A DNA stretch of 64,000 nucleotides from contig NW_027248937.1 of the NCBI RefSeq assembly GCF_036711975.1, positions 62,001 through 126,000 on the forward strand, read 5' to 3'. Under the pieces are notes generated by a model that ran no database searches, was not told where the DNA came from, and saw only the letters and a program-made list of their open reading frames with translations. Source of the stretch: Onthophagus taurus (taxonomy: Eukaryota > Arthropoda > Insecta > Coleoptera > Scarabaeidae). Position numbers and translations under genes: made by a program. Below, piece by piece: positions 1 through 64,000 of this stretch (its first letter is position 1; each line of letters begins with the position of its first letter).

Positions 1-3000
1 GTTATACGCCGTTCTGAGACATGTTTGAACTTTCTATCACTTTTGGTTCCGATAATTCTGTTGACCATATTTGTGATATTCAGGCGCCAAATGACATGTT
101 GGAGCATGTTGGAGATAAAAAACAAAATGTGCCCAAAACGTGATATTATGACGTTATACGCCGTTCTGAGACATGTTTGAACTTTCTATCACTTTCGGTT
201 CCGATAATTCTGTTGACCATATTTGTGATATTCAGGCGCCAAATGACATGTTGGAGCATGTTGGTGATAAAAAACAAAATGTGCCCAAAACGTGATATTA
301 TGACGTTATACGCCGTTCTGAGACAAGTTTGAACTTTCTATCACTTTTGGTTCCGATAATTCTGTTGACCATATTTGTGATATTCAGACGCCAAATGACA
401 TCTTTGAGCATGTTGGAGATAAAAAACAAAATGTGCCCAAAACGTGATATTATGACGTTATACGCCGTTCTGAGACAAGTTTGAACTTTCTATCACTTTT
501 GGTTCCGATAATTCTGTTGACCATATTTGTGATATTCAGGCGCCAAATGACATGTTGGAGCATGTTGGAGATAAAAAACAAAATGTGCCCAAAACGTGAT
601 ATTATGACGTTATACGCCGTTCTGAGACATGTTTGAACTTTCTATCACTTTTGGTTCCGATAATTCTGTTGACCATATTTGTGATATTCAGGCGCCAAAT
701 GACATGTTGGAGCATGTTGGAGATAAAAAACAAAATGTGCCCAAAACGTGATATTATGACGTTATACGCCGTTCTGAGACATGTTTGAACTTTCTATCAC
801 TTTCGGTTCCGATAATTCTGTTGACCATATTTGTGATATTCAGGCGCCAAATGACATGTTGGAGCATGTTGGTGATAAAAAACAAAATGTGCCCAAAACG
901 TGATATTATGACGTTATACGCCGTTCTGAGACATGTTTGAACTTTCTATCACTTTTGGTTCCGATAATTCTGTTGACCATATTTGTGATATTCAAGCGCC
1001 AAATGACATGTTGGAGCATGTTGGAGATAAAAAACAAAATGTGCCCAAAACGTGATATTATGACGTTATACGCCGTTCTGAGACATGTTTGAACTTTCTA
1101 TCACTTTTGGTTCCGATAATTCTGTTGACCATATTTGTGATATTCAGGCGCCAAATGACATGTTGGAGCATGTTGGAGATAAAAAACAAAATGTGCCCAA
1201 AACGTGATATTATGACATTATACGCCGTTCTGAGACAAGTTTGAACTTTCTATCACTTTTGGTTCCGATAATTCTGTTGACCATATTTGTGATATTCAGA
1301 CGCCAAATGACATGTTGGAGCATGTTGGAGATAAAAACAAAATGTGCCCAAAACGTGATATTATGACGTTATACGCCGTTCTGAGACATGTTTGAACTTT
1401 CTATCACTTTTGGTTCCGATAATTCTGTTGACCATATTTTTGATATTCAGACGCCAAATGACATCTTTGAGCATGTTGGAGATAAAAAACAAAATGTGCC
1501 CAAAACGTGATATTATGACGTTATACGCCGTTCTGAGACATGTTTGAACTTTCTATCACTTTTGGTTCCGATAATTCTGTTGACCATATTTGTGATAATC
1601 AGGCGCCAAATGACATGTTGGAGCATGTTGGAGATAAAAAACAAAATGTGCGAAAAACGTTATATTATGCCGTTATACGCCGTTCTGAGACATGTTTGAA
1701 CTTTCTATCACTTTTGGTTCCGATAATTCTGTTGACCATATTTGTGATATTCAGACGCCAAATGACATCTTTGAGCATGTTGGAGATAAAAAACAAAATG
1801 TGCCCAAAACGTGATATTATGACGTTATACGCCGTTCTGAGACATGTTTGAACTTTCTATCACTTTTGGTTCCGATAATTCTGTTGACCATATTTTTGAT
1901 ATTCAGACGCCAAATGACATCTTTGAGCATGTTGGAGATAAAAAACAAAATGTGCCCAAAACGTTATATTATGACGTTATACGCCGTTCTGAGACATGTT
2001 TGAACTTTCTATCACTTTTGGTTCCGATAATTCTGTTGACCATATTTGTGATATTCAGGCGCCAAATGACATGTTGGAGCATGTTGGAGATAAAAAACAA
2101 AATGTGCCCAAAACGTTATATTATGACGTTATACGCCGTTCTGAGACATGTTTGAACTTTCTATCACTTTTGGTTCCGATAATTCTGTTGACCATATTTG
2201 TGATATTCAGACGCCAAATGACATCTTTGAGCATGTTGGAGATAAAAAACAAAATGTGCCCAAAACGTGATATTATGACGTTATACGCCGTTCTGAGACA
2301 TGATTGAACTTTCTATCACTTTTGGTTCCGATAATTCTGTTGACCATATTTTTGATATTCAGACGCCAAATGACATCTTTGAGCATGTTGGAGATAAAAA
2401 ACAAAATGTGCCCAAAACGTTATATTATGACGTTATACGCCGTTCTGAGACATGTTTGAACTTTCTATCACTTTTGGTTCCGATAATTCTGTTGACCATA
2501 TTTGTGATATTCAGACGCCAAATGACATCTTTGAGCATGTTGGAGATAAAAAACAAAATGTGCCCAAAACGTGATATTATGACGTTATACGCCGTTCTGA
2601 GACATGTTTGAACTTTCTATCACTTTTGGTTCCGATAATTCTGTTGACCATATTTTTGATATTCAGACGCCAAATGACATCTTTGAGCATGTTGGAGATA
2701 AAAAACAAAATGTGCCCAAAACGTTATATTATGACGTTATACGCCGTTCTGAGACATGTTTGAACTTTCTATCACTTTTGGTTCCGATAATTCTGTTGAC
2801 CATATTTGTGATATTCAGGCGCCAAATGACATGTTGGAGCATGTTGGAGATAAAAAACAAAATGTGCCCAAAACGTTATATTATGACGTTATACGCCGTT
2901 CTGAGACATGTTTGAACTTTCTATCACTTTTGGTTCCGATAATTCTGTTGACCATATTTGTGATATTCAGACGCCAAATGACATCTTTGAGCATGTTGGA

Positions 3001-6000
3001 GATAAAAAACAAAATGTGCCCAAAACGTGATATTATGACGTTATACGCCGTTCTGAGACATGATTGAACTTTCTATCACTTTTGGTTCCGATAATTCTGT
3101 TGACCATATTTTTGATATTCAGACGCCAAATGACATCTTTGAGCATGTTGGAGATAAAAAACAAAATGTGCCCAAAACGTTATATTATGACGTTATACGC
3201 CGTTCTGAGACATGTTTGAACTTTCTATCACTTTTGGTTCCGATAATTCTGTTGACCATATTTGTGATATTCAGGCGCCAAATGACATGTTGGAGCATGT
3301 TGGAGATAAAAAACAAAATGTGCCCAAAACGTGATATTATGACGTTATACGCCGTTCTGAGACATGTTTGAACTTTCTATCACTTTTGGTTCCGATAATT
3401 CTGTTGACCATATTTGTGATATTCAGACGCCAAATGACATGCTGGAGCATGTTGGAGATAAAAAACAAAATGTGCCCAAAACGTTATATTATGACGTTAT
3501 ACGCCGTTCTGAGACATGTTTGAACTTTCTATCACTTTTGGTTCCGATAATTCTGTTGACCATATTTGTGATATTCAGGCGCCAAATGACATGTTGGAGC
3601 ATGTTGGAGATAAAAACAAAATGTGCCCAAAACGTGATATTATGACGTTATACGCCGTTCTGAGACATGTTTGAACTTTCTATCACTTTTGGTTCCGATA
3701 ATTCTGTTGACCATATTTGTGATATTCAGGCGCCAAATGACATGTTGGAGCATGTTGGAGATAAAAAACAAAATGTGCCCAAAACGTGATATTATGACAT
3801 TATACGCCGTTCTGAGACAAGTTTGAACTTTCTATCACTTTTGGTTCCGATAATTCTGTTGACCATATTTGTGCTATTCAGACGCCAAATGACATGTTGG
3901 AGCATGTTGGAGATAAAAACAAAATGTGCCCAAAACGTGATATTATGACGTTATACGCCGTTCTGAGACATGTTTGAACTTTCTATCACTTTTGGTTCCG
4001 ATAATTCTGTTGACCATATTTTTGATATTCAGACGCCAAATGACATCTTTGAGCATGTTGGAGATAAAAAACAAAATGTGCCCAAAACGTTATATTATGA
4101 CGTTATACGCCGTTCTGAGACATGTTTGAACTTTCTATCACTTTTGGTTCCGATAATTCTGTTGACCATATTTGTGATATTCAGGCGCCAAATGACATGT
4201 TGGAGCATGTTGGAGATAAAAAACAAAATGTGCCCAAAACGTTATATTATGACGTTATACGCCGTTCTGAGACATGATTGAACTTTCTATCAGTTTTGGT
4301 TCCGATAATTCTGTTGACCATATTTTTGATATTCAGACGCCAAATGACATCTTTGAGCATGTTGGAGATAAAAAACAAAATGTGCCCAAAACGTTATATT
4401 ATGACGTTATACGCCGTTCTGAGACATGTTTGAACTTTCTATCACTTTTGGTTCCGATAATTCTGTTGACCATATTTGTGATATTCAGGCGCCAAATGAC
4501 ATGTTGGAGCATGTTGGAGATAAAAAACAAAATGTGCCCAAAACGTGATATTATGACGTTATACGCCGTTCTGAGACATGTTTGAACTTTCTATCACTTT
4601 TGGTTCCGATAATTCTGTTGACCATATTTGTGATATTCAGACGCCAAATGACATGCTGGAGCATGTTGGAGATAAAAAACAAAATGTGCCCAAAACGTTA
4701 TATTATGACGTTATACGCCGTTCTGAGACATGTTTGAACTTTCTATCACTTTTGGTTCCGATAATTCTGTTGACCATATTTGTGATATTCAGACGCCAAA
4801 TGACATGCTGGAGCATGTTGGAGATAAAAAACAAAATGTGCCCAAAACGTTATATTATGACGTTATACGCCGTTCTGAGACATGTTTGAACTTTCTATCA
4901 CTTTTGGTTCCGATAATTCTGTTGACCATATTTGTGATATTCAGGCGCCAAATGACATGTTGGAGCATGTTGGAGATAAAAACAAAATGTGCCCAAAACG
5001 TGATATTATGACGTTATACGCCGTTCTGAGACATGTTTGAACTTTCTATCACTTTTGGTTCCGATAATTCTGTTGACCATATTTTTGATATTCAGACGCC
5101 AAATGACATCTTTGAGCATGTTGGAGATAAAAAACAAAATGTGCCCAAAACGTGATATTATGACGTTATACGCCGTTCTGAGACATGTTTGAACTTTCTA
5201 TCACTTTTGGTTCCTATAATTCTGTTGACCATATTTGTGATAATCAGGCGCCAAATGACATGTTGGAGCATGTTGGAGATAAAAAACAAAATGTGCGAAA
5301 AACGTTATATTATGCCGTTATACGCCGTTCTGAGACATGTTTGAACTTTCTATCACTTTTGGTTCCGATAATTCTGTTGACCATATTTGTGATATTCAGA
5401 CGCCAAATGACATCTTTGAGCATGTTGGAGATAAAAAACAAAATGTGCCCAAAACGTGATATTATGACGTTATACGCCGTTCTGAGACATGTTTGAACTT
5501 TCTATCACTTTTGGTTCCGATAATTCTGTTGACCATATTTTTGATATTCAGACGCCAAATGACATCTTTGAGCATGTTGGAGATAAAAAACAAAATGTGC
5601 CCAAAACGTTATATTATGACGTTTTACGCCGTTCTGAGACATGTTTGAACTTTCTATCACTTTTGGTTCCGATAATTCTGTTGACCATATTTGTGATATT
5701 CAGACGCCAAATGACATGCTGGAGCATGTTGGAGATAAAAAACAAAATGTGCCCAAAACGTTATATTATGACGTTATACGCCGTTCTGAGACATGTTTGA
5801 ACTTTCTATCACTTTTGGTTCCGATAATTCTGTTGACCATATTTGTGATATTCAGGCGCCAAATGACATGTTGGAGCATGTTGGAGATAAAAACAAAATG
5901 TGCCCAAAACGTGATATTATGACGTTATACGCCGTTCTGAGACATGTTTGAACTTTCTATCACTTTTGGTTCCGATAATTCTGTTGACCATATTTGTGAT

Positions 6001-6392
6001 ATTCAGACGCCAAATGACATCTTTGAGCATGTTGGAGATAAAAAACAAAATGTGCCCAAAACGTGATATTATGACGTTATACGCCGTTCTGAGACATGTT
6101 TGAACTTTCTATCACTTTTGGTTCCGATAATTCTGTTGACCATATTTGTGATATTCAGACGCCAAATGACATCTTTGAGCATGTTGGAGATAAAAAACAA
6201 AATGTGCCCAAAACGTTATATTATGACGTTATACGCCGTTCTGAGACATGTTTGAACTTTCTATCACTTTTGGTTCCGATAATTCTGTTGACCATATTTG
6301 TGATATTCAGGCGCCAAATGACATGTTGGAGCATGTTGGAGATAAAAAACAAAATGTGCCCAAAACGTGATATTATGACGTTATACGCCGTT
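1..6392 (+). repeat. 152-bp satellite array, left block
   Basis: Head-to-tail tandem copies of a 152-bp monomer; counting from GTTATACGCC at position 1, the next copy starts at 153. Copies are very similar. The main variants are AGGCGCC...ATGTTGGAGC versus AGACGCC...ATCTTTGAGC, CGTGATATT versus CGTTATATT, and loss of one A in the A-run (for example near 1335 and 3615). Because 152 is not a multiple of 3, chance reading frames of up to about two monomers recur on both strands; they are artefacts. A distinctive variant block at 1540-2000 recurs at 5185-5640, so multi-monomer segments have been duplicated. The array is cut by element A at 6392 and continues in phase after it. No gene is visible. 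Confidence 0.98.
6387..6392. other. target site duplication of element A, left copy
   Basis: GCCGTT directly before the left TIR; the same six bases directly follow the right TIR at 20589-20594. After removing the element and one copy, the 152-bp monomer reads through without a break. Six-bp duplications are typical of Polinton/Maverick integration. Confidence 0.95.
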
Positions 6393-6838
6393 AGTAGTAG
6401 ATAAAAGCCGATTCTAGAACCTCCTCTCAGAACCTCAGGTCAAGGTCAAGGCCAAGGTCACGTTGAGTGACCATGACCTTGACCTTGCCCTGAGGTTCTG
6501 GGAGGAGGTTCCAGAATCGGCTATTGCAAAGGGGGTCGTTGACCAGTAACCTAGACCTAAACAATGACCTTTACTTTGAGCTCACCTCAGGTCAAGATCA
6601 CGTTTAGTGACCATGACCTTGATCAGTAACCTTGACCTGAACAATGACCTTTACTTTGACCTCAACGGAGACCTTGAAGTCAACCTTAATTGTGACCATG
6701 ACATTGACCTTGTACGTGACCTGAAATGAAGGTTACACGACATGAGTTCATTGAAAACCCCACTTCGGAGGAGGTATGCTTTAAATAGCAGATAGAAAAT
6801 CGTGTTCAACAGTATTGAAGTAAGAGTGTTGTGAACAT
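6393..6838 (+). repeat. left terminal inverted repeat of element A
   Basis: 446 bp, matching the reverse complement of 20143-20588 at every position except one (A at 6701; the right copy has C at 20280 on the + strand). Its outer 115 bp (6407-6521) forms a subterminal imperfect palindrome with arms starting GCCGATTC. The middle is rich in AGGTCA/TGACCT. The inner end holds a TATA-like TTTAAATAG (about 6780-6788), so the TIR probably carries a promoter that fires inward from both ends. Confidence 0.97.
6437..6722. promoter_or_regulatory. cluster of AGGTCA nuclear-receptor half-sites in the TIR
   Basis: About 13 copies of AGGTCA or TGACCT lie within about 290 bp, several in the extended form TCAAGGTCA or a near variant that matches the monomeric FTZ-F1/ERR type of site. 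The right TIR has the same set, and part of it is repeated at 7691-7823. The enrichment is visible; receptor binding is inferred. Part of it comes from simple internal repetition. Confidence 0.5.
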
Positions 6839-6895
6839 AAAGAAATTGAGGAACTTGTAGCTCCTATTTTAAGCAGTTTACATCGCTTAAATATA

Positions 6896-7378
6896 ATGGC
6901 ATCGAGAAATCCAATTAAAGTCATCGATATGCAAGGGTTTACTTTATCTTCGGGATTTCGAGTTAAAGAATTGGCTATCGGTGATGGTGAGTCGATTTCC
7001 CATTTCATATTTCAACCTGATATAAGTTATGAAAGACTCAATAAGCGAGAATGTCGACAAGTGCGTTGGGAGTAGAATAACTTACACCATTTGCATTACG
7101 AGAATGGATATGTGCCCTATAATCAACTGAAAGACATTCTGGAACAGCATACATGCGGAGTGGAGGTGGTGTTTGTAAAGGGATCTCAAAAAGAAAAGGT
7201 ATTGAGAGACCTATTATCATCGGTAAAGCCAGTGATTATTAATTTACAAGATAATATATATTGCCCTTTGCTTTCGTTGAGTCAAAATTCTTGCGCATAT
7301 CATTATAAATCGGAAAGCAGTTGTGCAATTGAAAATGTTAAATTAATTTTAAAATTTTTAAAAATGGATTTAGATTAG
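6896..7378 (+). pseudogene. broken paralog of the 'D-x-Q-G-F' family gene
   Basis: From the ATG at 6896 the frame reads 59 codons, meets TAG at 7073-7075, then stays open to the stop at 7376-7378 (161 codons in all). It resembles the genes at 12902 and 53418: an N-terminal DMQGF motif (DIQGF there), then a KELAI-type segment, HFIFQP, a KGSQKEK segment, and a C-terminal C-x2-H-x6-C-x3-N-V motif. It is about as long as those genes, so the single stop looks like a recent lesion. It lies just inside the left TIR, whose inner promoter may drive it. AATAAA follows at 7398-7403. Function of the family is unknown. Element B has no copy in this position. Confidence 0.75.
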
Positions 7379-7690
7379 TGTTAAAATTTAAAATTTAAAT
7401 AAATAAATTTTTATTGTACTGACTTTTTTTTTATTCAATTTAAATGTATCACATTCCTAATCCTAATATATAAAATGGAAAAGAAAAACAACCGAATTAA
7501 ATTTCATTTAATTTATTGAACTCGTCTTTAATAAATGATAAACAATTGCATATCTTTTTAACGTATTATTTATGGTGTCAACTCGACGCCCCCGAGTTAG
7601 CAGTTCATGATGTTTTTTTTTTGGTGTACTCAAGTCGAGTGATGACTCTTCTCGGGTGTTCCCGGAGGAGTGGAGCATGACCGGGTTGGA

Positions 7691-7823
7691 TTTACTTTGA
7701 GCTCACCTCAGGTCAAGATCACGTTGAGTGACTATGACATTGATCAGTAACCTTGACCTGAACAATGACCTTTACTTTGACCTCAACGGAGAACTTGAAG
7801 TCAACCTTAATTGTGACCGTGAC
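7691..7823 (+). repeat. internal partial copy of the TIR
   Basis: About 133 bp closely match TIR positions of about 6571-6703 in direct orientation, with a few substitutions (for example GTTGAGTGACTATGACATT against GTTTAGTGACCATGACCTT). It brings several AGGTCA half-sites to just upstream of the PC4-like gene, so the early (TIR) promoter and this one share cis elements. Confidence 0.85.
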
Positions 7824-7844
7824 GTCCCCACCTAAAATGATGTG

Positions 7845-7852
7845 CATAAATA
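7845..7852 (+). promoter_or_regulatory. possible TATA box of the first + strand unit
   Basis: CATAAATA about 80 nt upstream of the 5' splice site at 7926. Element B has TATAAAT at the equivalent place (48264). Match and position are suggestive only. Confidence 0.35.
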
Positions 7853-7924
7853 GCAAGTCAGGTTCATAAAAGATTAGTTTCATTGAAATCATCCGACGTA
7901 GTGGTGACATAACAACGCAGAACA

Positions 7925-8859
7925 AGTAAGTCCATAAACACTTGTCTTACAGCAGAAGTATTAATGTTATATATACTTAGTGGGTTCCAGACAACAATAT
8001 ATAAAAGCACCGAAGAGAAGTCTCGAGGTTCAACAGGCGGTATCCAAAAAAGCGAGCATAAGTCCAAAGGTGATAAAACCCTCGTTGACACCCGTGGCAT
8101 CTGAAGAGGTGTTAAAACAAGAAAAGTTTAATACAGTTATAGAGTGTGGTAACAATATGCAAGCGGTCGCTGATGGAAAAGATTCGTTTGCAGACTTAAG
8201 CCCTTTTATTATGACGCAAAGTGTTAACGGTAATAATGAAGTAGTTTCGAGAATAGATAACATGGAGAGCTTAACCAACATGTCGGACAGTACAGTAAGA
8301 GCAAGTAGAGGTCCTCTATTTTCGGAAACAGTGTATGCACTAAATAAGAGCCGCACGAAATGTGTGGCAATAGGATTAAGTGCTGACTTACATTTTGAAC
8401 CAGTGGTAAGGTTAATGGGAAAAGGTCAATGATTGGCACAACATTATTATGTATAAGTCAACAATCACAAACAGTTTTGCTAATCAGTCTCCGTCGCAGA
8501 TAGTGTTGTGTGGTGTCAGTATATCGTGCGATTGGATGGAAAACGTTTGCAAGATTTTAAAGTTGGAGAGGGGTGGAGAATATGTATATATTGCATATGA
8601 ATCGTTGCATGAGCTTTGGAACGTAGCAGATTTAGTAGCAACTCGACTGAAATTATTGAGAACTGTGAATTACAAAGCATATTATGATAGTGTTATAAAC
8701 GCGTTAGCTGCACGGGATGGAGATGTGAAACGTAATATGTTAACGATGCTCAATGAATCGTGTTCTGAACAAATATGTATAAGTAAGGAAGTGATGTTGT
8801 ACAATTTCGATAAAATCTTGTTGGATGTAGATTTGTTTAAATTATTTCACAATCAATAA
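7925..8859 (+). pseudogene. broken PC4-like gene (start codon split by an intron)
   Basis: Homolog of the intact gene at 48399-49363. The start codon is A at 7925 joined to TG at 7981-7982 across the intron 7926-7980. The frame runs to TGA at 8430-8432. The downstream half continues in another frame from about 8449 to 8859. Compared with B, 40 nt replace 60 nt between the conserved GKGQ and NSF segments, so a net 20-nt loss causes both the stop and the frameshift. The break falls in the segment that in B resembles the PC4 ssDNA-binding fold. Both halves are otherwise well conserved (for example LNKSRTK, SLHELW, YYDSV), so the damage is limited to this lesion. Confidence 0.8.
7926..7980 (+). 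other. intron splitting the start codon of the PC4-like gene
   Basis: 55 nt, donor GTAAGT, acceptor TACTTAG. Splicing joins ...CAA to TGGGTT... and thereby makes the only suitable ATG. The unspliced frame has only GTG here. The same arrangement in element B (48400-48464) supports it. Confidence 0.75.
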
Positions 8860-8863
8860 AGAC

Positions 8864-9088
8864 ATGGGTAAGGTGCGGATTGATGAGAGTAAAAATGAGA
8901 TGCATAGAATGTATGCATGGACTTATGCGTATAGACAATCACGAAAGTGTAATTGGGAGGAAATGTATTTAGATCGTCTTAGATTTAAGAATAGAATAAG
9001 TTATGTAAATGATATGTTACACCTGTACTTAAGCAGCGAATTTAGAAATAAGATTTTTCATGAAAGATTTAAATATGTAATGACTTAA
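8864..9088 (+). CDS. small conserved element protein (74 aa)
   Basis: ATG at 8864, four nt after the stop of the broken PC4-like gene. Counterpart of the gene at 49374 in element B. Shared features are an acidic/basic start with an ESKN motif, then a W-T-x-A-Y-R-Q-S-R segment, a W-E-E-x2-L-D motif, R-F-K-x-R-I and Q/H-E-R-F near the end. It is basic, has no signal peptide or membrane segment, and no domain was recognised. Conservation between two diverged elements, and the same tight spacing to the gene before it, make it a real gene. The close spacing suggests translation from the same mRNA. Function unknown. Confidence 0.8.
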   Translation: MGKVRIDESKNEMHRMYAWTYAYRQSRKCNWEEMYLDRLRFKNRISYVNDMLHLYLSSEFRNKIFHERFKYVMT

Positions 9089-9094
9089 AATAAA
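9089..9094 (+). terminator. polyadenylation signal
   Basis: AATAAA directly after the stop at 9086-9088, with a second overlapping copy and a T-rich stretch. It probably ends the first + strand transcript. Confidence 0.6.
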
Positions 9095-9202
9095 TAAAAA
9101 TTTTTTTCAAATGTGAGCGTATTATTAACCATCCAATATTCACCGAATAATGTGCGAAAGCTATTAAATATAATGGTATGAATGTTAGGACAGTGAAACA
9201 GT

Positions 9203-10105
9203 ATGCATCGATCAAGCAAACGGTCTGGTCGAGGTATTGTGAATACATTAATCAATAAGCTTCCGATAGAACTACATTTGCCAGGTTATAATTATTGCGG
9301 TCCGGGAACCAAATTGGTAAAGAGATTAGTTCGTGGAGATCAGGGAGTGAATAAATTAGACGACGCCTGTAAAACGCATGATATTGCCTACGCAGCGACA
9401 TCGAATTTAGCTGAGCGACACATAGCCGATAAAGAGTTGTATAAGACGGCGAAAGAGCGGTTGAGAAGTAAAGACGCAAGCTTAGGAGAGCGACTATCGT
9501 CGACGTTAGTGTCAACGATAATGAAAGGAAAAACAATAATGGGTATGGGAATGCAAATTCGTGCCCTAAGACGTAGAGGGACAACTCGTCAGAAGTTGAA
9601 ACGTGGCGGTAAGTTGTCGTTTACGCAGGCAATGAACTTAGTGCGGCGAGCGATTGCACAGACCAACAGTACGAATACAAAGGGAGATGTACAAGTGGGT
9701 TACAATCTGTTGAAACCTTATCAAGGTAGAATACTTAAACCGCGCGGAAAAATAATCAAGATTCCCAAGACGGGAGGTTTTTTACCCTTAATACTTGCAG
9801 CTTTGGGTGCTCTCGGTTCTTTAGGCGGAGGTGCAGCAGCTATTGCAAAAACCGTAAACGAAGCAAAAATAGCAAGGGAGCAGTTACAAGAAGCCCAACG
9901 TCACAATCGGGCTATGGAACCAAAAGCGATCGGCAGCGGTTTGTATATTAAACCATATAAGCAAGGTTGCGGACTAGTCATGAAAACGGTATCACGAAAA
10001 TCAAAGCGACTAAAACGCCCCAAGAGGGCGAACAAAATTGGTACAGGAATGTTTATTAATCCATATAAAAAGGGTTGTGGTTATAAAACTGTAGCAAAAA
10101 ACTAA
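9203..10105 (+). CDS. PLA2-domain minor virion protein (300 aa)
   Basis: The N-terminal third has a phospholipase A2 core of the parvovirus VP1u type: a calcium-loop motif LPGYNYCGPG (about residues 26-35) and the catalytic HD pair in THDIAY (H59, D60). A basic linker follows, then a glycine/alanine-rich hydrophobic stretch beginning PKTGGFLPLI (about residues 190-215), a charged helix with REQLQEAQRHN, and two C-terminal repeats of the form G-x-G-x-x-x-x-P-Y-K-x-G-C-G. In related viruses the PLA2 domain helps breach host membranes during entry; the hydrophobic tail is reminiscent of adenovirus pVI-like lytic segments, which is inference. ATG 9203 is the first in frame. The gene ends in the frameshift heptamer at 10096. 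Confidence 0.9.
   Translation: MHRSSKRSGRGIVNTLINKLPIELHLPGYNYCGPGTKLVKRLVRGDQGVNKLDDACKTHDIAYAATSNLAERHIADKELYKTAKERLRSKDASLGERLSSTLVSTIMKGKTIMGMGMQIRALRRRGTTRQKLKRGGKLSFTQAMNLVRRAIAQTNSTNTKGDVQVGYNLLKPYQGRILKPRGKIIKIPKTGGFLPLILAALGALGSLGGGAAAIAKTVNEAKIAREQLQEAQRHNRAMEPKAIGSGLYIKPYKQGCGLVMKTVSRKSKRLKRPKRANKIGTGMFINPYKKGCGYKTVAKN
10096..10102 (+). promoter_or_regulatory. predicted -1 ribosomal frameshift site
   Basis: Heptamer A_AAA_AAC in the correct phase (zero-frame codons AAA, AAC), directly followed by the PLA2 stop TAA at 10103. After a one-base slip the frame is open from 10102 into the protease. A possible 7-bp stem-loop (one G-U pair), CTTTAAC (10124-10130) with GTTAAGG (10140-10146), lies downstream with a rather long spacer. 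Element B has the same heptamer at 50722-50728. Confidence 0.75.
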
Positions 10106-10494
10106 TAAAAATACCCCAACATTCTTTAACGGATGTAGAGTTAAGGCGATATGCACGAGCGCTTGATCTGTTAAACTTTCGTGGGGTGTACATGAGAAAC
10201 AATTTACCGAAGAAAATCCGAAAACGAGAGAGTGGGATAATAAATCTTGATAATCGTACGGGTCCCGGTACTCACTGGACAGCTTACAACAAGGATGGTG
10301 TAAATGTTAACTACTTTGACAGTTATGGAGATTTACGACCACCGATTGAAGTGGAGAAGTATTTTATATCGGATGGGGGGAGAAATATTGTGAGGTATAA
10401 TTATCGACGATATCAAAAAGAAGATCAAACAAATTGTGGACAATTGTGTCTGCATTTCTTAGATAGTTTAAATACCAAGGAAGTATCCGTGTAA
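10102..10494 (+). CDS. adenain-like cysteine protease, expressed by -1 frameshift
   Basis: Peptidase family C5-type core. The catalytic His is in GTHW, the acidic residue in YFDSYGD, and the Cys in TNCGQLCL, in the adenovirus protease order. The protease cleaves virion precursor proteins during maturation in related viruses. The first in-frame ATG (10192) lies at an internal MRNNLP, but the frame is open and conserved with element B for 30 codons before it, back to the PLA2 stop: 18 of 36 aligned residues are identical, including V-E-L and F-R-G. There is no ATG in that stretch, so I start the frame at the slip site 10102. Expression from the internal ATG cannot be excluded. Confidence 0.85.
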   Translation, partial: LIKIPQHSLTDVELRRYARALDLLNFRGVYMRNNLPKKIRKRESGIINLDNRTGPGTHWTAYNKDGVNVNYFDSYGDLRPPIEVEKYFISDGGRNIVRYNYRRYQKEDQTNCGQLCLHFLDSLNTKEVSV

Positions 10495-10514
10495 GATTAG
10501 TCTTGAGAACAACA

Positions 10515-11258
10515 ATGGAACAAGATACAATACATACAAGTTATACATTTACGCTCACCGGAAGGGGGTCGGAGTTGTCTTGTAACTTTAACCCACCGAT
10601 TTATTTGAATGAACTCGGTACATACGAGTTAGCTCTTTTAAATTTCGAAACGTTCAATACGTTACCTAATATCGATTCAACAAACAATATTTTACAATAT
10701 GAAGATCATATGGGAAATTTTACAGAGAATATTGAAATACCGCTAGGAACATACGATATTAACGATATTAACGAATACGTTAAAAAAACATTAACAGCGA
10801 GGAATATTCTCAGCGTGACTACACCGGGTACACAGATACGCATAAGAGGTAATAATAATACGCAACCTGCTGAGATAAAAACAAACCGGCGAATAAATTT
10901 TGCTAGCGATAATTCAATCGGTTCCTTACTTGGTTTTAACCCTAAAGTTATACCTAAAAACACGATAACAGAATCGGATCATATCGTGAATATAAATAAA
11001 ACGAATGCATTACAAATTTATTGTAATTTGAGCTCCGGATCGTATACGAATGGACAACCCATGCACGTGTTGTATCATTTCTTCCCGAACGTACCGGCTG
11101 GTTTTAAAATAATAGAAGCTCCGCAACAACCGATTTACTTACCTGTTACAACGAACGTGATTAGTACATTAATAGTACGCATACTTGATCAGGACGGTCA
11201 GTTGGTAAACTTCAGAGACGAAGAAGTGACCGTGAGAGTGCACTTGAAATCGGTGTGA
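10515..11258 (+). CDS. penton-like minor capsid protein (single jelly-roll)
   Basis: 247 aa from the ATG at 10515; an upstream TTG is not a likely start. It is very similar throughout to 51139-51870. It is predicted to be rich in beta strands. Recognisable segments include GTYDINDI, SIGSLLGF, HVLYHFFP and a C-terminal DQDG...VNFRDEE...VRVHL, as in the minor capsid (penton) proteins of arthropod Polintons/adintoviruses. In the virion it would occupy the five-fold vertices. It sits 20 nt after the protease and 17 nt before the next gene, inside the structural cluster. The assignment rests on family resemblance and position. Confidence 0.8.
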   Translation: MEQDTIHTSYTFTLTGRGSELSCNFNPPIYLNELGTYELALLNFETFNTLPNIDSTNNILQYEDHMGNFTENIEIPLGTYDINDINEYVKKTLTARNILSVTTPGTQIRIRGNNNTQPAEIKTNRRINFASDNSIGSLLGFNPKVIPKNTITESDHIVNINKTNALQIYCNLSSGSYTNGQPMHVLYHFFPNVPAGFKIIEAPQQPIYLPVTTNVISTLIVRILDQDGQLVNFRDEEVTVRVHLKSV

Positions 11259-11275
11259 GTAGTAGGGTATTTAAT

Positions 11276-11446
11276 ATGGGTATAGTGTACGACGTTCGAA
11301 GAAAAGCACAGGAAAATCTGGGTGATAGAGTAATGTATAAAACGGTACGAAAGGATGTAAAACCTAACAGTAAGCGAAAATCAACTACCCAGTTAACACG
11401 CGTCAATCGTCAGTATTTAAGCAACTTAGGTTTTCAACTACTATAA
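11276..11446 (+). CDS. small basic protein between penton and MCP genes (56 aa)
   Basis: ATG 11276, stop directly followed by the MCP ATG (TAA-ATG). It is strongly basic with a conserved C-terminus of the form L-T/S-x-V-N-R-x-Y-L-x-x-L-G-F/Y, shared with 51894-52085 in element B. No domain is known to me. Size, charge and position suggest a small virion or DNA-binding protein (inference). The N-terminal half is less conserved. Confidence 0.7.
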   Translation: MGIVYDVRRKAQENLGDRVMYKTVRKDVKPNSKRKSTTQLTRVNRQYLSNLGFQLL

Positions 11447-12709
11447 ATGGAGTCCTTAAACGTCACGGAGAAAATAAAAGTAGATAACTCGATTGTAAGT
11501 TACGAATATCATTCCCATCAACCGTTTGGTTCTACTAGCTTCGGTAACAATGATGAAATTCGTATAGGCATACCCGAAATAGACAATTACACATTGCCTC
11601 ATGAAAGTTTTTTGTATGTGGAAGGGAGCGTACGTAAACTGGATGCGAGTGGTAAAGCAACAAAAGATGCTAGTGCAACTGCAAAATTGATAAATAATCC
11701 TGTAGCGTTTATGTTCAGTGATATTCGCTATCTTATAAATGGTGTTCAAATAGATGGAGTGAGAAACGTGGGGTTAACATCATGTATGAAAGGATACTTT
11801 TCGTATACCCCTCACGATATAATAAAGTTGGCGAACGCAGGTTGGAACATGGGCGAGGATCTGCTAGGTCAAGTGGTCCCAACATCCCCTGTAACGGATG
11901 CAATAATGGATAAAAATGGAAATTTTGGATTGAGTGTACCGCTAAAGACATTAATAGGGTTTGCTGAAGATTTTAAAACAATTGTGATGAATGTGAGACA
12001 AGAGCTAGTGTTAATTCGTAATAATGATGATAATGATGTGCTTGTGAATACGGTAGAAGAACCGTTACAGTTAAAAATCGATAAAGTTGTGTGGAGAATG
12101 CCCCATCTAGCCGTAGGCTTACGAGAACAATTAGCTCTAACAAAAATAGCAGGACGAAATATTGATCTGCAAATACCTTTTCGCAGTTGGGAAGTACATG
12201 AATATCCTTCCTTACCTCAAACAACAAAGCATTCATGGGCTGTGAAAACAGCTCCGCAGTTGGAAACACCTAGATTTATAATAATTGGGTTTCAAACAAA
12301 GAAGAAAGGAAAACAGTTGGCGAACATGGCAACCTTTGATAATGTAAAACTCACCAATTTGACGGTATTCCTAAACGGTGAACGCTACCCATACGATAAT
12401 CTGAACGTGGACTTTGATAGTAATCGTGTCGCAGTGTTATATGACATGTATACACGCTTTCAAAAGTCCTACTATGGGAAGGAAGGAGAACCATTACTCA
12501 CTCCGAAACAATTTATTGAAAATTATCCACTGATTGGAATTGATTGTACATATCAAGCAGAAGCGCTACACAAAAGTGGGGTAGAAATACGGATAGAATT
12601 TACGACAAAAAATCCGATTCCTGATGGTACCACAGCATACTGTTTAGTTTTACATGATAAGGCGTTTCAATATTCTCCACTAACAAAAATCGTCAAACAA
12701 ATGACTTGA
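11447..12709 (+). CDS. major capsid protein, double jelly-roll (hexon-like)
   Basis: 420 aa, intact, matching 52085-53344 (419 aa) along its whole length. Conserved blocks include HSHQPFGS near the N-terminus, NNDEIRI, IPEIDNYTLP, a VNNPVAFMF-type segment with FSDIRYLINGV, a CMKGYFS segment, AGW, LREQLALTK, FRSWEVHEYP and TPRFIIIGFQT. This pattern is that of the Polinton/adintovirus MCP, which forms trimeric capsomers of an icosahedral particle. The ATG is fixed by contact with the preceding stop. The shared length argues that element A's capsid gene is still under or only recently freed from selection. Confidence 0.9.
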   Translation: MESLNVTEKIKVDNSIVSYEYHSHQPFGSTSFGNNDEIRIGIPEIDNYTLPHESFLYVEGSVRKLDASGKATKDASATAKLINNPVAFMFSDIRYLINGVQIDGVRNVGLTSCMKGYFSYTPHDIIKLANAGWNMGEDLLGQVVPTSPVTDAIMDKNGNFGLSVPLKTLIGFAEDFKTIVMNVRQELVLIRNNDDNDVLVNTVEEPLQLKIDKVVWRMPHLAVGLREQLALTKIAGRNIDLQIPFRSWEVHEYPSLPQTTKHSWAVKTAPQLETPRFIIIGFQTKKKGKQLANMATFDNVKLTNLTVFLNGERYPYDNLNVDFDSNRVAVLYDMYTRFQKSYYGKEGEPLLTPKQFIENYPLIGIDCTYQAEALHKSGVEIRIEFTTKNPIPDGTTAYCLVLHDKAFQYSPLTKIVKQMT

Positions 12710-12901
12710 GTATGGGGAAAGAAGGGTTGGTAGTGTGTAGTTGGATCGGATCCTGAGCCGCATCGCACCCGTAGCTCATCATCCGAAATGTGAGACTTCT
12801 ATATTCAGCGTAAACAAAAAAAAGTCGTAGAGTATAAGTTGTGCGACAGATTTCTACGGCTGCATAGTACGACGTTGTACGTTGTATGGATAATCGTGTT
12901 G

Positions 12902-13417
12902 ATGTACGGAAGCAAGATGTATTCAAATAAAACTCAATACATAATTCTCGATATACAAGGTTTCATGGTCAACGAAGATCAGTTCGTACCTAAAGAATTA
13001 GCATCATGTGATAGTAACAAATGCATAACCCACCACGTTTTTCAACCGAGTAGCAGTATAGCTTCATTACCATCTAAATATAGGAATACTGCAAACTGGT
13101 TAATGACACATCATCATTGCATCGACTGGAAAGTTGGTTTTATCCATCCAATGGAATTCGACGCCATAGTCAAATATCTGTGTCGGAATGTCAAGAAAGT
13201 GTATGTTAAAGGACCTGAAAAAATTAAATTTTTAAGACATATTATTTCCGCGCCGATATTTGCGTTGGAAGGTAGTATCTATAAACTTGAGATGGGTATA
13301 CCGAGCTGTGCTTTTCACTCGCGACGAAGAAGTATGTGTGCTCTTTCCAATGTACGCCACTTACAAGAAGTTGTCGAAGAGGGGGTGCAAAACAAGGATG
13401 CGAAAGACAGTCGGTGA
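12902..13417 (+). CDS. 'D-I-Q-G-F' family protein of unknown function
   Basis: 172 aa from the ATG at 12902; an ATG at 12917 is also possible, and both lie before the conserved start of the family. Related to 53418-53897 and to the pseudogene at 6896. Conserved: ILDIQGF near the N-terminus, PKELAS, HVFQPS, a N-W-L-M-x-H-H-H-C-I-D-W block, VKGPEK, and a C-terminal C-x2-H-x6-C-x3-N-V motif that could bind a metal. No known domain was recognised; the early Asp and Cys/His residues would fit a nuclease-like fold, but that is speculation. It lies downstream of the MCP gene with about 190 bp between. Confidence 0.75.
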   Translation: MYGSKMYSNKTQYIILDIQGFMVNEDQFVPKELASCDSNKCITHHVFQPSSSIASLPSKYRNTANWLMTHHHCIDWKVGFIHPMEFDAIVKYLCRNVKKVYVKGPEKIKFLRHIISAPIFALEGSIYKLEMGIPSCAFHSRRRSMCALSNVRHLQEVVEEGVQNKDAKDSR

Positions 13418-13467
13418 CTATAAAGCAGAGACAAGTCGTAATGGGGGATAGTTAAGAGCTGGTTGCG

Positions 13468-13803
13468 ATGGAACAAGTGTTCACTGTGTTTGGGTGTTGG
13501 CCACTTACATCTGCCAAGAAAGTGTACAGCGTAATGAAAAAATATGAACAAGATGCCTCATTTGCGAACATTCCAGCTCGTGATTTAAAATATTTACCAA
13601 CACAGTATTATTTCGATAAAGTACCATCTATGGAATTACGAAGAATTTGGACCCAACTACCGTTCGCCTACCAGCAATCGAAAATGTTACAAATGAAGTT
13701 ACCGTGTCTTGAACATTATAATAATGATTGTGCGGAAACTCATTTCGATGGACCACCACCACCTAAAATGCATTGTATTAAATGTACGTTAGAAAAGAAA
13801 TAA
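13468..13803 (+). CDS. small protein with a C-terminal Cys/His motif (111 aa)
   Basis: ATG 13468. Counterpart of 53954-54286. Conserved features are a YE-x-D-x-SFANI segment, Y-L-P-x-x-Y-Y, a W-x-x-L-P segment, and a C-terminal L-P-C-x-E-H-Y-N ... T-H-x-D-G-P-P ... C-x2-C pattern that looks like a zinc site. Function unknown; it is the last gene of the structural cluster in both elements. Confidence 0.75.
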   Translation: MEQVFTVFGCWPLTSAKKVYSVMKKYEQDASFANIPARDLKYLPTQYYFDKVPSMELRRIWTQLPFAYQQSKMLQMKLPCLEHYNNDCAETHFDGPPPPKMHCIKCTLEKK

Positions 13804-13804
13804 A
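13799..13804 (+). terminator. polyadenylation signal of the structural cluster
   Basis: AATAAA overlapping the stop codon of the preceding gene. No other AATAAA was noted between 9203 and here, consistent with one long polycistronic transcript. Confidence 0.5.
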
Positions 13805-13925
13805 TGTTATTTTTTTATCCATATTGATGAGTTTTATTTAAAGAAACCTCTTCACCTCCCCTTCCCCCTCCCCCTCCCCCCTCCCCTCCCCCTGTTTTTC
13901 CGACCACGAAGAAATCGCTTTCTGC

Positions 13926-14207
13926 TAGAAAACCATTTGAAAAGTAAGTTACATCAATACAATTTTTATCGGTTTTCTTCATGTATGTTTGTGATGATTT
14001 CAGGTATTAATTGTTATACGCTGAGAAAAGTGGTTCTTCAGCGCATTGCAAACCTGTCAGACGTGATAGAAAACCATTTGAAAAGTAAGTTACATCAATA
14101 CAATTTTTATCGGTTTTCTTCATGTATGTTTATGATGATTTCAGACATTAATTGTTATACGCTGAGAAAAGTGGTTCTTCAGCGCATTGCAAACTTGTCA
14201 GACGTGA
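13926..14207 (+). repeat. tandemly duplicated mini-exon/intron leader
   Basis: Two 141-bp direct copies with few differences. Each has a donor AAAGTAAGTT and, 60 nt on, an acceptor ending GATTTCAG. Predicted introns are 13944-14003 and 14085-14144 (60 nt each), enclosing an 81-nt exon 14004-14084 without ATG; both introns contain ATGs. After splicing, the first ATG would be that of the gene at 14280. A C-rich pyrimidine tract (about 13852-13893) lies upstream. The layout parallels the mini-exon leader of element B. Confidence 0.7.
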
Positions 14208-14279
14208 GCGAACGTATAATTTTAATAAAATAATCCAAATTTTTTGTAACCCTTTTGATTCCTTGAAGTCTTTCCCATT

Positions 14280-15176
14280 ATGCTTCACTTAATTGGTAAC
14301 AGCCACGCTCGTGCAAGCGATAATACCGATGGTATGACCGACCCACTGGTTGCCGTGCTGCCACGCAATAACGACAGTACGAATGTTGTTGAGTCAAGCC
14401 TACCGTCGTTACCATTATATTGCAGCGGCAACTTTGACGGTTTGAGTCGTACCATGCAGGATTTCACTACAGACCCACCACTGTACGAGCAAATAATGAA
14501 TGAGCTCCGGTCACAGCCAGGGAACGACAATGGTGCGATTGTTACCACCAGTCCAACCTTGTCGTCCTACGGCTTAACTCGCATCAGTATGGAGATACGA
14601 GAAGAAGGAACATATCAGGAAGTTGTTGTGCCACCTGAACCTGCTACCGATCAGGCCGACGTGGTACAACCACTTCCAGATATTGTACATACGGATGTCA
14701 CAAGTCAAGCACCTGCTGAAAACCAGGTGCTTGCGGCACCGTCTGTACCAGCGACGGAAGACGTATCCCAACCCTCCGATAGGATATGTGTTTCGCCTGT
14801 CTTCTCGAGTGGACCCATACGGTACACATCCCGCCGTATAAAAAAACGCGTCAACTTGTTGTCAAGGGGTTGCGTGAAACAAACTACCCGCCCAAACCCT
14901 TCTCCTGCTTCACAAGACTCCTGTAGATTGCTGCGCAACGCATTAGCCAAACCTCCCCGTAACACACGAAGAGTACCTACACTCGCTACAGTAACCAGAC
15001 CTGCAACGGTGGTTACATCTCCACCAGAGGTGACCATCGACATCCGTGACAGCCCGCCAACTATCACAACTATCCCACCACAAAATGTGGTGTTCCCACC
15101 ACCTTTACCTATCCGCTCCAGGGAGTCCAACTCAAACGCGGAGATACCATTAAGTGTAAAAATAATGCACCGATAG
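14280..15176 (+). CDS. accessory protein with PPxY motif (298 aa), 3' end altered by deletion
   Basis: ATG 14280 is the first ATG after the leader. The protein is rich in Pro, Thr, Ser and Val, apparently disordered, with a PPLY late-domain-type motif (residues 66-69), a basic RRIKKR patch in the middle and a PPPLP stretch near the end. Its base composition is richer in G+C than the AT-rich genes around it. I see no clear similarity to the 325-aa gene in the same place in element B, so this locus looks like a variable accessory slot. The last dozen or so codons read, in another frame, the remnant of the lost 141-aa gene, so the true C-terminus was probably different. Function unknown. Confidence 0.6.
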   Translation: MLHLIGNSHARASDNTDGMTDPLVAVLPRNNDSTNVVESSLPSLPLYCSGNFDGLSRTMQDFTTDPPLYEQIMNELRSQPGNDNGAIVTTSPTLSSYGLTRISMEIREEGTYQEVVVPPEPATDQADVVQPLPDIVHTDVTSQAPAENQVLAAPSVPATEDVSQPSDRICVSPVFSSGPIRYTSRRIKKRVNLLSRGCVKQTTRPNPSPASQDSCRLLRNALAKPPRNTRRVPTLATVTRPATVVTSPPEVTIDIRDSPPTITTIPPQNVVFPPPLPIRSRESNSNAEIPLSVKIMHR

Positions 15177-15226
15177 GAGGACTACCTTTTCTTATAGAGT
15201 TGTTGATTGAAGGGGTTGTAGAGTAA
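15140..15226 (+). pseudogene. 3' remnant of the 141-aa gene
   Basis: About 28 codons ending at TAA 15224-15226 correspond to the C-terminus of the gene at 58974-59399: a G-D-x-I-x-C-K start, then P-F-x-x-E-L-L-I-E. Upstream similarity stops at about 15135. Everything between the accessory gene and this point, including the ATPase, the 387-aa gene and the start of this gene, has been lost in element A. The stop overlaps the integrase ATG as TAATG. Confidence 0.8.
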
Positions 15227-16161
15227 TGGTTAGTGTTAAGCGAGATCTCGTTAACGAACTACATGCACCTGCGAGACGACATTATCGGCGACGCCGCGTT
15301 CTGCTTCACGGACTATTGGATCTTTATCAAGCGGATTTGGTTGAAATGATCCCATATGCGTCGGTCAATAAAGGTTACAAGTATATACTGACTGTTATCA
15401 ACGCTTTTTCAAAATACGCATGGGCCTTACCACTCAAAACCAAAACTGGGAAAGAGGTTACTCAAGCTATGAAGGACATTTTGCATAGTAAAAAGAATAT
15501 TACTCCGAGCAACTTACAAACCGATAATGGGAAAGAGTTTTACAATAGCGATTTTCAAAAATTAATGGAACAACTTAACATTAATCATTACAGCACCTAT
15601 TCCACTTTAAAAAGCTCGATTATCGAACGGTTTAATAGAACCCTAAAAAATAAAATGTGGAAAGAATTTAGTATGCAAGGAAATTATCGCTGGTTAGACT
15701 TACTACCCAAATTACTAAAATCTTACAACAACACAATACATCGCACCATTCACATGAAACCTTCAGCTGTTAATCGACGAAATGAATCTGCTCTGTTAAA
15801 TACTGTATACAATTCCATTAAAGTTGTCGACCCCAACCACCGTAAATTTAATGTGGGGGAACACGTGCGAATTAGCAAGTACAGACACGCTTTTGCTAAA
15901 GGTTACCAACCAACTTGGTCCAATGAAATTTTCACCATAGCGACAGTTCAAAATACTAATCCCAGGACTTACCTTATTAAAGATGGTAGAGGAGAACCCA
16001 TTCTTGGAGCATTTTACGACGAAGAATTACAACGTGTGAAACACCCGGATGTATTTTTAATTGAAAAAGTTCTTCGTCGAAAAGGAAATAAAGTCCGAGT
16101 GAAATGGTTGGGAATGGATAGCTCTCATAATTCTTGGATTGCAAAAAAAGATGTATTATAA
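15226..16161 (+). CDS. retroviral-type integrase with chromodomain
   Basis: 311 aa, the same length as 59396-60331. DDE residues of the rve fold: D37 in QADLVEM, D100 in QTDNGKEF, E134 in SIIERFNRT. An SH3-like middle region follows (N-V-G-E-H-V-R-I-S-K), then a C-terminal chromodomain-like segment (EKVLRRKGNKVRVKWLG, then NSW), typical of Polinton/adintovirus integrases. It would insert the linear element DNA and create the 6-bp TSD. No HHCC zinc domain is visible at the N-terminus. The chromodomain could guide insertion to heterochromatin. The frame is intact. Confidence 0.93.
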   Translation: MVSVKRDLVNELHAPARRHYRRRRVLLHGLLDLYQADLVEMIPYASVNKGYKYILTVINAFSKYAWALPLKTKTGKEVTQAMKDILHSKKNITPSNLQTDNGKEFYNSDFQKLMEQLNINHYSTYSTLKSSIIERFNRTLKNKMWKEFSMQGNYRWLDLLPKLLKSYNNTIHRTIHMKPSAVNRRNESALLNTVYNSIKVVDPNHRKFNVGEHVRISKYRHAFAKGYQPTWSNEIFTIATVQNTNPRTYLIKDGRGEPILGAFYDEELQRVKHPDVFLIEKVLRRKGNKVRVKWLGMDSSHNSWIAKKDVL

Positions 16162-16186
16162 TTTTTACACTAAGAAAATAAAAAAC

Positions 16187-16192
16187 TTTTTT
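16187..16192 (+). terminator. polyadenylation signal after the integrase
   Basis: AATAAA 26 nt after the integrase stop, followed by a T-rich stretch. Confidence 0.6.
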
Positions 16193-16205
16193 TAATTTCG
16201 TTGAT

Positions 16206-16211
16206 TTTATT
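16206..16211 (-). terminator. polyadenylation signal for polB (minus strand)
   Basis: TTTATT on the + strand, i.e. AATAAA on the - strand, about 110 nt past the polB stop. The two convergent transcripts would overlap slightly. A run of about 22 T (16277-16298) lies between. Confidence 0.45.
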
Positions 16212-16322
16212 TCAAGTAACCTTTTTAACAACCTACTTTCTACTTTATATACAAGTTTTGTGATACAAGCAAGTATTTTTTTTTTTTTTTTTTTTTTTAC
16301 AAATTAACTGATCGCAATTTAA

Positions 16323-19300
16323 CTAGCCATACATGTTTACGTTTAACAACTCCAATAAGTTGTCCAAAAGATCTTCCCTGCGTAGATCTTCAATAAGATA
16401 GTTTCCCCAAGCTAAAGTATGACATCCATCCTCCATCACGTAACGTTTATCGTCATGTGCAGAGAGCGCCACTTTATTCTTTAGTTCTGTATACATCGTG
16501 TGATAGGAGGAGCGAAAGACATACATCTTTTTTCGCACAGAACCTCCATCTTCGATAATCCGTTTATATTCTGAAACACTTAAGTTTTTATCGATAACAT
16601 ACTTTTTCACACCCTTGGCACGCTTGACAACTCCTTCCAAAGTGTTAATACAATAAGCTTTAGCTCCTGTACCATAAAACGATGTTAATATCGTATTTGG
16701 GTACTCATCTTTCATTTTTCCAACTATCGGCGGCCCTGGAGGAATATTATGTCTGTTGTTTAACTTGTAATTAGAGGTATCGAACATCTCTATATTTTCT
16801 TTGATATCCTGGTATACATTCTCAGTAAATATTTCGAGAATTAACGAATCCGTATCTGTATATAACAATAATACGTTTTCACCATATTTCTCTTTTAATA
16901 AATTATAAAAAAAGTTATAAATGACCGCTTTCGACAATTCCAGTACGCTAAACCCTACATACAGAGGTTTGTTATATTTGACCTCCACCTTCTGCATTTC
17001 AATGGCTGCCAAATTATGGCAGAAAATTTTCGATGACTTGAAAGTCGGCTTTGCGATAAGAGCTTCTGCACCGGGTCTCCTGTAACGATTCTCCCAATGT
17101 GACACTAATCGTATATCGACTCTATTTTCAACATTTTCCATCGTTTTCCCATACACGATATTATTCATTTGTTTATAATGATTTTTCCCAAATTCATTCG
17201 TAGCATTCATTCGTTTCTCAGAGTTAAAATCGATATATGGTTTCATCCACGGCGATTGTTGAAATTGCAATGCACGGTGTATTTTGGTTAGCTTAAGACC
17301 TTTTTTCACACATTCACGTAGGTTTACATAGTGAATTATGTATTTCGATTTATTTTGTAAGTTCGCAATCAACTTAGGATGCTTCGATCCGGGAGCGATT
17401 ATGTTTTCGGGACAAAACGGTAGATCATCATGCTGGTTGTGTAACCTTTCGGGATACTCCAAATCCACTTCAAAGACATAACCAAGGTGTTCATCATCTA
17501 AACACTCCACATCTATATCTGCTATTTCCTGGTTCGACAACCATCGAAAACCGCCTGTTGGTAATTTACAACTCATTGCATACCCATACAAATTGGTAGC
17601 GTCCAAGTATAGAATATATGATGATGGTTTTTCCGGGTTAAAATCGTCAAGGAACTTGTTGTTTGCTATTGCAGATCGTTTTACACACATACAGAGACCG
17701 CCTCTAATTCCTTTCTTAAAAAAGTGTAACATGTCAATGTCTGATAACAATTCTAATTTTACACCTGTCATTTTTAACAGAGCATCCCACCCAAACCCGG
17801 GCGCAGTATAATAATGGCAAGGATCCAGATTGTAATTCTCCAAAGATATTGTCCTGAAATTTTCAAAGACGTCAGTCAACATTAACACATCTGACGTCAA
17901 ATACAGGTCACTGTATTCTCCCAACGTTGTACACTTAAATTTATTCCATACAGTCTGTGCTCTAGAGTATTGTTCCTTTGAAATATTACTTGAACTCAAT
18001 ATGTCGTAAAACTGTGTATGATCAGGCAATTTACTATACTCCAACTTTTCAAACGAATCTACGAACGAATATGGAAATACACCTTTCTGGCGCATCAATC
18101 TAAATTCTTCAGAGTCTTTGAATTTTTTTTTCACTTCCACACAATCCTTATCATCCAAATATGAAACCAACTTTTCCAAAGAACTCGCCATAAATCTAAA
18201 CGAGTCGACGAATCTTATTTTCATAAACACTTTGCGTTTCTTTCCCTTGTTATCGGTTGTTTCTCCGACAACTATTTTTTTGGAAAAAGAAATATATTTT
18301 TCTTTGTTTTGTGCTATCACCTCTACTTCCTCCTTGTTTAGGGCAATACTTTTCACAAACATGTGGGCATCGTAATTCGACAGGTTGTGGAAAAACACAG
18401 GGATAAACATCGGTAATTTATAATTTATATTGCAGACGGAATGCGCAGGACCCTGTCAAGTGATCGTGATCACACACTTTCTCTTCTTTGTTTATTGGTT
18501 TATCACAAATGTGACATACGGAACTCAGTTCATGTACAAATTGGTCCAGACAGCTTAGCGGTATCATATCCTTTGTTTGCCTCAAATGTTGTTTATAGAT
18601 CTCTATTACATCCTTCTCCAATCTTATAATAAATTCCAGAGCAGCGTTTCGCCCTCGGTATATTCGGAATTTCGATAAGTTATCATCGTAAGCACACTTA
18701 ATGTAGTACGCAAACGCGTATGGTTCGTGTTCAAAACATCGGGCCGTATATGGTTTATTATCATCGTAAACTTTTCCTTCTTCGGGCGTTAAGGGTTTCA
18801 GAATCGCCTCGAAATCGGCGTACACCACAAACGGAACTTTCATTTTTTTTTCAAATCCTTCAAATTGTAAAACATTTTCCTTTTCTAGATGTCCGAACTT
18901 ATTCACTTTTATTTGTTCGCTTGGTACTGTTGCTTTCACTTTTTTACAGTCATCCATCTGATGTCGTACCAACTTGTCTTCAGTTGAAAAGTATTGCAAA
19001 CAACCCTCACAAATATATCTTTGATGTTCATGAGTCGATGATTGTGTATTTATCAGTCGAGATAAGTTTTTTATCCAACAATAGTGGTTATTCCCGAAAT
19101 TGTCGCTGACTACTAATAAGTTTACATGACGCTCCCGTTTCTGTTTACATATACATACAGTTACAATATCATCTACCATTTTCTCTCCATTATACCAAGA
19201 ATTTATACCATAGACGTTAATTGAAATGTTATTTTCTTCCTCAAATTTTGGTATGTCTCTGATGGGTACTGGGAATGTTACGCAGTCAAACTTTAATTCT

Positions 19301-20144
19301 GTTTCCCTATAATCTGGGTATGATGATATTCTTTGCGGTAAACCTGTGGGTTGGTACAGTGCGGACATCAGTGCCCAAGCAAAGCACTTATTATCGTTAT
19401 TTTGCACGTTTATTACCGCTCTCTTCCCTTTTATGGATGTCGGTAAGTCGATGTAGCTCGATGCTCTTGTAGGATTAAACTTGTTACAGTTCACTTCAAG
19501 ATATAATATTTCCAACAAGGTCCAACCTGCAGTATTAACACCTTTAGTTTCGCATTTTACTACTTTTCTATTCTTATACTCTTACCTGAGTCCCGTTCTT
19601 GGAATTCCGACATTTTCACCATAATCTCGTCCATAAAGTCCTCGTATGTTTGGTATAAGTCTACGGCTACTGTTATAATTTTATTTTTTGTGTTGAATGA
19701 TTTGATTTCCACTTCTTCCTTCGTATTTATGAAATACAATCCAAAAATTTCCGTATTCACTTTTAAACTACCATTTACATTCCTCACGGACTGTATCAAA
19801 CTGATAACTTTTTTTCTAATTCGGTTACTGAATTCCTTCATGTCTACGTACTTCCGCTCATGATCGCTCACTCTAAAACTACATATTTTATCTCCAAATA
19901 TCGAATCTATTTTTTCTACACCATCATCTATTATTACGAAGGCTTTCTGTTTATGTTTGTTGCTACGCAGATGTGAGGAATAACATTGTCTGGTTACGTG
20001 TTCATCACATATTTCACACACTATAACATCTCCTTGTTGATCCTCTTCCACCTTTCGACGTTTCCCAATACATGCTGTGCGTTGATGTCTCACAAGATTA
20101 TCTGGTCTAGTAAACTCTTTGTAACACACGTCGCAGGTCAACAT
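16323..20144 (-). pseudogene. polB: protein-primed family B DNA polymerase, two exons, frameshifted
   Basis: Exon 1 is 20144-19586, exon 2 is 19526-16323. Exon 1 begins inside the last two bases of the right TIR and has two zinc-finger-like motifs (C-x2-C ... H-x4-C; C-x2-C ... H-x5-H). Exon 2 carries the exonuclease motifs (ADFEA, NLSNYD, YLTSDV...DVFE) and polymerase motifs A (DATNLYG), B (NNIVYGK) and C (YTDTDS). An 11-nt deletion at about 18453, within a CDHDHLTG zinc/HNH-like segment and relative to element B, shifts the frame. The upstream part then stops at 18418 and the downstream part is open from 18410. The polymerase is therefore split between exo motifs I and II and is expected to be non-functional. 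A single lesion was found. Confidence 0.9.
19527..19585 (-). other. intron in polB of element A
   Basis: 59 nt on the minus strand, donor CAG|GTAAG, acceptor ATACTGCAG. Removing it joins ...ERDSG to WTLL... in frame. Element B has an intron at the same codon and phase, and the joined segment matches between the two. Confidence 0.9.
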
Positions 20145-20588
20145 GTTCACAACACTCTTACTTCAATACTGTTGAACACGATTTTCTATCTGCTATTTAA
20201 AGCATACCTCCTCCGAAGTGGGGTTTTCAATGAACTCATGTCGTGTAACCTTCATTTCAGGTCACGTACAAGGTCAATGCCATGGTCACAATTAAGGTTG
20301 ACTTCAAGGTCTCCGTTGAGGTCAAAGTAAAGGTCATTGTTCAGGTCAAGGTTACTGATCAAGGTCATGGTCACTAAACGTGATCTTGACCTGAGGTGAG
20401 CTCAAAGTAAAGGTCATTGTTTAGGTCTAGGTTACTGGTCAACGACCCCCTTTGCAATAGCCGATTCTGGAACCTCCTCCCAGAACCTCAGGGCAAGGTC
20501 AAGGTCATGGTCACTCAACGTGACCTTGGCCTTGACCTTGACCTGAGGTTCTGAGAGGAGGTTCTAGAATCGGCTTTTATCTACTACT
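20143..20588 (-). repeat. right terminal inverted repeat of element A
   Basis: Reverse complement of 6393-6838 with one mismatch. On the minus strand it provides the TATA-like box, leader and the start region of polB. Confidence 0.97.
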
Positions 20589-20594
20589 GCCGTT
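20589..20594. other. target site duplication of element A, right copy
   Basis: GCCGTT, identical to 6387-6392; the satellite monomer resumes directly with CTGAGACATG. Confidence 0.95.
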
Positions 20595-23500
20595 CTGAGA
20601 CATGTTTGAACTTTCTATCACTTTTGGTTCCGATAATTCAGTTGACCATATTTGTGATATTCAGACGCCAAATGACATCTTTGAGCATGTTGGAGATAAA
20701 AAACAAAATGTGCCGAAAACGTTATATTATGACGTTATACGCCGTTCTGAGACATGTTTGAACTTTCTATCACTTTTGCTTCCGATAATTCTGTTGACCA
20801 TATTTGTGATATTCAGACGCCAAATGACATCTTTGAGCATGTTGGAGATAAAAAACAAAATGTGCCCAAAACGTGATATTATGACGTTATACGCCGTTCT
20901 GAGACATGTTTGAACTTTCTATCACTTTTGGTTCCGATAATTCAGTTGACCATATTTGTGATATTCAGACGCCAAATGACATCTTTGAGCATGTTGGAGA
21001 TAAAAAACAAAATGTGCCCAAAACGTGATATTATGACGTTATACGCCGTTCTGAGACATGTTTGAACTTTCTATCACTTTTGGTTCCGATAATTCTGTTG
21101 ACCATATTTGTGATCTTCAGGCGCCAAATGACATGTTGGAGCATGTTGGAGATAAAAAACAAAATGTGCCCAAAACGTGATATTATGACGTTATACGCCG
21201 TTCTGAGACATGTTTGAACTTTCTATCACTTTTGGTTCCGATAATTCTGTTGACCATATTTGTGATATTCAGGCGCCAAATGACATGTTGGAGCATGTTG
21301 GAGATAAAAAACAAAATGTGCCCAAAACGTTATATTATGACGTTATACGCCGTTCTGAGACATGTTTGAACTTTCTATCACTTTTGGTTCCGATAATTCT
21401 ATTGACCATATTTGTGATATTCAGACGCCAAATGACATCTTTGAGCATGTTGGAGATAAAAAACAAAATGTGTCCAAAACGTGATATTATGAAGTTATAC
21501 GCCGTTCTGAGACATGTTTGAACTTTCTATCACTTTTGGTTCCGATAATTCTGTTGACCATATTTGCGATATTCAGACGCCAAATGACATCTTTGAGCAT
21601 GTTGGAGATAAAAAACAAAATGTGCCCAAAACGTGATATTATGACGTTATACGCCGTTCTGAGACATGTTTGAACTTTCTATCACTTTTGGTTCCGATAA
21701 TTCTGTTGACCATATTTGTGATATTCAGGCGCCAAATGACATCTTTGAGCATGTTGGAGATAAAAAACAAAATGTGCCCAAAACGTTATATTATGACGTT
21801 ATACGCCGTTCTGAGACATGTTTGAACTTTCTATCACTTTTGGTTCCGATAATTCTGTTGACCATATTTGTGATATTCAGGCGCCAAATGACATGTTGGA
21901 GCATGTTGGAGATAAAAAACAAAATGTGCTCAAAACGTGATATTATGACGTTATACGCCGTTCTGAGACATGTTTGAACTTTCTATCACTTTTGGTTCCG
22001 ATAATTCTGTTGACCATATTTGTGATATTCAGGCGCCAAATGACATGTTGGAGCATGTTGGAGATAAAAAAACAAAATGTGCCCAAAACGTGATATTATG
22101 ACGTTATACGCCGTTCTGAGACATGTTTGAACTTTCTATCACTTTTGGTTCCGATAATTCTGTTGACCATATTTGTGATATTCAGACGCCAAATGACATC
22201 TTTGAGCATGTTGGAGATAAAAAACAAAATGTGCCCAAAACGTGATATTATGACGTTATACGCCGTTCTGAGACATGTTTGAACTTTCTATCACTTTTGG
22301 TTCCGATAATTCTGCTGACCATATTTGTGATAATCAGGCGCCAAATGACATGTTGGAGCATGTTGGAGATAAAAAACAAAATGTGCCCAAAACGTTATAT
22401 TATGACGTTATACGCCGTTCTGAGACATGTTTGAACTTTCTATCACTTTTGGTTCCGATAATTCTGTTGACCATATTTGTGATATTCAGGCGCCAAATGA
22501 CATGTTGGAGATAAAAAACAAAATGTGCCCAAAACATGATATTATGTCGTTATACGCCGTTCTGAGACATGTTTGAACTTTCTATCACTTTTGGTTCCGA
22601 TAATTCAGTTGACCATATTTGTGATATTCAGACGCCAAATGACATCTTTGAGCATGTTGGAGATAAAAAACAAAATGTGCCGAAAACGTTATATTATGAC
22701 GTTATACGCCGTTCTGAGACATGTTTGAACTTTCTATCACTTTTGCTTCCGATAATTCTGTTGACCATATTTGTGATATTCAGACGCCAAATGACATCTT
22801 TGAGCATGTTGGAGATAAAAAACAAAATGTGCCCAAAACGTGATATTATGACGTTATACGCCGTTCTGAGACATGTTTGAACTTTCTATCACTTTTGGTT
22901 CCGATAATTCAGTTGACCATATTTGTGATATTCAGACGCCAAATGACATCTTTGAGCATGTTGGAGATAAAAAACAAAATGTGCCCAAAACATGATATTA
23001 TGACGTTATACGCCGTTCTGAGACATGTTTGAACTTTCTATCACTTTTGGTTCCGATAATTCTGTTGACCATATTTGTGATATTCAGACGCCAAATGACA
23101 TCTTTGAGCATGTTGGAGATAAAAAACAAAATGTGCCCAAAACGTGATATTATGACGTTATACGCCGTTCTGAGACATGATTGAACTTTCTATCACTTTT
23201 GGTTCCGATAATTCTGTTGACCATATTTTTGATATTCAGACGCCAAATGACATCTTTGAGCATGTTGGAGATAAAAAACAAAATGTGCCCAAAACGTTAT
23301 ATTATGACGTTATACGCCGTTCTGAAACATGTTTGAACTTTCTATCACTTTTGGTTCCGATAATTCTGTTGACCATATTTGTGATATTCAGGCGCCAAAT
23401 GACATGTTGGAGCATGTTGGAGATAAAAAACAAAATGTGCCCAAAACGTGATATTATGACGTTATACGCCGTTCTGAGACATGTTTGAACTTTCTATCAC

Positions 23501-26500
23501 TTTTGGTTCCGATAATTCTGTTGACTATATTTGTGATATTCAGGCGCCAAATGACATGTTGGAGCATGTTGGAGATAAAAAACAAAATGTGCCCAAAACG
23601 TTATATTATGACGTTATACGCCGTTCTGAGACATGTTTGAACTTTCTATCACTTTTGGTTCCGATAATTCTGTTGACCATATTTGTGATATTCAGACGCC
23701 AAATGACATCTTTGAGCATGTTGGAGATAAAAAACAAAATGTGCCCAAAACGTGATATTATGACGTTATACGCCGTTCTGAGACATGATTGAACTTTCTA
23801 TCACTTTTGGTTCCGATAATTCTGTTGACCATATTTTTGATATTCAGACGCCAAATGACATCTTTGAGCATGTTGGAGATAAAAAACAAAATGTGCCCAA
23901 AACGTTATATTATGACGTTATACGCCGTTCTGAGACATGTTTGAACTTTCTATCACTTTTGGTTCCGATAATTCTGTTGACCATATTTGTGATATTCAGG
24001 CGCCAAATGACATGTTGGAGCATGTTGGAGATAAAAAACAAAATGTGCCCAAAACGTGATATTATGACGTTATACGCCGTTCTGAGACATGTTTGAACTT
24101 TCTATCACTTTTGGTTCCGATAATTCTGTTGACCATATTTGTGATATTCAGACGCCAAATGACATCTTTGAGCATGTTGGAGATAAAAAACAAAATGTGC
24201 CCAAAACGTGATATTATGACGTTATACGCCGTTTTGAGACATGTTTGAACTTTCTATCACTTTTGGTTCCGATAATTCTGTTGACCATATTTGTGATATT
24301 CAGACGCCAAATGACATCTTTGAGCATGTTGGAGATAAAAAACAAAATGTGCCCAAAACGTGATATTATGACGTTATACGCCGTTCTGAGACATGTTTGA
24401 ACTTTCTATCACTTTTGGTTCCGATAATTCTGTTGACCATATTTGTGATATTCAGACGCCAAATGACATCTTTGAGCATGTTGGAGATAAAAAACAAAAT
24501 GTGCCCAAAACGTGATATTATGACGTTATACGCCGTTCTGAGACATGATTGAACTTTCTATCACTTTTGGTTCCGATAATTCTGTTGACCATATTTGTGA
24601 TATTCAGGCGCCAAATGACATGTTGGAGCATGTTGGAGATAAAAAACAAAATGTGCCCAAAACGTGATATTATGACGTTATACGCCGTTCTGAGACATGT
24701 TTGAACTTTCTATCACTTTTGGTTCCGATAATTCTGTTGACCATATTTGTGATATTCAGACGCCAAATGACATCTTTGAGCATGTTGGAGATAAAAAACA
24801 AAATGTGCCCAAAACATGATATTATGACGTTATACGCCGTTCTGAGACATGTTTGAACTTTCTATCACTTTTGGTTCCGATAATTCTGTTGACCATATTT
24901 GTGATATTCAGACGCCAAATGACATCTTTGAGCATGTTGGAGATAAAAAACAAAATGTGCCCAAAACGTGATATTATGACGTTATACGCCGTTCTGAGAC
25001 ATGATTGAACTTTCTATCACTTTTGGTTCCGATAATTCTGTTGACTATATTTGTGATATTCAGGCGCCAAATGACATGTTGGAGCATGTTGGAGATAAAA
25101 TACAAAATGTGCCCAAAACGTTATATTATGACGTTATACGCCGTTCTGAGACATGTTTGAACTTTCTATCACTTTTGGTTCCGATAATTCTGTTGACCAT
25201 ATTTGTGATATTCAGACGCCAAATGACATCTTTGAGCATGTTGGAGATAAAAAACAAAATGTGCCCAAAACGTGGTATTATGACGTTATACGCCGTTCTG
25301 AGACATGATTGAACTTTCTATCACTTTTGGTTCCGATAATTCTGTTGACCATATTTTTGATATTCAGACGCCAAATGACATCTTTGAGCATGTTGGAGAT
25401 AAAAAACAAAATGTGCCCAAAACGTTATATTATGACGTTATACGCCGTTCTGAGACATGTTTGAACTTTCTATCACTTTTGGTTCCGATAATTCTGTTGA
25501 CCATATTTGTGATATTCAGGCGCCAAATGACATGTTGGAGCATGTTGGAGATAAAAAACAAAATGTGCCCAAAACGTGATATTATGACGTTATACGCCGT
25601 TCTGAGACATGTTTGAACTTTCTATCACTTTTGGTTCCGATAATTCTGTTGACCATATTTGTGATATTCAGACGCCAAATGACATCTTTGAGCATGTTGG
25701 AGATAAAAAACAAAATGTGCCCAAAACGTGATATTATGACGTTATACGCCGTTCTGAGACATGTTTGAACTTTCTATCACTTTTGGTTCCGATAATTCTG
25801 TTGACCATATTTTTGATATTCAGACGCCAAATGACATCTTTGAGCATGTTGGAGATAAAAAACAAAATGTGCCCAAAACGTTATATTATGACGTTATACG
25901 CCGTTCTGAGACATGTTTGAACTTTCTATCACTTTTGGTTCCGATAATTCTGTTGACCATATTTGTGATATTCAGGCGCCAAATGACATGTTGGAGCATG
26001 TTGGAGATAAAAAACAAAATGTGCCCAAAACGTGATATTATGACGTTATACGCCGTTCTGAGACATGTTTGAACTTTCTATCACTTTTGGTTCCGATAAT
26101 TCTGTTGACCATATTTTTGATATTCAGACGCCAAATGACATCTTTGAGCATGTTGGAGATAAAAAACAAAATGTGCCCAAAACGTTATATTATGACGTTA
26201 TACGCCGTTCGGAGATATGTTTGAACTTTCTATCACTTTTGGTTCCGATAATTCTGTTGACCATATTTGTGATATTCAGGCGCCAAATGACATGTTCTAG
26301 CATGTTGGAGATAAAAAACAAAATGTGCCCAAAACGTGATATTATGACGTTATACGCCGTTCTGAGACATGTTTGAACTTTCGATCACTTTTGGTTCCGA
26401 TAATTCAGTTGACCATATTTGTGATATTCAGACGCCAAATGACATCTTTGAGCATGTTGGAGATAAAAAACAAAATGTGCCCAAAACGTTATATTATGAC

Positions 26501-29500
26501 GTTATACGCCGTTCTGAGACATGTTTGAACTTTCTATCACTTTTGCTTCCGATAATTCTGTTGACCATATTTGTGATATTCAGACGCCAAATGACATCTT
26601 TGAGCATGTTGGAGATAAAAAACAAAATGTGCCCAAAACGTGATATTATGACGTTATACGCCGTTCTGAGACATGTTTGAACTTTCTATCACTTTTGGTT
26701 CCGATAATTCAGTTGACCATATTTGTGATATTCAGACGCCAACTGACATCTTTGAGCATGTTGGAGATAAAAAACAAAATGTGCCCAAAACGTTATATTA
26801 TGACGTTATACGCCGTTCTGAGACATGTTTGAACTTTCTATCACTTTTGGTTCCGATAATTCTGTTGACCATATTTGTGATATTCAGGCGCCAAATGACA
26901 TGTTGGAGCATGTTGGAGATAAAAAACAAAATGTGCCCAAAACGTGATATTATGACGTTATACGCCGTTCTGAGACATGTTTGAACTTTCTATCACTTTT
27001 GGTTCCGATAATTCTGTTGACTATATTTGTGATAATCAGGCGCCAAATGACATGTTGGAGCATGTTGGAGATAAAATACAAAATGTGCCCAAAACGTGAT
27101 ATTATGACGTTATACGCCGTTCTGAGACATGTTTGAACTTTCTATCACTTTTGGTTCCGATAATTCTGTTGACCATATTTTTGATATTCAGACGCCAAAT
27201 GACATCTTTGAGCATGTTGGAGATAAAAAACAAAATGTGCCCAAAACGTTATATTATGACGTTATACGCCGTTCGGAGATATGTTTGAACTTTCTATCAC
27301 TTTTGGTTCCGATAATTCTGTTGACCATATTTGTGATATTCAGGCGCCAAATGACATGTTGGAGCATGTTTGAGATAAAAAACAAAATGTGCCCAAAACG
27401 TGATATTATGACGTTATACGCCGTTCTGAGACATGTTTGAACTTTCTATCACTTTTGGTTCCGATAATTCAGTTGACCATATTTGTGATATTCAGACGCC
27501 AAATGACATCTTTGAGCATGTTGGAGATAAAAAACAAAATGTGCCCAAAACGTTATATTATGACGTTATACGCCGTTCTGAGACATGTTTGAACTTTCTA
27601 TCACTTTTGCTTCCGATAATTCTGTTGACCATATTTGTGATATTCAGACGCCAAATGACATCTTTGAGCATGTTGGAGATAAAAAACAAAATGTGCCCAA
27701 AACGTGGTATTATGACGTTATACGCCGTTCTGAGACATGATTGAACTTTCTATCACTTTTGGTTCCGATAATTCTGTTGACCATATTTGTGATATTCAGG
27801 CGCCAAATGACATGTTCTAGCATGTTGGAGATAAAAAACAAAATGTGCCCAAAACGTGATATTATGACGTTATACGCCGTTCTGAGACATGTTTGAACTT
27901 TCGATCACTTTTGGTTCCGATAATTCAGTTGACCATATTTGTGATATTCAGACGCCAAATGACATCTTTGAGCATGTTGGAGATAAAAAACAAAATGTGC
28001 CCAAAACGTTATATTATGACGTTATACGCCGTTCTGAGACATGTTTGAACTTTCTATCACTTTTGCTTCCGATAATTCTGTTGACCATATTTGTGATATT
28101 CAGACGCCAAATGACATCTTTGAGCATGTTGGAGATAAAAAACAAAATGTGCCCAAAACGTGATATTATGACGTTATACGCCGTTCTGAGACATGTTTGA
28201 ACTTTCTATCACTTTTGGTTCCGATAATTCAGTTGACCATATTTGTGATATTCAGACGCCAACTGACATCTTTGAGCATGTTGGAGATAAAAAACAAAAT
28301 GTGCCCAAAACGTGATATTATGATGTTATACGCCGTTCTGAGACATGTTTGAACTTTCTATCACTTTTGGTTCCGATAATTCTGTTGACCATATTTTTGA
28401 TATTCAGACGCCAAATGACATCTTTGAGCATGTTGGAGATAAAAAACAAAATGTGCCCAAAACGTTATATTATGACGTTATACGCCGTTCTGAGACATGT
28501 TTGAACTTTCTATCACTTTTGGTTCCGATAATTCTGTTGACCATATTTGTGATATTCAGGCGCCAAATGACATGTTGGAGCATGTTGGAGATAAAAAACA
28601 AAATGTGCCCAAAACGTGATATTATGACGTTATACGCCGTTCTGAGACATGTTTGAACTTTCTATCACTTTTGGTTCCGATAATTCTGTTGACTATATTT
28701 GTGATAATCAGGCGCCAAATGACATGTTGGAGCATGTTGGAGATAAAATACAAAATGTGCCCAAAACGTGATATTATGACGTTATACGCCGTTCTGAGAC
28801 ATGTTTGAACTTTCTATCACTTTTGGTTCCGATAATTCTGTTGACCATATTTTTGATATTCAGACGCCAAATGACATCTTTGAGCATGTTGGAGATAAAA
28901 AACAAAATGTGCCCAAAACGTTATATTATGACGTTATACGCCGTTCGGAGATATGTTTGAACTTTCTATCACTTTTGGTTCCGATAATTCTGTTGACCAT
29001 ATTTGTGATATTCAGGCGCCAAATGACATGTTGGAGCATGTTTGAGATAAAAAACAAAATGTGCCCAAAACGTGATATTATGACGTTATACGCCGTTCTG
29101 AGACATGTTTGAACTTTCTATCACTTTTGGTTCCGATAATTCAGTTGACCATATTTGTGATATTCAGACGCCAAATGACATCTTTGAGCATGTTGGAGAT
29201 AAAAAACAAAATGTGCCCAAAACGTTATATTATGACGTTATACGCCGTTCTGAGACATGTTTGAACTTTCTATCACTTTTGCTTCCGATAATTCTGTTGA
29301 CCATATTTGTGATATTCAGACGCCAAATGACATCTTTGAGCATGTTGGAGATAAAATACAAAATGTGCCCAAAACGTGATATTATGACGTTATACGCCGT
29401 TCTGAGACATGTTAGAACTTTCTATCACTTTTGGTTCCGATAATTCTGTTGACCATATTTGTGATATTCAGGCGCCAAATGACATCTTGGAGCATGTTGG

Positions 29501-29692
29501 AGATAAAAAACAAAATGTGCCCAAAACGTTATATTATGACGTTTTACGCCGTTCTGAGACATGTTAGAACTTTCTATCACTTTTGGTTCCGATAATTCTG
29601 TTGACCATATTTGTGATATTCAGACGCCAAATGACATCTTTGAGCATGTTGGAGATAAAAAACTAAATGTGCCCAAAACGTGATATTATGAC

Positions 29693-29748
29693 GTTATACG
29701 CCGTTCTGAGATAAGAAACAAAATGTGCACAAAACGTGATATTATGAC
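29693..29748 (+). repeat. truncated 56-bp satellite monomer
   Basis: One copy lacks 96 bp between CTGAG and ATAAGAAAC, with a GAG microhomology at the junction. It lies at the border between the older-looking variants and the block of diverged monomers. A second, 10-bp deletion between direct repeats (CATGTTGGAG) is seen near 22510. Confidence 0.85.
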
Positions 29749-32262
29749 GTTATACGCCGTTCTGAGACATGTTTGAACTTTCTATCACTTTTGGTTCCGG
29801 TAATTCTGTCGACCATATATGTGATATTCAGATTCCAAATGTCACATTGGAGCATGTTGGAGATAAAAAACAAAATGTGCCCAAAACGTGATATTATGAC
29901 GTTATACGCCGTTCTGAGACATGTTTGAACTTTCTATCACTTTTGGTTCCGGTAATTCTGTCGACCATATATATGATATTTAGATGCCAAATGTCACATT
30001 GGAGCATGTTGGAGATAAAAAACAAAATGTGCCCAAAACGTTATATTATGACGTTATACGCCGTACTGAGCCATGTTTGAACTTTCTATCACTTTTGGTT
30101 CCGATAATTCTGTTGACCATATTTGTGATATTCAGGCGCCAAATGACATGTTGGAGCATGTTGGAGATAAAAAACAAAAGGGCCCAAAACGTGATATTAT
30201 GACGTTATACGCCGTTCTGAGACATGTTTGAACTTTCTATCACTTTTGGTTCCGGTAATCCTGTCGACCATATATGTGATATTCAGATTCCAAATGTCAC
30301 ATTGGAGCATGTTGGAGATAAAAAACAAAATGTGCCCAAAACGTTATATTATGACGTTATACGTCGTACTGAGCCATGTTTGAACTTTCTATCACTTTTG
30401 GTTCCGATAATTCTGTTGACCGTATTTGTGTTATTCAGACGCCAAATGACATCTTTGGGCATGTTGGAGATAAAAAACAAAATGTGCCCAAAACGTGATA
30501 TTATGACGTTATACGCCGTTCAGAGACATGTTTGAACTTTCTATCACTTTTGGTTCCGGTAATTCTGTCGACCATATATGTGATATTTAGATGCCAAATG
30601 TCACATTGGAGCATGTTGGAGATAAAAAACAAAATGTGCCCAAAACGTTATATTATGACGCTATACGCCGTTCTGAGACATGTTTGAACTTTCTATCACT
30701 TTTGGTTCCGATAATTCTGTTGACCATATTTGTGATATTCAGGCGCCAAATGACATGTTGGAGCATGTTGGAGATAAAAAACAAAATGTGCCCAAAACGT
30801 GATATTATGACGTTATACGCCGTTCTGAGACATGTTTGAACTTTCTATCACTTTTGGTTCCGATAATTCTGTTGACCATATTTGTGATATTCAGGCGCCA
30901 AATGACATGTTGGCGCATGTTGGAGATAAAAAACAAAATGTGCCCAAAACGTGATATTATGACGTTATACGCCGTTCTGAGACATGTTTGAACTTTCTAT
31001 CACTTTTGGTTCCGATAATTCTGTTGACCATATTTGTGATATTCAGGCGCCAAATGACATGTTGGAGCATGTTGGAGATAAAAAACAAAATGTGCCCAAA
31101 ACGTGATATTATGACGTTATACGCCGTTCTGAGACATGTTTGAACTTTCTATCACTTTTGCTTCCGATAATTCTGTTGACCATATTTGTGATATTCAGAC
31201 GCCAAATGACATCTTTGAGCATGTTGGAGATAAAAAACAAAATGTGCCCAAAACGTGATATTATGACGTTATACGCCGTTCTGAGACATGTTTGAACTTT
31301 CTATCACTTTTGCTTCCGATAATTCTGTTGACCATATTTGTGATATTCAGACGCCAAATGACATCTTTGAGCATGTTGGAGATAAAAAACAAAATGTGCC
31401 CAAAACGTGATATTATGACGTTATACGCCGTTCTGAGACATGTTTGAACTTTCTATCACTTTTGGTTCCGATAATTCAGTTGACCATATTTGTGATATTC
31501 AGACGCCAAATGACATCTTTGAGCATGTTGGAGATAAAAAACAAAATGTGCCCAAAACGTGATATTATGACGTTATACGCCGTTCTGAGACATGTTAGAA
31601 CTTTCTATCACTTTTGGTTCCGATAATTCTGTTGACCATATTTGTGATATTCAGGCGCCAAATGACATCTTGGAGCATGTTGGAGATAAAAAACAAAATG
31701 TGCCCAAAACGTGATATTATGACGTTATACGCCGTTCTGAAACATGTTAGAACTTTCTATCACTTTTGGTTCCGATAATTCTGTTGACCATATTTGTGAT
31801 ATTCCGGCGCCAAATGACATTTTGGAGCATGTTGGAGATAAAAAATAAAATGTGCACAAAACGTGATATTATGACGTTATACGCCGTTCTGAGACATGTT
31901 AGAACTTTCTATCACTTTTGGTTCCGATAATTCTGTTGACAATATTTGTGATATTCAGGCGCCAAATGACATCTTGGAGCATGTTGGAGATAAAAAACAA
32001 AATGTGCACAAAACGTGATATTATGACGTTATACGCCGTTCTGAGACATGTTTGAACTTTCTATCACTTTTGGTTCCGGTAATTCTGTCGACCATACATG
32101 TGATATTCAGATTCCAATTGTCACATTGGAGCATGTTGGAGATAAAAAACAAAATGTGCCCAAAACGTGATATTATGACGTTATACGCCGTTCTGAGACA
32201 TGTTTGAACTTTCTATCACTTTTGGTTCCGGTAATTCTGTCGACCATATATATGATATTTAG

Positions 32263-35200
32263 ATGCCAAATGTCACATTGGAGCATGTTGGAGATAAAAA
32301 ACAAAATGTGCCCAAAACGTTATATTATGACGTTATACGCCGTACTGAGCCATGTTTGAACTTTCTATCACTCTTGGTTCCGATAATTCTGTTGACCATA
32401 TTTGTGATATTCAGGCGCCAAATGACATGTTGGAGCATGTTGGAGATAAAAAACAAAATGTGCCCAAAACGTTATATTATGACGTTATACGCCGTTCTGA
32501 GACATGTTTGAACTTTCTATCACTTTTGGTTCCGATAATTCTGTTGACCATATTTGTGATATTCAGACGCCAAATGACATCTTTGAGCATGTTGGAGATA
32601 AAAAACAAAATGTGCCCAAAACGTGATATTATGACGTTATACGCCGTTCTGAGACATGTTTGAACTTTCTATCACTTTTGGATCCGATAATTCAGTTGAC
32701 CATATTTGTGATATTCAGACGCCAAATGACATCTTTGAGCATGTTGGAGATAAAAAACAAAATGTGCCCAAAACGTTGTATTATGACGTTATACGCCGTT
32801 CTGAGACATGTTTGAACTTTCTATCACTTTTGCTTCCGATAATTCTGTTGACCATATTTGTGATATTCAGACGCCAAATGACATCTTTGAGCATGTTGGA
32901 GATAAAAAACAAAATGTGCCCAAAACGTGATATTATGACGTTATACGCCGTTCTGGGACATGTTTGAACTTTCTATCACTTTTGGTTCCGATAATTCTGT
33001 TGACCATATTTGTGATATTCAGGCGCCAAATGACATTTTGGAGCATGTTGGAGATAAAAAATAAAATGTGCACAAAACGTGATATTATGACGTTATACGC
33101 CGTTCTGAGACATGTTAGAACTTTCTATCACTTTTGGTTCCGATAATTCTGTTGACAATATTTGTGATATTCAGGCGCCAAATGACATCTTGGAGCATGT
33201 TGGAGATAAAAAACAAAATGTGCACAAAACGTGATATTATGACGTTATACGCCGTTCTGAGACATGTTTGAACTTTCTATCACTTTTGGTTCCGGTAATT
33301 CTGTCGACCATACATGTGATATTCAGATTCCAATTGTCACATTGGAGCATGTTGGAGATAAAAAACAAAATGTGCCCAAAACGTGATATTATGACGTTAT
33401 ACGCCGTTCTGAGACATGTTTGAACTTTCTATCACTTTTGGTTCCGGTAATTCTGTCGACCATATATATGATATTTAGATGCCAAATGTCACATTGGAGC
33501 ATGTTGGAGATAAAAAACAAAATGTGCCCAAAACGTTATATTATGACGTTATACGCCGTACTGAGCCATGTTTGAACTTTCTATCACTCTTGGTTCCGAT
33601 AATTCTGTTGACCATATTTGTGATATTCAGGCGCCAAATGACATGTTGGAGCATGTTGGAGATAAAAAACAAAATGTGCCCAAAACGTTGTATTATGACG
33701 TTATACGCCGTTCTGAGACATGTTTGAACTTTCTGTCGCTTTTGGTTCCGATAATTCTGTTGACCATATTTGTGATATTCAGGCGCCAAATGACATCTTG
33801 GAGCATGTTGGAGATAAAAAACAAAATGTGCCCAAAACGTGATATTATGACGTTATACGCCGTTCTGAGACATGTTTGAACTTTCTATCACTTTTGGTTC
33901 CGATAATTCTGTTGACCATATTTGTGATATTCAGACGCCAAATGACATCTTTGAGCATGTTGGAGATAAAAAACAAAATGTGCCCAAAACGTGATATTAT
34001 GACGTTATACGCCGTTCTGAGACATGTTTGAACTTTCTATCACTTTTGGTTCCGATAATTCTGTTGACCGTATTAGTGTTATTCAGACGCCAAATGACAT
34101 CTTTGAGCATGTTGGAGATAAAAAACAAAATGTGCACAAAACGTGATATTATGACGTTATACGCCGTTCTGAGACATGTTTGAACTTTCTATCACTTTTG
34201 GTTCCGGTAATTCTGTCGACCATATATATGATATTTAGATGCCAAATGTCACATTGGAGCATGTTGGAGATAAAAAACAAAATGTGCCCAAAACGTTATA
34301 TTATGACGTTATACGCCGTACTGAGCCATGTTTGAACTTTCTATCACTCTTGGTTCCGATAATTCTGTTGACCATATTTGTGATATTCAGGCGCCAAATG
34401 ACATGTTGGAGCATGTTGGAGATAAAAAACAAAATGTGCCCAAAACGTTATATTATGACGTTATACGCCGTTCTGAGACATGTTTGAACTTTCTATCACT
34501 TTTGGTTCCGATAATTCTGTTGACCATATTTGTGATATTCAGACGCCAAATGACATCTTTGAGCATGTTGGAGATAAAAAACAAAATGTGCCCAAAACGT
34601 TGTATTATGACGTTATACGCCGTTCTGAGACATGTTTGAACTTTCTGTCGCTTTTGGTTCCGATAATTCTGTTGACCATATTTGTGATATTCAGGCGCCA
34701 AATGACATCTTGGAGCATGTTGGAGATAAAAAACAAAATGTGCCCAAAACGTGATATTATGACGTTATACGCCGTTCTGAGACATGTTTGAACTTTCTAT
34801 CACTTTTGGTTCCGATAATTCTGTTGACCATATTTGTGATATTCAGACGCCAAATGACATCTTTGAGCATGTTGGAGATAAAAAACAAAATGTGCCCAAA
34901 ACGTGATATTATGACGTTATACGCCGTTCTGAGACATGTTTGAACTTTCTATCACTTTTGGTTCCGATAATTCTGTTGACCGTATTAGTGTTATTCAGAC
35001 GCCAAATGACATCTTTGAGCATGTTGGAGATAAAAAACAAAATGTGCCCAAAACGTGATATTATGACGTTATACGCCGTTCTGAGACATGTTAGAACTTT
35101 CTATCACTTTTGGTTCCGATAATTCTGTTGACCATATTTGTGATATTCAGGCGCCAAATGACATCTTGGAGCATGTTGGAGATAAAAAACAAAATGTGCC

Positions 35201-38200
35201 CAAAACGTGATATTATGACGTTATACGCCGTTCTGAAACATGTTAGAACTTTCTATCACTTTTGGTTCCGATAATTCTGTTGACCATATTTGTGATATTC
35301 AGGTGCCAAATGACATTTTGGAGCATGTTGGAGATAAAAAACAAAATGTGCACAAAACGTGATATTATGACGTTATACGCCGTTCTGAGACATGTTTGAA
35401 CTTTCTATCACTTTTGGTTCCGGTAATTCTGTCGACCATATATATGATATTTAGATGCCAAATGTCACATTGGAGCATGTTGGAGATAAAAAACAAAATG
35501 TGCCCAAAACGTTATATTATGACGTTATACGCCGTACTGAGCCATGTTTGAACTTTCTATCACTCTTGGTTCCGATAATTCTGTTGACCATATTTGTGAT
35601 ATTCAGGCGCCAAATGACATGTTGGAGCATGTTGGAGATAAAAAACAAAATGTGCCCAAAACGTTGTATTATGACGTTATACGCCGTTCTGAGACATGTT
35701 TGAACTTTCTGTCGCTTTTGGTTCCGATAATTCTGTTGACCATATTTGTGATATTCAGGCGCCAAATGACATCTTGGAGCATGTTGGAGATAAAAAACAA
35801 AATGTGCCCAAAACGTGATATTATGACGTTATACGCCGTTCTGAGACATGTTTGAACTTTCTATCACTTTTGGTTCCGATAATTCTGTTGACCATATTTG
35901 TGATATTCAGACGCCAAATGACATCTTTGAGCATGTTGGAGATAAAAAACAAAATGTGCCCAAAACGTGATATTATGACGTTATACGCCGTTCTGAGACA
36001 TGTTTGAACTTTCTGTCGCTTTTGGTTCCGATAATTCTGTTGACCATATTTGTGATATTCAGGCGCCAAATGACATCTTGGAGCATGTTGGAGATAAAAA
36101 ACAAAATGTGCCCAAAACGTGATATTATGACGTTATACGCCGTTCTGAGACATGTTTGAACTTTCTATCACTTTTGGTTCCGATAATTCTGTTGACCATA
36201 TTTGTGATATTCAGACGCCAAATGACATCTTTGAGCATGTTGGAGATAAAAAACAAAATGTGCCCAAAACGTGATATTATGACGTTATACGCCGTTCTGA
36301 GACATGTTTGAACTTTCTGTCGCTTTTGGTTCCGATAATTCTGTTGACCATATTTGTGATATTCAGGCGCCAAATGACATCTTGGAGCATGTTGGAGATA
36401 AAAAACAAAATGTGCCCAAAACGTTATATTATGACGTTATACGCCGTTCTGAGACATGTTTGAACTTTCTATCACTTTTGGTTCCGATAATTCTGTTGAC
36501 CATATTTGTGATATTCAGACGCCAAATGACATCTTTGAGCATGTTGGAGATAAAAAACAAAATGTGCCCAAAACGTGATATTATGACGTTATACGCCGTT
36601 CTGAGACATGTTTGAACTTTCTATCACTTTTGGTTCCGATAATTCTGTTGACCGTATTAGTGTTATTCAGACGCCAAATGACATCTTTGAGCATGTTGGA
36701 GATAAAAAACAAAATGTGCCCAAAACGTGATATTATGACGTTATACGCCGTTCTGAGACATGTTAGAACTTTCTATCACTTTTGGTTCCGATAATTCTGT
36801 TGACCATATTTGTGATATTCAGGCGCCAAATGACATCTTGGAGCATGTTGGAGATAAAAAACAAAATGTGCCCAAAACGTGATATTATGACGTTATACGC
36901 CGTTCTGAAACATGTTAGAACTTTCTATCACTTTTGGTTCCGATAATTCTGTTGACCATATTTGTGATATTCAGGCGCCAAATGACATTTTGGAGCATGT
37001 TGGAGATAAAAAACAAAATGTGCACAAAACGTGATATTATGACGTTATACGCCGTTCTGAGACATGTTTGAACTTTCTATCACTTTTGGTTCCGGTAATT
37101 CTGTCGACCATATATATGATATTTAGATGCCAAATGTCACATTGGAGCATGTTGGAGATAAAAAACAAAATGTGCCCAAAACGTTATATTATGACGTTAT
37201 ACGCCGTACTGAGCCATGTTTGAACTTTCTATCACTCTTGGTTCCGATAATTCTGTTGACCATATTTGTGATATTCAGGCGCCAAATGACATGTTGGAGC
37301 ATGTTGGAGATAAAAAACAAAATGTGCCCAAAACGTTATATTATGACGTTATACGCCGTTCTGAGACATGTTTGAACTTTCTATCACTTTTGGTTCCGAT
37401 AATTCTGTTGACCATATTTGTGATATTCAGACGCCAAATGACATCTTTGAGCATGTTGGAGATAAAAAACAAAATGTGCCCAAAACGTGATATTATGACG
37501 TTATACGCCGTTCTGAGACATGTTTGAACTTTCTATCACTTTTGGATCCGATAATTCAGTTGACCATATTTGTGATATTCAGACGCCAAATGACATCTTT
37601 GAGCATGTTGGAGATAAAAAACAAAATGTGCCCAAAACGTTGTATTATGACGTTATACGCCGTTCTGAGACATGTTTGAACTTTCTATCACTTTTGGTTC
37701 CGATAATTCTGTTGACCATATTTGTGATATTCAGACGCCAAATGACATCTTTGAGCATGTTGGAGATAAAAAACAAAATGTGCCCAAAACGTGATATTAT
37801 GACGTTATACGCCGTTCTGGGACATGTTTGAACTTTCTATCACTTTTGGTTCCGATAATTCAGTTGACCATATTTGTGATATTCAGACGCCAAATGACAT
37901 CTTTGAGCATGTTGGAGATAAAAAACAAAATGTGCCCAAAACGTGATATTATGACGTTATACGCCGTTCTGGGACATGTTTGAACTTTCTATCACTTTTG
38001 GTTCCGATAATTCTGTTGACCATATTTGTGATATTCAGGCGCCAAATGACATTTTGGAGCATGTTGGAGATAAAAAACAAAATGTGCACAAAACGTGATA
38101 TTATGACGTTATACGCCGTTCTGAGACATGTTAGAACTTTCTATCACTTTTGGTTCCGATAATTCTGTTGACAATATTTGTGATATTCAGGCGCCAAATG

Positions 38201-41200
38201 ACATCTTGGAGCATGTTGGAGATAAAAAACAAAATGTGCACAAAACGTGATATTATGACGTTATACGCCGTTCTGAGACATGTTTGAACTTTCTATCACT
38301 TTTGGTTCCGGTAATTCTGTCGACCATATATATGATATTTAGATGCCAAATGTCACATTGGAGCATGTTGGAGATAAAAAACAAAATGTGCCCAAAACGT
38401 TATATTATGACGTTATACGCCGTACTGAGCCATGTTTGAACTTTCTATCACTCTTGGTTCCGATAATTCTGTTGACCATATTTGTGATATTCAGGCGCCA
38501 AATGACATGTTGGAGCATGTTGGAGATAAAAAACAAAATGTGCCCAAAACGTTATATTATGACGTTATACGCCGTTCTGAGACATGTTTGAACTTTCTAT
38601 CACTTTTGGTTCCGATAATTCTGTTGACCATATTTGTGATATTCAGACGCCAAATGACATCTTTGAGCATGTTGGAGATAAAAAACAAAATGTGCCCAAA
38701 ACGTGATATTATGACGTTATACGCCGTTCTGAGACATGTTTGAACTTTCTATCACTTTTGGATCCGATAATTCAGTTGACCATATTTGTGATATTCAGAC
38801 GCCAAATGACATCTTTGAGCATGTTGGAGATAAAAAACAAAATGTGCCCAAAACGTTGTATTATGACGTTATACGCCGTTCTGAGACATGTTTGAACTTT
38901 CTATCACTTTTGGTTCCGATAATTCTGTTGACCATATTTGTGATATTCAGACGCCAAATGACATCTTTGAGCATGTTGGAGATAAAAAACAAAATGTGCC
39001 CAAAACGTGATATTATGACGTTATACGCCGTTCTGGGACATGTTTGAACTTTCTATCACTTTTGGTTCCGATAATTCAGTTGACCATATTTGTGATATTC
39101 AGACGCCAAATGACATCTTTGAGCATGTTGGAGATAAAAAACAAAATGTGCCCAAAACGTGATATTATGACGTTATACGCCGTTCTGAGACATGTTTGAA
39201 CTTTCTGTCGCTTTTGGTTCCGATAATTCTGTTGACCATATTTGTGATATTCAGGCGCCAAATGACATCTTGGAGCATGTTGGAGATAAAAAACAAAATG
39301 TGCCCAAAACGTGATATTATGACGTTATACGCCGTTCTGAGACATGTTTGAACTTTCTATCACTTTTGGTTCCGATAATTCTGTTGACCATATTTGTGAT
39401 ATTCAGACGCCAAATGACATCTTTGAGCATGTTGGAGATAAAAAACAAAATGTGCCCAAAACGTGATATTATGACGTTATACGCCGTTCTGAGACATGTT
39501 TGAACTTTCTATCACTTTTGGTTCCGATAATGCTGTTGACCGTATTAGTGTTATTCAGACGCCAAATGACATCTTTGAGCATGTTGGAGATAAAAAACAA
39601 AATGTGCCCAAAACGTGATATTATGACGTTATACGCCGTTCTGAGACATGTTTGAACTTTCTATCACTTTTGGTTCCGATAATTCTGTTGACCATATTTG
39701 TGATATTCAGACGCCAAATGACATCTTTGAGCATGTTGGAGATAAAAAACAAAATGTGCCCAAAACGTGATATTATGACGTTATACGCCGTTCTGAGACA
39801 TGTTTGAACTTTCTATCACTTTTGGTTCCGATAATTCAGTTGACCATATTTGTGATATTCAGACGCCAAATGACATCTTTGAGCATGTTGGAGATAAAAA
39901 ACAAAATGTGCCCAAAACGTGATATTATGACGTTATACGCCGTTCTGGGACATGTTTGAACTTTCTATCACTTTTGGTTCCGATAATTCTGTTGACCATA
40001 TTTGTGATATTCAGGCGCCAAATGACATTTTGGAGCATGTTGGAGATAAAAAACAAAATGTGCACAAAACGTGATATTATGACGTTATACGCCGTTCTGA
40101 GACATGTTAGAACTTTCTATCACTTTTGGTTCCGATAATTCTGTTGACAATATTTGTGATATTCAGGCGCCAAATGACATCTTGGAGCATGTTGGAGATA
40201 AAAAACAAAATGTGCACTAAACGTGATATTATGACGTTATACGCCGTTCTGAGACATGTTTGAACTTTCTATCACTTTTGGTTCCGGTAATTCTGTCGAC
40301 CATATATATGATATTTAGATGCCAAATGTCACATTGGAGCATGTTGGAGATAAAAAACAAAATGTGCCCAAAACGTTATATTATGACGTTATACGCCGTA
40401 CTGAGCCATGTTTGAACTTTCTATCACTCTTGGTTCCGATAATTCTGTTGACCATATTTGTGATATTCAGGCGCCAAATGACATGTTGGAGCATGTTGGA
40501 GATAAAAAACAAAATGTGCCCAAAACGTTATATTATGACGTTATACGCCGTTCTGAGACATGTTTGAACTTTCTATCACTTTTGGTTCCGATAATTCTGT
40601 TGACCATATTTGTGATATTCAGACGCCAAATGACATCTTTGAGCATGTTGGAGATAAAAAACAAAATGTGCCCAAAACGTGATATTATGACGTTATACGC
40701 CGTTCTGAGACATGTTTGAACTTTCTATCACTTTTGGATCCGATAATTCAGTTGACCATATTTGTGATATTCAGACGCCAAATGACATCTTTGAGCATGT
40801 TGGAGATAAAAAACAAAATGTGCCCAAAACGTTGTATTATGACGTTATACGCCGTTCTGAGACATGTTTGAACTTTCTATCACTTTTGGTTCCGATAATT
40901 CTGTTGACCATATTTGTGATATTCAGACGCCAAATGACATCTTTGAGCATGTTGGAGATAAAAAACAAAATGTGCCCAAAACGTGATATTATGACGTTAT
41001 ACGCCGTTCTGGGACATGTTTGAACTTTCTATCACTTTTGGTTCCGATAATTCAGTTGACCATATTTGTGATATTCAGACGCCAAATGACATCTTTGAGC
41101 ATGTTGGAGATAAAAAACAAAATGTGCCCAAAACGTGATATTATGACGTTATACGCCGTTCTGAGACATGTTTGAACTTTCTGTCGCTTTTGGTTCCGAT

Positions 41201-44200
41201 AATTCTGTTGACCATATTTGTGATATTCAGGCGCCAAATGACATCTTGGAGCATGTTGGAGATAAAAAACAAAATGTGCCCAAAACGTGATATTATGACG
41301 TTATACGCCGTTCTGAGACATGTTTGAACTTTCTATCACTTTTGGTTCCGATAATTCTGTTGACCATATTTGTGATATTCAGACGCCAAATGACATCTTT
41401 GAGCATGTTGGAGATAAAAAACAAAATGTGCCCAAAACGTGATATTATGACGTTATACGCCGTTCTGAGACATGTTTGAACTTTCTATCACTTTTGGTTC
41501 CGATAATTCTGTTGACCGTATTAGTGTTATTCAGACGCCAAATGACATCTTTGAGCATGTTGGAGATAAAAAACAAAATGTGCCCAAAACGTTATATTAT
41601 GACGTTATACGCCGTTCTGAGACATGTTTGAACTTTCCATCACTTTTGGTTCCGATAATTCTGTTGACCATATTTGTGATATTCAGACGCCAAATGACAT
41701 CTTTGAGCATGTTGGAGATAAAAAACAAAATGTGCCCAAAACGTTATATTATGACGTTATACGCCGTTCTGAGACATGTTTGAACTTTCTATCACTTTTG
41801 GTTCCGATAATTCTGTTGACCATATTTGTGATATTCAGACGCCAAATGACATCTTTGAGCATGTTGGAGATAAAAAACAAAATGTGCCCAAAACGTGATA
41901 TTATGACGTTATACGCCGTTCTGAGACATGTTTGAACTTTCTATCACTTTTGGTTCCGATAATTCAGTTGACCATATTTGTGATATTCAGACGCCAAATG
42001 ACATCTTTGAGCATGTTGGAGATAAAAAACAAAATGTGCCCAAAACGTGATATTATGACGTTATACGCCGTTCTGGGACATGTTTGAACTTTCTATCACT
42101 TTTGGTTCCGATAATTCTGTTGACCATATTTGTGATATTCAGGCGCCAAATGACATTTTGGAGCATGTTGGAGATAAAAAACAAAATGTGCACAAAACGT
42201 GATATTATGACGTTATACGCCGTTCTGAGACATGTTAGAACTTTCTATCACTTTTGGTTCCGATAATTCTGTTGACAATATTTGTGATATTCAGGCGCCA
42301 AATGACATCTTGGAGCATGTTGGAGATAAAAAACAAAATGTGCACAAAACGTGATATTATGACGTTATACGCCGTTCTGAGACATGTTTGAACTTTCTAT
42401 CACTTTTGGTTCCGGTAATTCTGTCGACCATATATATGATATTTAGATGCCAAATGTCACATTGGAGCATGTTGGAGATAAAAAACAAAATGTGCCCAAA
42501 ACGTTATATTATGACGTTATACGCCGTACTGAGCCATGTTTGAACTTTCTATCACTCTTGGTTCCGATAATTCTGTTGACCATATTTGTGATATTCAGGC
42601 GCCAAATGACATGTTGGAGCATGTTGGAGATAAAAAACAAAATGTGCCCAAAACGTTATATTATGACGTTATACGCCGTTCTGAGACATGTTTGAACTTT
42701 CTATCACTTTTGGTTCCGATAATTCTGTTGACCATATTTGTGATATTCAGACGCCAAATGACATCTTTGAGCATGTTGGAGATAAAAAACAAAATGTGCC
42801 CAAAACGTGATATTATGACGTTATACGCCGTTCTGAGACATGTTTGAACTTTCTATCACTTTTGGATCCGATAATTCAGTTGACCATATTTGTGATATTC
42901 AGACGCCAAATGACATCTTTGAGCATGTTGGAGATAAAAAACAAAATGTGCCCAAAACGTTGTATTATGACGTTATACGCCGTTCTGAGACATGTTTGAA
43001 CTTTCTATCACTTTTGGTTCCGATAATTCTGTTGACCATATTTGTGATATTCAGACGCCAAATGACATCTTTGAGCATGTTGGAGATAAAAAACAAAATG
43101 TGCCCAAAACGTGATATTATGACGTTATACGCCGTTCTGGGACATGTTTGAACTTTCTATCACTTTTGGTTCCGATAATTCAGTTGACCATATTTGTGAT
43201 ATTCAGACGCCAAATGACATCTTTGAGCATGTTGGAGATAAAAAACAAAATGTGCCCAAAACGTGATATTATGACGTTATACGCCGTTCTGAGACATGTT
43301 TGAACTTTCTGTCGCTTTTGGTTCCGATAATTCTGTTGACCATATTTGTGATATTCAGGCGCCAAATGACATCTTGGAGCATGTTGGAGATAAAAAACAA
43401 AATGTGCCCAAAACGTGATATTATGACGTTATACGCCGTTCTGAGACATGTTTGAACTTTCTATCACTTTTGGTTCCGATAATTCTGTTGACCATATTTG
43501 TGATATTCAGACGCCAAATGACATCTTTGAGCATGTTGGAGATAAAAAACAAAATGTGCCCAAAACGTGATATTATGACGTTATACGCCGTTCTGAGACA
43601 TGTTTGAACTTTCTATCACTTTTGGTTCCGATAATTCTGTTGACCGTATTAGTGTTATTCAGACGCCAAATGACATCTTTGAGCATGTTGGAGATAAAAA
43701 ACAAAATGTGCCCAAAACGTTATATTATGACGTTATACGCCGTTCTGAGACATGTTTGAACTTTCCATCACTTTTGGTTCCGATAATTCTGTTGACCATA
43801 TTTGTGATATTCAGACGCCAAATGACATCTTTGAGCATGTTGGAGATAAAAAACAAAATGTGCCCAAAACGTTATATTATGACGTTATACGCCGTTCTGA
43901 GACATGTTTGAACTTTCTATCACTTTTGGTTCCGATAATTCTGTTGACCATATTTGTGATATTCAGACGCCAAATGACATCTTTGAGCATGTTGGAGATA
44001 AAAAACAAAATGTGCCCAAAACGTGATATTATGACGTTATACGCCGTTCTGAGACATGTTTGAACTTTCTATCACTTTTGGTTCCGATAATTCAGTTGAC
44101 CATATTTGTGATATTCAGACGCCAAATGACATCTTTGAGCATGTTGGAGATAAAAAACAAAATGTGCCCAAAACGTGATATTATGACGTTATACGCCGTT

Positions 44201-47200
44201 CTGAGAGATGTTGGAACTTTCTATCACTCTTGGTTCCGATAATTCTGTTGACCATATTTGTGATATTCAGGCGCCAAATGACATCTTTGAGCATGTTGGA
44301 GATAAAAAACAAAATGTGCCCAAAACGTGATATTATGACGTTATACGTCGTTCTGAGACATGTTTGAACTTTCTATCACTTTTGGTTCCGATAATTCTGT
44401 TGACCATATTTGTGATATTCAGACGCCAAATGACATCTTTGAGCATGTTGGAGATAAAAAACAAAATGTGCCCAAAACGTGATATTATGACGTTATACGC
44501 CGTTCTGGGACATGTTTGAACTTTCTATCACTTTTGGTTCCGATAATTCAGTTGACCATATTTGTGATATTCAGACGCCAAATGACATCTTTGAGCATGT
44601 TGGAGATAAAAAACAAAATGTGCCCAAAACGTGATATTATGACGTTATACGCCGTTCTGAGAGATGTTGGAACTTTCTATCACTCTTGGTTCCGATAATT
44701 CTGTTGACCATATTTGTGATATTCAGACGCCAAATGACATCTTTGAGCATGTTGGAGATAAAAAACAAAATGTGCCCAAAACGTTATATTATGACGTTAT
44801 ACGCCGTTCTGAGACATGTTTGAACTTTCTATCACTTTTGGTTCCGATAATTCTGTTGACCATATTTGTGATATTCAGACGCCAAATGACATCTTTGAGC
44901 ATGTTGGAGATAAAAAACAAAATGTGCCCAAAACGTGATATTATGACGTTATACGCCGTTCTGAGACATGTTTGAACTTTCTGTCGCTTTTGGTTCCGAT
45001 AATTCTGTTGACCATATTTGTGATATTCAGGCGCCAAATGACATCTTGGAGCATGTTGGAGATAAAAAACAAAATGTGCCCAAAACGTGATATTATGACG
45101 TTATACGCCGTTCTGAGACATGTTTGAACTTTCTATCACTTTTGGTTCCGATAATTCTGTTGACCATATTTGTGATATTCAGACGCCAAATGACATCTTT
45201 GAGCATGTTGGAGATAAAAAACAAAATGTGCCCAAAACGTGATATTATGACGTTATACGCCGTTCTGAGACATGTTTGAACTTTCTATCACTTTTGGTTC
45301 CGATAATTCTGTTGACCGTATTAGTGTTATTCAGACGCCAAATGACATCTTTGAGCATGTTGGAGATAAAAAACAAAATGTGCCCAAAACGTTATATTAT
45401 GACGTTATACGCCGTTCTGAGACATGTTTGAACTTTCCATCACTTTTGGTTCCGATAATTCTGTTGACCATATTTGTGATATTCAGACGCCAAATGACAT
45501 CTTTGAGCATGTTGGAGATAAAAAACAAAATGTGCCCAAAACGTTATATTATGACGTTATACGCCGTTCTGAGACATGTTTGAACTTTCTATCACTTTTG
45601 GTTCCGATAATTCTGTTGACCATATTTGTGATATTCAGACGCCAAATGACATCTTTGAGCATGTTGGAGATAAAAAACAAAATGTGCCCAAAACGTGATA
45701 TTATGACGTTATACGCCGTTCTGAGACATGTTTGAACTTTCTATCACTTTTGGTTCCGATAATTCAGTTGACCATATTTGTGATATTCAGACGCCAAATG
45801 ACATCTTTGAGCATGTTGGAGATAAAAAACAAAATGTGCCCAAAACGTGATATTATGACGTTATACGCCGTTCTGAGAGATGTTGGAACTTTCTATCACT
45901 CTTGGTTCCGATAATTCTGTTGACCATATTTGTGATATTCAGGCGCCAAATGACATCTTTGAGCATGTTGGAGATAAAAAACAAAATGTGCCCAAAACGT
46001 GATATTATGACGTTATACGTCGTTCTGAGACATGTTTGAACTTTCTATCACTTTTGGTTCCGATAATTCTGTTGACCATATTTGTGATATTCAGACGCCA
46101 AATGACATCTTTGAGCATGTTGGAGATAAAAAACAAAATGTGCCCAAAACGTGATATTATGACGTTATACGCCGTTCTGGGACATGTTTGAACTTTCTAT
46201 CACTTTTGGTTCCGATAATTCAGTTGACCATATTTGTGATATTCAGACGCCAAATGACATCTTTGAGCATGTTGGAGATAAAAAACAAAATGTGCCCAAA
46301 ACGTGATATTATGACGTTATACGCCGTTCTGAGAGATGTTGGAACTTTCTATCACTCTTGGTTCCGATAATTCTGTTGACCATATTTGTGATATTCAGAC
46401 GCCAAATGACATCTTTGAGCATGTTGGAGATAAAAAACAAAATGTGCCCAAAACGTTATATTATGACGTTATACGCCGTTCTGAGACATGTTTGAACTTT
46501 CTATCACTTTTGGTTCCGATAATTCTGTTGACCATATTTGTGATATTCAGACGCCAAATGACATCTTTGAGCATGTTGGAGATAAAAAACAAAATGTGCC
46601 CAAAACGTGATATTATGACGTTATACGCCGTTCTGAGACATGTTTGAACTTTCTATCACTTTTGGTTCCGATAATTCAGTTGACCATATTTGTGATATTC
46701 AGACGCCAAATGACATCTTTGAGCATGTTGGAGATAAAAAACAAAATGTGCCCAAAACGTGATATTATGACGTTATACGCCGTTCTGAGAGATGTTGGAA
46801 CTTTCTATCACTCTTGGTTCCGATAATTCTGTTGACCATATTTGTGATATTCAGGCGCCAAATGACATCTTTGAGCATGTTGGAGATAAGAAACAAAATG
46901 TGCCCAAAACGTGATATTATGACGTTATACGTCGTTCTGAGACATGTTTGAACTTTCTATCACTTTTGGTTCCGATAATTCTGTTGACCATATTTGTGAT
47001 ATTCAGACGCCAAATGACATCTTTGAGCATGTTGGAGATAAAAAACAAAATGTGCCCAAAACGTGATATTATGACGTTATACGCCGTTCTGGGACATGTT
47101 TGAACTTTCTATCACTTTTGGTTCCGATAATTCAGTTGACCATATTTGTGATATTCAGACGCCAAATGACATCTTTGAGCATGTTGGAGATAAAAAACAA

Positions 47201-47400
47201 AATGTGCCCAAAACGTTATATTATGACGTTATACGCCGTTCTGAGACATGTTTGAACTTTCTGTCACTTTTGGTTCCGATAATTCTGTTGACCATATTTG
47301 TGATATTCAGACGCCAAATGACATCTTTGAGCATGTTGGAGATAAAAAACAAAATGTGCCCAAAACGTGATATTATGACGTTATACGCCGTTCTGAGACA
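32263..47400 (+). repeat. higher-order repeat region of the satellite
   Basis: Marker variants recur at whole-monomer spacings: 32263, 34239 (1976 bp, 13 monomers); 33479, 35455 (1976), 37127 (1672, 11 monomers); 38343, 40319 (1976), 42447 (2128, 14 monomers); 41472, 43600 (2128), 45272 (1672). Copies of a block are nearly identical while monomers within a block differ, the definition of higher-order repeats made by recent unequal exchange. Confidence 0.8.
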
Positions 47401-47526
47401 TGTTTGAACTTTCTATCACTTTTGGTTCCGATAATTCTGTTGACCATATTTGTGATATTCAGGCGCCAAATGACATGTTGGAGCATGTTGGAGATAAAAA
47501 ACAAAATGTGCCAGTAGTATAGATTC

Positions 47527-47584
47527 GCCGATTCAAGAACCTCCTCCTCGAACCTGCGTTCTAGGAGGAGGTTCTTGAATCGGC
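47527..47584. repeat. subterminal palindrome of element B
   Basis: Perfect 22-bp arms (47527-47548 and 47563-47584) with a 14-nt loop, starting GCCGATTCAAGAACC. Related GGTTCTTGAATCGGC boxes recur near 47622-47638 and 48029-48043. Element A has the same type of palindrome with arms starting GCCGATTCTAGAACC at 6407 and ending at 6521. Confidence 0.9.
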
Positions 47585-48263
47585 AAATTTTTTGGGGGTC
47601 AGAGGAGGTTCGATGAGGAGAGGAGGTTCTTGAATCGGCGATTCTTTTGAGGGTCGGAGGAGATTCGATGAAGAGAGGAGGAGGTCAATTAACTTGAGAA
47701 GGTCATGTTATTTTGACGAAATTATTAAAAATTTATCTTTATTAAAAATTTATCTTTATTAAAAATGTATCTTTATTTAGGTTATGTTATTAAAAATTTA
47801 TCTTTATATGTAACCTGTTTACCTAGATGAAAACAATTACTATGTTTATCCTTCGACGCTTCTCAATGAACTGTTAATGTTTTCGATATATCTCTTAATT
47901 TATTATTATACACAAAGGTATACGGTTTTGAGATATGTAGGTATACAAATAAGTGAGTCATAACTTACCTGCGAGATATTTTTTATTTTATTATGTAAAG
48001 GTGTACGGGTATTTAAGAATATGCGAGGAGGTTCTTGAATCGGCAAATTTTTTGGGAGGACAGGTTTGAGGAGGAGGTCAACTAACTTGTTAGTAGATGA
48101 GTCATGATCCACCTGCGAGATATTTTTTAAGAGCTTCTTAATAAATTTGTCATGCGTTTTGTCTGACGTCTCACGATATAATGACGTGTTAGAACATGTA
48201 TAATAGATATATTCGGTAATGATGTGAAATATTACTCCCCCCACCAGCAACCTTATGTATTGC
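47585..48263. other. left terminal region of element B, no gene
   Basis: About 680 bp: GA-rich copies of the GGAGGTTCTTGAATCGGC box, a short AT-rich tandem repeat (AAAAATTTATCTTTATT, about 47725-47805), and two related stretches with CACCTGCGAGATATTTTTT-like sequence (near 47968 and 48110). Most of it is probably TIR. A 114-codon minus-strand frame here has no recognisable features and is probably chance. Confidence 0.6.
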
Positions 48264-48270
48264 TATAAAT
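48264..48270 (+). promoter_or_regulatory. TATA box of the first + strand unit, element B
   Basis: TATAAAT; transcription would start near 48295. The mini-exon leader and PC4-like gene follow. Confidence 0.5.
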
Positions 48271-48314
48271 ACAAACGTTGGTCGAAGTTGTACCGCAGAG
48301 TGTTGTGCTTCAGA

Positions 48315-48375
48315 GTAAGGTTTTTGTGTATTTAGTACATATTAAAAATATCGTGTAGATTTTTGGTGCATTTAG
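48315..48375 (+). other. possible 5' leader intron
   Basis: 61 nt with donor GTAAGG and acceptor TGCATTTAG, leaving a 24-nt exon (48376-48399) before the start-codon-splitting intron. Size agrees with the other introns of the element. A similar TGTATTTAG at 48334 could be an alternative acceptor. Confidence 0.4.
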
Positions 48376-48398
48376 TACAGAGGATTTTTAACGTAACG

Positions 48399-49363
48399 AG
48401 TAAGTAATTCAAATGTAATACAAGTAGATAATGTACTAATGTAAACAATAATATTGATGTTTAGTGGCAACCAGACCGAACCCCAAATGTCCAACTAAGA
48501 GAGCTGCTGTAAATTCATTTGAAAAGGGTGAAAATAAAAAACCTGCCCGAAACATCAAAATGGAGGGTAATTGTAATGAGACAACTGCAACAAATGTGTC
48601 GGTAGGAAGTGATAATCAAAGAAAAAAGGATGTGGTATTCGATGGAATTAATTTGTTGGCTTCCGACTTAGCGGAGTACGTATTTCCTAGCAATCAACAA
48701 CATTATGTAGAAAATTGTGGAAAGTTACCTTTCACAAGTAACGTAGTATTAAATGAGGCAGTGAAAAATAATCTCCAAAAAGGTAATCAAGCGCCATTAT
48801 TCTCCGAGAGTACATATTATTTAAATAAAAGTCGAACGAAATGGATATCGGTTGGCATGTCTGCCAATCTACATTTTGATCCGGTTATAAGATTAATGGG
48901 AAAAGGACAATGCATAACTTTTACCGAAGACGAATGGAAAAATGTGATTAATAGCAGACAATTGATTATGAATAGTTTTGTTGGTGATTTATCGACACCA
49001 CCACATTTCGTTGTAAGCGGCGTGACCTGCAGCAGCCAATGGATAGAAAATGTACGAAAAGTGTTGAAAATGGAAAGGGGGTCAGAAATATTTTACCTGG
49101 CTTACGACTCGTTACACGAATTGTGGAAACTTAGCGATTTAGTTTCGAGTAGGGTAGAAGTATTAAAGTGTATGGAATATAAAAATTATTACGATAGCGT
49201 GATCGATGTGGTATCAACAATGCAAGGTGATATAAAATCGAATATATTGGTTGCTTCAAACGGTGCACCAAGTGAACATTTGTGCGTAACTAAAGAACTG
49301 CTCGTATACGGTATGGATAAGGTATTACTGGATTTAGATTTGCACGCATTAATGAAGATGTGA
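48399..49363 (+). CDS. PC4-like DNA-binding protein candidate (299 aa), start codon split by an intron
   Basis: Coding sequence is 48399 joined to 48465-49363. A at 48399 and TG at 48465-48466 make the ATG after removal of the intron 48400-48464. The first 55 or so residues are basic and look disordered, fit for nuclear localisation. In the middle, L-N-K-S-R-T-K-W-I-S-V, then H-F-D-P-V-I-R-L-M-G-K-G-Q and I-T-F-T-E-D-E-W-K-N-V, is laid out like the PC4 (transcriptional coactivator p15) ssDNA-binding domain; this is inference from pattern only. The C-terminal half is conserved with the broken copy in element A. No catalytic motif seen. It is the first + strand gene of the element, so it may act in replication or in control of late genes. 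Confidence 0.75.
48400..48464 (+). other. intron splitting the start codon, element B
   Basis: 65 nt, donor GTAAGT, a branch-point-like TACTAAT about 30 nt before the acceptor, acceptor GATGTTTAG. It corresponds to 7926-7980 in element A. Confidence 0.8.
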
Positions 49364-49373
49364 AGTGAATAAA

Positions 49374-49598
49374 ATGGAAAAAAAAGTGACGTTTTGCGAA
49401 TCGAAAAATAGAGTGTACCGAATGCACACTTGGACGTTTGCTTACAGACAATCAAGGATAAGTGACTGGGAAGAAAAGATGTTGGACGGAATTAGATTTA
49501 AGACTAGGATAAGAAACGTAAATAAGTTATTAGAAAAATATTTAGATGTAGATTATAGATTAAATATATATCAAGAACGTTTTAGCATTGTAGAGTAA
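49374..49598 (+). CDS. small conserved element protein (74 aa)
   Basis: ATG 49374, ten nt after the stop of the PC4-like gene; a GTG at 49365 in the same frame is unlikely to be used. Homolog of 8864-9088 with the shared blocks CESKN, R-M-H-T-W-T-F-A-Y-R-Q-S-R, DWEE, RFK-x-RI and QERF. Basic, no known domain. Probably co-transcribed with the preceding gene. Confidence 0.8.
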   Translation: MEKKVTFCESKNRVYRMHTWTFAYRQSRISDWEEKMLDGIRFKTRIRNVNKLLEKYLDVDYRLNIYQERFSIVE

Positions 49599-49813
49599 TC
49601 GAAATGTTTTTAACTGAGTAACAATTAATTTTTAGGATATTAGTAGATTTAAGTGTAGCTGAATAATAATAATATTAATAGATTTAAGTATAAATTAAGA
49701 GCAAAACTGTTTTTGTAAAATATTTAAAAGGAATAAAAGCTTAAAGCACAACAGCAGAGCTTCATTTCTAGTTTTTAACTGTGAAGAAAAGGAAGAAGGA
49801 GTGAAATTATAAA
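49599..49813. promoter_or_regulatory. intergenic region: poly(A) signal and likely promoter of the structural cluster
   Basis: AT-rich. AATAAA at 49732-49737 probably ends the first transcript. TATTTAAAAG at 49721-49730 is a possible TATA box that would start transcription near 49750 (ACAGCAGAG), 60 nt before the PLA2 ATG. Both calls are tentative. Confidence 0.4.
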
Positions 49814-50731
49814 ATGAATTTGTTAGAACCTAATCGTAACAGTTATCGTTTGACAGGCAAACGAATTGGTCGAGGATTTTTTAACAAGTTGATAGATAAA
49901 CTTCCGATAGAACTTCATTTGCCAGGATATAATTTTTGTGGACCGGGTACCAAGTTGGAAAAGAGATTATCGAGAGGAGATCGAGGCGTGAATCCATTAG
50001 ACGAAGCGTGTAAGAAACACGATATAGCATATACGGTCAGTTCAAATTTAAAATTTAGACACGACGCAGACAGAGCATTATATAAAGCAGCGAAAGAACG
50101 AATACGAAATAAAGAGTCTACTCTTGGAGAAAAAGTGGCATCGTCCGCAGTTGCCGCCTTAATGAAAACAAAAGTAGCGGTCGGTATGGGCGTAGGTAGA
50201 AAAAGAAATCGTACGGGTCGACGACCTTTAAAAAAAGTCCGAACGCGTGTAAAGCGTGGTGGAGCTATATCTTTTGTAGATGCACTTCGATTCGCTCGCA
50301 ACGCAATATCGAGATCAGGTGCTAAGAATTTGTTGACAAACGTTAAAGCGGCGTACGGAGCTTTGAAAAAGATAAGAAAAAGAATTTCCGAACCTAGAGG
50401 TCGAGTTATTCGAATTCCGAAAACGGGAGGATTTTTACCTTTAATTCCCCTGTTCGCAGCTTTAGGTGCTCTAGGTAGTATCGGCGGTGGTGCTGCCGCT
50501 ATTGCAAGAACTATAAACAACGCGAAAACAGCTAGAGAGCAATTAGATGAAGAACGAAGACATAACAAGGCTATGGAAGCAAAGGCCGTAGGTAGCGGAT
50601 TTTATATAAAACCATATAAGAAAGGTTGCGGTTTGTTTATTGAAGGAAAGGGGAATAATGTTGGCGGCACAGGTTACTTCAATAAGCCCTATAAGAAAGG
50701 TTGCGGTATAACCACTAGTTCAAAAAACTAG
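49814..50731 (+). CDS. PLA2-domain minor virion protein (305 aa)
   Basis: Same design as the element A protein. Calcium loop LPGYNFCGPG (about residues 36-45), the HD catalytic pair in KKHDIAY (H69, D70), a basic region (KKVRTRVKRGG), a Gly/Ala-rich hydrophobic segment after PKTGGFLPLI (about residues 203-230), a helix REQLDEERRHN, and two C-terminal G-x-x-x-x-K-P-Y-K-K-G-C-G repeats. By analogy with parvovirus VP1 the domain would act on endosomal membrane during entry; the rest would be a capsid-internal or lytic part. All key residues are present. The last codons are the frameshift heptamer. Confidence 0.92.
   Translation: MNLLEPNRNSYRLTGKRIGRGFFNKLIDKLPIELHLPGYNFCGPGTKLEKRLSRGDRGVNPLDEACKKHDIAYTVSSNLKFRHDADRALYKAAKERIRNKESTLGEKVASSAVAALMKTKVAVGMGVGRKRNRTGRRPLKKVRTRVKRGGAISFVDALRFARNAISRSGAKNLLTNVKAAYGALKKIRKRISEPRGRVIRIPKTGGFLPLIPLFAALGALGSIGGGAAAIARTINNAKTAREQLDEERRHNKAMEAKAVGSGFYIKPYKKGCGLFIEGKGNNVGGTGYFNKPYKKGCGITTSSKN
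50722..50728 (+). promoter_or_regulatory. predicted -1 ribosomal frameshift site
   Basis: A_AAA_AAC in phase with the PLA2 frame, directly followed by TAG at 50729. The -1 frame is open from 50728 through the protease. A weak bulged stem (CTCG...CGTT, loop AACT, AACG.CGAG, about 50741-50766) follows after about 12 nt. Same site as 10096-10102. Confidence 0.78.
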
Positions 50732-51108
50732 TTCGAATACCTCGTCGTGCGTTAACTAACGTCGAGTTGGAAAAGTTTGCGAAAGTACTAAAAATTCCAC
50801 ATTTTCGGGGTATATTTATGAGAGACAATCTCCCGAGTAAGATTAAAAAGAAGGAAAGAGGTATTGTTAACTTGGATAACTTGAAAGGACGAGGGACTCA
50901 TTGGGTCGCCTATAAGAAAGACGACAAGGACATATACTATTTTGACAGTTACGGTGATTTAAGACCGCCATTAGAAATTGAACAATATTTGCTGTCAGAC
51001 GGTAGGGGTGGTCAAGTAAAGTATAATTACTGTCGATATCAAAGAGAAATAGATCAAAATTGCGGACAGTTGTGTCTGAAGTTTCTAAGTAATAAAAGAA
51101 CCTATTAG
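50728..51108 (+). CDS. adenain-like cysteine protease, expressed by -1 frameshift
   Basis: C5-type triad: His in GTHWVAY, Asp in YFDSYGD, Cys in QNCGQLCL. Frame is open from the slip site; the first ATG is internal, at MRDNLP (50818-50820). The 30 codons between slip site and this ATG are conserved with element A, which would not be expected if translation began at the ATG. It would mature the capsid precursors. Intact. Confidence 0.88.
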   Translation, partial: LVRIPRRALTNVELEKFAKVLKIPHFRGIFMRDNLPSKIKKKERGIVNLDNLKGRGTHWVAYKKDDKDIYYFDSYGDLRPPLEIEQYLLSDGRGGQVKYNYCRYQREIDQNCGQLCLKFLSNKRTY

Positions 51109-51138
51109 AGTCTAGAGACGTTTAGACGTTCAGAAGTA

Positions 51139-51870
51139 ATGGAGAAAGAAGCAATACACACGACATATACATTTACGTTGACTGGAAAGTCATCTGAATT
51201 GACTTGTAATTTTAATCCTCCGATCTATTTGAACGAATTTGGTAGTTACGAGTTGGCTCTTTTGAATTTCGAAACGTTTAATAGTTTAGCAAACGTTAAT
51301 AAAAACAACAACGTAATCCAATACGAAGATAAGACAGGACATTTTAAAAACAATATAATAGTACCTGTTGGAACGTACGATATTGATGATATTACCGAGT
51401 TCGTGAATGAACAGCTAGACAAAAGACACGCTAAAAGTGTCGTAATAAGGATTAAGGGGAATAATAACACACAACATTCTTTAATAAAAAGTACCCGTCG
51501 AATTAATTTTGCATGCGATAATTCTATAGGGCCGTTACTTGGCTTCAAGCCTCAAATATTACCTAGAGATACGGAAGTGGAATCCGATTTCGTAGTAAAC
51601 ATAAATAAAACGAACGCCTTACAAATTTATTGTAATTTAGTGACGGGATCGTATAATAACGGAGTTCCCGTGCACGTTTTATATCATTTTTTCCCAAACG
51701 TTCCGGCAGGTTTTAAAATAATCGAATCACCACAACTACCTATTTATTTACCGGTTTTAACGAACGTGATTAGTAGCTTAACAGTACGTATACTTGATCA
51801 GGACGGAAACTTGGTAGACTTCAGAGAAGAAGAAATAACAGTGAGAGTTCACCTGAGATCGATAAATTGA
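51139..51870 (+). CDS. penton-like minor capsid protein (single jelly-roll)
   Basis: 243 aa from ATG 51139, 30 nt after the protease stop. Homolog of 10515-11258 over its full length: start M-E-K-E-A-I-H-T-T-Y-T-F-T-L-T-G-K, VGTYDIDDI, SIGPLLGF, HVLYHFFPNVPAGFK, and DQDGNLVDFREEE...RVHL at the end. Beta-rich with no signal peptide. Assigned as vertex (penton) protein by family pattern and its place next to the MCP gene. Confidence 0.8.
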   Translation: MEKEAIHTTYTFTLTGKSSELTCNFNPPIYLNEFGSYELALLNFETFNSLANVNKNNNVIQYEDKTGHFKNNIIVPVGTYDIDDITEFVNEQLDKRHAKSVVIRIKGNNNTQHSLIKSTRRINFACDNSIGPLLGFKPQILPRDTEVESDFVVNINKTNALQIYCNLVTGSYNNGVPVHVLYHFFPNVPAGFKIIESPQLPIYLPVLTNVISSLTVRILDQDGNLVDFREEEITVRVHLRSIN

Positions 51871-51893
51871 ATTATTTAAATTTGACTAACGTT

Positions 51894-52085
51894 ATGACAG
51901 TGTTATATCAAAACAAAAGAATGCGGTGGTCAAGAAGAGACAGAGCGAGAAAATTGTTTAATGGAGAAAACTATAAAGCGCGCGTCATCAGTCAACGTAG
52001 CGGCAGTAGAAGACGATCCATTCATCGATTATCACCAGTCAATCGAAGGTATTTAGTTCAGTTAGGATACGAAGTGTTAAAGTAA
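51894..52085 (+). CDS. small basic protein between penton and MCP genes (63 aa)
   Basis: ATG 51894. Arg/Lys-rich, with SRRDRARK and SGSRRRS patches and a conserved LSPVNRRYLVQLGYEVLK-type end matching element A. Its stop and the MCP start overlap in TAATG, an arrangement known elsewhere to allow termination-reinitiation. The basic nature suggests DNA packaging or a virion role (inference). Confidence 0.7.
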   Translation: MTVLYQNKRMRWSRRDRARKLFNGENYKARVISQRSGSRRRSIHRLSPVNRRYLVQLGYEVLK

Positions 52086-53344
52086 TGGACATTTTAAAAG
52101 TAACGGATAAGATAAAAACAGATCACTCTATCGTAAGTTATGAATTCCATTCGCATCAACCGTTTGGATCGACCACGTTCGATAACAATGACGAAATTAG
52201 AATTTCAATTCCGGAAATAGATAATTATACTTTACCGAGCGAGAGTTATCTATACGTCGAGGGTAGCGTTCGTAAGTTAGCCGCGGACGGAAGTATAACA
52301 AAAGATGCCAGCGCAACGGGGCAATTGGTTAACAATCCCGTTGCATTTATGTTTAGCGATATTCGATATCTTATTAACGGAGTACATGTTGATGGTGTGC
52401 GGAACGTCGGTATAAGCTCATGCATGAAGGGTTATTTCTCATCTACGCAGAACGAGGTGGTGAAATTAGAGAACGCCGGTTGGCACATAAAACCTTGGAA
52501 AGATGATATAGCGGGTGTTTCAAAGGCTTTAGATAAAAATGGAAATTTCGGTCTTAGCGTTCCGCTAAAAACGTTGCTAGGATTCGCAGAAGATTTCAGA
52601 AAGATCATGATGAACGTTCGACAGGAACTTGTGCTAATTCGCGGACACGATGATACGGACGTCATCTTTCAACCAGCAGCCGCTCCGAACGACGAAAAAT
52701 TGAAATTGATCATTAATAAAATTATATGGAGAGTTCCTCACGTGGCGGTGGGATTACGCGAACAGTTGGCATTAACAAAACTATCAGAAAGAAACGTAGA
52801 CATTCACGTTCCTTTTCGATCGTGGGAAATACACGAGTACCCTCAATTACCTCAAACTACGAAGCAATCTTGGGCCGTCAAAACTGCTCCACAATTGGAA
52901 ACGCCTAGATTTATAATCATCGGATTTCAAACAAATCGAAAGGGTATATTTAAAGGAAACATGGCATTATTTGATAATATAAACTTAACGAACGTAACCG
53001 TTTTCTTGAATGGAGAACGTTTTCCGTACGATAATTTGAATGTGGATTTTGATAACAATCACTATGCGATTTTGTATGATATGTATTCAAGATTTCAGCA
53101 AGCATACTACTATCAAGAAAGCGAACCTTTGTTTTCACCGGAAGAATTTAAAACTTACGCGCCGTTAATTGGAATCGATTGCACGTATCAACAGGAAGCA
53201 ATACATAAAAGCGGAGTAGAAATAAAAATCGAGTATTCAACGAAAAATCCAATTCCGGAAGGTACGACAGCTTACGCATTAATTCTGCATGACAGAGCAT
53301 TTGTGTATTCGCCTCTTACGAAAATGGTTAAGCAATTAATATAG
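52085..53344 (+). CDS. major capsid protein, double jelly-roll (hexon-like)
   Basis: 419 aa, intact, colinear with the element A protein. Conserved blocks: HSHQPFGSTTF, NNDEIRISIPEIDNYTLP, VNNPVAFMFSDIRYLINGV, CMKGYFS, AGW, NGNFGLSVPLKTLLGFAEDF, REQLALTK, FRSWEIHEYPQLPQTTK and TPRFIIIGFQT. Forms capsomers of the virus-like particle expected for Polintons. Start fixed by the TAATG overlap. Confidence 0.9.
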   Translation: MDILKVTDKIKTDHSIVSYEFHSHQPFGSTTFDNNDEIRISIPEIDNYTLPSESYLYVEGSVRKLAADGSITKDASATGQLVNNPVAFMFSDIRYLINGVHVDGVRNVGISSCMKGYFSSTQNEVVKLENAGWHIKPWKDDIAGVSKALDKNGNFGLSVPLKTLLGFAEDFRKIMMNVRQELVLIRGHDDTDVIFQPAAAPNDEKLKLIINKIIWRVPHVAVGLREQLALTKLSERNVDIHVPFRSWEIHEYPQLPQTTKQSWAVKTAPQLETPRFIIIGFQTNRKGIFKGNMALFDNINLTNVTVFLNGERFPYDNLNVDFDNNHYAILYDMYSRFQQAYYYQESEPLFSPEEFKTYAPLIGIDCTYQQEAIHKSGVEIKIEYSTKNPIPEGTTAYALILHDRAFVYSPLTKMVKQLI

Positions 53345-53417
53345 TGGTACTGTTGAAGCAACGTCATTTAGTGTATCTCTAAACATCGAAGGAAACGTTT
53401 GCATATAGTGGTATATT

Positions 53418-53897
53418 ATGGATATTATGGTTTTTCAAAGGGATTTTATTATTTTGGACATTCAAGGTTTCACGATAAACGATGAAGAATTTATCCCAAA
53501 GGAACTGGCTTCTTACGACAGTAATCATTGTATAAGTCATTACGTGTTTCAACCTAGTCGAAGCTTTTCTTCACTATCTACCAAATTTCGCAATACGGCG
53601 AATTGGTTAATGAGTCATCATCATTGTATTGATTGGAACGACGGGTTTGTTCCTGCGTCTCGTTTCGATGAGATTGTTTATTATTTGTGTCGTTCGACAA
53701 AAGTAGCGTACGTAAAAGGACGTGAGAAAGCTACATTTTTAAGAAGAATTTTAACAATACCGGTAAAAGAATTGCCGGAAAATGAATGCAAATTGGAGGT
53801 TGGTGCGCCGATGTGTCCCTATCATAAAAAGAGACCAAGTATGTGCTCCTTATCGAATGTTTTTTATTTATTTTCATACGTATTCAGACATCTATAA
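53418..53897 (+). CDS. 'D-I-Q-G-F' family protein of unknown function
   Basis: 159 aa. ATG 53418; an ATG at 53427 is also possible. ILDIQGF, IPKELAS, HYVFQPS, the N-W-L-M-x-H-H-H-C-I-D-W block, YVKGREK and the C-terminal C-x2-H-x6-C-S-L-S-N-V motif are shared with 12902-13417 and with the pseudogene at 6896. Shorter at the C-terminus than the A protein. A metal-binding or nuclease-like role is possible but unproven. Confidence 0.75.
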   Translation: MDIMVFQRDFIILDIQGFTINDEEFIPKELASYDSNHCISHYVFQPSRSFSSLSTKFRNTANWLMSHHHCIDWNDGFVPASRFDEIVYYLCRSTKVAYVKGREKATFLRRILTIPVKELPENECKLEVGAPMCPYHKKRPSMCSLSNVFYLFSYVFRHL

Positions 53898-53953
53898 CTA
53901 TATGTAAACGAATTGAGAAAGGCAGACGGGTAGTAGCGGTAGAGCAGTTCAAG

Positions 53954-54286
53954 ATGGAACGTCTTTGGCGGTTAGTTACCAGATTGGGACTTTCAACTTT
54001 TATAATTAATAAAGTGTGGGATATTATGGAAAGATACGAATCTGATTTATCTTTTGCGAATATTAAAAACTACGAATTATGTTATTTACCAATCGATTAT
54101 TATATCAATAAAGTAAAGCCATTAGATTTGGCGGCGGTTTGGTTTAAATTACCGTTGAAGTATAGAAACGATGAGCGATTACAAAGCAAGCTGCCCTGTT
54201 TTGAACATTATAATTTGCCTCATTGGGAAACGCATATTGATGGTCCACCATCGGCAAGAAAGGATTGTTCTTTATGTATGGTTTAG
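53954..54286 (+). CDS. small protein with a C-terminal Cys/His motif (110 aa)
   Basis: ATG 53954; the frame is open further upstream but only this ATG aligns with the start of 13468-13803. Conserved: YESDLSFANI, CYLPIDYY, WFKLP, LPCFEHYN, THIDGPP and a final C-x2-C. The four Cys/His positions suggest a small zinc site. Last gene of the structural cluster. Confidence 0.75.
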   Translation: MERLWRLVTRLGLSTFIINKVWDIMERYESDLSFANIKNYELCYLPIDYYINKVKPLDLAAVWFKLPLKYRNDERLQSKLPCFEHYNLPHWETHIDGPPSARKDCSLCMV

Positions 54287-54325
54287 TATATAAACATTGT
54301 CAGTTATAGATTGTAAATTAATAAT

Positions 54326-54331
54326 AATAAA
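54326..54331 (+). terminator. polyadenylation signal of the structural cluster, element B
   Basis: AATAAA about 40 nt past the last stop, in an AT-rich stretch. Confidence 0.6.
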
Positions 54332-54444
54332 AGATTGTAAAAAGTGTAAAAAGTTGTTTTAATTTAAAAGAAAAAATAGTTAATCAAAATGAATACATGG
54401 TATGTATGCATTGGGTATGACTTGTACATTGAAAAAGTATTAAA

Positions 54445-54486
54445 TTGGAAGAAAAAAAGGGGAAAAAAAGGAAGAAAAAAGGAAGG

Positions 54487-54517
<31 letters not shown>

Positions 54518-54766
54518 GAAAAAGGGAAAAGGATTGTTTATTGAAGCTCCTCCTATGCTCCTCCCATGCTCCTCCTCAGGCTCCTCCCAAAGTGGAGATG
54601 GAAGAGTGGGGATGGGAGTGGGGGAAATCTAAAATTCCCCCCCCCCCCCCGGTTGCCAGGAAAGTAGAGCCAGAAAAAAAGTACCCCCACTCTAACTCCG
54701 CCCATTCCCCACTCCTCCCCCTTGTCACGCCCCACCCCACGCCCCCCTTCATTACTCTACTATAAG
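54445..54766 (+). promoter_or_regulatory. purine tract, GC-box-like repeats and TATA box before the accessory locus
   Basis: A purine-only stretch with a long A run (54445-54535), then four near-tandem GCTCCTCCY elements (54546-54590), a run of 14 C, further C-rich sequence, and TATAAG at 54761-54766. An initiator-like TCACTT follows 30 nt downstream (54791), the usual TATA-start distance. The long low-complexity reading frames here are artefacts of composition. Confidence 0.65.
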
Positions 54767-54791
54767 AAGGCACCTCCCAGCCTTTGAAAGT

Positions 54792-55511
54792 CACTTAAGT
54801 GTTTGTGTTCTTCAGTTTTTTGGTAAGTACAACCTTCTTTATTATCATGTTTATATAACGTTCATTTTCTCTCCATCACTACAGCTCTTTCTACAACATT
54901 CTCTTTTTTGGTGAGTAAAACTATATTTGTTTTGCATGTTTATATAATATTTAAAATTGTTTTTTCCACTCCTAGACATCCTTGCTCATTCAGCTTTCTC
55001 TTTTTTTGCTGTGTTTTATTTGGTAAGTAACCTTTTCTAGTTTCATGTTTATATAATATATTCTTGCTTTATTTCATCATGACAGCTCGTTCTACTTTGT
55101 TTTTGTGAGTACAACTTGTTTATTTGTTTGTTATGTTAAATTGATATTTTTTTCCCAATTCCTACAGGAGCTTACTGCTGATCAGTTCGATTAGACCGAT
55201 CAGTTTTTAACATCGCAATTTCAGCAACTTTTTTCTGGTAAGTATAGTCTCCTTTCTTGACATATATTGTTTTTTAATCTTGTGTTTTTCATTCCTATAG
55301 CTCCTTCTATTTTTTCAAGTTAACTTTTATTGGTAAGCATAACTTTATTTTTTCGAACGTTTTATCATTCATATCCTATCATTCAGCACTTTGTTGACAA
55401 GCACCCTCTGCAGTTAGATTTTAACGTGCAACTGTATTTTTCATCAAGCGATGTAAGTATACATGTTTTTTTTATTAAAATAAAATTAATTAATTTTCTT
55501 TTCTTATCAAG
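54792..55511 (+). other. seven-intron noncoding leader made of mini-exons
   Basis: Predicted introns (all GT-AG): 54823-54884, 54911-54975 (or to 54993), 55023-55085, 55105-55167, 55238-55300, 55333-55386, 55453-55511; lengths 62, 65 (or 83), 63, 63, 63, 54, 59. Exons between them are 19-70 nt. No exon contains an ATG, whereas five of the seven introns do. The last acceptor (ATCAAG) abuts the ATG at 55512. Exons 2, 3 (with the second acceptor), 4 and 6 begin with related CTCNTTCTA sequence, and introns 1-3 share CATGTTTATATAA, so the leader grew by tandem duplication of an exon-intron unit. Confidence 0.78.
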
Positions 55512-56489
55512 ATGTCTCAAGACGGTTTTAGTCAAATTGATTTAACTGCTCCGGGTTTCGCCAGCCAGGAATCCTTTCTGTTAAACAGTTTTGACATAAA
55601 CCTGTTGAACATGTCGACTGTTGAGAAGGCTCTGGATCCAAACGTGCAGCCTAATGAGCAGCCGATGGATCCAAACGTTGAATCTAATGTGCAGCAAACT
55701 ACGGCGCTTCCAAACATCGCAGGTTCCTCGAAAGTCGACGATAAGAATGTGAAACACCTTTCACTTTCACTTCGTCGAAAGTCGGGGAACCGTGAACACC
55801 GGAAGAAGGGTGCAGGTGTGTGGTTACCGCCAGATAAGTATAGAGAGCTTCGACGGGAGACCCGTGCTCGTTCGCGAAGTACCAAACACAAGCGTGTGTC
55901 AGTTGAACCTGCGACTCTGTCAAAGGTTGAAGTGACACACTCGGAAATGGCTAGCGGCGATGAGTCCAACGACTCTCTTTCTTTAATGGCGGTATCCCAA
56001 CACTGCACCGAAAACCGGACATACCTTAAAGCTATTAATGCAGCTTTTGTTTCTAAGGCTTCTTCTTCTAAAGCTTCGTCGATTCCCACTCCCCCTACTA
56101 ACATAAACATTCCTACCATAGAAGTTCCCTCATTAAGCCCGAAAGTACAAATCTTAAGGGTGGACACAATTCCCGCTACTTCAGTCATTTCCGATGTACC
56201 TGCCAGCCTTTTTTCAAATGCAATGTGTGCAGCAGTAGAAACAACCAAAGAGGAGATTTTGACCGAAATTAATATTTTGTATCAAAATTTTTATAAAGAC
56301 CTTCATGCAAAGGTACTTCAATTGCAGACCTCTTTGAGAGAACTTGCACAGTTTAGGGAAGGGCTGGCGTCGAGTTCTAACCACTCTTTAACAACGTCAC
56401 TCGACATCACCGTTGCAACATTAACCGTTGAAATGAAAAAAGCAGAATTCATTTTGTCTTCTTTACATACTAATAACTTCCCTTCCTAG
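55512..56489 (+). CDS. accessory protein of unknown function (325 aa)
   Basis: ATG 55512 is the first base of the last leader exon. The protein has an acidic, Asn/Gln/Pro-rich N-terminus, a strongly basic middle (SLRRKSGNREHRKKG, RRETRARSRSTKHKR) with a WLPPDKY motif, a Ser/Pro-rich linker, and a C-terminal helical region (about residues 235-320, ETTKEEILTEINILYQNF onward) likely to form a coiled coil. No known domain and no clear match to the 298-aa gene at the same place in element A. The basic patch fits a nuclear or nucleic-acid-binding protein. Its TAG stop is also the AG of a good acceptor (CTTCCCTTCCTAG) for the next gene. Confidence 0.7.
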   Translation: MSQDGFSQIDLTAPGFASQESFLLNSFDINLLNMSTVEKALDPNVQPNEQPMDPNVESNVQQTTALPNIAGSSKVDDKNVKHLSLSLRRKSGNREHRKKGAGVWLPPDKYRELRRETRARSRSTKHKRVSVEPATLSKVEVTHSEMASGDESNDSLSLMAVSQHCTENRTYLKAINAAFVSKASSSKASSIPTPPTNINIPTIEVPSLSPKVQILRVDTIPATSVISDVPASLFSNAMCAAVETTKEEILTEINILYQNFYKDLHAKVLQLQTSLRELAQFREGLASSSNHSLTTSLDITVATLTVEMKKAEFILSSLHTNNFPS

Positions 56490-56497
56490 CTAAAAAG

Positions 56498-56809
56498 ATG
56501 TCCGGTAGCAACAACTTCGGGAGGGTGGTCACGTTGGAGCGAAGAGTTGCGTCTTTGGAGGTCAAAGTAGACACCCTGTTTCAGCTGGTAGGCTATATCT
56601 ATAATCTTTTTTGCACGTTTTTAATTTCATAATCTTCTTAGGTAAACAGTATTGTCTCAGAGTCGGCAGTGGTGAGAGGGCAGGTGCATGTTCAAAACAT
56701 GCACATACACCATTGTTCGACTGGGATAGAACCTCCGACACCGACACCTGCAGCGCCTCCGCCCCCGTATGAAGTGCGGGATGAGCAGGAAGAGGAGGAG
56801 GAGTGGTAA
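56498..56809 (+). CDS. spliced small protein with coiled coil and PPPPY motif (85 aa)
   Basis: Exon 1 is 56498-56587, intron 56588-56641 (54 nt, GTAGGC...CTTCTTAG), exon 2 is 56642-56809. The joined frame is open. The N-terminal part has a heptad pattern (L-E-R-R-V-A-S-L-E-V-K-V-D-T-L) that runs across the splice junction, which supports the intron. The C-terminal part is proline-rich with PPPPYE, a PPxY late-domain motif of the kind that recruits NEDD4-type ubiquitin ligases, then an acidic tail. Without splicing, the frame stops inside the intron. An upstream acceptor at 56488-56489 would let the mini-exon leader feed this gene by alternative splicing. Function is otherwise unknown. Confidence 0.65.
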
Positions 56810-56828
56810 CCATTTTTCCTCCTCTTCC

Positions 56829-56904
56829 TTAGGTTAGGTTAGGTTAGGTTATGTTAGGTTAAATGGTTAAGGTATTATACTTATTATTATTATTATTATT
56901 ATTC
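56829..56904. repeat. short telomere-like (TTAGG)n tract and (TTA)n microsatellite
   Basis: TTAGG repeated about five times with one variant (56829-56862), then (TTA/ATT)n near 56879-56904. Too short for a telomere; TTAGG is the common arthropod telomere unit and also frequent as interstitial repeat. Confidence 0.7.
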
Positions 56905-56984
56905 TTCTTCTTAAATATATGTATATATAGTTTCTTTTGCTATATTTTCATTCAGTCTTATCCAATTCATTTAGTACGAGAATC

Positions 56985-57689
56985 ATGATCGACGAGAAAT
57001 TAAAATGTTTACCGCAACTTCTAACACTGCCTATAGTAAATTTTAGTAATGGTTCGGTCGAAGAACACTTTACAAGACACAGCAATTTATTTGGTGGAAA
57101 ATGTAAGCGAGGTTTAATTGTAGGACCCTCAGGTGTCGGAAAAACAAATGCTATGTTATCGCTTTTAGTTGCACGTAATGGGTTGCGCTTCCTAAACTTG
57201 TACTTATGCTCTAATTCGTTATACCAAAATAAGTACGATTTTTTAAGACGTTTAATTGAACCTATAAAAGATTGCGGTTACTATGAATTTTCTAATATAG
57301 ACGAGTTCATTCGACCGGAAGATGCGAAAGAATATTCGGTAGTCGTATTTGACGATGTTTCCTGTACAGGTCAAAATGTCATTAAGGAATTTTTTTCGTA
57401 TGGTCGACATAAAAACATTGATTGTTTTCTAATTTGTCAAAGTTATAGTGCAATTCCAAAACAATTAGTTCGCGATAATTGTAACTTTTTGGTGTTATTT
57501 AAACAAGACTTAACAAATTTAAAACACGTATTTGAAGATCACATAATGAGCGATATGGAGTTTCATCGGCTAAAGGAAATTAGCGATGCTTGTTGGGAGA
57601 ATAGACACGGCATCCTAGTTATTGATTTAGATTGTAGTGTATCTAAGGGACGTTACCGTAAGGGTTTTGATAAATTCATTGAAGTTTAA
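56985..57689 (+). CDS. A32/FtsK-HerA-type DNA packaging ATPase
   Basis: 234 aa from the ATG at 56985. Walker A GPSGVGKT at residues 47-54, Walker B VVVFDD at about 119-124, a F-F-S-Y-G-R-H-K-N-I-D segment and the sensor-like ICQSY with IPKQLVRDN after it, as in the A32-like packaging ATPases of Polintons, adintoviruses and NCLDVs. It would pump the genome into the capsid. Two 3' splice-like sites, TTTTCATTCAG (to 56955) and CATTTAG (to 56974), lie just before the ATG, so this gene too may be expressed from a spliced transcript. A TATATATAG-type box is at about 56923-56932. Absent from element A. Confidence 0.92.
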   Translation: MIDEKLKCLPQLLTLPIVNFSNGSVEEHFTRHSNLFGGKCKRGLIVGPSGVGKTNAMLSLLVARNGLRFLNLYLCSNSLYQNKYDFLRRLIEPIKDCGYYEFSNIDEFIRPEDAKEYSVVVFDDVSCTGQNVIKEFFSYGRHKNIDCFLICQSYSAIPKQLVRDNCNFLVLFKQDLTNLKHVFEDHIMSDMEFHRLKEISDACWENRHGILVIDLDCSVSKGRYRKGFDKFIEV

Positions 57690-57740
57690 AACTAACGACT
57701 TCAGCTGTACAGTTCGTAGTAACTTCACATACATCATACA

Positions 57741-58904
57741 ATGAACAAGACGATAGCTGCAGAACTTATCGCGGCACGAGAAGTCGTGAGAGACAAAATT
57801 CGTTCTTTAAAAGAAGACTTAGAGGAGTCAAGGATTCGGTCGGAAACCGCATATGCACCCATCGCAAGGCCCTTACAGGATATTGTCGCAAAACTTGACA
57901 CTGCGCCTTTACTATCCATTCCAAAACGAAGTTTATCTCCAAAAGAAGAAAAATTGATATCTAAGATACAACGCTACTCGCCGGATATTTCTGACGTACC
58001 AGCTAAAACCGAGACCGAATATTTTATTCGAAAACCGAAAGTTCCATTAAAAGAACAACGACGAAAATTTGCTACATCGACTCCTGAAAAAAGGTTGGTA
58101 TCTTCTCCCACGTCTTCTCCTCTTGGTCCATTAGCTCATGCAGAAGAAGAAGTATATGAAGTTCCGCCGGGCGAAGAAGAAGAACTCCTCGATTCTAGCG
58201 AGGATACCGGAGCTCTTATTTCGGACGCACATAATCGAATAGAACGACTTAAAGATGAAATAGAAGAAAGATTGGAGTCTCCAGAGGTACAAGCCGCTTT
58301 GAGTCAGTTTCATCCTTTGCCCAGAACGTATATTGTTGGTTTAACAACTGATTTAAAAGATGATTATGATCGTTTATACGGTGTTCGCGAAACTCCCGAA
58401 GGTTTCTACATTGGAGTCAGTCCTGTTCACTTTGAGGATCAGGATATTCACGTTGGAAACTTCAAATATACGGGAACCGTTGGTTTATATGATTTACTAT
58501 TTAAAAACGAACCGGGCAAATTTACAATTCAGGACATGCGCAACTACAAAGATATCTTACTACGTTCAAATGCTCCGTACATTAATTACATTCCAGAGGC
58601 AGGTATGACTACTGAGGACGACAGTGGGAAATTTCAGAATATTATCAAGCCTATCGTTGAAGGTAACAAACCCAAAGTGCATTGGGCTAAATACTGGCCG
58701 AATCCGAAGAAAAAAGTCGGTGGTGCATTACAAAAACAAGTCGTTCCTGGGGCTCTTATCGAATACGAGTATTGGGACGATCCCAACGAACTTGTCGACA
58801 GACTGCGTTTGTTGATGGCCTCGCAAACTGCAGGTCATTCTGCACATGTCAATGAAATATCATCAATAATATCGGAGCTAACAGAGGCCGAGATTATACG
58901 TTAA
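57741..58904 (+). CDS. conserved Polinton protein of unknown function (387 aa)
   Basis: ATG 57741, 51 nt after the ATPase. An N-terminal charged helical region (about 1-60) and a Pro/Ser/Glu-rich linker lead to a conserved C-terminal domain (about 195-387) with T-G-T-V-G-L-Y-D-L-L-F, MRNYKDIL, YEYWDDPNELVDRLRLL and a final NEISSIISELTEAEI. This end pattern is common in arthropod Polinton proteins next to the ATPase; no biochemical role is known to me. A virion or packaging role is plausible from position. Absent from element A. Confidence 0.8.
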   Translation: MNKTIAAELIAAREVVRDKIRSLKEDLEESRIRSETAYAPIARPLQDIVAKLDTAPLLSIPKRSLSPKEEKLISKIQRYSPDISDVPAKTETEYFIRKPKVPLKEQRRKFATSTPEKRLVSSPTSSPLGPLAHAEEEVYEVPPGEEEELLDSSEDTGALISDAHNRIERLKDEIEERLESPEVQAALSQFHPLPRTYIVGLTTDLKDDYDRLYGVRETPEGFYIGVSPVHFEDQDIHVGNFKYTGTVGLYDLLFKNEPGKFTIQDMRNYKDILLRSNAPYINYIPEAGMTTEDDSGKFQNIIKPIVEGNKPKVHWAKYWPNPKKKVGGALQKQVVPGALIEYEYWDDPNELVDRLRLLMASQTAGHSAHVNEISSIISELTEAEIIR

Positions 58905-58973
58905 AATATTATCATAAATATACGTCTCTCACATTTTTTGTTTTAAAACACCGACGTTTGTGAACTAGAGCAG

Positions 58974-59399
58974 ATGAGTTTAAGCAAGTTCGGAAAACAT
59001 TCGTCTAGTATGACGATCGATAAGTTTGGTAAACACGTACACGGACACAACATTGCTGCTCATTTTAATAAACGTGAAAACTTACAACGATATTTCAAAC
59101 AACCAACTATACTTACGTTTAGCGGAGATGGAACTACGGATACAACGGATAATTATTACATTATTCAAAATTTAGGTTACGTAAGTAAATATATAAACTT
59201 TTTATATATTGGTGAAATAGTGAAATACCGATTTGAAGGAGACGTTGAAATGATTATTAACGGGAGTATCTTCGATCCAAATAAAAAGTTAAATGTTCTC
59301 TTCTTTGGAGATAAAATAGTTTGCAAACCCACAACGAAGACCACTTTACTCAAGAAACCATTTATGGTAGAACTGCTCATTGAAATATCCAGAAAATGA
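58974..59399 (+). CDS. small conserved element protein (141 aa)
   Basis: ATG 58974, directly after a splice-acceptor-like GAGCAG. The N-terminus has two SKFGKH/DKFGKH repeats and a HVHGHN stretch rich in His; the rest appears beta-rich, with FGDKIVCK and PFMVELLIEIS near the end. Its stop overlaps the integrase start (ATGA). Only the last 28 or so codons remain in element A (15140-15226). Function unknown; the beta-rich make-up would fit a virion spike or small capsid protein, but this is a guess. Confidence 0.7.
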   Translation: MSLSKFGKHSSSMTIDKFGKHVHGHNIAAHFNKRENLQRYFKQPTILTFSGDGTTDTTDNYYIIQNLGYVSKYINFLYIGEIVKYRFEGDVEMIINGSIFDPNKKLNVLFFGDKIVCKPTTKTTLLKKPFMVELLIEISRK

Positions 59400-60331
59400 G
59401 CGATATTAAAAGGTCCGTCGTAAACGAGTTGCACGCGTCCGCGAGGAAAAAGTATAAACGCAGACGTGTTATTATAAAAGGTTTAACGGACTTATTTCAA
59501 GCTGATTTAGTGGAGATGATACCTTATTCAAAAGCAAATGGTAATTTTAAATATATTCTAACAGTTATTAATGCTTTCTCAAAGTATGGATGGGCTTTAC
59601 CACTAAAAAACAAAACTGGCAAAGAAGTTACGCGAGCTATGGAAACAATTCTATCGGAAAAGCGGAAAAACATACCGAAGAATCTGCAAACGGATAACGG
59701 AAAAGAATTTTACAATGAGGATTTTAAAAAGCTCATGTCACGATATCACATCAATCACTACAGTTCATTTTCCAATTTAAAGAGTTCTATTGTTGAACGG
59801 TTTAATAGAACAATAAAAGAAAAAATGTGGAAAGAATTTAGTATGCAAGGTAACTATCGTTGGTTGGAATTGCTTCCCAAATTAATTCTGGATTATAACA
59901 ACCAAGTTCACAGGACGATAGGAATGAAACCTAGCGAGGTAAATAACAGAAACGCATCGACACTGTTAAAAACTGTATATAATTACATAAAAATTGTCGA
60001 TCCTTATACCAAAAAATTTAATGTCGGTGATCACGTCAGAGTGAGCAAGCATCGACACGCCTTCACCAAAAACTATACTCCCAATTGGTCTAACGAAGTG
60101 TTTACAATACATTCTGTTCGTAATACTTTCCCAACAACATATCTGCTCAAAGATGCATCCAATGAAAAAATTATGGGTGGTTTTTATCGAGAGGAATTAC
60201 AAAAAGTTAAATATCCTGACGTCTACTTGGTGGAAAAAGTGCTACGGCGAAAAGGAAATCAAGTGTTTGTGAAATGGTTAGGATTAGGTCCGTCTCATAA
60301 TTCTTGGATCTCAAAAACTAACGTTCTTTAA
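59396..60331 (+). CDS. retroviral-type integrase with chromodomain
   Basis: 311 aa. D37 (QADLVEM), D100 (QTDNGKEF) and E134 (SIVERFNRT) form the catalytic triad, followed by an SH3-like part (NVGDHVRVSKHRHAF) and a C-terminal chromodomain-like segment (EKVLRRKGNQVFVKWLG, NSW). ATG overlaps the preceding stop by ATGA, suggesting co-translation from one mRNA. Same length and organisation as the element A integrase; intact. Confidence 0.94.
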   Translation: MSDIKRSVVNELHASARKKYKRRRVIIKGLTDLFQADLVEMIPYSKANGNFKYILTVINAFSKYGWALPLKNKTGKEVTRAMETILSEKRKNIPKNLQTDNGKEFYNEDFKKLMSRYHINHYSSFSNLKSSIVERFNRTIKEKMWKEFSMQGNYRWLELLPKLILDYNNQVHRTIGMKPSEVNNRNASTLLKTVYNYIKIVDPYTKKFNVGDHVRVSKHRHAFTKNYTPNWSNEVFTIHSVRNTFPTTYLLKDASNEKIMGGFYREELQKVKYPDVYLVEKVLRRKGNQVFVKWLGLGPSHNSWISKTNVL

Positions 60332-60365
60332 AACGTATAAAGACCTATTTAAAAGTTTACAAGAC

Positions 60366-60371
60366 TTTATT
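60366..60371 (-). terminator. polyadenylation signal for polB, element B
   Basis: TTTATT on the + strand, i.e. AATAAA on the - strand, about 70 nt past the polB stop. Confidence 0.55.
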
Positions 60372-60438
60372 AACAATCGAACATTACAAATACATTATTA
60401 TTATTATTCTTTACAATTTTTTATAAATTAAATTAAAT

Positions 60439-63400
60439 TCATTTATTCGCATTCAATCTTTTTATCAACCAATGACCCCACGCCAAAGTATTACATCCGT
60501 TCGGTAATATGTATCGTTTATCATCGCACGATGAAAGAGCAATTTTATTCTTTAATTCGGTATACATAGTATGAAATTCTGACTTAAAAATGTACATTTT
60601 TTTATGAACCGATCCGCCACATTCAACCACACGTTTATAATCGGTCACGCTTAAATGTTTATCTATAACATATTTCTTTACTCCTTTAGCCTTCTTTACA
60701 TTATCATTCAACAAGGTGATGCAGTACGCCTTAGCTCCTGTTCCAACAAATGACGTTATGCACCTGTTTGGATATTCATCTTTCATTCTTCCCAACACAG
60801 ATCGACCGCGAGGTATATTGTGTATATTCTCTAACGGATAATTGGACGTGTCAAAAAATTCAATATTTTCTTTTATATCCTCATATACATTGGGAGTAGT
60901 AATTTCTAGGATTAGGGAATCAGTATCGGTGTATAAAAGTGTTATGTTATTTCCATATTTAACTTTTAAGTAATCATAGAAGAAGCTGTACATTACGGTT
61001 TTCGAAAGCTCTAATATACTGAAACCCACATACAGCGGTTTGCAATAACGAACTTCCGCGACGTTCAATTGAACGGCTATCAAATTATCGCAAAATATTT
61101 TCGAAGATTTAAAATTTGGTTTAGCTATTAGGGCTTCCACGCCCGGTTTCTTATGACGACATTCCCAGTGGGTAACTAGTCTTATATCCACTCGCTTTTC
61201 CACATTTTCCATTGTCTTACCGTATACGATGTTATTCATTGCTTTGTAATGATTTTTTTCAAATTCATTCTTAGCTTTCGCACGTTTATCGGAATTGAAA
61301 TCGATGTAGCTCCGCATCCAGTTGGATTGTTTAAATTCTAATACTCTGTAAATCTTCGTTAGTTTCAATCCGAACTTGATACACTGCTTTAGATTCACGT
61401 AATGAATGATGTATTTTGTTTTATTTTCCAAATTTGCTATTAACTTTGCATTTTTTGAACCTGGGGGTACAATCCGTTCTGGACAAAATGGCAAATCGTT
61501 GTGTTCATCATGTATTGCTTCCGGATACTCTAAATCTACCTCGAACACGTAACCCTTTTCGGAATCGTCTTCCGTATTGTAAATATCTAACTTTTGAATT
61601 TCTTCATCTGATAGCCATCGAAATCCCCCCGTCGGTAATTTTCGTCTCATTGCGTGTCCATACAAATTCGTAGCGTCGAGATACAAAATATAAGATGGGT
61701 CTTTGGTTTCATCAAATTCCATCATTAATTTATTGTTAGCCTTCGCACTGCGTTTAGTGCACATACTTAATCCACCGCGAATACCATTTTTAAAGAAGTG
61801 TAACATGTCTATGTCCGTTAATAATTCTAATTTTACCCCTGTCATTCGTAATAATGCATCCCAACCGAAGCCCGGCGCTGTGAAGTAATGACATGGATCT
61901 AAAGAGTAATACTTCATCGAGATGGTTCGGAAATTCTCAAATACGTCCGCCAAAAGTAAAACGTCAGACGTTAAATAAATGTCGCTATATTCGCCTAAAG
62001 TGCGACAGTTAAATAAGTTCCACACCGTTTGTGCACGACAATAATTTTCTTCGGTTATACTATCGTCGCATAAAGTATTGTAAAAACTACTTCGATCTGG
62101 CAGAGCGGTAAGATTCAGCTTTTCGAATGAATCCACAAAGGAATACGGAAAAACTCCTTTCTGACGTATAAGTCGAAACTGTTCTTCGTTCCTAAAATAT
62201 TTTCTGATTTGAACGCATTGGTTGTCTTCCAAAAATGAACCCAACTTCTCTAGCGATAAAGCCATAAACCTAAATGAATCCACAAATCTCAATTTCATAT
62301 GAACCCGCCTTAGCTTTCCCTTGCTGTCAATGTTTTCTCCTACGATAATTTTTTTCGAAAATGATATATACTTTTCTTTATTCTGTGCTATAACGTCCAC
62401 GTCTTCTTCTTTTAATGCCATATCTTTCACAAACATATGACAATCGTAGTTCGAAAGATTGTGAAAGAATATCGGTATGAACTTTGGTAATTGATAATTG
62501 ATGTTACATACAGCATGTGCGGGTCCTCTATACAACCCAGTTAGGTGATCATGATCGCACACTTTATTACCTTCTTTTATTTTGTGCGAACAAATGTGAC
62601 AGATATCCTGCATCTCATGTATTAATCTATCAATAGGTGGTAATGGGAGCATTTCTTTTGGTTGGCTTAAATAATTTTTGTATATATTCAGAACGTCATG
62701 TTCCAACTTGCTCATGAAAATTTGAGCAGCATTACATCCGCGATATATTTCAAACTTCGACAATGATTCGTCATATGAACATTTTATATAATATGCAAAT
62801 GCATAAGGTTCGTGTTTGAAACATTTGACGGAGTATGAATTATCATCGTTAAGTTCTGTTGCTTCCGCATCGGCGATCGGTTTCTGTAATGCTTCAAAAT
62901 CTGCATACACCACGAACGGTATTTTTAATTGTCGTTCAAAATTTTCGAACTGTAGTATATTTTCCTTTTCTTCATTTCCATATTTATTTATTTTTAAATT
63001 TGTTGTTGGTAAAATTGCCCTTACCTTGCTGCAATCGTCACTTTGATGACGGATAAGTTTATTTTCTGACGTAAAGAATACCAAGCATCCGTCGCAAATA
63101 TACTTTTCATGACCATTCTGCGATGCTTGCGATGATAGTAATCGAGACAGATTTTTTATCCAACAATAGTGACTATTCCCGGAATCATTTGTAACCAATA
63201 ATAAATTTATATGTCTTTCTTCTTTTTGTCGACATATATACATTGTAATTATGTCATAATTCATAACACCGTCTTTAAAATACTCATTTATTCCATATAC
63301 ATTAATAGATAGTTTGTTCTGCTTTTCAAATACAGGTATATCTCGTAATTTAACTGGAAAAACAATATTTGAATAGTCTAAGCCGCAGTCTAGGTAATTC

Positions 63401-64000
63401 GGATACGAAGATGTCCTCTGTGGTAAACCGTTCGGTTCATGTAGTGCGGATGTTACAGCCCATGCAAAACATGCATCATCCGCGTTTTGTATATTTATCA
63501 CAGCACGCTTTGCTTTTATTTGCGATGGTAGATCGATGTAATTAGATGCTCTGATAGGATTATATTTGTTTAAATTTAACTCCATATAGAGAATTTGCAT
63601 TAAAGTCCATCCTAAATAAAATATTGAAACATTTATTTTTTAATATATAGGTATATTATGTCACATTACGCTTACCTGAATCTCGTTCCTGGAATTCTGA
63701 CATTTTTGATGAAATTTCATCAATAAATTCCTTATATATTTTATACAGATCCGACGCTAATGATACTACCTTATTTTTCGTATTGAATGATTTTATTTCA
63801 CAGTCTTCCTTTGATTGTAAAAAATACAAACCAAAACATTCCATATTTAATTTTACATTTCGGTGAATATCGATTGCGCTTTGTATTAGATTTAGTATTT
63901 TTTCTCGAATTCTATGAGAAAATTCATCCAAATCCACAAAAAAACCTTCTTCACTTATTCGATAACTGACAATTTTGTCACCGAATGCTCCAGCTATTCT
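60439..64000 (-). CDS. polB: protein-primed family B DNA polymerase (5' end beyond window)
   Basis: Exon 2 is 63611-60439, intron 63612-63675, exon 1 starts beyond 64000. Within the 1053-residue main frame: zinc-finger-like C169/C172/H185/C190; exo I ADFEA (about 234); a C-H-I-C ... C-D-H-D-H-L-T-G segment (about 334-355) like the endonuclease VII/HNH zinc motif; exo II NLSNYD (about 381); exo III YLTSDVLLLADVFE (about 542); motif A DATNLYG (642); motif B NNIVYGK (about 789); motif C YTDTDS (890-895). All catalytic positions are present. It would copy the linear genome from a protein primer, as in Polintons and adenoviruses. Exon 1 in the window is colinear with the element A exon. Intact as far as visible. 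Confidence 0.95.
63612..63675 (-). other. intron in polB of element B
   Basis: 64 nt on the minus strand, donor CAG|GTAAG, acceptor TTTTATTTAG. It interrupts the same Gly codon in the same phase as 19527-19585 in element A; the joined protein reads ERDSGWTL in both. Confidence 0.92.

What the first reader, a model, noticed from the sequence alone, without database searches (positions are those of the whole stretch)
10094..10195. Conserved -1 frameshift signal fuses the PLA2 virion protein to the adenain protease (element A)
The PLA2 gene ends A_AAA_AAC then TAA. The heptamer is the canonical X_XXY_YYZ slippery form in the right phase. The -1 frame has no stop from 10102 into the protease, and no ATG until an internal position 30 codons later. 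Those 30 codons are conserved with element B (18 of 36 residues around and before the ATG identical), so they are translated. A Gag-Pro-like strategy would put a low dose of protease inside the virion as a fusion to a minor capsid protein. I know of no description of this for Polintons or adintoviruses.
Basis: partly seen in the sequence, partly recalled or inferred. Interest (0 to 1): 0.88.

Follow-up and report, generated by a model that had tools for sequence, protein, structure and literature searches.

The report
Frameshift signal fusing Polinton PLA2 to protease
A virus-like jumping element in a dung beetle carries, at the end of its phospholipase-type capsid gene, a signal that should make some ribosomes slip back one base and add the capsid-maturation protease to that protein, as retroviruses do, and signs of the same signal recur in many related beetle elements.

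Summary
Ten carry an in-phase slippery heptamer: A_AAA_AAC in eight, U_UUU_UUA in two. The eleventh (L045) has none but an ATG overlapping the PLA2 stop. Of the 120 listed PLA2 relatives, 108 have K-N, the mark of that heptamer, in the last nine residues, always after a residue with an NNA codon. A distant virus contig has the same arrangement. In A a strong stem begins 8 nt downstream (z -3.4); B has an 8-bp stem at the same spacing; other types show none. The "extension" is the first helix and strand of an adenain fold, so the internal ATG cannot start a complete enzyme. Best reading: programmed -1 frameshifting makes a PLA2-protease fusion. Many relatives have a called start just after the heptamer position, so reinitiation may add to or replace frameshifting there. 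Nothing was measured. A 2024 preprint suggested frameshifting for adintovirus Penton and Hexon-Adenain, not PLA2.

The parts
9203..10105 (+). Element A PLA2-type virion protein, 300 aa, ends ...KN*
   Evidence: Pfam Phospholip_A2_4 1.5e-14; NCBI Onthophagus taurus protein P0126 99% identical
10096..10102 (+). Slippery heptamer A_AAA_AAC in the PLA2 frame, followed at once by UAA
10102..10494 (+). -1 frame protease, 130 aa plus stop; no ATG before residue 31
10102..10191 (+). 30-codon extension: holds helix 11-20 and most of strand 26-31 of the protease model
10192..10194 (+). First in-frame ATG; its Met is residue 31, the end of the first strand, and is nearly invariant as a residue in relatives
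10111..10118 (+). 5' arm of outer 8-bp stem, 8 nt after the heptamer
10182..10189 (+). 3' arm of outer stem
10125..10134 (+). 5' arm of inner 10-bp stem (3' arm 10166-10175)
6393..6838 (.). Left terminal inverted repeat of element A
   Evidence: 446 nt, 100% complementary to 20143-20588
20143..20588 (.). Right terminal inverted repeat of element A
49814..50731 (+). Element B PLA2-type protein, ends ...KN*
   Evidence: Pfam Phospholip_A2_4 1.1e-12
50722..50728 (+). Element B heptamer A_AAA_AAC, followed by UAG
50719..51108 (+). Element B -1 frame holding the protease (open frame with its stop)
50737..50744 (+). Element B 5' arm of outer 8-bp stem, 8 nt after heptamer (3' arm 50806-50813)
   Evidence: whole-fold z about 0

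Best explanation
Ribosomes reading the PLA2 gene of element A mostly stop at the UAA after A_AAA_AAC and make the 300-aa PLA2 protein. A minority slip back one base on the heptamer, helped in A (and perhaps B) by a stem 8 nt downstream, and read on in the -1 frame, making a PLA2-protease fusion of about 430 aa. Shown by sequence: heptamer, phase, overlap, missing start codon, recurrence of these in other families, and that the extension belongs to the protease fold. Inferred: that slippage happens, that the fusion carries the protease into the capsid with a minor capsid protein, and that the protease then frees itself.
For: 10 of 11 junction types in the genome (my grouping) carry an in-phase heptamer, A_AAA_AAC in eight and U_UUU_UUA in two; 22 of 30 distinct junction sequences do. 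108 of the 120 listed PLA2 relatives have K-N in the last 9 residues, where the rate elsewhere predicts about 3.4; the residue before it has an NNA codon in 108 of 108, against 91 of 115 K-N pairs elsewhere. Distant IMG/VR contig L109 has A_AAA_AAC in phase and no ATG before the FRGVFM motif. Stem in A z -3.4, 0 of 200 shuffles; best helix at spacer 5-9: A 0 of 500 shuffles, B P 0.026, both spacer 8, spans 79 and 77. In C/F/G/H synonymous divergence is lowest right after the heptamer: pS 0.405 in the first 26 codons, 0.738 in the rest, lowest of 102 windows, permutation P 0.0012. Extension = first helix and strand; adenovirus protease residue 1 aligns with model residue 7.
Against: No clear structure downstream in C, C', C'', F, G, H, E, E' and no H-type pseudoknot in the 7 families tested. 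B's whole fold is no better than shuffles. The U_UUU_UUA of E could be chance: at the rate some in-phase heptamer falls in a 21-codon overlap about 15% of the time. In 60 of the 118 listed protease relatives with a recognised core the called start lies 6-8 residues before it, i.e. after the heptamer position, so many may have their own start codon. P0017, 84% identical to A's protease, has its called start at the codon where A has ATA (my alignment). 12 of 120 PLA2 tails lack the K-N mark. No RNA or protein data.
Confidence: 0.8

Rival explanations
1. Termination-reinitiation or own start: ribosomes end PLA2 and restart at a start codon overlapping or just after the stop; in A a non-AUG codon would have to serve, because AUG was lost.
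For: L045 has no heptamer but an ATG overlapping the PLA2 stop as ATGA. 60 of 118 listed proteases with a recognised core start 6-8 residues before it. Two pairs allow an NTG start overlapping the stop (P0132/P0012, P0177/P0081). P0017 starts where A has ATA (my alignment).
Against: A, B, C, C', C'', F, G and H have no ATG in the extension. It does not explain the fixed phase of the heptamer, its presence in tails of lineages with possible starts, or the stem 8 nt downstream in A and B. That the gene callers also use GTG/TTG (so a printed M need not be ATG) is recalled; one listed start is printed as V (P0020).
Confidence: 0.08
2. RNA polymerase slippage on the A run adds one A to some mRNAs, which also shifts reading to the protease frame.
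For: Runs of A or T at every heptamer; L109 has 11 A, L083 has 9 (CAA AAA AAA AAC).
Against: A and B have only six A. Slippage needs no codon phase, yet the run is in phase wherever the K-N mark is found: 108 of 108 are preceded by an NNA-codon residue.
Confidence: 0.04
3. The extension is joined by splicing to a start codon elsewhere.
For: One NCBI model (P0127) is named isoform X1, so alternative transcripts are predicted there.
Against: No split is needed for the PLA2 or protease ORF in A or B; intact vertebrate Mavericks are described as having intronless ORFs (PMC8097293, passage); splicing explains neither heptamer nor phase. Not tested with transcripts.
Confidence: 0.02
4. In A the protease is simply a decayed gene that lost its start; the heptamer is a leftover.
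For: The polymerase region of this copy lies in three ORFs; A has ATA where a close relative has its called start.
Against: The protease frame is intact with the columns that are invariant in 73 relatives; B and six further A_AAA_AAC types are in the same state; 59 genome places share A's exact junction.
Confidence: 0.05

Closest known systems
Retroviral Gag-Pro / Gag-Pol -1 frameshifting (recalled; A_AAA_AAC is named among the most slippery heptamers for mammalian ribosomes in PMC5009743, passages read)
   Same: In-phase X_XXY_YYZ heptamer at the end of a structural gene, protease in the -1 frame without its own start, stem at 8 nt in A and B
   Different: A dsDNA element; adenain-type cysteine protease, not an aspartic protease (recalled); partner is a PLA2/pVI-like minor protein, not the main shell protein; most families here lack a clear stimulatory structure
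Hypothesised frameshifting in adintovirus Penton and Hexon-Adenain 'Hexain' (PMC11071296, section 16 read)
   Same: Adintovirus-like elements, -1 frameshift, adenain as a possible fusion partner
   Different: There a short passage on KnotInFrame predictions for Penton and, in one sentence, Hexon-Adenain; here PLA2-adenain, with conservation, phase and alternative-start tests
Adenovirus adenain with its pVI-derived cofactor (recalled; structures 4wx4, 1nln, 1avp)
   Same: Protease fold, His and Cys positions; virion maturation role by homology
   Different: Adenovirus protease is separately translated and brought in by DNA and cofactor (recalled); here it would arrive as a fusion
Vertebrate Mavericks (PMC8097293, section 7 and passages read)
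   Same: Adenoviral-like protease, integrase, capsid proteins and ATPase in one element
   Different: Protease listed as its own gene in the capsid module; no frameshifting mentioned in the passages read (its two uses of the word are mutations)

Membership tests
Programmed -1 ribosomal frameshift signal | X_XXY_YYZ heptamer in the upstream frame | tested here: met
   A, B and 8 more junction types
Programmed -1 ribosomal frameshift signal | Overlapping -1 ORF that lacks its own start | tested here: met
   A, B, C, C', C'', F, G, H: no ATG before the FRG motif; E/E' have an ATG inside the extension in some copies; L045 has its own ATG
Programmed -1 ribosomal frameshift signal | Stimulatory structure 5-9 nt downstream | tested here: met
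   Met for A: spacer 8, z -3.4. B: same spacer, P 0.026, but whole fold z about 0. Not found in C, C', C'', F, G, H, E, E'
Programmed -1 ribosomal frameshift signal | Measured frameshift product | not testable with these tools
   No RNA or protein data held
Adenain (peptidase family C5) | Fold | tested here: met
Adenain (peptidase family C5) | Sequence profile PF00770 | tested here: inconclusive
   25 of the 73 members of A5 match at E<=0.05, best 2.3e-5; 19 match Peptidase_C48; element A alone matches no family
Adenain (peptidase family C5) | Catalytic His and Cys | tested here: met
   THW and NCG line up with adenain's HW and CG; His 58 and Cys 112 of A are invariant in A5; which residues are catalytic is recalled
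Polinton/Maverick (adintovirus-like) element | Terminal inverted repeats | tested here: met
   A: 446 nt, 100%; B not tested
Polinton/Maverick (adintovirus-like) element | rve integrase, double jelly-roll capsid protein, A32-type ATPase | tested here: met
   rve in A and B, chromodomain in B just below cutoff, DJR in A 4.8e-105, Pox_A32 in B; DJR not tested in B, ATPase not sought in A
Polinton/Maverick (adintovirus-like) element | Protein-primed PolB | tested here: inconclusive
   B's 1053-aa ORF matched only Endonuclease_7 and A's 695-aa ORF nothing in Pfam at 1e-3; the PolB name is recalled

The most novel reading that the evidence does not exclude
Minus-one frameshifting is the ancestral, conserved way in which beetle Polintons (and at least one distant polinton-like virus) attach the maturation protease to a minor capsid protein. 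Its K-N scar is visible in about 90% of the listed PLA2 tails; lineages swap heptamers (A_AAA_AAC to U_UUU_UUA) or trade the heptamer for a start codon overlapping the stop. It would be a Gag-Pro logic evolved in a dsDNA virus lineage.
Probability: 0.55. Interest if true: 0.88.

Novelty: new variant of a known kind. Interest (0 to 1): 0.8.

Why it matters
It would be a conserved, structural-gene use of -1 frameshifting in a eukaryotic dsDNA virus-like element, with the same logic as retroviral Gag-Pro. It gives a concrete prediction about how a Polinton particle acquires its protease, which bears on the open question whether these elements form virions. It also means that gene callers may misplace the protease start and miss the fusion in many beetle Polintons, and it offers natural comparisons (heptamer versus own ATG) that make the mechanism directly testable with a reporter.

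Tried and rejected
Tried without result: viral-contig scans with PLA2 alignment A3 and protease alignment A4 gave no relatives; a scan with L109's protease returned only the same contig; genome-contig scan with A4 none. H-type pseudoknot search by my own script found none in 7 families. RNAalifold on C/C''/F/G/H gave no stem in the first 80 nt. My first folding pass used 75-nt windows and missed the outer stem of A, because its 3' arm lies beyond; more than 50 window folds were run in all, so z -3.4 for A should be read with that in mind. PHROGs gave nothing for three proteins.

Considered and rejected: stop-codon readthrough (the protease is not in the PLA2 frame); start at the internal ATG 10192 (it would remove the first helix and strand); a function of K-N as a protein tail only (the codons are AAA and AAC with NNA before in all eight A_AAA_AAC types, where the shares in A and B genes are 0.72, 0.39 and 0.34; those types are not independent).

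Dropped rows: of 108 loci of this genome, 106 gave a junction row and L057 and L106 none; several loci are the same place fetched twice. The 106 rows are 30 distinct junction sequences; 22 of them (96 rows) carry A_AAA_AAC or U_UUU_UUA in phase. The other 8: L045/L059 (own ATG), L056/L061 (one-frame copy), and L044, L055, L058, L060, L085, L104, broken near the junction. Of these six, L044, L055, L058 and L104 still hold the heptamer letters and L060 and L085 do not. Families seen only as hits (five places) could not be fetched.

Full report
1. What is there. The window is G000:C12:62001-126000 of a 290.8-Mb genome. Its PLA2 protein is 99% identical to an NCBI protein of Onthophagus taurus whose contig has the same length as C11, so the host is taken to be that dung beetle. 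Element A lies between perfect 446-nt inverted repeats, 6393-20588, and holds an rve integrase and a double jelly-roll capsid protein. The PLA2 gene (PF08398) ends with A_AAA_AAC UAA at 10096-10105. The protease frame is -1, has no ATG for 30 codons, and ends at 10494.

2. It recurs in the genome. Element B has the same heptamer, phase and frame relation. Protein searches of the genome with B's protease, L045's protease and P0053 each scored 150 of 261-265 candidates, so counts are lower bounds. I compared 108 loci, grouping them by eye into 11 junction types. A_AAA_AAC in phase: A, B, C (L046), C' (L089), C'' (L083), F (L053), G (L095), H (L091-L094, L096 and others). U_UUU_UUA in phase, 46-55 nt before the PLA2 stop: E (L048, L049, L052 and others) and E' (L097, L098, L102). 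None: L045, where the protease has an ATG five codons before the LTD motif that overlaps the PLA2 stop as ATGA. The types are related, so these are not 11 independent events; C, C' and C'' are close variants, and A/B, C/F/G/H and E/E' are three groups. In H and E' triplet repeats (AAG 3-5, AAC 4-5 copies) vary in number within the overlap and so keep both frames. The E-type upstream ORF lacks the PLA2 domain and keeps only the pVI-like second half.

3. It recurs elsewhere, seen through proteins. No DNA of other insects could be fetched, so I used protein tails. Of the 120 listed PLA2 relatives (1,328 passed the threshold among 8,000 scored), 108 have K-N in the last nine residues; the K-N rate elsewhere in the same proteins predicts about 3.4. 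A residue without an NNA codon never precedes it (0 of 108), against 24 of 115 elsewhere. After crude clustering, 31 of 36 representatives have it. Ten of the 120 carry an organism name, from six genera (Onthophagus, Anoplophora, Popillia, Aquatica, Pyrocoelia, Molorchus), all beetles (recalled). Of 50 listed protease relatives whose called start is 12 or more residues before the LTN core, 27 have K-K exactly 11 residues before it, the -1 reading of the heptamer. For nine PLA2/protease pairs with equal contig length (pairing is an inference), five have overlaps of 13-15 codons that force A_AAA_AA(C/T); one (P0181/P0041) forces a sequence without a heptamer and puts a called NTG start about nine codons before the PLA2 end; three are uninformative about the heptamer. 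For each pair a formal solution with no overlap also exists; I prefer the long overlaps because both frames fit over 9-15 codons. One called start of the upstream type is printed as V (P0020), so that start is probably not an ATG.

4. It recurs far away. The one IMG/VR contig found, L109 (19.4 kb), has a different pVI-like ORF (my description; no family search was made) whose end reads ...AAA AAA AAA AAC CCA GAG TTT TAA, with the protease in -1 and no ATG before FRGVFM. Its run of 11 A also permits polymerase slippage.

6. Downstream RNA. In A the 95 nt from 10107 fold to -28.7 kcal/mol (z -3.4; 0 of 200 shuffles), with an 8-bp outer stem that starts 8 nt after the heptamer. B can form an 8-bp stem with the same spacer and nearly the same span (79 and 77 nt); compared by place in the stem, three pairs differ and are kept, one of them changed on both sides, but the 3' arms lie 2 nt apart in the alignment and B's whole fold is ordinary. 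C, C', C'', F, G, H, E and E' show nothing clear. In C/F/G/H, however, silent sites are most conserved right after the heptamer (pS 0.405 against 0.738; P 0.0012; four sequences) and less so in the PLA2 tail (0.71, falling to 0.51 in the last 15-codon window). This suggests an RNA-level constraint whose nature I could not find.

7. Mechanism. Frameshifting explains phase, heptamer choice, missing start, conserved extension and, in A and B, the stem. Own-start translation explains L045 and perhaps much of the database: of the 120 listed proteases (5,673 passed the threshold), 118 have a recognised core and 60 of these have a called start 6-8 residues before it, at or just past the expected PLA2 stop. 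Because tails with K-N dominate the PLA2 list as well, heptamer and start codon probably coexist in many lineages, giving fusion and free protease; this could not be proved without DNA. All 120 PLA2 tails carry a G-x-G-hydrophobic motif within 60 residues of the end, but so do 199 of 378 other 60-aa segments, so I do not lean on it; that such a site is cleaved is recalled analogy with adenain.

8. In print. Searches: adintovirus+frameshift, 11 papers, of which I opened passages of three; Polinton/ribosomal frameshift/protease, 1,542 papers with two of the terms, 20 listed; adenain/frameshift/capsid protease; Maverick/Polinton/programmed ribosomal frameshifting, none of the 20 listed holding the last term; polinton+slippery sequence, one paper; polinton with minor capsid, protease, fusion protein and frameshift, two papers; Onthophagus taurus+Polinton, one paper, listing only. 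Of the papers I opened, only PMC11071296 discusses the subject: possible -1 frameshifting at the end of adintovirus Penton, and 'a similar relationship' for Hexon-Adenain. The founding adintovirus paper (PMC8502044) is not held, and most subscription papers are not covered, so absence is weak evidence.

Noticed in passing
window 16323-20150 (-): Element A's polymerase region lies in three ORFs in different frames, while B has one 1053-aa ORF; yet 59 places in the genome share A's exact PLA2/protease junction.
   Followed up: no
window about 5915-6439, 20555-22000, 45851-47400: Arrays of an approximately 152-bp satellite repeat lie beside element A on both sides and upstream of element B.
   Followed up: no
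L056 / L061 (G000:C2:29164888-29166459): A B copy in which most of PLA2 and the protease lie in one 378-aa frame; database ORFs P0113, P0124 and P0125 are also one-frame PLA2-type/protease proteins.
   Followed up: partly
L085 and window 50713-50735: In B the heptamer sits between two direct copies of ACTAGTTC; in copy L085 only one copy is left and the heptamer is gone.
   Followed up: no
L091-L094, L096, L097-L099, L102 and others: Triplet microsatellites (AAG, AAC) of varying copy number inside the PLA2/protease overlap, always in whole triplets.
   Followed up: partly
L074, L077, L086 upstream of the junction: E-type elements encode a pVI-like protein without the PLA2 domain.
   Followed up: partly
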